Position numbers and translations under genes: made by a program. From Dysidea avara (taxonomy: Eukaryota > Porifera > Demospongiae > Dictyoceratida > Dysideidae), in NCBI RefSeq assembly GCF_963678975.1, contig NC_089276.1:7403098-7467097 (forward strand): DNA of 64,000 bases. Reading direction: 5' to 3'. Below, piece by piece: positions 1-64,000 of this stretch (positions are counted from its first letter, which is position 1; each line of letters starts with the position of its first letter). The notes beneath the pieces were generated by a model, which had not been told where the DNA came from, did no database searches, and was given only the letters and a program-made list of their open reading frames with translations.

Positions 1-160
1 TTGAAAACTTTTAATGTTGACCACCTGAAAATGCTTGAGTTTACAAATCCCATACATATGTTTTGATATGTTGCTACCAGTTATCACTAATGGAAATATT
101 TTCGTCGAGCATCATCGCACGTGCCACAACTGTATTCCAACAAATTAGTCCAGAGAGAGA
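1..160. other. Flank left of the Ginger1 element
   Basis: No gene or repeat is recognised. The stretch ends in GA-rich sequence followed by the 4-bp GAAC at 161-164, which is repeated on the far side of the transposon at 5775-5778. Confidence 0.4.
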
Positions 161-164
161 GAAC

Positions 165-300
165 TGTAACAAAATATTTGGTCCGAGTGCATAAACGGTC
201 CGGCCGGACCAAATATGTTCGACATAAATGGTCCGGCCGGACCATCTATGATGACATAAATGGTCCTACCCGAACATAAATGGTCCGGGTTACCAAACTA
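165..300. repeat. Left terminal region with GGTCCGGCCGGACC palindromes
   Basis: Five GGTCC boxes lie here. Two are complete self-complementary blocks (GGTCCGGCCGGACC near 199 and 229) and the others are half or variant sites. Most are preceded by a CATAAATG-like spacer. The array mirrors the right end at 5653-5770. I infer that these are transposase binding sites, because clustered subterminal repeats of this kind do that job in many cut-and-paste elements. Confidence 0.7.
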
Positions 301-759
301 AACTGCAACGACTATTTGCCACCGTACAGTCGACAAGAATAGCTATATACACCAAATATAGGTTAGCCTCATCTCTTTGAAGCGGTGCCTTCAAAGAAAT
401 CTCGCAAAATCTCTCAGCATGCTGACATAAACTAAATCCAATAGATATCTCAGTACTGCTTAGTTAGCTCAAATAGCAGACAGAGTTGGAGTGTATAGAC
501 TGTATAACTGGTTGTTGCGGCCGTATCTTGTTGGTATAGGGAGTCTGGTAGTTAGTTTATACAGCATATCCGGCTAAGGAGCAAGATTCGATACGACGCA
601 GTCGCGTGCCGGCGTTCAATTTACTGACTGAGGATCCGCGGCTATACTGCAGCTACAGCAGGACTATATACTAGCTCTAACGAACACGAAAGGCTCAGAG
701 ATCAAGTTTAGAGTGAATAATCTGCAACTTGAAGTGGCGCAAGTTGCTTGCTTCCAGTG
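301..759 (+). promoter_or_regulatory. 5' non-coding part of the Ginger1 gene
   Basis: No coding signal is seen. The stretch lies between the left terminal palindromes and the first ATG at 760, so promoter and 5' UTR should be here. Several TATATA-like stretches occur (for example near 340 and 666), but none can be chosen as a TATA box from sequence alone. An upstream non-coding exon cannot be excluded. Confidence 0.35.
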
Positions 760-3700
760 ATGGCTCATAATACTGATAAGGAGGATAACCATTTCGAGGA
801 CGAATTGGAAACTGACACACTAGAAGATGTTTATGTTTATGTGACAAGGAAGCAGTATAGAGAAGGCCTTACTCAAAATCAGAAGCGAATTGTAAGAAGA
901 AAGGCAGCAAACTTTTGTGTGGTTGATGGAGAATTGGTGTTTAGAAAAAAACATAAAGGAAAGGATGAGGTGTGGCTATAGTGCACATACATGCATGTAT
1001 ATGTAGCCATATCATTTCTTAATTTGCATGTTCAGGTGCAACAAGTTCGATACATTAGAGAAAGAAAGGAACAGCTTAGGATTGTACAAGCTTGTCATGG
1101 AGATCAGACCTCTGGCCATCTTGGATACAGGAAGACACTGGCAAGAATTACTGAGAGGTTTATGTGGAAAGGGGTATCTAAGGATGCTAAAGAAATTGTA
1201 AGATGCACTCTGCATGAGCATGTAATACAAATGTGATGCCATATTTTGTACGGAATGCATAGGTGCAACGATGTGATATTTGCCAGCATGTGAACAGAAA
1301 GCTAGAAACTATTGCCCCTGCACTGAATCCTGTACCAGTCAAGGCTCCCTGGTATCATCTAGGCGTAGATTTTGTTGGCCCAATTGCATATCAGTCTCCA
1401 GCAGGTATGTATACAGTAAAAGCATGCAATGGCTCTGTAAAGATTAATGGTGAGATCTGTGGCAAACATATTATATTAATATAGTGACCATCACTAAAAT
1501 ATAATATAGCTATTGGCATTCACTTGTCACAGGTATCACCATGCACTTACTTTTCACAGTGCATGCATGAATCAGCATCAATTATTATTATTTATTCTGT
1601 AAAAATTGCACACATTTTTTGCAGGAAATCGCTATATTTTAACAGTTATTGACTACTTCACAAAGTGGGCAGAGGCCATAGCTACCCCGGACAAAAGTGC
1701 ATTTCAAGTAGCTAATTCTCTATTTAAAGTATCTATATACGTAGCTTTATGTAAATGATATCTATTTATAGATCTGTGTTTTATTATAGATTTTCATGAG
1801 GATGGGAATTCCTAGAGTCATCACAACAGATCAGGGAACAGAATTTAACAACCACCTTGATAAACGAATGATGTCATTGCTCCAGATTGATCACAGATTA
1901 ACAACTGCTTATCATCCGCAGGTATAATTTTCTTGCATTGGTGTCCGTAGCAATTATACAACTACATTGTTATTATATCATATACAGATTGTCGATTAAG
2001 TATATATATTTCCCTTAGGCCAATGGCTTGGTTGAACGATTTAACCAGACACTACAGAACATGATTGTGAAATTTATTGATCATAAGAAAGAGCAATGGG
2101 AAGACTTTTTGGATACATGTGTTTATAGCTATAATACCTCCAAACAAGAATCTACACAATACTCACCATTTGAACTCATGTTTGCACGAAAGCCAGTGCT
2201 ACCGGTTGACATTAATACCGAAAAGAAAGATCCTGATGTATTGTTAATGGATTTTTGCAAAGCAGAAGATCCTTCTCTACTTAATGAGCTTCATCATGCT
2301 AAGCAAGCAACACTTAATGCTGCAAAGGCTAACATTCTGAAAGCACAACAAAGACAAAAAGAACAGTATGATAAGACAAACTATAAGCCAGGTATGTAAT
2401 ATATATCTAAAGATACGCCAGTTCAATTTCTTTATGTAGGAGCTTATGCTGTAGGAGCCAAAATGCTTATTAGAGATAATAAAAGGAAGAAAAGGAAGGG
2501 AGGAAAACTGGATTACAGATGGCTTGGTCCTTATGAAATTGTAAAATCACTAGGAAAAGGTCTCTACAGTTTAAAAGGAGTTGAAAATCCTGAAAAGGTC
2601 ATTGAAAGAGTGCATGGCACTCGTCTCAAGCCTTATATGTCTCCAATACAGCCAATACCTCCTAAAGTAAGTTAACTGAATATTTGACATTACTTCTACC
2701 TTGGTTACCTCTTCTGTTTATGTTTAGAGTCCAACTGCAGTAGATGCATCTACCAGTTCTGGTACATCATATTCCGATTCATCAAGCAAAAATCAAAAAT
2801 TTAAGGATTGTGAAGGTATTTATTTATATAATACATTCAGTTAAGGATGTACACCCTGTCTTACTAATACTGTATGCATAATTGTGTGTATCTGCATAAA
2901 TTATGTGTATAGATAAATTTATAAGTTATTTGTTTGTAGTAAACCAACTGCAAGATCAACAAATGGAATCTGACAGTACTGCAAGAAATTCTAATTCACC
3001 TGTGCCACTTCCTTCATTAAGCCAAGGAATAAGCAAGGAGCACTCTGATGGTATATGTGTATATTTATTGAATTATACTTCAAGGTGTGCACATCGTACT
3101 TATTTCATTTAGTTGTACAGGATAGCCAGGAAGTTAACAGTATAATTCAAGCTAGCACACCTCTTTGTATGGAAGAGTTTGTTCCTGAACTACTTCCAAG
3201 TGGCACTCGAATTTCACCAATTTGTGGGACTAAGAAAGGAGATACACAGCTTAGTGCTACACCTAAATCACCTGGTAGGTGTTTCAACAAATTTCTGTAT
3301 TATTTTGATTCATCACAAATTACAGAGAATAGAATTGTAGATGCAATTTTTGATTCGCCTAAAGGAGTTACTAAATGTAAAAGATTACTGCAGTTTTCTA
3401 GTCCTGATAAGAATTGTCCTGATCTTGTGAAACCACAGAGGAAGCGCAAATTGCTGAAAGATGTTTTTAAAACTGTAAGTTTGGCATATTCATCTGCATA
3501 ATGGTGCTGCTACATGTGGCACATTGTACAGAATGAGAGTGCTTGCAAGAAGGTAAAGAGTGATCCAGTGAAGGAGATTCATAAGAATGACTGTGAGATG
3601 GATACAGGATCCACTAATAATGCAGAGGTATAATAACAATGCTATACAGTAGTTATACAGCTATACATTATGCTACATGGAGCACATGTATAATGAATAT

Positions 3701-5061
3701 ATGTTATGTATGTATGCACAAAATATTATCATGTGTTTTATTCCTCAAGAAACAGCTTACTAAGATTTGGAATGGAAAACCATGTCATGTTGTTAAAGCA
3801 AGGATAGGTAGAAATGCAGTTCACCACGGAAGTTTCCACAGCCTAAAACCAAATCAAGATGTAAATGATGAGGTTCATTAATGTCTGACATGTATGTGCT
3901 TATTTAAATGTATTAAATTCCAAAGATAATCCATACATACCTTGAACTGTTATCAAATATCCAAGGAAATACTTTTGCCATGATTTCTCAGACACTATCT
4001 TGCATACTCAGCCATACCTCTGCTGGGAAGCATTCACACCTATTGTCTAAGGTACAGTTACAATGACGGTTAGTAACATTTTGCACACAATAACAAAGTA
4101 ATTAAGCTATGTATAATTATTGCAATGAGAGTTGTTCCCTTGGTTGCTAGGAATCATTGAGCACGTATAAGTACATTGGAGGATGCTACAACCAAGGTAG
4201 TAACCATTGGATTCTCATTGTAAGTCTGCTCATCAGTAACATTGTCATCTGTTACGCTATTATGTTTTTAGGCTATGGACTTGGAGCAGAAAAGCTTTTA
4301 TTATCTTGATCCCTATGGACCTTCACGGTCAAGCCGTGGTGCATTTGCTGCTGTAAAGTTAGTTAGTTACATGGCAAATAAGTTTTTTGGCATACATGTT
4401 ACTTGAAAATGTGACTTCAATTGCTGAACACCTGTTTATACAGGAATTACTTCAAGAGAAGGGGTGAAATATTAGGAAAGGACCATTTAGACATCACTAA
4501 GTTTGAGTTGAAGCAGCTGAAGAGAAAGATTCAGTATGATACCTCCAACTGTGGTGTATACTGCATGAAGGTATAATCATACAATCATTATAAGTATAGC
4601 ATTATAGTTTTTTGTTAGATGGCTGAGCAGCTGTTTCTATCAGGAAGCATTGAAGAAAATAGCCTGTGCAGAATGAATACTACACAAGCACGGATTGATA
4701 TAGGTGTTGCATTGCTTTCATACTCAGGTACTATAGTACATAATGACCTCTAGCTACAAACGAATGTGCCTGCATTATGGTATTTGATATACACATTCTA
4801 TAGTTGATATGACCGAAAGGTGTATAATGTGTGGTGCAGGGGAACAAAGTATAAGTCATCCACAATATGTTGATTGGGTAAGACTAATACACAATAATAT
4901 ATGCACATTTTAATGTATTTTTACAGGTACGATGTGATAAATGTAAGCAATGGTCACACATCATCTGTACCAACCTGAAGCCTGAAGAGGCCAAGAATGT
5001 AAAAACTTTTTCATGCCACGAATGCTCCCAGGACATTCACCAGATTAATGACTTTGAATAA
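760..5061 (+). CDS. Ginger1 transposase: integrase + Ulp1 protease + PHD finger, 19 exons
   Basis: Predicted exons: 760-969, 1036-1197, 1263-1404, 1625-1728, 1790-1921, 2019-2391, 2440-2666, 2728-2815, 2940-3050, 3113-3474, 3532-3627, 3750-3872, 3926-4051, 4151-4219, 4272-4357, 4444-4570, 4619-4727, 4804-4877, 4927-5061. All introns are GT-AG, phases agree throughout, and the product is 951 residues. Seen in order: an N-terminal Ginger/GIN1-like segment (25-60); an HHCC zinc finger ending CDIC (about 90-131); a DDE core with D160 (GVDFVGP), D220 (TTDQGTEF) and E256 (GLVERF), with the last two 35 residues apart; a GPY module (RWLGPYEIV); a Ser-rich linker; a Ulp1/C48-like protease with NDEIIHTYLELL, H771-W, D788 and C840 (SNCGVYC); and a C-terminal PHD finger (C889 to about C940). 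The protein should cut and join transposon ends in the nucleus. The protease may act on SUMO-like partners and the PHD may read histone tails; both roles are inferred. Uncertain points are a possible extra intron inside exon 10 (about 3275-3325) and the weak donor after exon 12. Confidence 0.8.
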
Positions 5062-5652
5062 TTGCAACCATGCCATGTATCTTTATAGCTACAGTGCTTT
5101 AGCATTATAATTTTATTTTAATAGCAAAATTCACCTGTGGAAAATTGTAACAGAATTAGCTACGTAGCAAGATATGAGTAATTATACCTAACATAGCTAC
5201 AGTTAATTATTATTAGCTGTGCCAGAATATAGCTACACTGCATGTTAATTCGAAAATATGAACTTCATACACTGTAGATAACACCTGTGGCAACTTGTAT
5301 GAATCTCATACATGTAGCTATGATTTGTATGATCTTCATGCAAGTTGGCACAGGAGTCATCCACTCGAATTAACAGTGTAATTATTCTAATCACGAATTG
5401 TTCTGGAATAGAAACTACAGTATAGTACACCATAGTTGTTTATGCTAGCAAAGAGACGTTCTACTATAGGGTCGGCTATATTATGCTCAGTCCAGGTACT
5501 GGTATTGATATAGCTTTCTTGTAGCAAAGCCACGGCATCAGGCATGCGTTTGTGGACGCTTAGTTACGGTGGCAGAGGGATCCCTGGTGGCACAGTGGCG
5601 GAATACTTGAGGTAGGGAGTGCCGTTATGGCCGGCTAATGAAAGACTGGAGG
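5062..5652. other. 3' non-coding part of Ginger1
   Basis: No coding signal is seen after the stop. An imperfect foldback lies at about 5235-5379, with arms ACACTGCATGTTAATTCG and CGAATTAACAGTGT. It may be a small nested element or part of the 3' UTR. Confidence 0.4.
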
Positions 5653-5774
5653 CGGACCATTTATGTTCAGGCCGGACCATTTTTGCACAGACATGTATGG
5701 TCCGGGGGGACCAGTTATGCATGCACAAATGGTCCGGCCGGACCGTTTTTGCCCGGACCATCGGTGCGTTGACA
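5653..5774. repeat. Right terminal region with GGTCCGGCCGGACC palindromes
   Basis: This is the mirror of the left end: CGGACCATTTATGTTC, a variant site GGTCCGGGGGGACC and one complete GGTCCGGCCGGACC block, followed by CCCGGACCATCG and the terminal TGACA. Confidence 0.7.
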
Positions 5775-5954
5775 GAACCATCATTAATAATTGATGAGAA
5801 AACATGCATGATTACAAACAAATTATATATTATGTGTCCTCGGACAACATGCGACCACATGTCTGACCAACAGTGGACAGCAGTGGGCATGGCAAAGAAA
5901 AAAAATTATAAATTTAGGTACAAAACTAAAGTTACAGCTTAAATCATATACAGA

Positions 5955-6420
5955 TTAAAAACAGTCCAGGTTGATTGTCCATTCTTTAGAGTTCCTACCA
6001 TAAAATATTCTCTGTGAAGCAGAAATTGAGGCACTGGCCATCTTGAACAAAAGATTTCTAGCACTTCCTTTGGAAAATAGGGATACTTGCCGGGTAAAAT
6101 TTATCACATCCTTAATTGCAGTAATAGAACTAGGTTGAAAATGGCCCAAAACACTGACTTCCACAGTTCTGTAGCAGTGAGGAATCTTCAAACGATCCAA
6201 TTCAGCCAAAAGCTGTACATACTCAGGTTTATAAAGTTTGCGGTTGTGTGCAGACTCCAAATGATGTATTGAGTCCAATGGACATGTAAGCTCTATAATG
6301 CCCATCGATGCAGAGTGTCTGTTATAGATGACAACATCGGGTCTATAAGGAGTGACTAAGACATTGGAGGGGATGGTTTCAGGAGAACTATATTGTGAAT
6401 ATTTTAGTACAAATACAATG
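5955..6420 (-). pseudogene. C-terminal endonuclease fragment of a reverse-transcriptase element
   Basis: The minus-strand frame contains RPDVVIYN, then IELTCP, a basic AHNRK and a conserved VEVSVLGHFQPSS, and ends at a natural stop after NSKEW. PD followed by an E-L-T strand is the pattern of restriction-like (PD-D/ExK) nucleases that follow reverse transcriptase in some non-LTR elements. About 155 residues remain and no reverse transcriptase lies upstream. A canonical donor (GTAAGT) near 6434 and an acceptor near 6390 on the minus strand suggest that the last exon was spliced. The clade is not assigned. The likely origin is a 5'-truncated insertion. Confidence 0.5.
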
Positions 6421-7378
6421 TGTCACAGTTACTTACGTCAGCCACAGTCTGTGCTGCAGTCCTAGCACACTGGCACACTGGCACTGTGCTGCAGTCCTAG
6501 CTCACTGACTTCAGCCGGCGAAATTCAAACGCCATGTATTGGCACGAAATCCCAACTCTATATCTTTCCTGTTAGCAGAATTTGTAAGCTTGTGACGGAT
6601 CATCTGACTGACTGACAAAGTGAACAAAAATTAAAGTGGCATGCCACTACACTGTACGAAGATCCAGTGTGATTAACTCGGCTCGGGAAATAAAGTTGGT
6701 CCATTTAACACTTTATCACCTCGTAGGTTTGTAGCATCATTGCATATCACTTGTCACTTCTGAGTTGCGACTCTTGCGAAGTCACTTTGAGCGGATCATC
6801 TGTCTAGATTCAAAAAATGCACTATCACGTGAGTAGTGTAGGCTAAATATAGAATTGTGTCTAATATTTTTGTTCGGTGAAGGCATAGTGTCTACACGGG
6901 GGAACCCCTGGGGATTCGAGCATACCTTATTTTTAGCGCATCATCGTATTACTATCACCATTCACAAACGAGTTGAATGTTGTGTGCACTCGTGTAGTAG
7001 CAGCGCACAAACAGTAATTTGGGATGCGTGTCAGTTACTGGAAAGCTTGTGACGGAAGTTTAAAAAACATCACTTAGTGACGGGGGGGCAAATGCCTCCC
7101 CTTGCCCCCCCTTGGCTACGCCACTGGACACGAGACAATAATAGGAATACAGACGATTTCGGAATCTATGCAACACAGGAAGTCAATGGAAACGTGAGCT
7201 TGTTACGTATTTCGGCACCTTTTCAAAGCAAATGGATCACGTTTTTGCTTTTCGCTTGACGGTTTTTGTTGCAAAGATCGCGCAATCGTCTGTAACAGTG
7301 TTTTAATAAGAGTACTAGCGCATGCGCAGTAGCACGTGGCTTCAGCCGTTTGACAAGTGGCCGTTAAGGGTTATCAAG
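6421..7378. other. No gene recognised; one transposon-like end
   Basis: Mostly unassigned. A short CTGCAGTCCTAG-type direct repeat occurs at about 6457-6500. At 7081-7128 a run of G followed by a run of C leads into TTGGCTACGCCACTGG, which looks like the end of a GC-tailed transposon, but no matching left end was found. The bases just before 7379 probably contain the start region of the next frame. Confidence 0.35.
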
Positions 7379-8367
7379 ATGCCTCCGAAGCCAAAAGGCA
7401 AGAAATCACAATCGAATGCGAAACATTCAACGGAAAAGACCACAAGGCAGAAGAAAAAAGCTCCGTCCAAGAAGCCTCCAGCCAAGACCGGATCGCGAGC
7501 CAGCGAAAAGTCCGGGAATTCTACCAGGGCAGGACAGAAGGGAAGAAAAACCAAAAGCACTGGAGCTCCCCTTGCGAAGAGATCTAAGACGCGTCCCTTA
7601 ACAGCAGCAGACATCCCGGACATCGTGTTGGCAGTGGTGGAGGCTATGCCGCAGTCTCAGGACGCAACTTCGTCTACGCCCCGAAGATCAAGCCGTCGCG
7701 TGCAGGATACTACTGATCAGGCCAGCCAATCAACGCGCAGCCACAGCACTCCGCCCGTCACTGACCCCCAGGATAGCACTAATGAAGAAGACGCCGATAA
7801 CGAAGATTTCGGTAAGTCATTGTACATAGTATGTATTGTGTTGTGGCAGTTAATTATTGGATGGCACGCCACGCCCAAGCTTTATATAACGCACACCATG
7901 CTCATGCTCCTTTGTAATGCGCACCATTCCTTAATTATAATGTGTATCATGCCCAATTAATGTACACCATGCTTTGTGCTATGCATGTCTAAGCCTTTAC
8001 AAAATGTAACTCAATCCAAATAATATACAAAGTAAAAGCTGGCAGTATGCTTATACTGGCATATCCCCCTTGTCTCATTGCCTCTGTGTCCTGTCCCACA
8101 GCCTACGACGAGTTCCCTGGTGGCAGCCAACTCTCCCATATCCAACAACTGGGACTCCATTCGGACTATGATGAACTTCTCAGCATGGACAGCGATGATT
8201 CAGACACTCCATTCCCATCCGAGAAGTTACATCCACCGGTGCTAATAAGCAATGGCCTCCCTCCCATCCCTTTTAGGCTTTTGAAACGTGTGGAGGATGG
8301 ACTGTTTGTAGAGATGGCAGAGCTCTTGCCAAGCTACCTGGACTCAGCTGACTTCAATACAAGCTAA
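7379..8367 (+). CDS. Two-exon reading frame, possible retroelement ORF1
   Basis: Exon 1 runs from the ATG at 7379 (MPPKPKGKK) to about 7812 and ends at a GTAAGT donor. Exon 2 begins after a CCCACAG acceptor near 8101 and stops at 8367. The phases agree and the frame is open, giving about 233 residues. The first 90 residues are very Lys/Arg/Ser-rich, like a nuclear or nucleic-acid binding tail. A short conserved-looking segment (LTAADIPDIVLAVVEAMP) follows, then an acidic linker. The C-terminus has PPIPFRLLKRVEDG followed by FVEMAELLPSYL. That last motif is reminiscent, from memory, of ORF1-type proteins of tyrosine-recombinase retroelements, whose other parts occur at 12-18 kb on the opposite strand. 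No reverse transcriptase follows here. It could equally be a host gene of unknown function. Confidence 0.5.
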
Positions 8368-8399
8368 TAGTTTTAAGGTGTGAAGAATGTTACAAAAGG

Positions 8400-9230
8400 A
8401 GTTGGGTTTTCCATTGTGACACATAAATTAGTGGGTCATGAATTTCAAAACATACTGTACAATGACCTTCGTGATAATTGACAGTATGTTATCTTTATGT
8501 TTTAGACAGTGCAGCCACACCACTCCTGGCCACACCGATTCAATGCTCAGGTATGTGTTGTTGTGTATATATGTCATACATGTGTACATTATAGAACTTT
8601 GCGTGGGCGAGATCAAAGGGAAAAGTGTACTTTAAATTTCATAGAATACAGTCTCAGCCGGCCAACAGCTTAATCGACCACAAAGAGTACTTTATTGCAC
8701 CGCAAAGAATATTTTATTTGTTCAATAAAGCACTCTTTGTGGGCAATAAAGCACAGTTGCCCACGTGCCTTAGTGTAGGCTAATAGCCTATAGGGCTCGC
8801 GCCAGTACGACTAATCACCCAAGCCAGTGAAGGCTGATAGCCTTGCCGCGTTGAGTGATCAATCACCGCAGCCAATATGATTTCTACCACTGGATTGCTT
8901 TTATAGACACACCTAAATGCTTTGATGATGGGTGGGAGAAGGTAACGTTGCTGTTACTTTTGTTAATGTGAACGGACAAGTCACGGAGTTATCACGGAAA
9001 TACTTCACACCATGTGACTCACAATAGAATCGATTGTGGGTTGTGAGCAAACCTGCCAAAAGACGTGATGAACGTCTACCATATATGCCAAACTATGGTG
9101 AACTACACGTGAGTTACTTTGTTAAACTGGTTTGTGTGTGTTCAGGCTGCTAATAGTTCGTGCAATGCGTGTTAATTACGAGTTCTAGTGTATGGTGAAG
9201 CTACACGACTAGAAAGTTCCATAAATCATT
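8400..9230. other. No gene recognised; short hairpin
   Basis: A clear stem lies at 8679-8697 and 8723-8741, with arms CACAAAGAGTACTTTATTG and CAATAAAGCACTCTTTGTG. The rest, including a paired TAATAGCCT motif near 8780-8840, is unassigned. Confidence 0.4.
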
Positions 9231-9325
9231 TAAAGCATAGCCTTGCTCATGCTATACGAAAAATAAAGTACTCGGCCGCGCGCCTCGTACTTTATTTTTC
9301 ATATAGCACTCGCGGCTATGCTTTA
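9231..9325. repeat. Short near-perfect hairpin
   Basis: The arms run from TAAAGCATAGCC with AAAAATAAAGTAC to GTACTTTATTTTT and GGCTATGCTTTA, around a CGCG-rich loop. The right arm was the target of the next element, which inserted at its edge. Confidence 0.65.
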
Positions 9326-9327
9326 AC

Positions 9328-9668
9328 CAAGAGTACATAATAATAGAAGAGGGAGGAGAGTGTCTAACTGCTATAGATTCACCAAACCCAAAGCGCTCAG
9401 TCATTATGCAATCATCTATAGCCACCAAAGGTGACAAACGGCGCTGCTATCTCGATTATAGGTGCTGCCCTCTGAAGTAGGCTTCAGCATTATACTGCTT
9501 CAATCAACAGATATTAACAGTCTTCTGTTCACAAAAAGGTATTGATATATGGCTAGCTGTTCTATGGATTGAATGGATTGAAGTAGGAGGGTTTGAGCAC
9601 TGTGTGTTTGTAAAGCCTATATTGAGAGTTAGACACTCTCCTCCCTCTTCTATTATTATGTACTCTTG
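9328..9668. mobile_element. Foldback MITE, CAAGAGTA family
   Basis: Inverted arms of about 42 bp begin CAAGAGTACATAATAATAG on the left and end in its complement ACTCTTG on the right. They are flanked by the 7-bp direct repeat CTTTAAC (9321-9327 and 9669-9675). No coding capacity. A second member lies at 44314-44628, and a half copy ending in GAACTCTTG is near 21800-21842. The superfamily is not assigned. Confidence 0.75.
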
Positions 9669-9800
9669 CTTTAACATATACATATTATTACACTAACTAT
9701 GTACTGTATATCATGGAAGCATTAACAACCTTAAATTGGATGTTTGTATAGTTTAGCGACATTCTGTTCTGACTGTAATGTGAGTGTTTAATCCATTCAA

Positions 9801-12220
9801 TCAACTTTCCAATGTTCCACGAAATGTATAATGCTGTCTACCAGGGATGTAGTGGAATACTTTTGACCTTATTAGCTCGTCAATGATTAGCTGTTCATCT
9901 TTCTGTGAAGAAGACCATCTATGTATTGATAATTCCACATACAGGTTATTCTGTTGATCAAACCTGCTACAAACATTCATTATCCCATTCAAATGCTGTC
10001 CACATTGTAAGACAGTTTGTTCCATAATGTTCTCACCAAGACCAGAAACAGCTTCCTTAAGTGACCTGTTAAGATATTCATTTTGCAAGTCTGCAGGTAT
10101 GTTGTGACCTGCTTGCCCTCTAGTGTTTACTATGTCATCTGTGCTGCAATCCTTGGAGTTGCTAGAGCATTGACAGTAGCAAGTGTTTGAAATGTTTGTG
10201 CAGCATAGTTGTGATGGTTAGCAAATTTAGAGTATAGTAGCGAAACTTTCCAGCAATGCAAGATCCCCTTCTCTTATTGCATATTTGAATTCCAGTAAAG
10301 AAAGACCATCATGAAAATCCAAGACTCCATCACTCTGAATTGAATGTGATGCTTCATGGCGGTCTAGTTTTTGTGTTATTGAAGGTGGCAAATTACGGAA
10401 GCTGACTGGTGGAGATGTGGTATAGTCATGCTCTTGCAAACCATGTGGATTCCTATGAGCGTCCTTTAAAAGTATATCAGCTAGTTTAATAGGTTGTGCA
10501 TGACTGCAGAATTGTTTGGGAATAACATACTTATCAACTACACACAATATCTTCTCTAAAAACATTGCTTTCCGCTTCTTTAATGGAAGTGACTTGAGGA
10601 ATATCATTCATATGTGGACTGTTGCCTATATGGGACATTGAAGTGCTGCAGATACAAAATAGCATCTGATAACAGTCTCAAGAAAATCTTCGATATCATT
10701 CACATGTCCTGTGACACTTGTAGACAGTCCTATATTTTGACGTGAAATCAGATTCCTTAGCTGCTGCAGTGTATCACCTTCTAAACTTGAACCTTCCTTG
10801 TACAGGCATGACCACATAATCTATACAGTATACATGCACAAAATCATTACTAAAGTTATGATTAATTATAAGATTACTAACCTCAATAAAATTCACTTTT
10901 GCATGCCAGTCCACACAAAATGGGACAAGCCCACTTAAAGCAGTATTTCCTTGGCTTGTAACTCTTGTTGTCTTAGATCACCAAAGAAAGGAATATGTTT
11001 CTTCTCCATTATTAACTACTGGTACATACTGATGACAGTGCTCTAGTACTCATTTCATCAATATACTGCTCGCAACACTCCTAACAGAACTTGTGTTACC
11101 ATTGATACACATTGTTAATTACAAAAAAACAAAAACAAAAAAAACTTACCAATATAGATTTCTGACTCTTTTCTCGGCTCAATGTGACTGGGAACACAGT
11201 CAGCAAAATCCTTAAAGTATGGTACTGAATTGACCAACTCATGACCTAGCCTAACTGCATAATTGGACTGACAATGGCAATGCGGCCACTTCTCCAATTG
11301 GCTTGTCATTAGAGAAGTGATGAAAATCAGCACGGTCTAGCACAACGAAAGTAATGCAGACTTTGGCGCTGTTTATCTACATTTATATATCGTGGTGAAA
11401 CTGTTGTATCGGCATTATCTCCACCAAGAATATACAGGGTAAGTTAAAGATTGCCTTTTAGAAACAGATACACGTTCCTGTGGAACAGAATCAACTAAAG
11501 AACTTGTTGATTGTGACATGGAATCAAGGTCTCCTTCTACAAGTAACAAATTTAAAATGTGATACGTATGTTCAGATCACATGCAACTAACCTGTAGATG
11601 AGAATACTTCATCTTCCAAATCATCTGAAACACTGCTTTCTATTATCCAGTTATCATCACTCTCCTCATCCTGGTCTACACTTGCTGATTCCATGGCTTT
11701 CTTCCACTCTTTAACCACATTATTGTACCCTTCGCCTAGCGTTCTGATAATCCTTAGGGTCTGCTTATGGCTCACACATATGTCTATTACTGTTCAACCT
11801 TCTAAAGACCTAATTGTGCATCTTACTAAACGTAACAACAAATTATAGTATTTACCTGCTCAGAACAATGTCCTGCATATAAAAAATTGATATCACACTT
11901 TGGGTCTGTGTCATGAATTCGTTTCTGCATTTCAGCAACACTGAAGCAGCTATTCCAACAGAACTTTTGGTTTGGTCTTTATTCTGGACAGTGTAACATT
12001 CTTCCCTTTTCTAACAACCACTGCCTTAAGGAATTTATACAATACTGGAGCACTAAGCTTTAGTTCATGAACGATTTGTTTCCAAGAAAATGAAGCTAGA
12101 TCTGTAGGTGATGTTTTCGGAGTATCGATGCTCCATGTTTGGTAGTGCAAAGTTGATGTGCTTCTTTCTTCAAGATACCAGATACATTGTTTAAGGTATT
12201 TCTTCGCAAGGGAGTACTAC
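9801..12220 (-). pseudogene. Decayed DUF6589-type gene
   Basis: Minus-strand blocks appear in the order expected for DUF6589 proteins: TWSIDTPKTSPTDLASFSWK (about 12100), YAGHCSEQ (about 11880), LSHK-like HKQTLRIIRTLGEG (about 11750), GGDNADTTVSPRYINVDKQ with QSLHYF (about 11400), SNDKPIGEV (about 11300), LVPFCVDWHAKVNFIE (about 10900), TLQQLRNLISRQN with DIEDFLETVI (about 10700), and NIPADLQNEYLNRSLKEAVS with GLGENIMEQ (about 10080). The function of the family is unknown. Introns and exons can still be traced, but the frame jumps near 11330, 11270, 10225 and 10135 and inside the 11880 block, so it is probably dead. Possible upstream exons in the duplicated DNA at 12292-12620 (ending at a GTAAGG donor) may belong to it. 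Confidence 0.7.
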
Positions 12221-12699
12221 AAATGATGACTTGATTTGTGTAAGGTGATTTGTTGTATCGAGTAGACGGCTTTTTTAATACAATTTAGCCCTACCTTACA
12301 ACAGGACTAGGAGTTGAATCACTGACTTTCAGCCTTTTCCTTTGTGAAGTCTTTCTAGCACTGCCTCGCGATTTTCTTTTCCTGCAAGGAGTCCTCGATG
12401 ATGTAGTATGCCCTAGTATGATCGAAGAGTTAACAGGTGACAATTGATGACATGCCCAGATAACTAATGAAAATAAAATACCTTCCGTTATCAGCAAGAA
12501 ACCAGTAACAATTATCGCCTATGATATCTCTTTTGATTGTAGTTTTGTGGTTGTACTTTATTAGTGTGCACTTCCTGGGCCAATAAGTTGGACTAATGTC
12601 ACCAGACGACCTTCGTGTGATCAAGCGCGTGGGTGGCTGGGCACGAGACTATGCAAGGCATGTGTACCAGATGCAGCACTACTGTGATTGTGGGATGAA

Positions 12700-15330
12700 A
12701 ATTCTAGCCTCACATTAGTAAACCTTAGTAAATTATCTGCTAGCTATATATACATACATAGGAACTATACCTCCTTCAAAATTTATGAGCACTCCATGGC
12801 ATATCTATAAGTTAGGCTGGTTTTTCCAAACTTCTTGCAGTTGTGGTACACAAAGTTCACTCATGCAAATATAATGTGCAAAACGTTTTGAGTGTACTTG
12901 CTATAGTTCATTTCAATACCATGATATTTGTAATAATTGTGATAATAAGCTCCACAATAACCATGGGAGGAAATTTTCAATATCACTCAACCCTACTGGG
13001 CTAACAAACCATCGATACTGTGTGGACCATCTCATCTAGTCAGGCAAACATGTAATCATCATGGTCTAATGTAATCATCATGGTCTAATGTAATCATCAT
13101 GGTCTACAATACAGCTGGAGTAATCAGCCAATTCATTCTGCTCTCTGGGAAGTCATTCAGGTTCTAGTCTGATTTTATTATATAATATGTTTAAAGCTTC
13201 ATTCAGCTTGCAAAGCATGTTTGGGACTGCCATATTGAACAATTCGAAGTACATTCTGGTTGTCTGTGAACCAGTGGACTCTAAGCTTTTTTGGAATGAC
13301 TTTAAAACCAGACTTACTGCTTGCAGCTCTCGCCATGTGGAACTCTGGGCTGCGACCACTTCCCATTGGCAACTAGACTACCATGTTCCATTGTATACCC
13401 TCCAAAGCCTATAGAACTGGCATCTGAATATACCCAACTGAGTGCTGATGGTTTGTTCAACCCAAAAATCTATCTCTTCAAGGGCCTCCTTAGTCAGGCT
13501 AAGCATTTGATACCATGAGGTTCTACTATTGAGTATAGCATATAAGCTGCAGGTCGTACGTCTGGAAACTGAGTCCAGGGCTAATGACATAGAAATTATT
13601 GTGCCTGCAACATTGGCTATTTGCTTTGCACCAACCAATTACGGGGGGTGTAGGTGTTTTTTAGTTCTTGTAGTTTGCACTTTAGCTCACTAATTTTGCT
13701 ATCTGGAACTGAGAACTCACCCTTAGACAGGTCGATAACAAATCCAAGCCATTCAGTACTGTGGGATGGGTCCCATTGGCTTTTTTCTACATTGATGACA
13801 AAGCCAGCATTCTCCAAATCACTTTTAACTAAACACTTTCACTTATAGCTCTATCTTTACCACATACAGCCACAATACCATCATCAAGATCAAAAGGCAG
13901 TACTGTAAACATGTAGAAGCCACCCCTCCACTGAAAGCCTAGGATTTGTAACACTCAGGGTGGATTGGTAACCAGATTTGAGGTCAGATTTAAACAAATA
14001 TTCATTCTTGTCAAACCTAAGGGCAGTTACACGTAAATCTTCATACAGGGTGTATTTAAAGGAAAGATACCTCAAGTACAATACCAGGTGCAGCTTTCCT
14101 GCAGCATTAGATACAACAGAGAGACATGTAGCTGCTCATCCACCCTGATTACACAATGGTTCTTTTTTGAATTGCCTATTGCTTCATCCACAGAGCTCTG
14201 GTAGGACTCCACTGAGTGATGATTATGTTGGGTGTGAGGAAGGGGAATAAGTTTCAGTTTTAAACTATACATTCAAGTATATGGTATGGCGCATGTACAT
14301 CTTTCCACAAAGGTAAACTTTCTTTAAGGTGGCCCTGCACATCTGTTATTTGCATTGGCCCTTGGCTCTCTAATTCCCAAAATTGTGCTGTCTCTACATT
14401 GTCAGGCATGCTATTACCAGCCTTTGCATGCTCATGAGGTTGACCATTAACATGTTCCTATGGCACAGTCTGTCTGTTCAGTTGCTTCTACCTCATTAAC
14501 ACATGCACTAAATGGAATTACCTTATTAGGCACTTTCACAACATAATGGCACAGCTGACCATTGGTCTACTGCCTTCCCTCTAGATTAGTTTCCACACTG
14601 TTGATACTTCACTTTAGATTAGTTTCCATGTTGTCGATACTTTCCTTTAGATTAGTTTCCATGTTTTCTATCGTTTCCTTGATATTCTCCTTGGACTGGT
14701 CGATTTTTTTTGTTGACCAACTCAAATTTTCTTTTATTATCTTTTTCCTGGACTCCGAATAGTCGTGCTCCTAGGCCTTGCACCTATAAAACAAAAGTAC
14801 ACAACTGCGAGGGTACTGATGCAGCTTACCCAAGGAGACAGACGTACGCGTAAACGACGAAACATGATGCTTGACATGATCCTTGACATGATGCATCTGC
14901 CAGTAGGAAATGGATACAGTTTTCTTGGTACAGAGCAAAACTTTGCTATTTGGCCGAATCCACCACACTGGAAACACAGCCCAACACCTTTCGGCTTGTA
15001 TGGCCATCACAGCTAGCTGGTGGGGGAGGCCCCCATTGGTCCTGTCACCACAGTAGCCACCACTTGGCCCTAGGAAATTGTACCAGGAAGGATCCCAGTA
15101 CTGGAGGCATCTTCTCTTATTGTTATTCCCACCTCCACCTCTGGATTGCTTTTGGCCCCTTTCTCTGCATCTTTCTTTGCATCTTTTCAGCATGGGATTC
15201 GGCCCAATCCTTCTACTTTTTGTCTTCAGGGCCGGACGCTAATGGACTCTCCTGATAATGGACAACAGTGCCCCAGCCAAAATCAGATTGATCAGTGATT
15301 TTTGATGCTTCTGCCTAATAGCCAATTGCT
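12700..15330 (-). mobile_element. DIRS-like retrotransposon fossil, copy 1 (broken)
   Basis: The minus strand carries, in order, a gag-like part with a zinc-knuckle-like CFQCGGFGQIAKFC (about 14950), a reverse transcriptase core (RFDKNEYLFKSDLKSGYQ near 14000), the KSQWDPSHSTEWLGFVID segment typical of DIRS-type elements (about 13760), and RNase H (SSTWRELQAVSLVLKSFQ near 13300). It is broken in many places, well over ten by eye, and its 5' part is cut off by the duplication border. No recombinase gene or terminal repeats were recognised. It is old. Confidence 0.65.
13051..13107. repeat. Three 19-bp tandem units
   Basis: Unit TGTAATCATCATGGTCTAA occurs three times here but only once at the equivalent place in copy 2 (about 16113), so it expanded or shrank after the duplication. 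Confidence 0.85.
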
Positions 15331-15372
15331 TGATACCTTCTTCTAGGCCTGACTCCACCTTCTTCAGATTTT

Positions 15373-18300
15373 AAATACAATTTAGCCCTACCTTTACAAC
15401 AGGACTAGGAGTTGAATCAACCGACTTTCAGCCTTTTCCTTTGTGGAATCTTTTCTTTTCCTGCAAGGAGTCCTCGATGGTGTAGTATGCCCTACTATGA
15501 TCGAAGAGTTAACAGGTGATGATTGATGACATGCCCAGATAACTAATGAAAACAAATTAACAGCAAGAAACCAGTAACAATTATTGCCTATGATATCTCT
15601 TTCGATCGTCATTTTTGTGGTTGTACCTTTAGTGTGTACTTCCTGGGCCAAGAAGTTGGACTTATGTCACCAGACGATCTTCGTGTGATCAAGCGCGTGG
15701 GTGGCTGGGGACGAGACTACACAAGGCATGTGTACTAGATGCAGCACTACTGTGATTGTGGGATGAAAATTCTAGCCTCACATTAGTAAACTTTAGTAAA
15801 TTATCTGCTAGCTATATACATACATAGGAACTACACCTCCTTCAAAATTTATGAGCACTCCATGGTATATCTATAAGTTAGGCTGGTTTTTCCAAACTTC
15901 TTGCAGTTGTGGTACACAAAGTTCACTCATGCAAATATAATGTGCAAAACGTTTTGAGTGTACTTGCTATAGTTCATTTCAATACCATGATATTTGCAAT
16001 AATTGTGATAATAAGCTCCACAATAACCATGGGAGGAAATTTTCAATATCGCTCAACCCTACTGGGCTAACAAACCATCGATACTGTGTGGACCATCTCA
16101 TCTAGTCAGGCAAACATGTAATCATCATGGTCTACAATACAGCTGGAGTAATCAGCCAATTCATTCTGCTCTCTGGGAAGTCATTCAGGTTCTAGTCTGA
16201 TTTTATTATAAATTATGTTTAAAGCTCCATTCAGCTTGCAAAGCATGTTTGGGACTGCCATATTGAACAATTCGAACTACATTCTGGTTGTCTGTGAACC
16301 AGTGGACTCTAAGCTTTTTTGGAATGACTTTAAAACCAGACTTACTGCTTGCAGCTCTCGCCATGTGGAACTCTGGGCTGCGACCACTGCCCATTGGCAA
16401 CTAGACTACCATGTTCCATTGTATACCCTCCAAAGCCTATAGAACTGGCATCTGAATATACCCAACTGAGTGCTGATGGTTTGTTCAACCCAAAAATCTA
16501 TCTCTTCAATGGCCTCCTTAGTCAGGCTAAGCATTTGATACCATGAGGTTCTACTATTGAGTATAGCATATAAGCTGCAGGTCGTACGTCTGGAAACTGA
16601 GTCCAGGGCTAGTGACATAGAAATTATTGTGCCTGCAACATTGGCTATTTGCTTTGCACCAACCAATTACGGGGGGTGTAGGTGTTTTTTAGCTCTTGTA
16701 GTTTGCACTTTAGCTTACTAATTTTGCTATCTGGAACTGAGAACTCACCCTTAGACAGGTCGATAACAAATCGAAGCCATTCAATACTGTGGGATGGGTC
16801 CCATTGGCTTTTTTCTACATTGATGACAAAGCCAGCATTCTCCAAATCACTTTTGTACTAAACACTTTCACTTATAACTCTATCTTTACCACACATACAG
16901 CCACAATACCATCATCAAGATCAAAAGGCAGTACTGTAAACATGTAGAAGCCACCCCTCCACTGAAAGCCTAGGATTTGTAACACTCAGGGTGGATTGGT
17001 AACCAGATTTGAGGTCAGATTTAAACAAATATTTATTCTTGTCAAACCTAAGGGCAGTTACACGCAAATCTTCATACAGGCTGTATTTAAAGACGAAATT
17101 GGTTAAGATACCTCAAGTACAATACCAGGTGCAGCTTTCCTACAGCATTAGATACAACAGAAAGACATGTAGCTGCTCATCCACCCTGATTACACAATGG
17201 TTCTTTTTTGAATTGCCTATTGCTTCATCCACAAAGCTCTGGTGGGACTCCACTGAGTGATGATTATGTTGGGTGTGAGGAAGGGGAATAAACTTTAAGG
17301 ACAAGCGATAGCCACTTTCAATACATTCAAGTATATGGTATGGTGCATGTACATCTTTCCAAAAAGGTAAACTTTCTTTAAGGTGGCCCTGCACACCTGT
17401 TATTTGCATTGGCCCTTGGCTTTCTAGTTCCCAAAATTGTGCTGTTTCTACATGCTCTTACCAGCCTTTGCATGCTCATGAGGTTGACCATTAACACATT
17501 CCTATGGCACAGTTCCTTTAGATTAGTTTCCATGCTTTCTATCGTTAGATATTCTCCTTGGACTGATTGATTTTTTTGCTGACCAACTCATTATTTTCTC
17601 TTGCCTGGACTCCGAATAGTCGTGCTCCTAGGCCTTGCACCTATAAAACAAAAGTACACAACTGTGAGGGTATTGATGCAGCTTACCCAAGGAGACAGAC
17701 GTACGCGTAAACGACGAAACATGATGCTTAACATGATGCTTTGACATGATGCGTCTGCTAGTAGGAAATGGGTACAGTTTTCTTGGTACAGAGCAAAACT
17801 TTGCTATATGGCTGAATCCACCACACTAGAAACACAGCCCAACACCTTTCGGCTTGTATGGCCATCACAGCTAGCTGGTGGCCCCCATTGGTCCTGTCAC
17901 CACAGTAGCCACCACTTGGCCCTGGGAAATTGTACCAGGAAGGATCCCAGTACTGGAGGCATCTTCTCTTGTTGTATTCCCACCTCCACCTCTGGATTGC
18001 TTTTGGCCCCTTTCTCTGCATCTTTTCAGCACAGGATTCAGCCCAATCCTTCTCCTTTTTGTCTTCAGGACCGAACACTAACGGATCCTCCTGATAATGG
18101 ACAACAGTGCCCCAGCCAAAATCAGATTGATCAACAATCTTTGATGCTTCTGCCTAGTAGCCAATTGCTTCATACCTTCTTCTAGGCCACCTTCTTCAGT
18201 GCTTCTCCTCTCCGGAGCTGACGACCTCACTTTTGCTAATTCTGTACAAGTGGGCTGATTACTTCTTCCACAATGCAGTTAAATTTGTACTGCTGTTCAT

Positions 18301-18530
18301 TTCCTTTTTTTGCAGAATTGGTAGCTGGTGTTCCCAATCTTTCTGGCTACATCTTGTGACATCTTCTCCTGGGCAGCGTTCACCTTGCGCTTCACTTCCG
18401 CTAATAAGGACTCAAACTTTTCCTCTACTTCCCGTCTGGACTGGCAGACTTTTTGCATAAGAAGCCTGAGTTTCTCTGCCACTGAGATTGTGTTGGAACA
18501 CACTCGACGTGAACTGTGAGCTAACCTGTA
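15373..18530 (-). mobile_element. DIRS-like retrotransposon fossil, copy 2 (broken)
   Basis: This is a second copy of the same element. It extends further at its 5' end than copy 1 and includes a coiled-coil-like gag segment (AEKLRLLMQKVCQSRREVEE near 18440). The parts are otherwise as in copy 1: zinc-knuckle region about 17830, reverse transcriptase 17050-16680, RNase H about 16330. It is broken in many places. Similarity to copy 1 implies that the duplication is younger than most of the decay. Confidence 0.65.
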
Positions 18531-19429
18531 TCATACATACACGTGGCATAGATTGCATTAAGCACACTATTACACCCTTATATACCCAGTGTCATGTGAG
18601 GACGTGATGTGAGGACGTGATGCAACCACATACTGTTTTCATGTGGGAACTTATTTTCTGTCTAATTCACTGTATTCAACTAGAGGTGTACTGATAAGGA
18701 TTTTTCAGTTGTACCGATATCCAATAATCTGTACTGCCAGAAAATACATTTGATTTTGTATTTCATCTTTGTAATGTTTGTTATCGACTTCTATGTTTGT
18801 ATATGTAGCCAATATTCATAATTAAGCACATTCTGAAAACCCTTGGACCATGACATTTCAGTAATGGGACTAAGGGATGAGTGTCTGGTTGTTAAGGTGC
18901 ACCATGGTTTATGATGTCTTGTTTTGATTGGTTCCACTATATTAACAACACTGCTTTTACACAGGTTATTGTTGTTGCTGGAACGGTTGCTAGGGGATCA
19001 CCTGAGCCAGCTGGGTCAGGCAATGATACAAGTACAACGCTGTATCACACTTTGTCAACAACATCATCACAGGAGGGTGTATATTGAGGCCATACTCTAC
19101 TGGGCTCTCTACAGGTAATGTATGTGATGACTGTGTTCATTCATTTGTAATGTGAGGTAGAGTGATGTAGAGTGATGTACTTATTTTCACTATACTTACT
19201 GTATGGGTAAATGAACTGATATGTTTGAGACTGAACTTTATGGGATGATGGAGTCACTACAACGAAGTGGTGTACCTTAGCTATGTTTGTTTAGTCTCAC
19301 AATACCTTCATGGCACCTTGGCAGTATGGTATAACCAGGCCTAAAAGTGCATTCACTATGATCTGAAATGAACCATAGGTTGCTATACAAAATTCAGTGG
19401 AATTTCTACTGACCAACTGACTGACTGAT
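18531..19429. other. No gene established; one exon-like stretch
   Basis: A stretch at about 18966-19118 lies between a TTTACACAG acceptor and an ACAG/GTAATG donor and is open in one frame. It could be an exon of an unknown gene, possibly with 20333-20534, but no family was recognised. Confidence 0.25.
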
Positions 19430-20150
19430 GCCTTCAAACAAGCATAACATGATAACGGTTAAGGCTATGGGCTAGTTTTTTTCACTGTTTGACATCGCTT
19501 CGGCCTGAGAGGTGCCTTTTGGCTTACTGCAGTTACAATACATTCTTCATGGACTTACCAGTGTCCTCCTTTTGTGTCCCATTCATCTTTGCTGACAGCG
19601 CAAGGTTTTGATTCACGGTAGTGCCGCATGATGGCTTCCCTATACATTTGTAGCATAAATCGTCCAAGTTTTCTATTGTGACTGGATTAATTTCAGAGGT
19701 CCTTCTCCAAGTGTCTTCTTTGTAATGCTGTGTAGCAATCTGAACATACAGACTGTAATTGAAAATGAAGTGTAATGGCCACTTCACTTAATTGATATTG
19801 GGGTGTGTGCTCTGATGTAAACAATAATCCTGGCACCATTCTGTCTTCTCATGTGATGTGTGTGTGGGTTCACCAGTCATAACAATGCTACAAAAAAGTA
19901 AACAAAACAAATACAAGTAAAATTAAGAATTTAAATTTTGATTAGGGATCGAAGAAACAAGACACAAGGGAGATAGATACCTGCATGTATACTACAGTCT
20001 ATACCCATAACTAAATTTTCCACTGATATATCTTCAGGAGTAGGCAATCCTTCCTTGTTTCACTACTTTGTATTTTTTTTTTTGATTCCTTAAATTTCCT
20101 AATACTTATGAACAGTATGCATGGCTCATTAATGAGACAGATACAGTAAA
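19430..20150. repeat. Dispersed repeat, also at 53280-53960
   Basis: A run of matching blocks (for example TTCATCTTTGCTGACAGCGC here and TTCTCTTCACTGACAATGC there, then a shared GTAACGCTGTGTAA-like block and a TAGGCAA..CTTCCTT block) lies in the same order and orientation in both places. The second copy sits inside the hAT-type element at 51693. No coding potential. Confidence 0.6.
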
Positions 20151-21969
20151 TTGCAAGATGGTGGTCTGTTACAATTTCTTTTGCTAGTGATATCACATGA
20201 AAAACAGCTAATCACATACTTTGTAAGAATTTGAAAAAGTCTGCACACTTATCATTGGTTGGTTTTCATGTGAGTCCCATTTTAAAGTTTGTATGATTGA
20301 CAAACATCAAACCCTGTACTTTTTATTATTCAGATACAGGCTGGCTCACACGAGCAGTGTATGAACATTGTGATAGATCACATGATCCAGATTAAAGCCA
20401 ATGGTATGCTTTAATTGGAGCAACCCACACATCACTATGGCAACTACCTGTAGGTTCACTACTAGACCAGAGCATGGCTAGTTTCCTGCCCATTACTTCA
20501 AGAACTGTACTAGTGAGTCAAGCAGCCGACAAGGTACGTGTTGTGTAGTGCTCATGATTATGCAAAGTGTTATCTGTAAGATGTTGTACATCTCTTCCGT
20601 TCAGTTGCAGTGGAGGTCCTACCACTGTTGGATCAGGCAGTGTCAGGGTTTCAACAATGTCAGACTATCTCAATACTCAAACAGTCACTGTTACTACAGG
20701 TGTGTGTGTGTGTTGTAGTACATATAAATGCCAGACTCATTTAGTTGTTCAAAAGCAATTCACTATTTTGGTGTAATGCATAATTACTTCACATTACTGG
20801 AGGTCATCCAGTTTCTATTTTCCTCAGAATACTTTAAAAGTAGAATACATCTTACTTCATGATTTATGTATGGTAGTACTACATGCACGAAACAGTTTGT
20901 TTATAGCTTTGATATGATATATATGTCATACCAACTGTGCTGACTGTCCAGTAATCATAAATATTTTAAATAAATAAGTACTTTTCTGATTACAGTATCA
21001 AAGTGTTGTAAATACCTGACTGCATTTCATCCTGACCAATAATATAAGTCTCTAATCACCAGAACCATTTTTTTCTTTTGGGTGTGGATAGTTTTAGAAA
21101 GGTGTTGGGCATTATATGGGATCAGCTGTAATACAAGCACTATGACTAGTATGATAAACTACCGGGATACATATGTTTGTGGTACTTATGTTTGTATGGA
21201 TAGCTACATACGTATGTTTAACACTGAAAAACACTGAAAATAATTATAGGATTAGTTATTTAAGACACTAAAATCATGAATTAAAAATGAAGCTCAGTAC
21301 CTACAGTATAATAAAACAAATGCTAAGAAAAATCATAGACATAACAATGTGTGGCATGCAAAACATAGAGTTATTATCTATACAAAAGGTAACTGATTAG
21401 CATGTGAACCAGTTGAAATTTTCAACTTTGTGGTCATGTTAGAGGAATATTTTACAAATGACTGTTGTTTTGTTGACTTCATACCATCATAATATTAGGG
21501 ACGTCCATGCCACAATATCTTGATAGAATAATGATGAGTAACAATGACAATTAAGTTATTGATTTCTTTGAGGCCGGTTGATTCTATGCTGATCAGAATT
21601 ACCCATGGACTTTTATTGGTAAACAGGCATGACAAAACTTTTGATTTACCATTGCATTCATAAAACTGATTTCTTATACTGTTTGCTGTACAGGCAGTAG
21701 CAGCAATTCAATCAGCAATGATATATTTTGCCTTTCAAGGTCTTTATTCTTTGATCAGACTCAGGTGTAACTTAACACAGTGTGTTCCATGAAAGTATTT
21801 CAGTTAGACACTCTCCCCCATACTATATTATGAACTCTTGCCTAGCATATGAGTAAACTAATTTTCAGCTTGCACGGCGGCTTGAGCTAAATAATTCCAC
21901 TTGCCTTAGCTTCTTTTTCTTGACTTCCCACTGTGCTTTATCTAAAGGCCTAGATCATAAAGGAACACT
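20151..21969. other. No gene established
   Basis: A splice-framed open stretch at 20333-20534 (acceptor TTATTCAG, donor AAG/GTACGT) was seen but not identified. A half copy of the CAAGAGTA foldback family lies near 21800-21842. The rest is unassigned AT-rich DNA. Confidence 0.3.
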
Positions 21970-21970
21970 A

Positions 21971-22000
21971 TGGTACAAAATACGCATATGGTATAGAACA
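21971..22000. repeat. Orphan end of the ACGCGT-palindrome element family
   Basis: TGGTACAAAATACGCATATG followed by GTATAGAAC is the right terminus of the family represented by copies A, B and C. It is cut off from its expected right neighbour (CCACACTACAG...) by the element at 22001-27071. Confidence 0.7.
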
Positions 22001-22188
22001 GGGACATTCGTAAAATTTGTATGGGCGACTATGGGAAGAAAATTTTTGAACAGAAATATCTCAGCCAAGAAGGAAAATATCGAACTCTAACTAGCAGGTA
22101 TGGCTATAAGACAGGGCCGGAGGAGGGAAAATTGGGTTGGTCAGGCCATTGTATATGTTGAAATTGCTACTATATACATGGTGTTGCT

Positions 22189-25100
22189 GTTCTATACCAT
22201 ATGCGTATTTTGTACCATACGCGTATGGTACATACCATATGCGTATACGCGTACGGTACAACCATACGCGTATGGTACGGAAAATCGTACCATCTGAGTA
22301 TAGCTAACCTGCATGGTATGCGTATAATATCTAGCAGAAGGTTTTTGCACTGCCGTACCTATTTACTACGCCTGATGGCACTCTGTTTTCATTTCTGTTC
22401 GGGGAAGAGGGAGGGGGGAGGGGCTAGTCTTTCTGTTCATTTCATTTCATCAAAGTATCTGACATTTCATCAAAGTATCTGACAGTTCCACAAAATACAT
22501 GCAATAGAGCCATCACCCATATAATTATGATGGTTTATGTAAGCACCTGTGGATTATTTTCTTGATGTCTTCTGACTTTTGTACATATTGATTTATTGCC
22601 TCGTCCTGCTGTCTACTGCCTTATTTGTCATGGATTTCCATCTTGCATTTTTATAATAAATGACTTCATTTATCCACAGTGTAATTGATTTGAAAGTACA
22701 CAAGCTGGTATACTGTATGCGTTCTTTAGAATATAGTTGAGTTAAAATGACCAGATTTGTGAAAAGGTACCTTTTCCACACATTTTACATACCAGCAAAC
22801 AAAATGATGTAACAATTGACTCCTTACACTGATAAACTTGCTCTTAGTATCAAAATGCAGATAGATACTAGTAGCTACTGTACACCCATGGATAATTGCA
22901 TGCAGGCATGCGCAATTATAAGGTATATATGTTCAAAAACTTATGAAACCCCAAATTTCAAATATGCATGCATGGGTCAAATTTTGTCTGTGAAAAAGGT
23001 ACCTTTTTGCAAATCCAGTCACAAATTATCTAGCTGTTGCATAGCAACTGCACACACTGACAACGTGTGGTAAATGGTAAATTTTAATTTTTGTTTCTTC
23101 TTCCACACAGTACATTGTGGCTGCAATTGCTACACATATATTGCTTCTTATTGGATTCATGATCCATTGTTGATACAATGAAAATTCAAAAACTATAGGC
23201 CATTATTACAAATGCTACTCCTCCTTCATATCTATAATAGAGTTAATGATGTAATGTAATGATGTGACATGATGTAATATAATGTAATTTATGCATACCT
23301 GTAACATTAATATTGTGTACTGTAGTTGTAACAGTTAGTTGTTATTGTGTTCTTTCAGTTATTGATTAATAATATTATATACAGTAGTCTGTTTTGCCTA
23401 TAAATGGTCTGCCTACACTTCCCTACAATTAGAACAATACCCACACATAATATTTATGTGTTTATACTCCTGAAGATAGTCAAAGATTAGTACAATAATT
23501 AAAAGCTATATAGAGCGATATTACCCAAAACTCTACTATAGGGGTTTCTCTATACTTGTATATATGAACTTTGTAAAAATGTGTTTGGGTTTAAAGGCGC
23601 CCAATTATCCCTTCAACATAAAACAAGAGCAGTATGCTCCTTGTCTTACTCAGAAACTGAAATTTGAAGTTTGATCTTCTAAAGCATTACTTAGGACAAA
23701 AGACATTCATTTCTTTTAGGCCGTAGATTTGTGCCAGCATATTGATATTCACGATTTTTCAATGAATATAACTGGAATGCATAGTGATATAAATGCTAAG
23801 CCAGTAGAGGTAGCATTGTAGCTATAAATATAAACATAAGATTTTGATATAATTATCCATATATTGCATTCTGATTGGTTACAACATAGCAACCATATTA
23901 AATAATTTTCATCCATTGGAAAATGGAGCCAATTTTTTCAGGCATATATATATATTATTTCATTAAATATTTTATTCTATTGTTGCTACATATAATCTAT
24001 TGTTTACCTTTAATTTTTTAGTACACTAGCTTATAATTCCACTTAAAAATGGATATTTATATGCCTGGTGGCACTAAAGGTGTGTTGAACAGACAATTTT
24101 AATCAGATGAGCTCGAGAAGTACAAGGTATAATGATTGCTCAAACAGAGGAAGACCTGGAGAATGCTGATACAATAACATTGAGGGAGGACTGGTAGCAA
24201 AGAGATATAACTGTAGAGAAAGTAATGTTTTTAGTTTGCAAAGTAATGTAAATCTGCATGGCTGTATAGCTTAATATAGCAATATTAGACATGCTATACT
24301 CTAACACTGATGTGCATAGTAATTAATTGTGCAATAAATTTTTTAAACTGTAGTTCGCTGAATCTTTGCTATTGAATGAGGCATGTACATTGCCTGCTGA
24401 GATGAAGTAGGAAAACATAACATGGCAGAGATTTTATGGTGAGTTTATGAGTTCTAATGTATAGTTCAGTAATGAATGTATATTAAGTAGCATTGTTTTA
24501 TTATTGTTAAGTGCATTGTATAGCTACTCGCTACTTACTGTCATGCTTGTGGATGGGAAGACAATGTGTTTAGCTACTCTTATCTGAATGTACTCTTTAA
24601 AGTTAACAACATCCACATTAATTTGTGCTTGTAGGTCCAGTGTGATGAATATACTATTTACAGTATGTATAAACAAGAAAAGTACGTAAACAAGACATTG
24701 GATCTTCAAAAGAAGAAGAGTGTACATATATAAAAATGTAAATACAGTGAGGAGCCATGCTGCACAACTGATGACACTTACGAAGTTCATTTTTCCAGTT
24801 ATTAGCTTTGCACAAGCAGTATATGCATATATGTATAATTCAGTTAGAACTTACTAGCTACCATGCATGTTGTAATTGCTCTCCTTGCTTATTTACCCAA
24901 TTCTGTTGTAAATTGTCAGTTATCCACACTTATAATTGAGTATACATATAAGACCATCTGCATGCTTCTGATAGCTACTGTATAAAGTAGCATACATGCA
25001 CAGTACCATTTATGTAAAGTTCTGCAGACAAAGTGAGATCATGTACATAGATTTAGGTACATTAGTATAGGATTATAGTGGGAAATGCATGGGCATGCAT

Positions 25101-25401
25101 GGCAAGGATAAAATGCATGCAGTGTGCTGATGAATAATATAGTTACAGCTCAGTAGTAAGCAGATTATTGTGTTGTGTTCTAAGTTTGCTCAGCTAGAAA
25201 TGCTTGTAAAGACAGCCCATTGTAGCTAGGTGATGGCAAGGCTAGAAGATACTGAGAAAAGGCATAATACGCTGCTATACGCATATGGTACGTACCATAC
25301 GCGTATGTCTATACCATACGCGTATGGTACGGAAAATCGTACCGTACGCGTATGGTATGTACCATACGCGTACGGTACAAAATACGCATATGGTATAGAA
25401 C
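22189..25401 (+). mobile_element. Copy A of the ACGCGT-palindrome element
   Basis: The ends are GTTCTATACC and GGTATAGAAC. Both terminal regions are strings of GTACCATACGCGTATGGTAC-like palindromes (22210-22290 and 25278-25395). The interior contains decayed exon-like pieces on the plus strand, shared with copies B and C: MPGGTKGVLNRQF near 24063 and a VQCDEY segment near 24638 after a TGTAG acceptor. It looks like a non-autonomous derivative of a larger transposon whose gene has decayed. The superfamily is unknown and no target duplication was found. Confidence 0.65.
22747..23032. repeat. Old MITE-like inverted repeat inside copy A
   Basis: The arms are TGACCAGATTTGTGAAAAGG with TACCTTTT, and AAAAAGGTACC with CAAATCCAGTCAC. 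The same structure sits in copy C (45000-44070, inverted), so it predates the split of A and C. It resembles a diverged member of the GTGAC family described below. No target duplication is visible. Confidence 0.5.
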
Positions 25402-26528
25402 ATTGCCAATGAGAGGAGTTGCTGCACAGTGTGCGAAACACACAGTCCACGAAGTGTGAAGCATGAGCATTCTAGGGGGGTCTGGAGGCATGCCCCCACA
25501 AGAAATTTTTGAAAATTAGACACTCAGATATGCAATTTTAGTGATATTTCACTGCTAGTTAGCAATATAAATCTCAAGCCTATCTGCTCTTCAGACTTTC
25601 TATATTATGTATAATAGGTAGGTAATTGTAGACCAGACGTACAGGGGACACAGCATGAAATTTGCTATATATGACTCAGCTAGTGTAGTCAGTAGCAATT
25701 ATAGAAGTTCAATGGGGTCTAGGGGTACAACCCCCAGAAGCTGCAGAATTTTTGGAATTTACAGGCTTGAAAATTCCTTGAAATTGAAGCTAAATTTTAA
25801 AGTAAAACTAGCTAGCAACTTACAACTTTCCCCCATCAGCATGGCAGAACAATGTTGATTAATTTATAATTGTAGTATTTACGACTAGGCAGCTAACTGT
25901 ACACAGTGAATTCACACAGCTACAATAAAAAAGACAGCTACAAAAATGCAGTATACTAGACTGTCTACTATACTGGTTTGTATGCAATGAAGTGAACGGA
26001 TCATCACATAAATATACTGGTGGATAATCACGAGATCAATCACTATTCGAAAATGGCAAAATGTGGGGTGAGATTGAGAGTTTGCTCAAGCAGTATCTCA
26101 ACAGGACAAGTGGGTAGTTGAAGAGGAGTGATTTCTACTCAAAATCTCATCCAGATGGCCGCCATGTAATGTATGGGTGTACAGCTTCCTGCTGTGGAAT
26201 GAGGCGCCTTGTTTGTCACTGCCAGCTCTCCGCCTAGTAAAAGAAGCCAAGAGTGACAAGCCAAGAAATGCTAATGATTATTATGAAGATGGAATTGTGA
26301 TGTAGCTAAGTATGCTGGTTTAGAATCAAAGGCACTTGCCGTACACGTGATAAATACTAACTGTCAGCACACGTGATATGTAGAACCCACAATCATTTCT
26401 GTACAAAACGATGCGAGTGCTGTGCTGTACTGTAAGGTAATTGGAAGTACTGTACGTGTAGCTCTGTGCTTTAGTTAGGCTGAGAAACTATAGGTAACTA
26501 CTCGTGCCATGCATTTTCAATAACATTT
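25402..26528. other. No gene recognised
   Basis: Two copies of a motif near 25471 and 25713 (CTAGGGGGGTCTGGAGGCAT; GGGTCTAGGGGTACAACCCC) resemble the tail of a dispersed repeat that ends in GAATTTTTGAAAATT-like sequence. The rest is unassigned. Confidence 0.35.
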
Positions 26529-26763
26529 GTGACCCGGTCTGCGAAAAGGGCTCTTATAGCCTTTCCAATTACCCGTGTTTGGCTAATCATAACTCCTAAT
26601 CTACTAAAGCTATCACCATGTAATTACACCCACAGCTACTGCCAGGTTAGGGTTGTTGAGTGACCAAATTGTAGGCTTGTACCATATTCACCAGTCGAGT
26701 TATGGGTTACCATATATATGCAATTGGAAAGGCTATAAGAGCCCTTTTCGCAGACCGGGTCAC
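26529..26763. mobile_element. GTGAC-family MITE, 235 bp
   Basis: Ends GTGACCCGGTCTGCGAAAAG and CTTTTCGCAGACCGGGTCAC are perfect inverted repeats, extending through GGGCTCTTATAGCC. Target duplication is ATTT (26525-26528 and 26764-26767). It has no coding capacity. Confidence 0.85.
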
Positions 26764-27071
26764 ATTTGTAAAATGTACGTGTAGATATGATCGTCTAGAG
26801 ATTGCATGAAGTAATATAGTTCGAACTGGTCAGCTAGTTGGTCCAACTCCAGATTATTGGTCCAGCTCAGGCCTGACCAACCGGACCGTCTCCGCCGGCC
26901 TTGTAAAAGCGATTTTCAGTTGATTTTCAAAACAATGCTAGATTCCTATTCTTTCAGCTAATTTATAACCATATCTGCTGGTTAGAGCTCCATATCTTCC
27001 ATCTTAGCCGAGATATCGCCGTTCAAAAATTTTCTTCCCATAGCCGCCCATACAAATTTTATGAATGTCCC

Positions 27072-27567
27072 CACACTACAGTGGCCATTTTATGTTTGTG
27101 ACGTAAATTCGGATAAGGCTGATTATCACTGGTGTAAAAGTCGACGATAGGATGATATGATTCAGCTGAGGTGAAATCATGTAGCTACATGTAGAATCGC
27201 CAACAGTGGTAATTACCTTAATTCACCTAAATTTTCCCCAACTAAAGTTTCCTTCCATAGCTATTCTATATGGCAAAAATATCACTGTTAGCAAATTTTT
27301 TCAAAGTACATATGCATCATAAAAGTAGTATTTTTTTTATTCATTGGCATATATGTTTATAATAGACATCGTTGATTGGTATGATTGAGTTTAAAAAAAA
27401 AGTACATAAAATTTTTTTAAAAAATCAAGTTTTTAAATATGTCACCAGCCGCTGCTAGATGGTGATAGCTATGTTCCTCCTGGTAGGAATATCATCAATA
27501 CTCAGATCTGTAAACAAACAAAAATTATGACCCACATAAAAAATTAATTAATTTAAAAAAAAACAAG
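27072..27567. other. No gene recognised; AT-rich
   Basis: The first 60 bases match the flank of copy B at 31755 onward (CCACACTACAGTGGCCATTT). The rest is AT-rich with A and T runs. Confidence 0.4.
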
Positions 27568-27576
27568 TTACCCACT

Positions 27577-27952
27577 TAGTCTCGCGTGGCCAGACCACCA
27601 TTTCAGCGCAGGGGCTTATCGATTAGAGATTATAAGTGCCTTCACAGAAAAGGGTCTGGTCCAGTTCGTATAGGCAAGTCGTTCACAGAATCAACAACGT
27701 GGTGTTGGGTGTTTATTCATGGGGCCACGTCATCCCAATGGTCACTACGTCATTGGCCTACCCGTTTGAATGCCGTATATGGATAATTGTGAATGTCAGA
27801 TGACGTACCTATGATCAGCACACAAGTGTTGACGAAGTTGCTGAAGACGACTTGCCTATACGAACTGGACCAGACCCTTTTCTACGCGGGCGCTTACAAC
27901 CTCTAATCGATAAGCCCCTGCGCTGACATAGCAGTCTGGCTAAGCAAGACTA
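27577..27952. mobile_element. MULE-like MITE, TAGTCTYG family, 376 bp
   Basis: The ends TAGTCTCGCGTGGCCAGAC and, in complement, TAGTCTTGCTTAGCCAGAC lead into long arms with GCGCAGGGGCTTATCGATTA. A perfect 9-bp target duplication, TTACCCACT, flanks it (27568-27576 and 27953-27961). A 9-bp duplication points to the Mutator-like superfamily; that is an inference, as no transposase is present. Confidence 0.8.
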
Positions 27953-28139
27953 TTACCCACTATTGCTCTGCGATATATTGGTAATACCGTTAGTGTGATA
28001 AGGTATCATAACCAATGATCATACAGTGACAGCATTTTGATACATGATAAATTAAAATACTGTTATATTTATGAATACCTTTCTAGGATTGCTTTTAGCC
28101 CAGCATTTGGTGTTTAGTTATCCAATTTGTTCATGTTTT

Positions 28140-28290
28140 AGGGGATGGGGTAAAACCGGGACGGGGACAATAGGGGTAAAACCGGGACGGGGACAATAGG
28201 GGTAAAACCGGGACGGGGATGGGGAAAATAAGGGTAAAACCGGGATGGGGACGGCCAACAGGAGTAAAACCGGGACGAGGACAGCCGAGG
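28140..28290. repeat. Minisatellite of about 27 bp, five units
   Basis: Units of the form GGGTAAAACCGGGACGGGGA plus CAATAGG are repeated about five times with small changes. Confidence 0.85.
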
Positions 28291-28299
28291 TATAGGGAC

Positions 28300-28838
28300 C
28301 ACTGTTAGAGTAAGCGATTTTCTCTGAAGGGATTGAATCTTGGATTGGATATAATTATAAGTTATGTATGGCTAAGCAAAAATATCAAGTAGCTTTGAGG
28401 TAATTTAATCTTTAAACTGTCACTTAAGGTTTGAGAGATTTTTACGTCCTTATAAGCTAGTGCATGGCTTAGCTAAGAAAAAATCAAATAGTTTTCTCGA
28501 GTAACCTTTGAACTACCATATAAGGTTAGAGAGATTTTGACATCTTCAGCTAGCTATATAAACCCAGACCTCACAGTTAGACACTCTTCAGTGGTTTTTC
28601 AAATGGATTGTGAAGTAGAAGATCAAATCATTTCATGCCCAGATTGTAATTATTGTCTTTGTGCATACAACATCCCCGGGAAGCCTGCACAGTATTAAAA
28701 ATTACTTTCTAGCGATTTGAATGTAGCTCTGGACTATAACCAAGTTGTAGATCACTTGGAGAATTCTGACACAACGTATAAGGAGTACATCAACACTTTG
28801 GATGTTAATTCTCCCATCCAACCTATGAAGGAGGGACC
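28300..28838 (+). other. Small Cys-containing open stretch, not identified
   Basis: An ATG at about 28603 opens a 31-residue frame with CPDCNYCLC. A second open stretch at 28717-28838 (VALDYNQVVDHLENS) is cut by copy B. These may be exon remnants of one gene interrupted by the insertion. No family was recognised. Confidence 0.25.
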
Positions 28839-29263
28839 GCGTATGGTACATACCATATGCGTATACGCGTACGGTACAGCCATACGCGTATGGTACGGAA
28901 AATCGTACCATCTGAGTATAGCTAACCTGGTATGCGTATAACATCAAGCAGAAGGTTTTTGCACTGCCGTACCTATTGGCTACGCCGGATGGAACTCTGC
29001 TTTCATTTCTTTTCGGGAAAGAGGGAGGGGGAGGCGCTAGTCTCGCTTAGCAGTTTCTGTTCAGTGAAGACCGAGATAATCTAATAGAGCAATCATATTT
29101 AGCTATTCTATTCTCTAGACTGAGCGGAGATGTATTTAGCTTTACTGCGATTAAGATATAATTTGCTTTACTGCATGATGCAAATTAACCACCTTGTTGA
29201 TATCCCAGCAAATCCATTTCTGACACCCATATCCAATGTACATAGTATACCAGAGGTCATAAT

Positions 29264-29410
29264 ATGAGATTTGTGCAACTAATGACAAGGATTGATTCTT
29301 ATATGTACTCCTTTTTCCCTTCAGCAATTAAAATCTGGAATGATCTACCCCAAAATGTGATTGACTCGAATTATATTGATCAGTTCAAACAAAAACTAGC
29401 AATTATTTAA
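29264..29410 (+). pseudogene. LINE ORF2 C-terminal fragment
   Basis: Contains SYMYSFFPSAIKIWNDLP and ends FKQKLAII. This is the FFP-x-WN-LP tail common to CR1/L2-group LINE reverse transcriptases. Only the last 48 residues remain, so it is a 5'-truncated copy. Confidence 0.7.
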
Positions 29411-29441
29411 TTTGTACTTGTATGTATGTTGTGACCTGTGC

Positions 29442-29549
29442 ACTGAACCATGGAATAATTTACCCCAAGAAGTAGCATGTGCAGCATCAGTTGATGATTT
29501 TAAGAAATTGATTGACCAATATTCATCTAACACTAAATTCAAAAACTAG
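29442..29549 (+). pseudogene. Second LINE ORF2 C-terminal fragment
   Basis: WNNLPQEVACAASVDDFKK with a natural stop, followed by the ATGATGTAATGTAATG-type 3' tail that is also present in copies A and C. It belongs to a different LINE family from the fragment just upstream. Confidence 0.65.
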
Positions 29550-30429
29550 GCCATTATTACATAATGCTATATGTAGAGCCATTATTACATAATGCTATGT
29601 AGAGTTAATGATGTAATGTAATGATGTGACATGATGTAATATAATGTAATTTATACATATATACCTGTAATATTAATATTGTGTACTGTAGTTGTAAGAG
29701 TTAGTTGTTATTGTGTACTTTCAGTTATTGATTAATAATATTATATACAGTGGTCTGTTTTGCCTATAAACAGTCTGCCCAAGAGCCTATGTTTCCCTAC
29801 AATTAGAACAATACCCACACATATGTGTTTACAAATACACCTGAAGATAGTCAAAGATTAGTACAATAATTAAAGACTATAGAGCGATATTACCCAAAAA
29901 ACTCTACTAGGGGCTTCTTTATACTTGTATATATGAACTTTGTAAAAATGTGTTTGGGTTTAAAGGTATACCCAATTATCCTTTCAACATAAAACAAGAG
30001 CAGCATGCTCCTTGCCTTACTCAGAAACTGAAATTTGAAGTTTGATCTTCTAAAGCATTATCTAGGACAAAAGACATTGATTTCTGTTAGGCTTTAGAAT
30101 TGTGCCAGCATATTGGTATTCACGATTTTTCAATGAATATAACAGGAATGCATGGTGATATAAACACTAAGCCTGCAGTAGAGGTAGCATTGTAGCTAAA
30201 TATAAGCATAAGATTTTGATATAATTATCCATATAAATACACATTAAAATACTGCATTCTGATTGGTTAAAACATAGCAACCATATTAAATAATTTACAT
30301 CCATTGGCAAATCAAACCATTTTTTCAGGGCATATATATATGCATATTATTTCATTAAATATTTTATTTTATTGTTGCTACATATAATCTATTGTTTACC
30401 TTTAATTTGTTACTTAAAAATGGATATTT

Positions 30430-30587
30430 ATGCCTGGTGGCACTAAAGGAGTGTTGAGCAGACAATTACAATCAGATGAGCTCAAGAAGTACATTGTAAT
30501 GATTGCTCAAACAGAGGAAGACCTGGAGAATGCTGATACAATAACATTGAGGGAGGTAGGAAAGAGATATAATAACTGTAGAGAAAG
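30430..30587 (+). pseudogene. Exon relic in copy B
   Basis: Begins MPGGTKGVLSRQLQSDELKK and ends NNCRE before a GTAATG donor. The same exon is present but damaged in copies A and C. A later piece, VQCDECEWCM near 31001, follows a CTGTAG acceptor. This is probably the remnant of the transposase or accessory gene of the parent element; function unknown. Confidence 0.45.
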
Positions 30588-31895
30588 TAATGTTTCAGTT
30601 TGCAAATTAATGTAAACCTACATGGCTGTAACTTATAGCAATATTAGACATGCTATACTCTAAGACTGATGTGCATAGCAATTACTTGTGCAATATTTTT
30701 TTTAAAACTGCAGTTTGCTGAATCTTTGCTATTGAATGAGGCATGCACATTGCCTAATGAGATGAAGTAGGAAAACATAACATGGCGAAGATTTTATGGC
30801 GAAGATTTTATGGTGAGTTTATGAGTTCTAATGAATAATTCAGTAATGCATGAATGTATATTATCTAGCATTGTTTAATTGTTATAAGTGTGTTGTATAG
30901 CTACTCACTACTTACTGTCATGCTTGTGGATGGGAAGACAATGTGTTTAGCTACTCTTATCTGAATGTACTCTTTAACATCCACATTAATTTTTGCTGTA
31001 GGTCCAGTGTGATGAATGTGAGTGGTGCATGGTACTATTTACAGTATGTATAATCAAGAAAAGTACGTAAACAAGAAATTGGATCCTCAAAAGAAGAGTG
31101 TACATAGTATATCAAAATGCAAATACAGTGAGGAGCCATGCATGGCATGTTGCACAACTGATGACACTTACAAAGTTCATTTTTCAAGTTATTAGCTTTG
31201 CACAAGCAGTATATGTATAATTCAGTTAGAACCTTCTAGCTACCATGCACATTGTAATTGCTCTCCTCGCTTATTTACCCAATTTTGTTGTAAATTGTCA
31301 TGCAGTTATCCAGATTTATAATTGAGTATGCATGAGACCATCTGCATGTTTCTGATAGCTATAAAGTAGCATACATACACAGTACCATTCATGTGAAGTT
31401 CTGCAGACAAAGTGAGATCATGTACATAAGATTTAGGTACATCAGTGTAGGACTATATAGTGGGAAATGCATGGGCATGGCAAGGATAAAATGCATGTGT
31501 GTGCTGATGAATAAATCTACATAGTTATAGCTCAGTAGTAAGCAGATTATTATGTTGTGCTCTAAGTTTACTCAGCTAAAAATGCTTGTAAAGACAGCCC
31601 ATTGTAGCTAGGTGATGGTAAGGCTAGAAGACACTGAGAAAAGGCATAATACGCATATGGTACGTACCATACGCGTATGTCCATACCGTACGCGTGTGGT
31701 ACGGAAAATCGTACCGTACGCGTACGGTACAAAATACGCATATGGTATAGAACATCCCCACACTACAGCGGCCATTTTTATGTCTGACGTAATTTTGGAT
31801 AAAGCTCAATCATCTCCAAATAGTGCACTGTCGATAACACTGTTTCACTGCATGCACGTGATCGTTGCATGTCTGCACTGCACAGTCGTGCGAGT

Positions 31896-32304
31896 TAGTC
31901 TCGTCTTTGCAGACCCATTCTCCGGGGTGGCACTTATCAATTAGAGATTATAAGCACTCCCTCCGAAAGGGTCTGGTGAAATGCCCATACCATTTTTGTC
32001 CGAGAAATCGCCAACTCTGGCGAGTGATAATTAGTGTTTAATAACTACACAGGAGTTGACGATTTGAGGTAAACTTTGCTTTTGTAAAGTCTGTACTGCG
32101 CAGCCATAAAATGATAAATACTGTTTAATCGTCGCCTTTCGTAAAATCTTGTGTAAGTATTAAACACTAATTATCACTCGCCAGAGTTGGCGATTTCTTG
32201 GACAAAAATGGTATGGGAATTTCACCAGACCCTTTCAGAGGTAGCCCTTATAATCTTTAATCAATAAGCGCCACCCGGAGAATGGGTCTGCGAGGACAAG
32301 ACTA
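31896..32304. mobile_element. MULE-like MITE, TAGTCTYG family, 409 bp
   Basis: The ends TAGTCTCGTC and, in complement, TAGTCTTGTC continue through GCAGACCCATTCTCCGG, giving arms of about 150 bp. A perfect 9-bp target duplication, CGTGCGAGT, flanks it (31887-31895 and 32305-32313). It shares the terminus and an internal TTAGAGATTATAAG motif with the element at 27577. Confidence 0.8.
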
Positions 32305-32454
32305 CGTGCGAGTATGGAATAGACCTGACAGCGATGATAGCCTAAGCGACCAGGACAATGATGAAGGTGTTGGTTGGGTGATAATGTCATAGATAGTTTG
32401 ACTTTGTTTTGCTTTGATTTCTGGTGAATTTACAACTCAATATTTTTTTAATAG

Positions 32455-32775
32455 TTCCCATTGTGCCAAAAATTGTGCCAAATTTCAAGGCGATCGGAGT
32501 ATGCGTTTGCTTGTTATAGCAATTTTTGCAAGTGTGCGAAAACACGAAGAAGAAAAAGAAACGAAACTTTGGCAGCTCGTATCTCGGAAATGGCTGGAGC
32601 GATTTCCTTCAAATTGGGAATGTAAACTCCCCTGGCTGGCGGGCAAATGTGGTTCCAATCGGATAAGTGATCACCAAGATACAAAGGTGTGAAAATGACG
32701 TTTTCGTTCTTCCTGTCAATATACTTACGGTGTGGTGCTCCGGCTTCTTGGGCCACACGACACATTACCGTGTGG
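32455..32775 (+). repeat. Dispersed repeat R1, copy 1
   Basis: Contains GCTCGTATCTCGGAAATGG and GATACAAAGGTGTGAAAATG, and ends in a hairpin between ACGGTGTGG and CCACACGACACATTACCGTG. A second copy at about 42650-43015 has the same order and orientation. No coding potential. The 3' hairpin and lack of inverted ends recall Helitron-type ends, but no CTRR end was seen. Confidence 0.65.
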
Positions 32776-32778
32776 ACT

Positions 32779-34700
32779 GTTCTATACCATATGCATATTT
32801 TGTACCGTACGTATACGGTATAGACATATCCGTATGGTACGTACCATATGCGTATTATGTCTTTTCTCAGTGTCTTCTAGCCTTGCGATCACCTAGCTAC
32901 AATGGGCTGTCTTTACAAGCATTTCTAGCTGAGCAAACTTAGAACACAACACAATAATCTGCTACTGAGCTGTAACTATAAATTTATTCATTAGCACACA
33001 CATGCATTTTATCCTTGCCATGCCCATGCATTTCCCAGTATAGTCCTATACTAATGTACCTAAATCTTATGTACATGATCTCACTTTGTCTGCAGAACTT
33101 TACATAAATGGTACTGTGCATGTATGCTACTTTATAGCTATCAGAAGCATGCAGATGGTCTTATTACTCAATTATAAGTGTGGATAACTGACAATTTACA
33201 ACAGAATTGGGTAAATAAGCAAGAAGAACAATTACAACATGCATGGTAGCAAGTATTAAGTTCTAACTGAATTATACATATACTGCTTGTGCAAAGCTAA
33301 TAACTGGAAAATGAACTTCATAAGTATCATCAGTTGTGCAACATTGCTCCTCACTGTATTTGCATTTTTATATACCATGTATACTCTTCTTCTTTTGAGG
33401 ATCCAATTTCTTGTTTACGTACTTTTCTTGTTTATACATACTGTAAATAGTACCACCACTCACATTCATCACACTGGACCTACAGCACAAATTAATGTGG
33501 ATGTTGTTAACTTTAAAGAGTACATTCAAATAAGAGTAGCTCAGTAAACACATTGTCTTGATCTTCCCATCCACAAGCATGACAGTAAGTAGCGAGTAGC
33601 TATACAACGCACTTAACAATTAAACAATGCTACTTAATATGCATTCATTACTGAACTATACATTAGAACTCATAAATTCACCATAAAATCTCTGCCATTT
33701 TCCTACTTCATCTCAGTAGGCAATGCACATTCCTCATTCAATAGCAAAGATTCAGCGAACTACAGTTTAAAACAAAAATTATTGCATAATTAATTACTAT
33801 GCACATCAGTCTTAGAGTATAGCATGTCTAATAATGCTATAAGCTATAGCCATGCAGATTTACATTAATTTGCAAACTAAAAAGATTACTTTCTCTACAG
33901 TTATATCTCTTTGCTGCCTCCCTCAATGTTATTGTATCAGCATTCTCCAGGTCTTCCTCTGTTTGAGCAATCATTACATTGTACTTCTCGAGCTCATCTG
34001 ATTAAAATTGTCTACTCACCACACCTTTAGTGCCACCAGGTATAAATATCCATTTTTAAGTGGAAGCTAGTGTACTAACAAATTAAAGGTAAACAATAGA
34101 TTATATGTAGCAACAATAGAATAAAAGAAATAATATATATATGCCTGAAAAATTGGCTCCATTTGCCAATGGATGCAAATTATTTAATATGGTTGCTATG
34201 TTGTAACCAATCAGAATGCAGTATATGGATAATTATATCAAAATCTTATGTTTATATTTAGCTACAATACTACCTCTACTGGCTTAGTGTTTATGTCACT
34301 ATGCATTCCAGTTGAAAAATCGTGAATATCAATATGCTGGCACAATTCTACAGCCTAAAAGAAATCAATGTCTTTTGTCCTAAATAATGCTTTAGATCAA
34401 ACTTCAAATTTCAGTTTCTGAGTAAGACAAGAAGCATACTGCTCTTGTTTTATGTTGAAGGGATAATTGGGTACCTTTAAACCCAAACACATTTTTACAA
34501 AGTTCATATATACAAGCATAGAGAAACCCCTAGTAGAGTTTTGGGTAATATCGCTCTATATAGCTTTTAATTATTGTACTAATCTTTGACTATCTTCAGG
34601 AGTATTTGTAAACACATAAATATTATGTGTGGGTATTGTTCTAATTGTAGGGAAGTGTAGGCAGACCATTTATAGGCAAAACAGACTACTGTATATAATA
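32779..34700 (-). mobile_element. Copy C of the ACGCGT-palindrome element, first part
   Basis: An inverted copy relative to A and B. It starts GTTCTATACC with its palindromes at 32799-32855 and runs through the complement of 25380-23370. It stops at CTGTATATAAT, where an 8.3 kb block intervenes, and resumes at 43019. Confidence 0.7.
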
Positions 34701-34701
34701 T

Positions 34702-35023
34702 CTAATCAAAAACAGCCAAGCTGTAAAAAAAGGTGCAGCCCCTAAAAAGGCGAAGGTGAAAAAAAGATGTGAAATCCAAGGTGGCGGCCAAGAAATGGCT
34801 GTGATGGTAGGTTAATGGTAAAAATTTTAATAACGACAATTCAGGTAAATTTTGTGCCAATTGACCAAGCGGCACCAAATTCACCTGAATTGTCGTTATT
34901 AAATTTTTACCATTAACTTACCATCACAGCCATTTCTTGGCCGCCACCTTGGATTTCACATCTTTTTTACCTTGGCCTTTTAGGGGCTGCACCTTTTTTT
35001 ACAGCTTGGCTGTTTTTGATTAG
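34702..35023. mobile_element. Foldback element, about 322 bp
   Basis: Near-perfect arms of about 150 bp begin CTAATCAAAAACAGCCAAGC and end in its complement GGCTGTTTTTGATTAG. The loop of about 15-20 bp contains GACCAAGCGGC. It has no coding capacity and stands at the left border of the 8.3 kb block. Confidence 0.85.
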
Positions 35024-35220
35024 ATAACACTTCTTTTTGTATTTGTATACCCCAAAGCTGGCCATAGGCAGGTTTTGGGCTTTTTTAACCTATCCTATTT
35101 CTTTACCACAGGAAGAATAAAAAGACAGAGCAGATTTTTAATACTTCAACTGTTTTTGATTTTATCAGTAATTATATAAATATATTTATTACATGTCTAT
35201 TATTCCCTACTGGATAACTT

Positions 35221-36378
35221 GTTTGCAGCTGATCTTTCTACTAAAGGACTTGAAATGTAGCTAAACTCTCTACAGGTTGATTTGTTTGTAGCTGCACTCT
35301 CTACAGGGTGATTTGTTTGCATCTGAACTCTCTACGGGGCGATTTGCTTGTAGAAGAACTCTCTACAGGATAGTTTCTTTGTCACTGAACTCTCTGCAAG
35401 GTGACTTGTTCCTAGCTGGCTCTCTACAAGATGACTTCCTCTAGCTGATTTCTCTACAAGGTGACTTGTATCTAGCTGAACTATCTACAGGATGATCTGT
35501 TTGTAACTGAAATCTCAACAGGGTGACTTGTTTCTAGCTGATCTCTCTATAGGGTAACTTGTTTCTAGCTGAACTCTCTACAGAGTGGGTTCTTTGCAGC
35601 TGAACTCTCTACAAGATCACTTCTTCTAGCTGATCTCTCTATAGGGTGACCTGATCTCTCTGTAGGGTGACTTTTATCTAGCTGAACACTCTACAGGGTG
35701 CTTTGCTTGTAGCTGAACTCTCTACAGGGTAATTTATTTGCAGCTGAACTCTATGCAGGATGATTTGTTTGTAGCTGAACTCTCTACAGGATGGTTTCTT
35801 TGTAACTGAACTCTCTACAAGGTGACTTGCTTCTAGCTGATCTCTCTACAGGGTGACTTGTATAGCTGAACTCTCTACAGGGTGATCTGTTTATAGCTGA
35901 ACTCTCTGGGTGATTTGTTTGTGGCTGAACTCTCTACAGGTTTGGATTCTTTGTAGCTGGTCTCTACAAGGTGACTTGTTTCTAGCTGAGCTCTCTACAA
36001 GGTGACTTCTCCTACTACAGGGTGACTTGTATCTATAGCTGAACTATCTACAGGATGATGATCTGTTTGGGTGATGTGTTTCTAGCTGATCTCTCTACAG
36101 GGTGATTTTTTTTGTAGCTGAACTCTCTACAGGGTGATTTGTTTGTAGCTGCTCTCTCTACAGTGGGTGATTTGTTTGTAACTGAAATCTCTACAGGTTG
36201 ATTTGTTTGTAGCTGAAGTCTCTACAAGGTGTTTTGATTGTAGCCGATCTCTCTACAAGGTAATTTGTTTGTAGCTGAACTCACTGCAAGGTGATTTGTT
36301 TGTAGCTTATCTCTCTACAGGGTGATGTGTATGTAGCTGAACTCTCTATAGGGTGATTTGCTTGTAACCGAATTCCCT
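35221..36378. repeat. 31-bp satellite, segment 1
   Basis: Tandem units of the form GTAGCTGAACTCTCTACAGG plus GTGATTTGTTT, with 5-25 percent variation and a few 28-30 bp units. The period is not a multiple of three and stops occur in every frame, so it does not encode a repeat protein. Confidence 0.95.
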
Positions 36379-36382
36379 ATAT

Positions 36383-37028
36383 GTGACCAGATTTTACAGA
36401 ACCGATCCAAATCGCACATCAGGCAAAATCAAACTAACACCACCAGTGGATAGCTACACTATCGTACTACAAGTTTTGACCCTCAGCACTACTCAAACTA
36501 CACGAGGCTGGTTTTTACACACGTCTCTTCTGGGTGGTGTGGAGTGCTCAAATGGTGGTTTCAGGCCTTGTGAAGGACCTGGCTTGGCAAGAGTCAGTGG
36601 TTTACTGGTGGACAGCCTTATAATGTTGGCCAGACGTGTTCTCTGTTGATTTTGCTACATATTAGCCACTAAGGAGCCAGCACAGCCCTGTAATCTCGTG
36701 TCTGGACTCCAATCGTGGTCTGCCTCCATTTTGAGGTCTGTCTTTTGCCCTCCCCGGCACCCCCCAGCCTCCACCCCTTTGTGAGCACTCGTGATACTAC
36801 TTCGCTCGTCCAACTGCTCAGATTTTCTATCTTATTTGGCGGGAAACTGTACAAGCAGCTACAAGTACTGGAAGTGGCTTGAAAGGTAACAGATTGATGC
36901 ATCTTTTGTGTAAATTTCATACGCGTGCTTGCTATCCTTGGATAGTTATGCTGGCTTCAATTCTTTAAAACCGTTTATCTCGAAACTTCTAATGTGCGAT
37001 TTGGATCGTTTTTCCAAAATCCAGTCAC
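36383..37028. mobile_element. GTGAC-family element in the satellite, 646 bp
   Basis: The ends GTGACCAGATTTTAC and, in complement, GTGACTGGATTTTGG lead to a shared GATCCAAATCGCACAT. Target duplication is ATAT (36379-36382 and 37029-37032). The uninterrupted target, CCCTATATTGTGTCTAG, is present in sister satellite units at 37390 and 37708. No gene was seen inside. Confidence 0.85.
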
Positions 37029-37032
37029 ATAT

Positions 37033-38587
37033 TGTGTCTAGTGTCTATATAGCCGATCTCTCTACAGGTTGATTTGTTTGTAGCTGATCTCTCTACAGGG
37101 TGATTTGTTTGTAGCTGATCTCTCTACAGGGTGATTGTTTGTAGCTGATCTCTCTACAGGGTGATTTGTTTGTAGCTGATCTCTCTACAGGGTGATTGTT
37201 TGTAGCTGATCTCTCTACAGGGTGATGTGTTTGAAACTGAAGTCTCTACAGGGTGATATGCTTGCAACTGAATTCTCTATATGTCTATATAGCTGATCTC
37301 TCTACAGGTTGATTTGTTTGTAGCTGAACTCTCTACAGGGTGATTTGTTTGCAGCTGAACTCTCTACAGGGTGATTTGCTTGTAACCGAATTCCCTATAT
37401 TGTGTCTAGTGTCTATATAGCTGATCTCTCTACAGGTTGATTTGTTTGTAGCTGAACTCTCTACAGGGTGATTTGTTTGTAGCTGATCTCTCTACAGGGT
37501 GATTGTTTGTAGCTGATCTCTCTACAGGGTGATGTGGTTGTAGTTGATCTCTCTACAGTGGGTGATTTGTTTGTAACTGAAATCTCTACAGGTTGATTTG
37601 TTTGTAGCTGAACTCGCTGCAAGGTATTTTGTTTGTAGCTGATCTCTCTACAGGGTGATGTGTTTGAAACTGAAGTCTCTACAGGGTGATTTGCTTGCAA
37701 CTGAATTCCCTATATTGTGTCTAGTGTCTATATAGCTGATCTCTCTACAGGTTGATTTGTTTGTAGTTGAACTCTCTACAGGGTGATTTGTTTGCAGCTG
37801 AACTCTCTACAGGGTGATTTGTTTGTAGCTGAACTCTCTACAGGGTGATTTGTTTGTAGCTGATCTCTCTACAGGGTGATTGTTTGTAGCTGATCTCTCT
37901 ACAGGGTGATTTGGTTGTAGCTGCTCTCTCTACAGTGGGTGATTTGTTTGTAACTGAAATCTCTACAGGTTGATTTGTTTGTAGCTGAAGTCTCTACACG
38001 GTGTTTTGTTTGTAGCTGATCTCTCTACAGGGTATTTTGTTTGTAGCTGAACTCACTGCAAGTTGATTTGTTTGTAGCTGATCTCTCTACAGGGTGATGT
38101 TTTTGTAGCTGATCTCTCTACAGGATGATTGTTTGTAGCTGATCTCTCTACAGGGTGATTTGGTTGTAGCTGCTCTCTCTACAGTGGGTGATTTTGTTTG
38201 TAACTGAAATCTCTACAGGTTCATTTGTTTGTAGCTGAAGTCTCTACACGGTGTTTTGTTTGTAGCTGATCTCTCTACAGGGTAATTTGTTTGTAGCTGA
38301 ACTCACTGCAAGGTGATTTGTTTGTAGCTGGTCTCTCTACAAGGTGATTTGTTTGTAGCTGAACCCTCTACAGGGTGATTTGGTTGTAGCTGAACTCTCC
38401 AGAGGGTGAATTGTTTGTAGCTGAATTCTCTACAGGGTGATTTGTTTGTGGCTGAACTCTCTACAGGGTGATTTGTTTGTAGCTGAACTCTCTACCGGGT
38501 GATTTGGTTGTAGCTGAACTCTCCAGAGGGTGAATTGTTTGTAGCTGAACTCTCTACAGGGTGATTTGGTTGTAGCTGATCTCTCTA
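37033..38587. repeat. 31-bp satellite, segment 2, with higher-order pattern
   Basis: The same 31-bp unit. A longer pattern recurs: GAATTCCCTATATTGTGTCT plus AGTGTCTATATAGCTGATC appears near 37030, 37388 and 37708 (a shortened form near 37272) and again near 40770, marking a higher-order repeat. Confidence 0.95.
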
Positions 38588-40557
38588 CAGGGGCGTAAGC
38601 AGGAATTTTGAAAAGGTGTTTCCACTACAGCTAAGTGACTGTTATATTAGAGTAGTTTATATGCCTGACTGCTCTATTAGAGTATCTCGATCTTTTCACT
38701 AAAATCACAATTCAGAACAATGCTATAAGTGTTGCTATCATGTTAGAAACTATTATTTAATTATATAACTAAGATAAAGTTTAAAATGTGTCCTGTTCCA
38801 TGACAGATTCCAGATTCCGGAAACCTGAAGTATCAATGTCTTAATGTTTCGAGTACTATGTAGAGTAAATTATCTATTCTCGGACACCATATATACTCGG
38901 ACACTCGTTCTCGTACACTGCTGCTGGAGTCGGCTGGACGGAATCCTACGAAAATTGGTGTGGACATACGTTGCATATAGTCTAACTACACATCCAAGTT
39001 TGAGCCTAAACGCTTGTTTGATTGTTGTGTTTGACCACATCAAAGTTGTTTCTCGAAATCATATATTCTCGGACAAAATTCAAGTATTGTCGGACACCGG
39101 TCAGTAATCCTACATCAAATATTTTAAAGACTTACCACCAACACCATCTGTTAGGGCTGTTCATTAGCAATCAGCAGAGCCATAGTTTATTTCTTTCTAT
39201 CTCATTTGCAGGAAGCTGTGATCGGAAATGTGCGAGTGTGTTACCACCTCTATTCTCGGACACGAGCTATCAGCTGGTTCTCGTACATGGTTATACCAAA
39301 TCGTCCAAAAATTACTGTGGACATAGTTTACACATAGCCTATCTAAACCTCGAAGTTTGAGCTAAACAGATTTTATGGTTGGCTACCTAGAGCGGATTAA
39401 AGTTTCCACGAGAAAATTAGTATTCTCATTTTTATCGGATAATAGCCAATGCTTCTTACACCAAATAATTTATCCACTTTCTACCACCACCATCTGATAG
39501 AGCTTTTCGTTGGTTATGAGTAGAGCCATAGTTTATTTCTTTCCATCATCGTTATGGACAGTTATGATCGGAAATATGCGAGTATGTAATTACCTCTATT
39601 CTCCGACACATTGTTTCTGTGCTGTCTGATTGAATCTTGGTTCCAGCTATTTCTGGTGATTTTTTTACTTTTCATTTATTTGAACTACTTTAAATAGCAT
39701 GTAATTCCAGTGAACTACCTATTTGTACCACCAGAAATAGCTGGAGCCAATATTCAATCAGACAGCACAGAAACAATGTGTCCGAGAATTGAGGCAATTA
39801 CATACTCGCATATTTCCGATCATAACTATCCATAAAGGTGATGGAAAGAATCAAACTATGGCTCTGCTGATAGCCAATGAACAGCTCTATCAGATGGTGG
39901 TGGTAGGCAGTGAATAAATTATTTGGTGTAAGGAGCATTGGCTATTATACGAGAAAAATGAGAATACTAATTTTCTCGTGGAAACGTTAATCCGCTCTAG
40001 TTAGCCAACCATAAAATCTGTTTAGCTCAATCTTGGAGGTTTAGATAGGCTATGTGTAAACTATGTCCACAATAATTTTTGGACGATTTGGTATAACCAT
40101 GTACGAGAACCAGCTGATAGTTCGTGTCCGAGAATAGAGGTGGTAACACACTCGAACATTTCCGATCACAGCTTCCTGCAAATGAGATAGAAAGAAATAA
40201 ACTATGGCTCTGCTGATAGCTAATGAACAGCCCTAACAGATGGTATTGGTGGTAAGTCTTTAAAAATATTTGATGTAGGATTACTGACCGGTGTCCGACA
40301 ATACTTGAATTTTGTCCGAGAATATATGATTTCGAGCAACAACTTTGATGTGGTCTAACACAACAATCAAACAAGCGTTTAGGCTCAAACTTGGAGGTAT
40401 AGTTAGGCTATATGCAACGTATGTCCACACCAAGTTTCGTAGGATTCCGTCCAGCAGTGTACGAGAACGAGTGTCCGAGTATACATGGTGTCCGAGAATA
40501 GATAATTTACTCTAAAATCCAAAGGGGTTTCCGGAAACCCCCCTCTGTACGCCCCTG
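38588..40557. mobile_element. 1.97 kb foldback element inside the satellite
   Basis: It starts CAGGGGCGTAAGCAGG and ends CTGTACGCCCCTG, and the satellite bases CTCTA stand on both sides. The two halves (about 38860-39690 and 39700-40515) are inverted copies of each other, with repeated GGACAC/GTGTCC boxes and TTCTCGG. The CAGGGGCG end is hAT-like, but only 5 bp can be read as a target duplication and the satellite itself makes this ambiguous. No coding potential. Confidence 0.8.
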
Positions 40558-41890
40558 CTCTACAGGATGATTTGGTTGTAGCTGATCTCTCTACAGTGGG
40601 TGATTTGTTTGTAACTGAAATCTCTACAGGTTGATTTGTTTGTAGCTGATGTCTCTACACAGTGTTTTGTTTGTAGCTGATCTCTCTACAGGGTAATTTG
40701 TTTGTAGCTGAACTCACTGCAAGGTGATTTGTTTGTAGCTGATCTCTTTACAGGGTGATTTGCTTGTAACCGAATTCCCTATATTGTGTCTAGTTTCTAG
40801 CTGATCTCTCTACAGGTTGATTTATTTGTAGATGAACTCTCTACAGGGTGATTGGTTTGTAGCTGAACTCTCTACAGGATTGTTTCTTTGTCACTGAACT
40901 CTCTACAAGGTGACTTGCTTTTAGCTGATCTCTGTAGATGGAGACTTCTTCCAGCTGATCTCTCTACAGGGTGACTTGTACAGCTGAACTCTCTACAGGG
41001 TGATCTGTTCATAGCTGAACTCTCTACAGGTTGATTTGTTTGTAGCTGAAATCTCTTGTTTCAAACTGATTTCACTGTAGGGTAACTTGTTTGTAGCTGA
41101 ACTCTCTACAGGATGGTTTTTTTGTAGCTGAACTCTATATAGGGTGATTTGTATGTACCTGAACTTTCTACAGGGTGATTTGTTTATAGCTGAACACTCT
41201 GCAGGGTGATTTGTTTGTAGTTGATCTCTCTACAGGGTTTCTTTGCAGCTGAGATCTCTATTGGGCAATTTCTTCTAACTGAGCTCTCTCTTGTTTCTAG
41301 CTGTTCTCTCTACAGAGTAACTTGTTTGTATAGCTGAACTCTTTACAGGTGGGCTTTTGGTTGCTGAACTCTCTACACTGTGACTTGTTTGTAGCAAAAT
41401 TCCCTACAGAGTGACTTGTATGTAGCTGAATTCTCTACAGAGTGACTTACTTGTAGCTGAACATTGTATAAACTATAAAGTGACTTGTCTGTAGCTGAAA
41501 TCTCTACAGGGTTACTTGTTTGCAGCTGGTCTCTATAGGTTAACTTGTTTGTATAGATGAACTCTCTACAGGGTAGTTTCTTTGTAGCTGAACTCTCTCC
41601 ACAGTGACTTGTTTGTAGCTGAACTCTCTAGAGAGTGTAGCCAAACTCTCCACAGGGTGCATGACTTGTTTATAGCTGAGCTCTCTTCTAGTGTGACTTG
41701 TAATGTTCTGATTCTTCTGAATCACTACAGCAATATATCTGTAGCTGAACTCTCTATAGGGTGACTTGCTTCTTGCTGAACTGTCTATAAGATTAACTGT
41801 TTGCAGCTGAACTCCCTACAGAATAACTTGCAATGTAATAGAATTCTATAATGGAGTAAATAAATTAGCTGAATGCTCTATTAGGGTGAC
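40558..41890. repeat. 31-bp satellite, segment 3
   Basis: The same unit, becoming more diverged towards 41890. With segments 1 and 2 this makes about 4 kb, or roughly 125-130 units by length. Confidence 0.9.
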
Positions 41891-42049
41891 TGTTCTATTA
41901 GAGTACCTCGATCTCGCATATGTTACACGTAGTTGGCTTTGGAATCATAACTCAGTGGTTTGTAATCCGATTCTTCTGTACTACTGCAAGAAATTTCTAT
42001 GATGATTATTCCAGCTACACACCGATTTTCAGCTCACTGCTCTAATGCA

Positions 42050-42362
42050 CCTATCAATGTTAAGCCCCACTACCCCCCTCCCGGGCTTACTAGGGGATTA
42101 GTGGGGGATTTTGACCTGATTTGATCTGAAACTCTGCCCCACTAGTGGGGCATTTGACCGCTCGAAATTTTAGGCGTTTATTTTAACTTGCAAGCTAAAG
42201 GAATTTACCTGTTTCCTAAAGTACCTAACAGCCGTACTACATGGAGATTTGACCACTAGTCGTTCCCCCATGGGTGGAGAATTTGATTTTTCAAAAAGTC
42301 AAATCCCCACCATTTCCCCCACTACGCCCGGGAGGGGGTAGGTGGGGGATAACATTGATAGG
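42050..42362. mobile_element. Foldback MITE, CCTATCAATGTTA ends
   Basis: The ends CCTATCAATGTTAAGCCCCAC and, in complement, CCTATCAATGTTATCCCCCAC continue with a CCCCCTCCCGGGC block. TGCA stands on both sides (42046-42049 and 42363-42366) and may be the target duplication, although TGCA is itself a palindrome. No gene. Confidence 0.75.
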
Positions 42363-42649
42363 TGCATAAGTGGTTTGCCCAGTAGGCGTGAAAACTAATA
42401 GTTTTTGTATTCATAAAAATCGATCGCGTAATTGTGACACAGGTTGGATTTTGTGTCATATCTCGATGGCCTTTAACTGGATTCCTTTCAAACCACAGAA
42501 AGGCACTCCTACGATAGTTACGTCATCTCCATAGCAATTTTCAGCTCATTCCTTCAAGCGGTGTACCCTGTAGGCGTGACAGACCTTCGACCTTATTTTA
42601 CGCAAATAATCGGTAATAACTCCGTGAATGTTCATCGGATTCCTACCAA

Positions 42650-43015
42650 ACTTGGTACTGAGATTCGCCTTAATGAGCCCTTTAAGTGTGCCAAATGTCA
42701 GCCCGATTGGAGCACGGATTCGTGTTTTATGGCGGATTTTGCAAAGTGTGCGAAAAGAAGTAGAAGAAGAAAAAAACGAAGAAAAAAACCCAAACTTTGG
42801 CCGCTCGTATCTCGGAAATCGATGGAGCGATTTTCTCTAAATTTGGAATGTGGACTCCCCTACCTAGCCGACACGTCTGTAGCAAGTTTGGTTTCAATCG
42901 CATAAGGAATCACGGAGCTACAAAGGTGTGAAAATCGCGTTTACTTTCTTCCTGTAAATATACTCACGGTGTGGCGCGCCGGCTTCTTGGCCCACACGAC
43001 ACACTACCGTGTGTC
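42650..43015 (+). repeat. Dispersed repeat R1, copy 2
   Basis: Matches 32455-32775 through CTCGTATCTCGGAAATCG and the terminal hairpin (CACGGTGTGG and ACTACCGTGTG). It ends three bases before copy C resumes. Confidence 0.65.
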
Positions 43016-43105
43016 TTGATTATTAATCAATAACTGAAAGTACACAATAACAGCTAACTCTTACAACTACAATACACAATATTAATGTTACAGGTATGCA
43101 TAAAT

Positions 43106-43801
43106 GTGACCGGGCCTGCGAAAACAGGGAATGTGGGCACAAACTACACCCCATCACTCTACAGGTCATATTTCAGTACTGGAAAAGTATATTTCCATTC
43201 TGTAACTTTTTTTTTTTTTTTTGAAGATATAAAGAAAATAAGATTAGAACATACAAATAACAGATAAACAATTAAATCAAAAACTGAGTCTCTGATTGCA
43301 CCAAGGCCACAGGAGCACTTTTGATGTAACGACCTTGTGAAGATCATGCTCCTCTAATGCATTGGATTGCTGAACACAGTAAACAAAATGACAATCTACA
43401 TCTAATCCATCCTAGTACTGTGGCATAAGGGTCATTCCATTTGTCAGACAATAAACTCGCCAATCGCTTGTAAAAAACACTGGCTTCATGGCCCATTCCC
43501 CCGGAAGCAGAGAACACTAGAGGGGTAAAAGAACTGTGTTCCACTTCACGGATTCGCAACTCATAAGCTCTCTTCTTTGTTATTTCGTGTTTCCTGTAAC
43601 ATGACTGAAGGGTGGTTCCACTGTTGGATGGTGCAAGTGGGTTAAAAACTCTGAAGCATCATGATGCCAATTAAATGAGTATTAGGAGCTGAAAATTGCA
43701 ATGCCATAGCATAATGGTACAAAAAGTTATGAGTGATGAAACTGTGAAAAATTAGGCAAAAATCATGTGCCCACATGCCCTATTATCGCAGGCCCGGTCA
43801 C
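43106..43801. mobile_element. GTGAC-family MITE, 696 bp
   Basis: The ends GTGACCGGGCCTGCGAAAAC and, in complement, GTGACCGGGCCTGCGATAAT share a following ATGTGGGCAC. Target duplication is AAAT (43102-43105 and 43802-43805). Copy A at about 23285-23300 gives the uninterrupted target. A short minus-strand open frame at 43344-43559 was not identified. Confidence 0.9.
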
Positions 43802-44078
43802 AAATTACATTATATTACATCATGTCACATCATTACATTACATCATTAACTCTATTATAGATATATATGAAGGAGGAGTAGCATTATGTAATAATGGCCT
43901 AGTTTTTGAATTTTCATTGTATCAATTAAGCAATGGATCATGAATCCAATAAGAAGCAATAAATGAGTAGCAATTGCAGCCACAATGTACTGTGTGGAAG
44001 AAGAAACAAAAATTAAAATTTACTATACATTGTCAGTGTGTGCAGTTGCTATGCAACAGCTAGATAATTTGTGACCGG

Positions 44079-44735
44079 CACTGTGAAAAAAGAGGGATAT
44101 AAGATGGTATTTCCAGTGGCTTATTGAATACAAAAAGCTTGATATAACCTGTAGTATACTAACAATCACGTGTAAGGCTTTAGTTAATGTTTTAAACATA
44201 CTGAAACCAAATATGTGATGGTATAGTGTGGGCATCATTTTGATATAAGCTATTTTAGGTAATGTGGTAAATAAACTGAAACCATATATGTAATAGTATA
44301 GTATGCATTATACCAAGAGTAAATAATGGAAGAGAGAGTATCCAACTGCCATATACTGCATCAAAAATGAGCACGTCAAGTAGAGAAGCCATCCTGTAGT
44401 GCTTTCAAAGGCAGTGTTGAATGAAGTAATAAACACCTTCTAGCTCAGACTGTTTGACTTCAAATCATGCCTGGACACTTCAAACAGTCTGAGCTAGCAG
44501 GTGTTTATTACTTCATTCAACACTGCCTTTGAAAGTACTACAGGATGGCTTCTCTACTTGACGTGCTGTGCTCATTTTTGATGCAGTATATGGCAGTTGG
44601 ATACTCTCTCTTCCATTATTTACTCTTGATTATAATAAAGTATAACATGAGTATAATACAGGGTTTATATTAAGGTTTATTTGTATTCAATAAGCCACTG
44701 GAAATACCATCTTGTATCCCACCTTTTTCACAGTG
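44079..44735. mobile_element. CACTG-ended (CACTA-like) MITE, 657 bp
   Basis: The ends CACTGTGAAAAAAGAGGGAT and, in complement, CACTGTGAAAAAGGTGGGAT run into arms through GATGGTATTTCCAGTGGC. The 3-bp target duplication is CGG (44076-44078 and 44736-44738). CACTR ends with a 3-bp duplication are the mark of the CACTA/EnSpm superfamily. Copy A (about 23020) shows the empty site. It has no gene and is itself interrupted by the next element. Confidence 0.8.
44314..44628. mobile_element. Foldback MITE, CAAGAGTA family, nested
   Basis: An almost perfect palindrome of two arms of about 145 bp, starting CAAGAGTAAATAATGG and ending in its complement ACTCTTG, around a small loop near 44465. Flanks ATTATAC and ATTATAA fit a 7-bp duplication with one change. 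It is related by its ends to the element at 9328. Confidence 0.8.
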
Positions 44736-45277
44736 CGGATTTACAAAAAGGTACCTTTTTCAGACAAAATTTGACCCATGCATATTTTGAACTTTGGGGT
44801 TTCATAAGTTTTTGAACATATACCTTATAATTGCCTGCATGCAATTATCCATGAGTGTACAATAGCTACTAGTATCTATCTGCATTTTGATAATAAGAGC
44901 AAGTTTAGTGTAAGGAGTCAAGTGTTACACCATTTTGTTTGCTGGTATGTAAAATGTGTGGAAAAGGTACCTTTTCACAAATCTGGTCATTTTAACTCAA
45001 CTATTCTAAAGAACATATACAGTATACCAGCTTGTGTACTTTTAAATCAATTACACTGTGGAGAAATGAAGTCATTTATTATAAAAATGCAAGATGGAAA
45101 TCCATGACAAATAAGGCAGTAGACAGCAGGACGAGGCAATAAATCAATATGTACAAAAGCCAGAAGACATCAAGAAAATAATCTACAGGTGCTTACATAA
45201 ACCATCATAATTATATGGGTGATGGCTCTATTGCATGTATTTTGTGGAACTGTCAGATGCTTTGATGAAATGAAATG

Positions 45278-45746
45278 TTAAACAGACAACGAGATACATT
45301 GTTATAGATTATACACCAATGACTATGTATAAATCAAGACATATTATATTTAATCCCCTTCCTTTGATTTATACTTTTCAGACTTATATTGTATGCAGCT
45401 AGGTGTTATCATGTTTTTTGTAAAGCTTCCAACCCAGACGATTGACCTTTATTAGTTTTGACTATGTAGAATTCCATCAGATCCTACCAGATCAGCAGGA
45501 CTTGACACAATTCAAGACTGGATCTGCCAACACTGTGATGAATTCATGATTGTTTTTATCATATATTGTCCTAAATCAAGATGTCAGTTTCATCACTTAT
45601 ATATAGTCATGCGAGATATCATGCTATTCTTATATTTTAAGGAATGCTTTATTTTAAATAGGTTTGCATCATGTAGTAAAGCAAATTATATCTTAATCGC
45701 AGTAAAGCTAAATTGATCTTAGTTCTAGAGAATAGAATAGCTATAA
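45278..45746. other. No gene recognised
   Basis: Most is unassigned. The segment 45665-45740 (GCAAATTATATCTTAATCGC) is an inverted match to 29095-29190 in copy B, so it is part of the same older repeat that precedes a LINE end there too. Confidence 0.4.
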
Positions 45747-45990
45747 TCAGATCAACTTACCCTGCCATTCACTAGAATTGACACATATAAATTCAGCTTC
45801 TTTCCTTCCACTGCTATATGGAACAACTTGCAACCAGAGACTGTTGAAGCTTCATCTATCACTGTGTTTAACAACCTTCTTATAAATGAACTGTAAAATT
45901 GTAATTAGTTAGCTTTAGCTATATATTTTGATTTGTATATTGCATTTATACTCGCTGTGCGAGGTCTTGCAATTATAATAATAAAATATA
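45747..45990 (+). pseudogene. LINE ORF2 C-terminal end with 3' tail
   Basis: Open frame with RIDTYKFSFFPSTAIWNNLQ and ending FNNLLINEL, then a 3' UTR with CGCTGTGCGAGGTCTTGCAA and an ATAATAATAAAAT tail. About 49 residues remain. The tail abuts the tail of the next LINE. Confidence 0.7.
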
Positions 45991-46104
45991 TTATTATTTT
46001 ATTATTATTAACACTTTACAATACAGTAAACGTATTGAGGGTAAACCAACAACCCGTGTTGGCAGCCCAAAAAAAGTTAAAACTTAATTTACTTAATTAC
46101 AAAA

Positions 46105-48960
46105 CTAAAGTACCGAGAAATTGCTAGATAAACCTACGTTATAACAATTACTACATCTGCAACAAAAATGATACGTACAAGGATTGTCAGCTGAAAAATG
46201 AAGTGTGAAGTGTTGATGTAGATACTTGTAGATGTTGACTTTAATGACTGATAGTGGCTGGCTTAGATGGATGGATGGTAATTTATTCCACAGTCTTGAT
46301 ATTCTGTTGAAATAGAAGTTCCTGGTGCAATTGTAGACATGGTTGAGTTTATTATTAGAGGATGATCTGGTGTTTGCAGTGCTAAAAGAAACATGATCAT
46401 GTATATTAAAATGGTTGGAAGGCTGCTTTAGAGCTTTGATGAAAAACATGATGTCATAGAAATCCAGTGTATACATTAAAGGCAGTAGATGTAGTTTGAG
46501 GAGACAAGTCTGATAGTTAGATTCATAGTCTTTAAGGATGAATTTAGTTGCTTGTCGCTGAATCTTTTCTAGGGCAATAGTGTCCTTGATCAAGTATGGA
46601 TTCCACAGCTGAGAGCAATAAGTTAACTGAGATCAAACAAGAGTTATGTATAGAGTTTTTTTGGCTTTAACAGAGTGACAGTTACTAAAAGCACGCCTTA
46701 GGAGGCCGAGATATCTATAAGCCTTGGAAGTTATATGTTTGTAATGATTCTCCCAGGAGAGGTTGTCAGAAATTTGTATACCCAAATCACGATGACTGTG
46801 CAGCCGAGGAAGTGTGTTACCATCAAGTGAATAGGAAGTAGGTGTCTTGTTGTTAAAACTCAAGTAGATACATTTACTGATGCCAAAAAATAAGTCAGAG
46901 TCGATGCTCCAGATGTATAGCTGGTCTAGATCCTGTTGTAAATCAGTATGATCAGGGGGGTGAAGAATTATTTTATAAAGCTTGGTGTCATCAGCAAACA
47001 AAAATAGATTAGAAAACTGTGTAGCTAGAGTTAGATCATATATATATACATTAGAAACAGCAGGGGGCCAAGGATGCTGCCCTGGGGAACACCAGATAAT
47101 ACTGGCAATGGATCAGAAATAACATTGCAGACTTTAACATGTTGAAAGCGATTACGTAGGTAGTTATTAAACCAGTTCCAGAGGTTTCCAGTTATTCCAT
47201 AATTTGATAGTTTAACTAAGAGCTTGCTGTGGGATACATTATCAAAAGCCTTATGAAAATCTAGATAAATAGAGTCAATTTGGTGACCTTGGGAAGTAGC
47301 TTTGAAAATATTGTTCAGATATAGCAAAAGTTGTTGGGTGGTGGACCTACCAGGCAAGAATCCAAACTGACAGGTAGTAACATTATTAAGTACATGATCA
47401 ATGATTTTGTTGTAGATAAGAGTTTCTAAAACTTTTGATGTGTTACATAGAAGGGAAATAAGTCTATAATTCTTTACGGATGATCGATCAGCTGATTTGT
47501 AGACTGGTACCACTAGATGAACTTTCCATTCTTGGGGGATAACACCAAATGCCAAACTTAAGTTGAACAGGTGGTATAATGGATGGGTGAGTGATGGAGC
47601 ACAATATTTGAGAATTTTGGGGCTAATAGAGTCAATTCCTGTAGCTTTGTTGGGATCAAGCTGACTTAAAACTGAATACACTTCTTCTTCAGTAAAGGCC
47701 AGTAAGTTCATTTCATTAGAATGTGAAGTTGCATTCGCATAATGTGGAGTTGTAGAAGGTGGAGTAAAAACCGAATGGAAATATTGATTAAAAAGTTTAC
47801 TCTAGAGATGTTGCTGTTAGCTGAGGTAGCATCAAGGTGGATGGTGGGTGGGATTGTGGCTGACTTTGTAAAACTTCTTATGTAATGGTATATTGCAGGA
47901 TTAGAAGAATTGGCATAGTTGGTAATGAGTGTAGTTTCGTAGTTGGACTTAGCAGCAGCTGCACTTTGTTGGAACATTTCTTCAACATGATTTATAGTCG
48001 ACTTGCATTGTGTTCAGAAGGTGAACACTTGTGCTTTCTTCTCAGGGTATGCAAACACTTCAATTGATGTCGTAGACCTCTGCTAAACCACTTGGGGTAT
48101 TGTTTAGAACGGATTTGTATTTTGGGAATAAATAACATCATGGCTTCGTGAATAATAGACTTAATCATATCCCATGTAGCTTCAACATCTGATAGGAACA
48201 AACAGTTGACGATCATAGATTTGGATATGTAGGAATTCATTCCATGAAAATCAGCTTTAGAGAAATCATAAACATGTTGAGAAATATTTTCAGTTCGCTG
48301 AGGTTGAACAAATGATAATTCAAAAGTGATAGCATAGTGATCAGATTTGATACATAGGTTGTCAGTCAGTATCACTTACTGAAATGCTGTCTATTAGGTC
48401 ATCATTGTTTGTAAGGATGAGGTCCAAAGTGTTGCCATGGATATGAGTTGAGCAGGATATTAACTGTGATAAATTATTTTCAAAACATGTGTCACAAAAT
48501 GCTTCAGCAGCAATAGTGCTACCACAGAGAGTATCCCAGTCAATGTCGCGCAAGTTGAAGTCACCTAGTAGTACAATGTTAGAGGACTGTTGAAACTGGT
48601 AGAGATGACTTGATAGAGATTGGATCAGTGATACATTAGGATTAGGAGGTAAGTACACAATACATAGGATAAGTGTTTGTGGGAGTTCCACTTCAACAGT
48701 TAGCATCTCAATATTGGTGGGGGAGGGGAGGACTTTACTGACAATGTTATCCCGCACTGCAAGGAGGACATCACCACCTCTTGAGCCACGATCATTACGA
48801 TATATAGTAAGTATAGTTAGTAGGTAAAATTTTGTTGTCAAATATATTGCTGGATAGCCATGTCTCAGTAATAGCTACAATGTCAAAATTATGGGAATAA
48901 ATCAAAGTTTGAAACGAGGATAATTTGTTAACTATACTTCTTATGTTCATATAATAACAG
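46105..48960 (-). pseudogene. LINE ORF2 (endonuclease and reverse transcriptase)
   Basis: Endonuclease: NIRSIVNKLSSF with ITETWL (about 48930-48860), GSRGGDVLLAVR, LLGDFNLRDIDW, THIHGNTLDLILTN and SDHYAITF. Reverse transcriptase: PNKATGIDSISPKILK, YRLISLL, GFLPGRSTTQQL, YLDFHKAFDNVSH, SGVPQGSILGPLLFL and FADDTKLY, with the catalytic F-A-D-D intact. The C-terminal part ends FNRISRLWNKLPSIHL and runs to 46105. Frame breaks lie near 48800, 48365, 47985, 47720, 47015 and 46610. The order and motifs are those of the CR1/L2 group. Confidence 0.85.
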
Positions 48961-49145
48961 CTGAGTAGTCATTGATTTGTTGTAGGTGCTGCAGAAGAAG
49001 ATTGCTGATTTATAGATGTCATTAGAGGGAGTGGGGGATTATAATCAGAACGGCATAGTTCAGAATTATGGTATTGTCCATAGAGTTTGTTGTCGATAAA
49101 AATGCTTTTGTTTCTAATTTTAATTCTTTTCTAGTCAAAGCCTAA

Positions 49146-49960
49146 TTACATCAATGTCCATCTTTCTTTAAGCAATGCAGATTCAGCTTTCCTTTCTTCC
49201 GGCGTCATGTCAGGTTTGATTCGTACTGGAGCTTGGAATGAGGCAATTTTGGTTAAAGCCATGGTGGCTTCTGTGGATCGTAGAAATTTAATGAGAATTG
49301 GCCTGGGGCGTGAAGTATCAGATTTGTATTTGCCCAAACGGAAGCAATCCTTGACTGAACTGGCCTGGATCGATAAGTCAACTTTAGCAAATTCATTGGT
49401 GATTGATTGTAAATCATTTTCCAGACGGTCAGATTTAGATGTTTTGGGTGGGCTTTCTTTAATACCGTACATGACAACATTGAACTTCTTGTCCTCATAA
49501 CTAGCAGTAGATGGTGGTTTATTAGTGAGGGTGACACTTGCAGGCTTAGGTTGAGAGTTTGCAGAGGTTGATCCATCAAGCATTGATACAGGCTCCAGAG
49601 TAGGTTCCAATGACTTGACGGAGGTCTGGAGAGCTGCAATAGATTTGGTGAGTGAAGCAATTGTGGCTTTCAGATCTAAAATGGTTGAGCAGTGTTCCTT
49701 TAGTTGGCAATTAAACTGGTAAACACAGATTTGGGAAGACCTGCGCAACCTCTATGCAACCAGGAGTTGCACTGGCCTTCACAGAAAATACCCTTCTTAG
49801 ACTTACTGGAATCTTGTATTACTTCTAGACAAATACACCAACCTTTCTTCTTGGTTTTCTTTGGCTGACACGAGTATTGTGATGAATCGCCTGGTCTGTT
49901 ACGCTTTAAGCTAGAAGTGGTGTCCATGCTGGCTGCATCAGTGTCTTTAGAGGACGACAT
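49146..49960 (-). pseudogene. LINE ORF1 (PHD finger, coiled coil, RNA-binding part)
   Basis: Starts MSSSKDTDAASMDTT at 49960. A PHD-type finger follows: CICLEV, then FCEGQCNSWLHRGCAGLPKS. The frame is lost near 49705-49745, probably by a deletion, and resumes with a helical segment (LKATIASLTKSIAALQTSVK) and an RRM-like part (FNVVMYGIKES, RPRPILIKFLRSTE). It ends at 49146 after LLKERWTLM. The protein would bind element RNA. Confidence 0.75.
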
Positions 49961-49990
49961 TATTATCCGTTTCTAAATAAAGAACACCAC

Positions 49991-51684
49991 GACGAAATAA
50001 CATACAAAGAAACACAGCGACTAGCCTTGAGTGGTATATACCGTTATCATACAATCCAGTATTATGCCACGGTACAACAGCGTTTTTACATAGTAGCAAT
50101 ATGAGATCATCATGCATCCATAAACACATTAATGGTGTACCATCTCTTCAGTTATACCTTATTTATTAAGTAAAATCTTGCTGTAATGCACTTACATACA
50201 TATCCCCACTCTACACTATTCAAGTTACGTACATAGGACAACAGACCTCCTCAAAAAGGATATCTGGGTACCTTGATAGCCTCATGATCTTACTTTATAA
50301 TTGTACATACATTTTTGGACCCAAGCCAAGTCTGTGGTTTCTCAAAAATGAACACTTCATCAATGGTCCAGGGAATAGAATAGTTACACTACATGCAGGT
50401 ATATATATATAGTAGATGCATTACTTGTACCAAGAGTTTTATATTATTAACACTTGCTTGCACCTCAATGTGTGATTTATAGTACTGTAATTACTAATAT
50501 TAATGGTTTTCAAAGTATTTTGTGTTCACGTTTTGAAGATCAGTACAGGTAAATGTTAAATATGTGGTCAACATGTTTACTTCCTACGTGAGTATGTGTA
50601 TGAATTTATGATTTGATCTTCAAAGTGGTCGTGAATGTAATGTAGTAATTAATTTCACACATTGAGGTACAATTAATGGACGTATATGGTAAAACCCCTC
50701 CATTGCTAGAACCATAATAAAGTGCTCATATTACAGAAGCAGCCACAGAAGTATCTTGATCTAAATGTACGTGCACCACTAGAGTGGGAGTACGGTGTAT
50801 AAACAGGTGTCCTGGTTATCATGCAAGATATCCTCTGAGGAGTTCTGTTGTATGTACCTATATGCAGCCACATACGAAACTTAAATATGGCTAAGTCCAC
50901 TACAGTGAGATTCAACTTAATAAAGAAGGTACTTGTGAAGAGATGGTACAACATTTACATGATGTTTATGGACACGTGGTGGTCAGATCTATAATTTATA
51001 GTCAACCTGTCTAATAAGGACCATTTTTGGATTTGCTAGAAAGGGTTGATGCTTTGGTGCTATACATTAAAGAAATATAATTTAACTGCAGCACATAGAT
51101 GGCCTTTAATACAGGTGGTCACTAGTACAGGTTGCAATGTACCTAGACAACTTCACTCTGTAAGACAAACTTGGCAAAGCCTTGTTGTAAGTGGTTATTG
51201 GAGGTGTACACTCCAATACAGCAATAATAGACTGCAAATTCCACCGCATACCACAACATAATTCATTATATCTCTCGAGCCCATTGTGGTCCCACCACAA
51301 AAATTTTATCAAACATAGACTATGACCTAATTATTCACAAAATAATTTGAAAAATTTCAAGCAGCATTTTTCAAAATATAAACGATTAAAGTTTTCAATG
51401 AAGTACTTTTGAACCATAATTAGTAGATATCCCATAATTTAGGGATCACTGGAAAGGTCGTCCAACAGTCTTCCATCAGTGAAAATTGTGTTTAAAAAGA
51501 ATTACACAGTGCAAAGTTGCAGTCAATTTTATGACTAGGGATGGACCAAATTTTCATGAAATATTCAAATTATTTGTGGTCATAAATCAGAAACTATGAA
51601 ATGTATGGAGCTAAAAATTTTGCATGAGTGACAAGCACCGCAGGTACACAAATACACCAAGTTTCGTCAAAATCCAAGAGGTGA
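49991..51684. other. No gene recognised
   Basis: No domain, inverted repeat or tandem array stands out. Short open frames at 50706-50954 and 51046-51312 do not resemble any family known to me. The first 150 bases may be LINE 5' UTR. Confidence 0.35.
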
Positions 51685-51692
51685 CCCTAAAT

Positions 51693-54600
51693 CAGGGACC
51701 CGCCGATTATGCTCATAATTTTACCTACTATGCTATGCTGCACTGCTAAAAAATTTACCTATTATGCTTAAATTTATGCTCATTATTTACCCATTATGCT
51801 CAAATTATGCCCATAATAATTTCTAATTTATGGATAAATAATAAGTGGCTGAAGCACAAATAGTCAGGTTCACTATGTACTTTTGTTCAAAGTTTATGGA
51901 GATTAGCAAACCTATACGTTTTTGGAAAGCTTAGAGCATGAGGAATCTGAAAATCAATGTTTACATTTGCACATATTCCTGCAAGGTCAGCATGTTTTAA
52001 ATTTCAAAATGGCAGCCAATAAAGTAAGAAATTCCCGATATATCAATTTTAATTTGACATAAAAGTTCATTAATAAACTCAACAAATTCTCTGGTGACAT
52101 TTTTACATCTCTATTTATTAGAGGTGATAGTTAATCATGAATAATTAGAAGTTTTTACAAATGGAATAGAAGAGCATCCATTATGCTGCAATAACTCAAG
52201 AATAGTTCTAAGCAAAAAGAATTGTGGAATATTCCAGATTAATTTAATGAGATCTTTGTATAACTGGAGCAAAGTATAAGTTTGGCTTTCACTGAAACAG
52301 TTCAAGCCAGAAAAAATTGAGTTATTCTAATAGAGCAGTCACATACTCTAATAAAGCAATCAATTTTGAGTTCATATTGTTAATGTAGCAGTCACTTTTA
52401 TGAAACTCCTAGCTAGTGTGCTTATGTTAGGCATAAATTTCAGGAGATTAGCTAATACTAGGTTTGAAAGAATAATCGTCATTTGCATAAAATATTCTCT
52501 CTTAAAAGGAACCTTGTTAATTAGCAATTGGCAACTATGACTTCACCCTGACCAGATCCAAGAGCACTTTTGCATGTACCAGTTGGTGGCATGCATTGAC
52601 ACAGTTTACTATGTCAAATATAACTTTGCTCAAAATTTATGGGCCTACATAATTATTATTAGAAAGCTTAGAGCATGGAGATCAATGCTTACATTTATAC
52701 AGATACCTACATGTTAGTTAATTAGCAGTTTGAAAATAGCAGTCCATATGGTGCAAATTTCTCCATATATTAGCCTCTTATTGACAGAGAATTGTAACAA
52801 ACAATATTTCTATGTTCTCACACCCATATAGAATCCATTAATAGCCTCTAAAATGCTAAGTAACTTAAAAGCAATTTATTTGGCAAATCGTTATTCCATG
52901 AAACAAAGTGAATAAGTGAATTATGAACATTGAGATGTAGAGTACAGCTATGTATAAAGACATCACGGCTATGTACGTATGTACATATACATGTATTTAT
53001 ATCTATTACAGTTAATTCAAAGATATGAACCTAACAATGATCAGCACTGTCACTGTTGTCATTTTTGATGTATTATACAGTACGATAGTACTATATATAT
53101 ATTAGGGATCATGCAGAATTGAGCTTTTCTAGTTCAAAATATCACCCTAAAACCAGTCTCAATTTCCCTTCATGACAGCTTTGCAACATTGGCTAGGCAT
53201 AGCCAAGCTCAAAAATGTTGACTTTAGACTAACTCCAAACTCTTCCAACAAACTTTCTATAGCATTTTAGAATTTTTCTATTCAACAGAATTTTACGCTG
53301 ACTGACTGACAGCCATGCAAGCATAATTTGACATATTGGCTTGATTTTGCCAACTGTAGATGTACAATACATGCATCATGGGCTTGCCTTTGTCCTCTTT
53401 TGTGTTCCAGTTCTCTTCACTGACAATGCAAGGTGTCAATTTACGCTACATAACGTGATACAGCTTAACTGTGGCTGTGTTAGCTTATCGCCGGTATTTT
53501 CCATAGCAATATGATTGATAGTGGAGACACTTCTCACGCTGTTCTTTGTTTGTAACGCTGTGTAACGTGAAAAGCATAGCTGAAAATGAAGCATAATGGC
53601 TACCTCCCTTTTTGCTACATAATTGATAGTTGGGACATGTGTCCAGGTGTATAGTTTTCCAAGTGCCCTTCTTCCTTTGATGCAGTATATGTGCAAGTTC
53701 ACCAGTCATAATTATGTTAGTCCTACATTAATTAATTCCTATATTTCAGTCTATACAGTAGTGAACAAGAGATGTTACCTATATGCTGCGGTGGACATTT
53801 AATCCCTAATTCAGTCATTTATAGACTGAATGAAGTATAGGGATTAATTGTTCACTAGTATATCTGCAGATGTATAGGCAACCTTTCTTCTTTCGCTACT
53901 TTTTAGCAATTCCCTTGTTTCTGTACTTTTTTCATCGTAATCCAACTTTAAAATTTTTCATTTTTCCTTCTACTTGTATGTATATATAAATCTCCGTCAC
54001 TTGTGCATCTGTACCACACAAACACAGTTCTGTGCAAGGTAAATCATTGCAATAACACCAGCATTTTAGCATGGAGCAGTTACTTGTAAGCCTGTCATTA
54101 AAAGCATCTTGGCTAGATCTTTGCCATCTTCTGGATAAGAATCACTCCATCGACAATTGCAATATTTGGATTATTTAAAGATGGTAATCATTCTGTCACC
54201 AGAAAGGAAATTTACATTGGGTTAACAGTTAGGTAACAGTGGATACTAATTTTTGAGATCATGTATCAATTTTAACTTGTTGGTGCATGTCTATCTGGTG
54301 CATAAAATTGCTCTTGGTGATCACGGTGAATTCATTGTTTATGTAAAAAGGAAACTTCCCTTTTAGGAGAGAGCTAATTCCAATTACTTTTAAAATGAAA
54401 ATTCTTTCAAATTCATCTAATGCTAATTATGCTAAACATACGTAAGCACATTAACAAAAAAATGGGCTCAAAAGTTGACTGCCTTTAAGTGATTGCTCTA
54501 TTAGAGTATCTAAAATTTCAGCTTTTCTAGGTTTGAACTGTTTTAGTAGAAGTCATATTATACTTTGCACTAGTTATACTTTGCACCAGTTATACTCCAA

Positions 54601-55242
54601 ATGATCCAGAATATTCATTAATTCTTTTCACTATAAATTATTCCTGAATTATTGCAGTATAATAGATGTTCTTCTATTCCCTTTGTAAAAACTTCCAATT
54701 GTTCATGATTAACTGTCTCACCTCTAATGAAAAGAGGTGTAAAAATGTCACCAGAGAATTTGTTGAGTTCATTTATTAAACTTTTATGTCAAATTTAACT
54801 TGATATATTAGAGTTTTCTTATTTTATTTGTCACTTTGAAATTTAAAAAATGCTGACCTTGCAGGAATCTGTCAAATGTAAACATTGATTTTGAGATTCC
54901 TCATGCTCTAAGCTTTCCAAAAATGTATAGGTTTGCTAATCTCCATAAACTTTGAGCGAAAGTGTATTTTTTGACATAGTGAACCTGACTAAAACTTACT
55001 TGTCAAAATGCATATCACAGAAAAGATTGATATACTCTAATAGAACAGTCAGCTATGTGATTGTTCTATTAGAGTTACTGACTGTTCTATTAGAGTATAT
55101 CAATCTTTCTGTGATAGCTATTTTGATAAGCAAGAATTCATACTATAACACAAATATTCTACCTATTATGCTAGCATTATTTTCAATCCTTTCAGACACC
55201 TATTATGCTCATAATTATGCCAGCATAATCGGCGGGTCCCTA
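51693..55242. mobile_element. hAT-type element with inverted repeats of about 700 bp
   Basis: The ends CAGGGACCCGCCGATTATGC and, in complement, TAGGGACCCGCCGATTATGC are flanked by a perfect 8-bp duplication CCCTAAAT (51685-51692 and 55243-55250). The arms continue with matching blocks such as GTTTATGGAGATTAGCAAAC and GGAAAGCTTAGAGCATGAGG to about 52370 on the left and 54490 on the right. An 8-bp duplication with a YAGGG end fits hAT. Only non-coding DNA is present between the arms, including one copy of the 19430-20150 repeat, so it is non-autonomous. Confidence 0.85.
55021..55112. repeat. Hairpin inside the right arm of the hAT-type element
   Basis: AAGATTGATATACTCTAATA and its complement TATTAGAGTATATCAATCTT surround a short loop with two further TCTATTAGAG boxes. 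Confidence 0.8.
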
Positions 55243-55250
55243 CCCTAAAT

Positions 55251-56016
55251 TCCTTGTTGATTTGACATGGAATGACCCATAACCTAAATCTACCATGTAT
55301 GAAAGTGAGTAGAGGTGGAGAGGCATTCATGATGTGTTCCTTGGGATCAGCTAAAGGTAGTATCGCAATGCTGTATAGAAACCTTATAGCTACTCAGAGC
55401 AGTGTAATGGTGTATGTGTATAATGGCTTCAATCAATGGAGCAGTTAATGCTGGGTGGCCACAATAGCCAAGCAAACCAGACATGGTTAAGCTTAAAAGC
55501 TCAACTTTGTAAATTGGATTTGGTGAAATCCAATTTCCAAGACATAGAAGATAAGACTTTTTAGCTCGTCACCAGTTGCGCGCTGTGTGAGCAAAGCGCT
55601 AAAGTTAATGCTTTTTATGTAGTAATAATTGGATGATGGAAAGATCCCCTTATCTAACTAGTCTACATTTGTAAGTCAGTCACATTTTTTGATATTTGAT
55701 ATATCTTCAATAGCAAAGTATTAAAAGCAGTAAGCCACATAGCAGTTTAAAGTTAGCTAGTATACAGAAAAGAAATAAATTTTTAGATATGAAATCTATT
55801 TCACGAAAAATGTAAATTATGGTACTTAATGTCTTACACAAATGCTACTATTATGCATTTCACTGGTAGTTTCCCAACATCAGTTTGGAAATGGACTGCC
55901 ACTTATACACATACAGCTTAACTTATAACTTTTCTAGTAAATTTAATTTATAGCAATAAATTGAGATTACAGTAAAAGTAATTATTGTTCTATTGAAGTT
56001 AACATGCCTTGGCATG
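55251..56016. other. No gene recognised
   Basis: AT-rich DNA without a convincing open frame, inverted repeat or tandem array. Confidence 0.35.
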
Positions 56017-56024
56017 GGTGTAGA

Positions 56025-56467
56025 CAGGGCCGCCCAGAGAAATTAAGGGGCCCAGGGCAAAGAGTTAAAGTGGGGCCCTTCACCCAAGTTGTAAGTTGAA
56101 GACCAAAAAAAAAAAAAAAAAAAAAAAAAAGGTCACAACCTGCTGGCAATGACAATAACTACCCATCACCAACCACATCTCCTTATCTATAAGCTTGCTA
56201 CACTGCTCCTCTGAAGAATACTGTGACTGCTCTATTAGAATATTTAGATCTGACTGCTCTATTAGAGTATATCGCTCTTTTAAACAGGTATTCAGGGGGC
56301 CTCCTGGGGCCCCTTTCAGGCTGGGGCCCGGGGCAAAATGCCCCAGTTGCCCCACCTGTGGGCGGCCCTGATTCAGGGTGCCCTTCATGGGGCCTCCTGG
56401 GGCCCCTTTCAGGCTGGGGCCCAGGGCAAAATTCCCCAGTTGCCCCCCCCCCCTGTGGGCGGCCCTG
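56025..56467. mobile_element. hAT-type MITE, 443 bp
   Basis: The ends CAGGGCCGCCCAGAG and, in complement, CAGGGCCGCCCACAG are flanked by a perfect 8-bp duplication GGTGTAGA (56017-56024 and 56468-56475). The right end is present twice in tandem (about 56290-56371 and 56385-56467), so a terminal duplication happened before or after insertion. A run of about 26 A lies at 56105-56130. No gene. Confidence 0.9.
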
Positions 56468-56626
56468 GGTGTAGAGTAAATACAGCGCAAACCTATGTAC
56501 CATGCATATTAATATACCACAGTAAATGAAGCCAACATTATTATTATAGGTAATAATCGTCAAACTCACATGAGTGAGTATGTTACAATAGGTGCAATAA
56601 TTAAGGCTAAGTTACAATATAGTTAT

Positions 56627-56728
56627 TTAGATGTTCCTTAAAGTATCTAAATTGTTACAACTTATAGTATCTCTAAGTAGATTGTTCCATAATCGAATTG
56701 AAGTAGGAAAAAGCTGTACTGGTAAACG
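56627..56728 (-). pseudogene. LINE ORF2 C-terminal fragment
   Basis: The minus strand reads LFPTSIRLWNNLLRDTISCN, with NNLDTLRNI before the stop, which is the WN-LL tail of CR1/L2-group LINEs. Upstream the frame shifts near 56715 to VDVYQYSFF. Heavily 5'-truncated. Confidence 0.6.
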
Positions 56729-56895
56729 TCAACAGCTGTCTCAGGCTGTATAACATGCTTTAGGTAAGAGAATTTAAACTAGTCTTTTGTGCTTTGTCAT
56801 AGCACTAAGAATTGAAATCAATATGCTTGATTTGGTCGTACCCATCTTGACGTAAAAAGACACTTAATCCCATGGGGCTCCCATGGGAAGATTTA

Positions 56896-56927
56896 GGCCA
56901 CTTCAACTAAATCTTTTGTTTCTCGGG
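56896..56927. repeat. Left 32-bp inverted arm around the BEL insertion
   Basis: GGCCACTTCAACTAAATCTT plus TTGTTTCTCGGG. Its complement, with one change, is at 63166-63197. The pair probably belonged to one short foldback element that the BEL retrotransposon split. Confidence 0.7.
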
Positions 56928-57090
56928 CGAAATTCAGCCAAATAAAAGTCGGTAGGTCGGTAAAATAAAAATAAAAATAGGCTATTTTGCTAGCTGAAGA
57001 GTGATATTGCGAGTCAAACGGTGGCTAAGCTACATTATGGTTGCTGTATCACTTGTGAGTAGGCAGCTATATGTTGAGATTTTTACTTTT

Positions 57091-57344
57091 TGTCGTGGAG
57101 GAGGAACTGTAGAACCTTTACATACACCTATTATGTAACACTATTAGTATGTTGCACGTATGCGGTTCACGTGATAAGAATCAGTTCGATTGTGGCATTA
57201 ACACGAGGTGCTTGGCTTCACGACCAGTCTTGAATCCTCCCCTATTCCGCCGATCGTTAGTGGAACCTCGGCGTACTACAATTCTACCAACACATTTTTG
57301 GTGCTGTGACAGGTACGTCGGCTATATTGTCATACCCCGCTACA
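57091..57344 (+). repeat. 5' LTR of the BEL element
   Basis: Starts TGTCGTGGAGGAGG and ends CCCCGCTACA. It contains TTCACGTGAT, an E-box-like CACGTG. Its last 50 bases are repeated directly after it at 57345-57394. A primer-binding-site-like TGGTGCTGTGAC starts 4 bases past the LTR. Confidence 0.95.
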
Positions 57345-57415
57345 TTTATGGTGCTGTGACAGGTACGTCGGCTATATTGTCATACCCCGCTACATTTATG
57401 GTGCTGTGGTAACCA

Positions 57416-60400
57416 ATGGCGGAAATAAAGAGACTGATCTCGTCTAGACGAGGATTCCGAGCGCATCTTACGAAGTTACTACAGAGTTTGACTGAGACTC
57501 TAACTAATGCGTCACAACCGCTCACTGAGGATAACATCGCCAGTTTGAAGGACCTCCACGAACAACTCCAGCGGAAACAAGAATTGATTTCAGGGCTAGA
57601 CGCCAAGATACTGGAAGCCACCACAAACGATGAGGAGATAGAAGCAGAAGTATTACAGACTGAAGAAGTAAACTCCTCCATATCCTCAGCTAAGGTGAAA
57701 ATCACTGAACGCCTTAGGTCAGTATCCACAACTACAGAAGGGCACACATCCCCTTACCATACATCACCTCCTCCTGCTGCGGTACCACAAGTAACTCGAT
57801 TACCCAAATTAGAGCTACCACAGTTTGCTGGCAACCCCCTTCATTGGCACTCCTTCTGGGACTGCTTCGAGGCGGCAATCCACAACAACACTTCTTTGAC
57901 CAGGGTGCAGAAACTTAGTTATCTTCGCGCACAGCTCTGTGGAGATGCTGCCCGTGTCATCGCTGGCTTCCAGTTGACAAACGATAGCTACACTGATTCA
58001 GTTACCTTGTTGAAGGAACGGTTTGGTCAGACCTACACACAAGTTGACGCCCACATGCAAGCTTTGATTGACACTCCTGCCCCAAGCAACACAGTCTCCA
58101 GCTTGCGAGAATTCTATGATTCTACTGAGGCACACATCCGTAGCCTGGCAACACTTGGGAAACCAGAGGACTCGTATGGCACTTTACTCATACCCATTCT
58201 CTTAGGAAAACTGCCCTCCCAAACCAAGAAGAATTTAATCAGATCACATGGCAGGAAGGAGTGGTCCATTACAGAATTACAAGCAGGTATTCTAAACGAA
58301 CTGTACATTCTTGAGATGGGATCAGCAGAACCACGCAGTTCCCCACCCCCACCTACTGCTTCATTTCTTGCAGGTACTAAGAAGTCCACCACAACTACTA
58401 AAGGCAAACCGCGGTGCCCATTCTGTGCAGGGTCACACATTCCTTCACTTTGTGAGTCATTCAAGGATCCAAAGCAACGCTGTGATATAGTACGACAGAA
58501 CAAACTTTGTTTTAATTGCCTAGGACACCATAGGGTGTCTCAGTGTAACTCTAGACATCGCTGCCACAACTGCCAGCGTAAACATCATACCAGCCTATGT
58601 ACTTCTAGGCAAGACAACCCTGCAGACCAATCTGGCCACTCTACAAGCACCGCACAGCAGAACACCACCCTACCTAGTCAGTCTGCCGTTGCTACCATTA
58701 CACACTCAACGGACACTGCCTCACTGTCAATGACCATCCCATCACCACAAAACAGTGTATGCCTTCTGAAAACAGCTGTGGCAACTGTCACAAATGGAAG
58801 CAACCTGACCAAGGCTAACCTGCTGTTTGATGAAGGTTCTCAGCGGTCATTCATCACTCAAGACCTAGCTAAGACCCTTGCTCTACAACCATTCCGTAAG
58901 GAAGACCTCACAGTTTCGTCATTCGGCGCACAGTGTCAAGTGAATCGTGAGGTGAATGTTGCTGTTATCAGTTTGCTTACCATGTCCGGCCAAGCCATAC
59001 CACTCACTGTACTTGTAGTACCTCGTATTGCAACACCTATACAGAACACAGTGACCTCCAGTGTTACTCGACTTCCACACCTCCGGAATCTCCCGCTGGC
59101 CCACCCACTGACCACTGACAAGGAATTTGACATCTCTATTTTAGTAGGGGCTGACCACTACTGGGACATTGTCGGAGACCGTGTTATAAGAGGTGATGGA
59201 CCAACTGCAGTTGAATCAAAGCTGGGTTACCTGCTATCTGGACCGGCTCCATTAACAACCGGACAATTTTTCACCAGTATCAACTGCGTCGTGATGTTGA
59301 CCACCCCCCCAAGTGAGTTCAACTTGGAGCGGTTTTGGGATCTAGAATCTGTGGGAGTAATCCCCACTGATGACAGTCTAGGAGACAATGTGCTGAACCA
59401 CTATATAACTTCGTGTGTTCAACGAGATCAGGGCGGAGCATATGTTGCCAGATTCCCCTGGAAACCAGACCACCCTGCACTTCCAACCAATGTAACTGTA
59501 GCCAAGCAGAGAACCCGCCAGCTAGTCAAGCGTCTATCCAAAAATCCTGATCTACTGACGACGTATCACCAAATCATAAGTGAGCAGGAGACTAGGGGCT
59601 TCATTGAACGAGTGGACAACCACTCCACATCACACTCTGGAGTACACTACATCCCACACCATGCTGTAGAAAAGGATTCTACAACAACGCCGATACGAAT
59701 TGTCTTTGACTGCAGTTGCCGTGAATCTGCCAACAGCCCCTGTCTTAATGATTGTCTGATAATAGGTTCAACATGTGATAATGATTTATGTGCAATTCTG
59801 ATTCGTTTTAGATCACATTGTTTCGGAATATCTACTGATATTGAGAAGGCCTTCCTTCACATACAGCTACATCCTGATGATAGGAACTATACCCGCTTTT
59901 TTTGGTTATCTGATCCAACAGATCCCTCAAGTCAACTTTGTGTGTACCGTTTCAAGGTAGTGCCCTTTGGAGCCACCAGCTCGCCATTCATGCTCAATGC
60001 AGTGCTTCAGTATCACCTCAGACAATACAGCACACCCGTATCACTTGATATGTGCTCCAACCTTTACGTCGACAACATCATTACTGGCTGTGATGTGGAG
60101 CAAGATGTGGTGAACTATTACCGAGAAGCAAGAGCCATCATGTGTGATGCCAGACTGAATCTCCGCAGCTGGTCCTCCAATAGTGTTGCACTGACCACAA
60201 TAGCCACCAAGGATAACACTGCCGAGAAAGCCGTATCAGTTAATATCTTGGGACTTCGTTGGATCCCTTGGTCAGACAAGCTCCACCTGGCTGCTAAACC
60301 ATCCATTCTAACTAATGACCACCTTGTGACCAAGCGGGAAGTTTTACAAGATCTCTCTAAAGTATTCGACCCCTTGGGATTTGTGGCACCAGTAGTAATT

Positions 60401-62818
60401 CGTGCCAAGATGCTGATGCAGACACTGTGGCAACTTAAGGTCACATGGGATGAGCCACTACAAGAGAACATCCAAGCCCAATGGAAGGACATTGCTGGTG
60501 ATCTTAAGACTGCAACAGCTTTCTCAGTAAGTAGATGTTACTTTATTGCACGCATGACATGTCCAGTTGTGCACTGTTTTGTTGATGCAAGCAAACATGC
60601 ATATGGTGCAGTAGTATTCCTCACCCAGGGCAATGAAGTGTCATTTGTAACAGCAAAGACCCGTGTGGCACCCTTGAAGACACTCACCATCCCACGTTTA
60701 GAGCTCATGGCAGCTCTGGTTGGCACTCGTCTGACACACTTTGTGATTGAGGCAATTCCTGTCTCTAATTCATTAGTTTTTATGTGGTCCGATAGTCAGA
60801 TTGTGCTCCACTGGATCAAGAGCCAGAAGCCTCTTCCGGTGTTCATACGGAACCGTACCACAGAAATTAATTCCTTATTACCAAGTGCCAATTGGAATTA
60901 CTGCCCTACTGCCGATAACCCGGCTGATCTTCTCTCAAGGGGTACCACTACCAAACTGCTTATGTCATCACACCTATGGCAACATGGCCCCAAGTGGCTC
61001 ACAACACCAGACTATTGGCCATCTCTTCAACCACCACATTTGTCACCAATGGTTTTGGCAGCAGCAGTGGCAACAGAGTTTGTGCCCATGAAGCAGGCAC
61101 CACCAGATCTTGGGCTACACTGTGCCATCTCTATTGATCGCCATAGTTCTCTTACCAAGTTACTGTCAGTCACTGCGTATGTCTACCGTTTTATAGATAA
61201 TCTCAGAACACAACCGCAGCAGAGGTTGAGTGGACCAGTCAATGCAGAGGAACTTCAACGGGTGAGCCTCAGGTGGATTAAGGATGCACAACAGTCCATC
61301 TACTGGAAGGAGATCAACAACCTCCAGATGACAACAAAGCAGCCTAAAACAGCTAGACTGTCACTTGTTCGACAATTACGGCTGTTCCTAGACTCAGATG
61401 GACTGCTACGCTGTGGTGGACGCATCCACAATGCTCCCGTTAGTGAGACTGCCAAGTTTCCTTTCCTGTTACCCCCAAAACATCCATTGTCAAGGCTGAT
61501 CATCCTAGACATACACATCAAGCTATGTCACTCAGGCACCAATGCAACCCTAACTGGTTTACGTCAATCCTTCTGGATTCCTGCTGCACGCCAGTATGTC
61601 AAGTCCATCCTACATCACTGTGTCACATGCCACAAGGTGAATGGAAGACTATATGCTGCACCTGACCCCCCTCCTTTGCCTCAACTGAGAACACAGGATG
61701 TCCACCCATTCACATTTACAGGAGTGGATTTCACTGGGGCCCTGTATGTACAACAAGGCAAGGAGGAGGTCAAGGTATATCTGTGTCTCTTCACTTGTGC
61801 CACTACACGTGCCGTCCACCTGGAGATAGTCCAGGACTTGACAGCTGATACGTTCTTGATGGCTTTTCGTAAGTTTGCAGGAAGAAGATCACTACCAACA
61901 ATCATGATGTCAGACAATGGTTCAACCTACCTATCAGCGGCATCAGAGCTACGTTCCCTAATGGAGTCACCAACAGTCAAGGAGGAACTTGGTAGAAGAA
62001 GTGTTTCATGGCGATTCATACCGAAGAGGGCCCCCTGGTTTGGGGGGTTCTGGGAACGATTGATTGGCCTATCCAAGTCTGCAATAAAGAAGGTTCTAGG
62101 AAGGAGGCATGTCTCACTGCTAACCTTAGAGACTATTACTGTAGAAGTAGAGGCTACACTCAATGACAGGCCACTCACGTTCGTCTCTTCTGAATTAGGT
62201 GATCCAGAACCCTTGACGCCTGCTCACCTTCTACACGGCCGCAGAATCACTTGCCTACCACATCAGTTGGTGGAGATGGATGAACTTATAGACCCAAGCT
62301 ACAGAGAGACTAGTCAACTTCAGAAGAAAGCCAAGGTCCAGGCAGCCATACTGAGAGATTTTCGCAAGAGGTGGTGTCATGAGTACTTAACAGCATTAAG
62401 GGAGTACCACAGGGCATCTGGGAACAACAAACAGAGTATAAGAGAAGGTGATGTAGTCGTTGTTCATGATGACACCCCTCGAGCAACTTGGAGAATGGCT
62501 GTAGTGACGGATTTGATTGCTGGAAGAGATGGGCTGATACGAGCTGCTGTAATACGCACTGCTAATGGGAACACGACCAGACCAATAACTAAGCTGTACC
62601 CATTAGAACTCAATGCAACAGAAGAGAAGGAACTAGGGGTGGAGAAGAGTCTTACTGCTACTACCAATTCAGATAACATTACTACTGATCCAGACAACTC
62701 TGGGAGTGAGCACAGTCGCCCACAGCGAGCTTCTGCAAGGAAGGCCACAGATCAAGTGAAGGAATGGGTCAGACTTCTTTCTGCCCCCCCGGAGGATGTC
62801 GTGGAGGAGGAACTGTAG
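57416..62818 (+). CDS. BEL/Pao gag-pol polyprotein
   Basis: One open frame of 1,800 residues. Parts in order: a gag region with the BEL-type LPKLELPQFAG segment (about 125-210); zinc knuckles (333-397) with CFNCLGHHRVSQC; an aspartic protease with LLFDEGSQRSF (about 470); a reverse transcriptase (about 750-900) with STDIEKAFLHI, PFGATSSPF and YVDN; RNase H (about 1055-1180) with CFVDASKHAYGA and DNPADLLSRG; an integrase (about 1360-1600) with an HHCC finger, GVDFTG, SDNGSTY and WERLIG; and a C-terminal KLYPLEL module typical of the group. The frame ends 22 bases inside the 3' LTR. No envelope-like frame follows. Confidence 0.95.
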   Translation: MAEIKRLISSRRGFRAHLTKLLQSLTETLTNASQPLTEDNIASLKDLHEQLQRKQELISGLDAKILEATTNDEEIEAEVLQTEEVNSSISSAKVKITERLRSVSTTTEGHTSPYHTSPPPAAVPQVTRLPKLELPQFAGNPLHWHSFWDCFEAAIHNNTSLTRVQKLSYLRAQLCGDAARVIAGFQLTNDSYTDSVTLLKERFGQTYTQVDAHMQALIDTPAPSNTVSSLREFYDSTEAHIRSLATLGKPEDSYGTLLIPILLGKLPSQTKKNLIRSHGRKEWSITELQAGILNELYILEMGSAEPRSSPPPPTASFLAGTKKSTTTTKGKPRCPFCAGSHIPSLCESFKDPKQRCDIVRQNKLCFNCLGHHRVSQCNSRHRCHNCQRKHHTSLCTSRQDNPADQSGHSTSTAQQNTTLPSQSAVATITHSTDTASLSMTIPSPQNSVCLLKTAVATVTNGSNLTKANLLFDEGSQRSFITQDLAKTLALQPFRKEDLTVSSFGAQCQVNREVNVAVISLLTMSGQAIPLTVLVVPRIATPIQNTVTSSVTRLPHLRNLPLAHPLTTDKEFDISILVGADHYWDIVGDRVIRGDGPTAVESKLGYLLSGPAPLTTGQFFTSINCVVMLTTPPSEFNLERFWDLESVGVIPTDDSLGDNVLNHYITSCVQRDQGGAYVARFPWKPDHPALPTNVTVAKQRTRQLVKRLSKNPDLLTTYHQIISEQETRGFIERVDNHSTSHSGVHYIPHHAVEKDSTTTPIRIVFDCSCRESANSPCLNDCLIIGSTCDNDLCAILIRFRSHCFGISTDIEKAFLHIQLHPDDRNYTRFFWLSDPTDPSSQLCVYRFKVVPFGATSSPFMLNAVLQYHLRQYSTPVSLDMCSNLYVDNIITGCDVEQDVVNYYREARAIMCDARLNLRSWSSNSVALTTIATKDNTAEKAVSVNILGLRWIPWSDKLHLAAKPSILTNDHLVTKREVLQDLSKVFDPLGFVAPVVIRAKMLMQTLWQLKVTWDEPLQENIQAQWKDIAGDLKTATAFSVSRCYFIARMTCPVVHCFVDASKHAYGAVVFLTQGNEVSFVTAKTRVAPLKTLTIPRLELMAALVGTRLTHFVIEAIPVSNSLVFMWSDSQIVLHWIKSQKPLPVFIRNRTTEINSLLPSANWNYCPTADNPADLLSRGTTTKLLMSSHLWQHGPKWLTTPDYWPSLQPPHLSPMVLAAAVATEFVPMKQAPPDLGLHCAISIDRHSSLTKLLSVTAYVYRFIDNLRTQPQQRLSGPVNAEELQRVSLRWIKDAQQSIYWKEINNLQMTTKQPKTARLSLVRQLRLFLDSDGLLRCGGRIHNAPVSETAKFPFLLPPKHPLSRLIILDIHIKLCHSGTNATLTGLRQSFWIPAARQYVKSILHHCVTCHKVNGRLYAAPDPPPLPQLRTQDVHPFTFTGVDFTGALYVQQGKEEVKVYLCLFTCATTRAVHLEIVQDLTADTFLMAFRKFAGRRSLPTIMMSDNGSTYLSAASELRSLMESPTVKEELGRRSVSWRFIPKRAPWFGGFWERLIGLSKSAIKKVLGRRHVSLLTLETITVEVEATLNDRPLTFVSSELGDPEPLTPAHLLHGRRITCLPHQLVEMDELIDPSYRETSQLQKKAKVQAAILRDFRKRWCHEYLTALREYHRASGNNKQSIREGDVVVVHDDTPRATWRMAVVTDLIAGRDGLIRAAVIRTANGNTTRPITKLYPLELNATEEKELGVEKSLTATTNSDNITTDPDNSGSEHSRPQRASARKATDQVKEWVRLLSAPPEDVVEEEL

Positions 62819-63050
62819 AACCTTTACATACACCTATTATGTAACACTATTAGTATGTTGCACGTATGCGGTTCACGTGATAAGAATCAGTTCGATTGTG
62901 GCATTAACACGAGGTGCTTGGCTTCACGACCAGTCTTGAATCCTCCCCTATTCCGCCGATCGTTAGTGGAACCTCGGCGTACTACAATTCTACCAACACA
63001 TTTTTGGTGCTGTGACAGGTACGTCGGCTATATTGTCATACCCCGCTACA
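62797..63050 (+). repeat. 3' LTR of the BEL element
   Basis: Identical by eye to 57091-57344. It is preceded by GGAGGA, a very short purine tract, and followed by the duplicated target CTTTT. Confidence 0.95.
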
Positions 63051-63470
63051 CTTTTTGAGAGCTTAAAGATAAATTTGCAACTCCTTCGTGGCGTTATCAC
63101 TCTTTGCAAGGTGATCACGTGATTAACATAATCATTTTATGCTGAAAAATACAGGGTCGGTCGGGCCCAAGAAACAAAAGATTTAGTTGAAGTGGCCTTA
63201 ACGTGAGCAGTCCCATGGGTCACTCATGGGAAGATTTTACGTACTTTACACTCACGTAAAATGCTGGTAGAAGGTAGGAAATCCATTTGAGAGCCTTACT
63301 CCTGGGAAGATTTTACGTAACTTCGTAAATCACATGATACTAACGCCACGTGATGCAAAGTAATCGCGTGAGCATTGTTAAAGGAAATTTCATGTTGCAA
63401 ATCACTTCATACAAAGGTCACGTGATGCAAACTAATCACGTGAGCATTGTTAAATGAGATTCCTTGTTAA
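63051..63470. other. No gene; right inverted arm and a 72-bp-spaced repeat pair
   Basis: The right arm of the split foldback lies at 63166-63197. Two copies of a 45-bp segment starting CACGTGATGCAAA and containing GTGAGCATTGTTAAA begin at 63347 and 63419. CATGGGAAGATTTTACGTA-type motifs occur at 63226 and 63303. Confidence 0.6.
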
Positions 63471-63473
63471 ACA

Positions 63474-64000
63474 GTTGATTGATTGATTGATTTTTTATTT
63501 AAGCTCAAATATTCGGCATAGCTGTTCTTCCATACAAGAGCGTACAAACAACAAAATTAATACAGAAAACAATTTACAAATACAGAAAACAATTTACAAC
63601 TACAATAAACACACAGGTACATACAATAATTTACAACTACAATAAACACACAGGTACAAAAGCAATAAGCAATAAGTAAACAAAAAAATACACATACAAT
63701 TTACACATCATTACACAATAGTAAATTATACACTGAGGAAGGAAAAGTGGAGGACAGAGCAACTTCATCAAGCAGATCACTCCACCAGTGCACAGCAGAA
63801 TGTCTAAACAGTTTCTTAGTAGAGGATAGTCTACAAAATGCTGGCTGAATAAATTTCTGAGAAGATTTAGTGTGATATTTATGATTAGTTCCAAATACTA
63901 CTGGAGGATCCAGCATAGTACCATCACCCATATAAATCTTGTGTAAGGCACACAAGCAGCGGTACTTAATTAAAGATGAGCCAGTTAAAATTGGCACGAT
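63474..64000 (-). pseudogene. LINE ORF2 C-terminal end, continues past the window
   Basis: The minus-strand frame from the window edge to 63701 reads through FGTNHKYHTKSSQKFIQPAF and RHSAVHWWSDLLDEVALSS, then stops. A 3' UTR follows with GCCGAATATTTGAGC and an AATCAATCAATCAA tail at 63474-63492. This is the end of another CR1/L2-type LINE. Its upstream part is outside the window, so its state is unknown. Confidence 0.65.

Follow-up and report, generated by a model that had tools for sequence, protein, structure and literature searches.

A Ginger1-lineage DNA transposon of the sponge Dysidea avara with a 19-intron transposase gene and an apparently separately acquired Ulp1-PHD tail

The 64-kb stretch of Dysidea avara DNA analysed here (the window) appears to contain a Ginger1-lineage DNA transposon that is intact and autonomous; its 19-intron gene encodes a 932-residue transposase. 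We further propose that the C-terminal Ulp1-PHD tail of this transposase was acquired separately from the Ulp1-PHD tail usual in other Ginger1-like proteins, or has replaced it; the reading as a whole was assigned a probability of about 0.7. The first-pass annotation had described an apparently intact Ginger1-type transposon with an integrase, a Ulp1 protease and a PHD finger, which the results below support, but it had missed that the Ulp1 of the element differs from the common Ginger1 type.

The borders of the element were placed as follows.
161..164, no strand: target site duplication GAAC, left copy
165..5774, forward strand: whole element, 5,610 bp (TGTAAC...GTTGACA), the sole TGT/ACA pair of 21 with a 4-bp duplication; terminal repeats
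165..300, forward strand: left terminal inverted repeat with six CATAAATGGTCCGG-like units, some as palindromes, period 33 bp
5640..5774, reverse strand: right terminal inverted repeat with seven CATAAATGGTCCGG-like units
5775..5778, no strand: target site duplication GAAC, right copy

The direct 4-bp duplication was found in one of 21 TGT/ACA pairs near the element ends (3 x 7 pairs tried), for which simple arithmetic gives a chance of about 21/256. The terminal inverted repeats are imperfect and about 135 bp long, within the Ginger1 range of about 40-270 bp, and their outer 70 bp reached a local score of 64 against a maximum of 26 in 200 shuffles. Together the ends contain 13 of the CATAAATGGTCCGG-like units (6 left, 7 right), in both orientations and with up to 3 mismatches. 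Across the whole window there were 27 such matches, 14 of them beyond the element, against a maximum of 8 in 100 shuffles; the end palindrome matched at a single place beyond the element, position 26865 (3 mismatches). Between the two ends, the outermost 14 bp correspond poorly, which is atypical of a freshly moved element. The ends, TGTAA and TGTCA, fit the Ginger1 pattern TGTNR, as the 4-bp length of the duplication fits Ginger1. In 112 Hydra elements the Ginger1 target was CCGG in 75% and CCGT/ACGG in 24% (Bao, Kapitonov and Jurka 2010, PMC2836005), from which GAAC differs, although one insertion is too few to define a preference; because of this target, the element is termed 'Ginger1 lineage' and not typical Ginger1. 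A search for related loci in viral and genome contig collections returned no relative.

The gene is divided into 20 exons, all on the forward strand.
760..969, forward: exon 1, start codon at 760, matches protein P0001
1036..1197, forward: exon 2
1263..1404, forward: exon 3
1625..1728, forward: exon 4
1790..1921, forward: exon 5
2019..2391, forward: exon 6
2440..2666, forward: exon 7, GPY at 2526-2534
2728..2815, forward: exon 8, linker
2940..3050, forward: exon 9, linker
3113..3274, forward: exon 10, linker
3326..3474, forward: exon 11, linker
3532..3627, forward: exon 12, linker
3756..3872, forward: exon 13, start of the Ulp1 domain, borders from P0001
3926..4051, forward: exon 14
4151..4219, forward: exon 15, catalytic H752 at 4205-4207
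4272..4357, forward: exon 16, catalytic D769 at 4308-4310
4444..4570, forward: exon 17, Q815 and catalytic C821 at 4550-4552
4619..4727, forward: exon 18
4804..4877, forward: exon 19
4927..5061, forward: exon 20, stop codon included

The exon borders were read by eye, and both borders of exon 13 were then shifted to fit P0001, a D. avara protein to which the spliced product is identical in 927 of 932 residues. That the exons join in phase, as previously claimed, was borne out by the open spliced frame, whereas the earlier count of 19 exons and 951 residues had to be corrected to 20 and 932. All 19 introns are GT-AG introns of 48-220 bp (median 62). To our knowledge, this gene is among the most intron-rich transposase genes, in line with movement of the element as DNA and not through RNA. 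The number is unusual and lies outside the 0-4 introns of published Ginger1 members, a range that is descriptive in the paper and not a criterion (PMC2836005).

The integrase part comprises the following features.
1063..1298, forward: H2C2 integrase zinc finger, residues 80-136, spanning an intron (Pfam 1e-17)
1347..1918, forward: integrase core rve, residues 153-249, with D160 and D220 (Pfam 1.1e-11)
2034-2036, forward: integrase E256

The Gypsy-type integrase set of Ginger1 is thus complete, with the H2C2 finger, the D,D-35-E core and the GPY/F motif; the HHCC finger and GPY motif named in the first-pass annotation were both found, and D160, D220 and E256 stand exactly where it had put them. 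A C-terminal OTU or Ulp1 protease is present in 15 of 16 published Ginger1 families (PMC2836005), and the element has a Ulp1. The YPYY motif that precedes the Ginger1 zinc finger was examined by eye; P0001 reads YREG...F...F, where Ephydatia muelleri P0004 reads YPEG...Y, so that the proline is replaced. In an integrase tree of 110 rows the element falls inside a 28-row clade (support 100/96) with sponge Ginger-like proteins; the grouping is one of Ginger1-like proteins, no published Ginger1 sequence having been identified by name among the rows. The PDB sequence neighbours of the integrase are Ty3 and foamy-virus integrases, in agreement with a Ginger1 integrase. From its resemblance to Ty3 integrase, it might also be thought a Gypsy retrotransposon fragment beside an unrelated Ulp1-PHD gene. 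This is very improbable, as the protein is read from a single spliced frame, P0001 and P0002 share its architecture, Pfam detected no reverse transcriptase when the spliced product was scanned, and the tree separates the element from the reverse-transcriptase-bearing rows, save P0038 and P0059, neither of which belongs to its clade.

The intron number invites another explanation, namely that an old Ginger1 copy was domesticated and kept as a many-exon host gene. The Ginger1-derived GIN1/GIN2 and Imagin, which unlike the element are host genes, also have several introns: Gin-1/2 have 6-8, and Imagin is multiexon. However, Imagin has lost both its D,D,E triad and its inverted repeats, whereas in the sponge element the triad is complete and the coding region is flanked by terminal repeats and a target duplication. 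Moreover, the 90% cluster of P0001 lists 31 sequences, although this is not a copy count. Domestication was therefore judged improbable, and a transposon with its own ends remains the preferred reading.

The protease lies in the C-terminal part of the protein.
3756..4811, forward: Ulp1/C48 protease domain, residues 653-866, limits by eye (Pfam 1.3e-10; Foldseek with the P0001 model)

The Pfam Peptidase_C48 match covers profile positions 91-197 of 217. An AlphaFold model of P0001, built on 17 sequences, had a mean pLDDT of 51 and a poor integrase core; it was used for the Ulp1 region only, where 10-residue block means were 53-89 (residues 651-860). By Foldseek, the top matches of this predicted region were Ulp1, SENP2 and SENP1, with an E value of 9.5e-11 and a TM score of 0.78 on the target for Ulp1. 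In 17 aligned proteins, counting rows with a letter at the position, the catalytic residues were conserved as H 15/15, D 15/16, C 15/15 and oxyanion Q 15/15. The His-Asp-Cys triad of the first-pass annotation thus stands, but its numbering (H771, D788, C840) was 19 too high, the residues being H752, D769 and C821. The predicted fold and the H-D-Q-C set are shared with the cellular SUMO proteases Ulp1, SENP1 and SENP2, which do not belong to a transposase.

The integrase and the Ulp1 domain tell discordant stories. The P0001 integrase is 52-63% identical to that of five other Ginger1-like proteins, while the Ulp1 domains (hereafter window-type and common-type) can barely be aligned. Over 20 between-type pairs, integrase identity was 52-67% but C48 scores were just 33-59 (mean 44.5), against a mean of 29.1 and a maximum of 52 in 1,000 shuffles; these pairs are not independent, as P0005/P0019 and P0006/P0025 are 99% alike in integrase. 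In addition, P0005 and P0019 entered with incomplete C48 cuts, and domain limits were set by hand. Three outgroup proteins, more distant in integrase (41-50% identity), nonetheless kept the common C48 at scores of 144-303 in 15 of 15 pairs. Among 202 proteins, the window-type C48 profile matched 6 and the common-type profile 107, with an overlap of P0168 only (15.6 versus 232 bits). By pairwise scores and profiles alike, the C48 of the element could hardly be aligned with the common tail of Hydra and sponge Ginger1-like proteins.

It may be argued that the tail is simply the common Ginger1 tail after fast divergence, making the element an ordinary Ginger1. Domain order and catalytic set are identical in both types, their PHDs match similar PDB PHDs, and hhalign related the two Ulp1 types with a probability of 47% (E 0.00019), although phmmer gave at most 9.4 bits; the hhalign match and the above-shuffle mean would reflect remote kinship, as in two branches of one protease superfamily. 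Against fast divergence, the window-type C48 does not evolve fast (P0001 and P0002 are 56% identical in C48 and 65% in integrase), and its profile reached 37.7 bits with yeast Ulp1 and 35.5 with SENP2, but no more than 15.6 with any of the 107 common-type proteins. PHD spacing and inferred tail introns also differ between types, the intron comparison being indirect (exact agreement at 13 of 80 borders, where several cases represent one gap against different partners). Fast divergence was thus considered unlikely. A 40-row tree placed the four window-type proteins in one group with support of just 62/30. The cassette tree had a very long branch, a warning of joined long branches, with 27 of 112 rows dropped for length; separate capture was consequently argued from pairwise scores and profiles, and not from the cassette tree. 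Because integrase and Ulp1 are discordant between types, the simplest reading, supported by these comparisons of sequence, is that the tail was captured separately from, or replaced, the common one.

The PHD finger closes the protein.
4821..5025, forward: C4HC3 PHD finger, residues 870-921, cage positions W888 and W897

All eight zinc ligands are present, as previously annotated. The profile search that the first-pass annotation had proposed for the spliced product recovered rve and Peptidase_C48, and also PHD, the last below the cut-off (0.0012, 19.3 bits; cut-off 24 bits). The two cage positions stand nine residues apart, as in H3K4me3 readers, and correspond to M246 and W255 of PHF13; for the third cage residue (PHF13 F241) there is no aromatic residue at equal spacing, P883 standing there by eye and Y885 two residues away, with different loop lengths. 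In the PDB, the window-type PHD profile matched EBS, KDM5B and PHF2 best, with Alfin-like chains also among the matches; one Alfin-like protein reads H3K4me0/1/2, according to a review. The profile scored 37.7 bits on EBS versus at most 23.0 on other transposon PHDs, in searches of different size.

Ulp1 followed by PHD on one Ginger1 protein had been presented as perhaps a less known arrangement, but Ginger1-9_HM of Hydra was already tabulated with 'Ulp1, PHD' in 2010, and an alignment covering the two domains is mentioned in the legend of Figure 1e (Bao et al. 2010, PMC2836005). What looks new is a second Ulp1 type behind a Ginger1 integrase. Ginger1-9_HM resembles the element in integrase and tail and has 120-bp terminal repeats, but 2 introns instead of 19; the Ulp1 types were compared through the Hydra proteins P0028 and P0043, which match the common-type C48 profile (a piece of P0028 is included in it). 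Likewise, P0006, P0011 and P0014 of Ephydatia muelleri have integrases 52-63% identical to P0001, and P0011 and P0014 have a PHD, but their common-type C48 can hardly be aligned with that of the element. Six of ten scanned relatives (P0001, P0002, P0007, P0011, P0040, P0047) carried both PHD and C48 (Pfam, E <=0.1). Ulp1 then PHD also ends the MULE-type P0195, the SWIM-finger proteins P0184, P0189 and P0191 (SWIM finger alone detected, MULE a guess) and the DDE_1 protein P0162, in which, unlike the element, no integrase core was found and the C48 is common-type. The common-type tail thus occurs beside MULE-type and DDE_1 transposase domains and, in a version that lacks the PHD, beside a KDZ domain, although P0162 and the KDZ protein P0182 (a predicted Rhopilema esculentum protein) are gene models and possibly fusions of neighbouring elements. 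RAG2 is a recombinase partner with a PHD that binds H3K4me3; the PHD of the element may be likened to it, but sits on the transposase itself. RAG2 is a separate subunit, and its recombinase has an unrelated catalytic core.

The fold search and PHD profile searches make the putative SUMO and chromatin role of the element more specific. The transposase would recognise the palindromic GGTCCGGCCGGACC units in its own terminal repeats. The retroviral-type integrase core, which is observed as is the GAAC duplication, would cut the TGT/ACA ends and join them across a 4-bp stagger, leaving the duplications. The PHD would bind nucleosomal histone H3 methylated at K4, in one methylation state or another, through the W888/W897 cage, and may thereby steer insertion to H3K4-methylated chromatin. 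The Ulp1 domain, with its predicted fold and catalytic residues, may remove SUMO either from the transposase itself or, at the site, from chromatin or repair proteins. It is rather probable, judging from the sequences compared, that Ginger1 acquired a SUMO protease and an H3K4me3-type PHD at least twice independently, once, in the lineage of the sponge element, from a Ulp1/SENP1-2-like source.

We know of no settled function for Ulp1-type proteases on DNA transposons. A role in transposition, for example via repair factors, has been discussed (Bao et al. 2010, PMC2836005). If two captures placed the domain pair behind the same kind of integrase, it was probably kept by selection and not by accident. 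Such repeated recruitment, if true, would mean that DNA transposition in eukaryotes recurrently needs SUMO removal combined with the reading of active chromatin, and the element, with its open frame and defined ends, would offer a system in which to test directly what SUMO removal and the reading of histones do during transposition.

The element at 165-5774 starts with TGTAAC and ends with GTTGACA, with GAAC adjoining on both sides, and a 4-bp direct duplication was unique to this one of the 21 TGT/ACA pairs near the borders (3 TGT starts x 7 ACA ends). When the outer 70 bp of both ends were aligned as inverted repeats, the local score was 64 against a maximum of 26 in 200 shuffles; the outermost 14 bp match poorly except for TGT and AAC. 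Units resembling CATAAATGGTCCGG occur 13 times in the ends, facing either way, and in part form GGTCCGGCCGGACC palindromes. CCGG, the published Ginger1 target sequence, is itself contained in these palindromes (165-300 and 5640-5774). In the accessible text of Bao et al. 2010 (PMC2836005), Ginger1 is defined by a Gypsy-like integrase, GPY/F, YPYY and terminal repeats of 40-270 bp, with TGTNR ends, 4-bp duplications of CCGG or CCGT, and a C-terminal OTU or Ulp1 domain in all families but one. The target here, a single site, is GAAC and not CCGG/CCGT; we call the element a member of the Ginger1 lineage. The window also holds the following features.

5958-6422, minus strand: open stretch of 155 residues just next to the element, without a Pfam match; by eye we take it to resemble the endonuclease-like tail of a retroelement
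9804-10217, minus strand: open stretch with a DUF6589 match under its cut-off (22.2 bits)
35219-41637: 31-bp satellite TAGCTGATCTCTCTACAGGGTGATTTGTTTG and variants, in several arrays
47034-48874, minus strand: LINE-type element in pieces (endonuclease 48365-48874, reverse transcriptase 47034-47801), with more open stretches around them from 46108 to 49751
57413-62815, plus strand: BEL/Pao-type retrotransposon, 1,801-residue open frame; Pfam, in three pieces, found DUF1759, reverse transcriptase, Pao peptidase A17, a weak integrase core and DUF5641

The gene of the element was read as 20 exons and 19 introns, all GT-AG, the first splicing giving 930 residues without a stop. Its top database match was P0001 (P-numbers are handles for database proteins), a D. 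avara protein of 932 residues annotated 'uncharacterized protein', 'isoform X2'. Both borders of exon 13 were set after P0001, while the remaining exons were read independently and agreed with it; the resulting 932-residue protein differs from P0001 at 5/932 residues, which would make the host D. avara or a close neighbour of it, and the 19 exons and 951 residues of the first-pass annotation were not reproduced. The 31 sequences listed in the 90% cluster of P0001 hint that the element is present in several copies, but this number is no copy count. The 19 introns contrast with 0-4 in the 16 Ginger1 families described in the available part of Bao et al. 2010 (PMC2836005). Intron positions of relatives were read indirectly, from gaps between protein gene models, using 40 skipped stretches (80 borders) with duplicates removed and flanks at least 7/8 identical. 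Exactly at window introns lay 13/80 borders (seven at residue 206, two each at 124 and 250, one each at 733 and 756), several of which repeat one gap in comparisons with other partners. Taken as distinct models, the proteins with these gaps were P0025 and P0021 for residue 124, P0029, P0115 and P0034 for 206, P0034 and Hydra P0043 for 250, and Dysidea P0019 for both 733 and 756. Borders around residue 70 were 1-2 residues away from a window intron, and the remainder, many of them in the linker or in the tail of the common type (defined below), did not coincide. By eye, the tail borders of Ephydatia P0020 fall right after the Asp and ~7 residues ahead of the Cys, where the window gene is intron-free.

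Pfam matched H2C2, rve and Peptidase_C48 in the window protein, and PHD below its cut-off; all eight zinc ligands of the PHD are present (C870, C873, C891, C894, H899, C902, C918, C921). In a 17-protein alignment, counting rows with a letter, the integrase triad was exactly as first annotated (D160 13/13, D220 15/15, E256 16/16), and the Ulp1 residues were H752, Q815 and C821 (15/15 each) and D769 (15/16); the His, Asp and Cys originally named carry numbers 19 too high. N replaces the Ulp1 catalytic Asp in the relative P0002. The integrase matched Ty3 and foamy-virus integrases in sequence. For the Ulp1 part a fold of this protease kind is predicted: Foldseek with the AlphaFold model of P0001 retrieved first yeast Ulp1 (2hl9; E 9.5e-11, TM 0.78 on target), followed by human SENP2 and SENP1. 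The union of Ulp1 and PHD, initially regarded as perhaps less known, is already in print, since Bao et al. 2010 (PMC2836005, in the part available) list Ginger1-9_HM with 'Ulp1, PHD'.

The Ulp1 domain itself is of a second type. Residues 680-930, tested as query against 599 candidates sharing short words and of similar length, gave three matches at E 0.001 (P0001, P0002, P0003). The C48 regions of the window group (P0001, P0002, P0005, P0019) were then compared with those of the common type (P0007, P0025 and Ephydatia muelleri P0006, P0011, P0014). In 20/20 between-type pairs, which are not independent (integrases of P0005/P0019 and of P0006/P0025 are 99% alike) and whose C48 pieces were cut by hand (incomplete in P0005 and P0019), integrase identity was 52-67%, yet C48 scores were 33-59 (mean 44.5), against a background of 1,000 shuffles with mean 29.1, 95% at 39 and maximum 52. 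Within-type scores were 154-897 (common, 10 pairs) and 344-639 (window, 6 pairs), and in the 15 pairs that combine a common-type protein with P0030, P0033 or P0199, whose integrases are more distant (41-50%), the range was 144-303. Between types, phmmer reached at most 9.4 bits and hhalign a probability of 47%, a value that would suit distant branches of a single superfamily. Over 202 proteins, the window-type C48 profile matched 6 and the common-type profile 107, the sole overlap being P0168 (15.6 vs 232 bits); yeast Ulp1 scored 37.7 bits (E 1.5e-8) and SENP2 35.5 with the former, whereas with the latter SENP1 scored 29.7 and Ulp1 15.6.

The integrase of P0001 matched 686 proteins, the best 120 of which were used; the tree had 110 rows, with 11 short rows (including P0028, P0040, P0047, P0112) left out. 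The window fell inside a 28-row clade with sponge proteins (support 100/96), and in the table of the best 120 of 686 neither reverse transcriptase nor RNase H domains were present in any of its 27 database rows. This clade is adjoined by P0036, which carries OTU, together with its neighbour P0032; reverse-transcriptase-bearing rows lie on the opposite side, except P0038 and P0059. Among ten relatives scanned, P0001, P0002, P0007, P0011, P0040 and P0047 had PHD with C48, P0014 and P0019 PHD without a Pfam C48 match, P0028 C48 without PHD, and P0112 OTU. A second tree (40 rows) placed the window type within a 27-row clade (95/94) alongside common-type proteins, its four rows grouping at 62/30. 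On the simplest reading, the Ulp1 tail of the window element was either captured separately or replaced. In literature listings, together with passages of PMC9587614, PMC12863088 and PMC6446971 (Repbase and subscription papers outside the scope), neither a second Ginger1 Ulp1 type nor any sponge Ginger1 was found described, and neither 'Ginger' nor 'transpos' was found in the main text, as available, of the D. avara genome paper.

A C4HC3 pattern occurred in 13 of the 121 proteins gathered, with Trp two before the His in 13/13 and, three before the third Cys, W in four or M in nine, six of these nine being near-identical Ephydatia proteins. The cage of PHF13 is F241, M246 and W255 (PMC4915813, partial text), and its M246/W255 spacing is that of W888/W897 here, the third position being unmatched. 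Both PHD profiles (eight PHDs; window type alone) matched EBS, PHF2, KDM5A/B, BPTF and similar PHDs; the window PHD also had Alfin-like PHDs among its matches. H3K4me3 readers occur among PHF2, KDM5A/B, BPTF and the similar PHDs. EBS and SHL also read H3K4me3 (PMC13361950, partial text). Strict H3K4me3 reading by the window PHD is weakened by the Alfin-like matches, an Alfin1-like protein being described in that review as a reader of H3K4me0/1/2.

Outside Ginger1, where Ulp1 in Mutator elements was noted earlier (Bao et al. 2010, PMC2836005, accessible text), the common C48-PHD tail accompanies a MULE-type domain in P0195 and P0171 (the C48 of the latter visible only with the profile built in this analysis), a SWIM finger in P0184, P0189 and P0191, and a DDE_1 domain in P0162; a KDZ domain stands beside the common C48 tail, without PHD, in P0182. 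What the sequence shows for the window element is its ends, the duplication, an open gene, the domains and catalytic residues, together with a predicted fold for its Ulp1 part. Its transposase would bind the end palindromes, and would cut and join the DNA, while the PHD finger may read histones and the Ulp1 domain may act on SUMO substrates.
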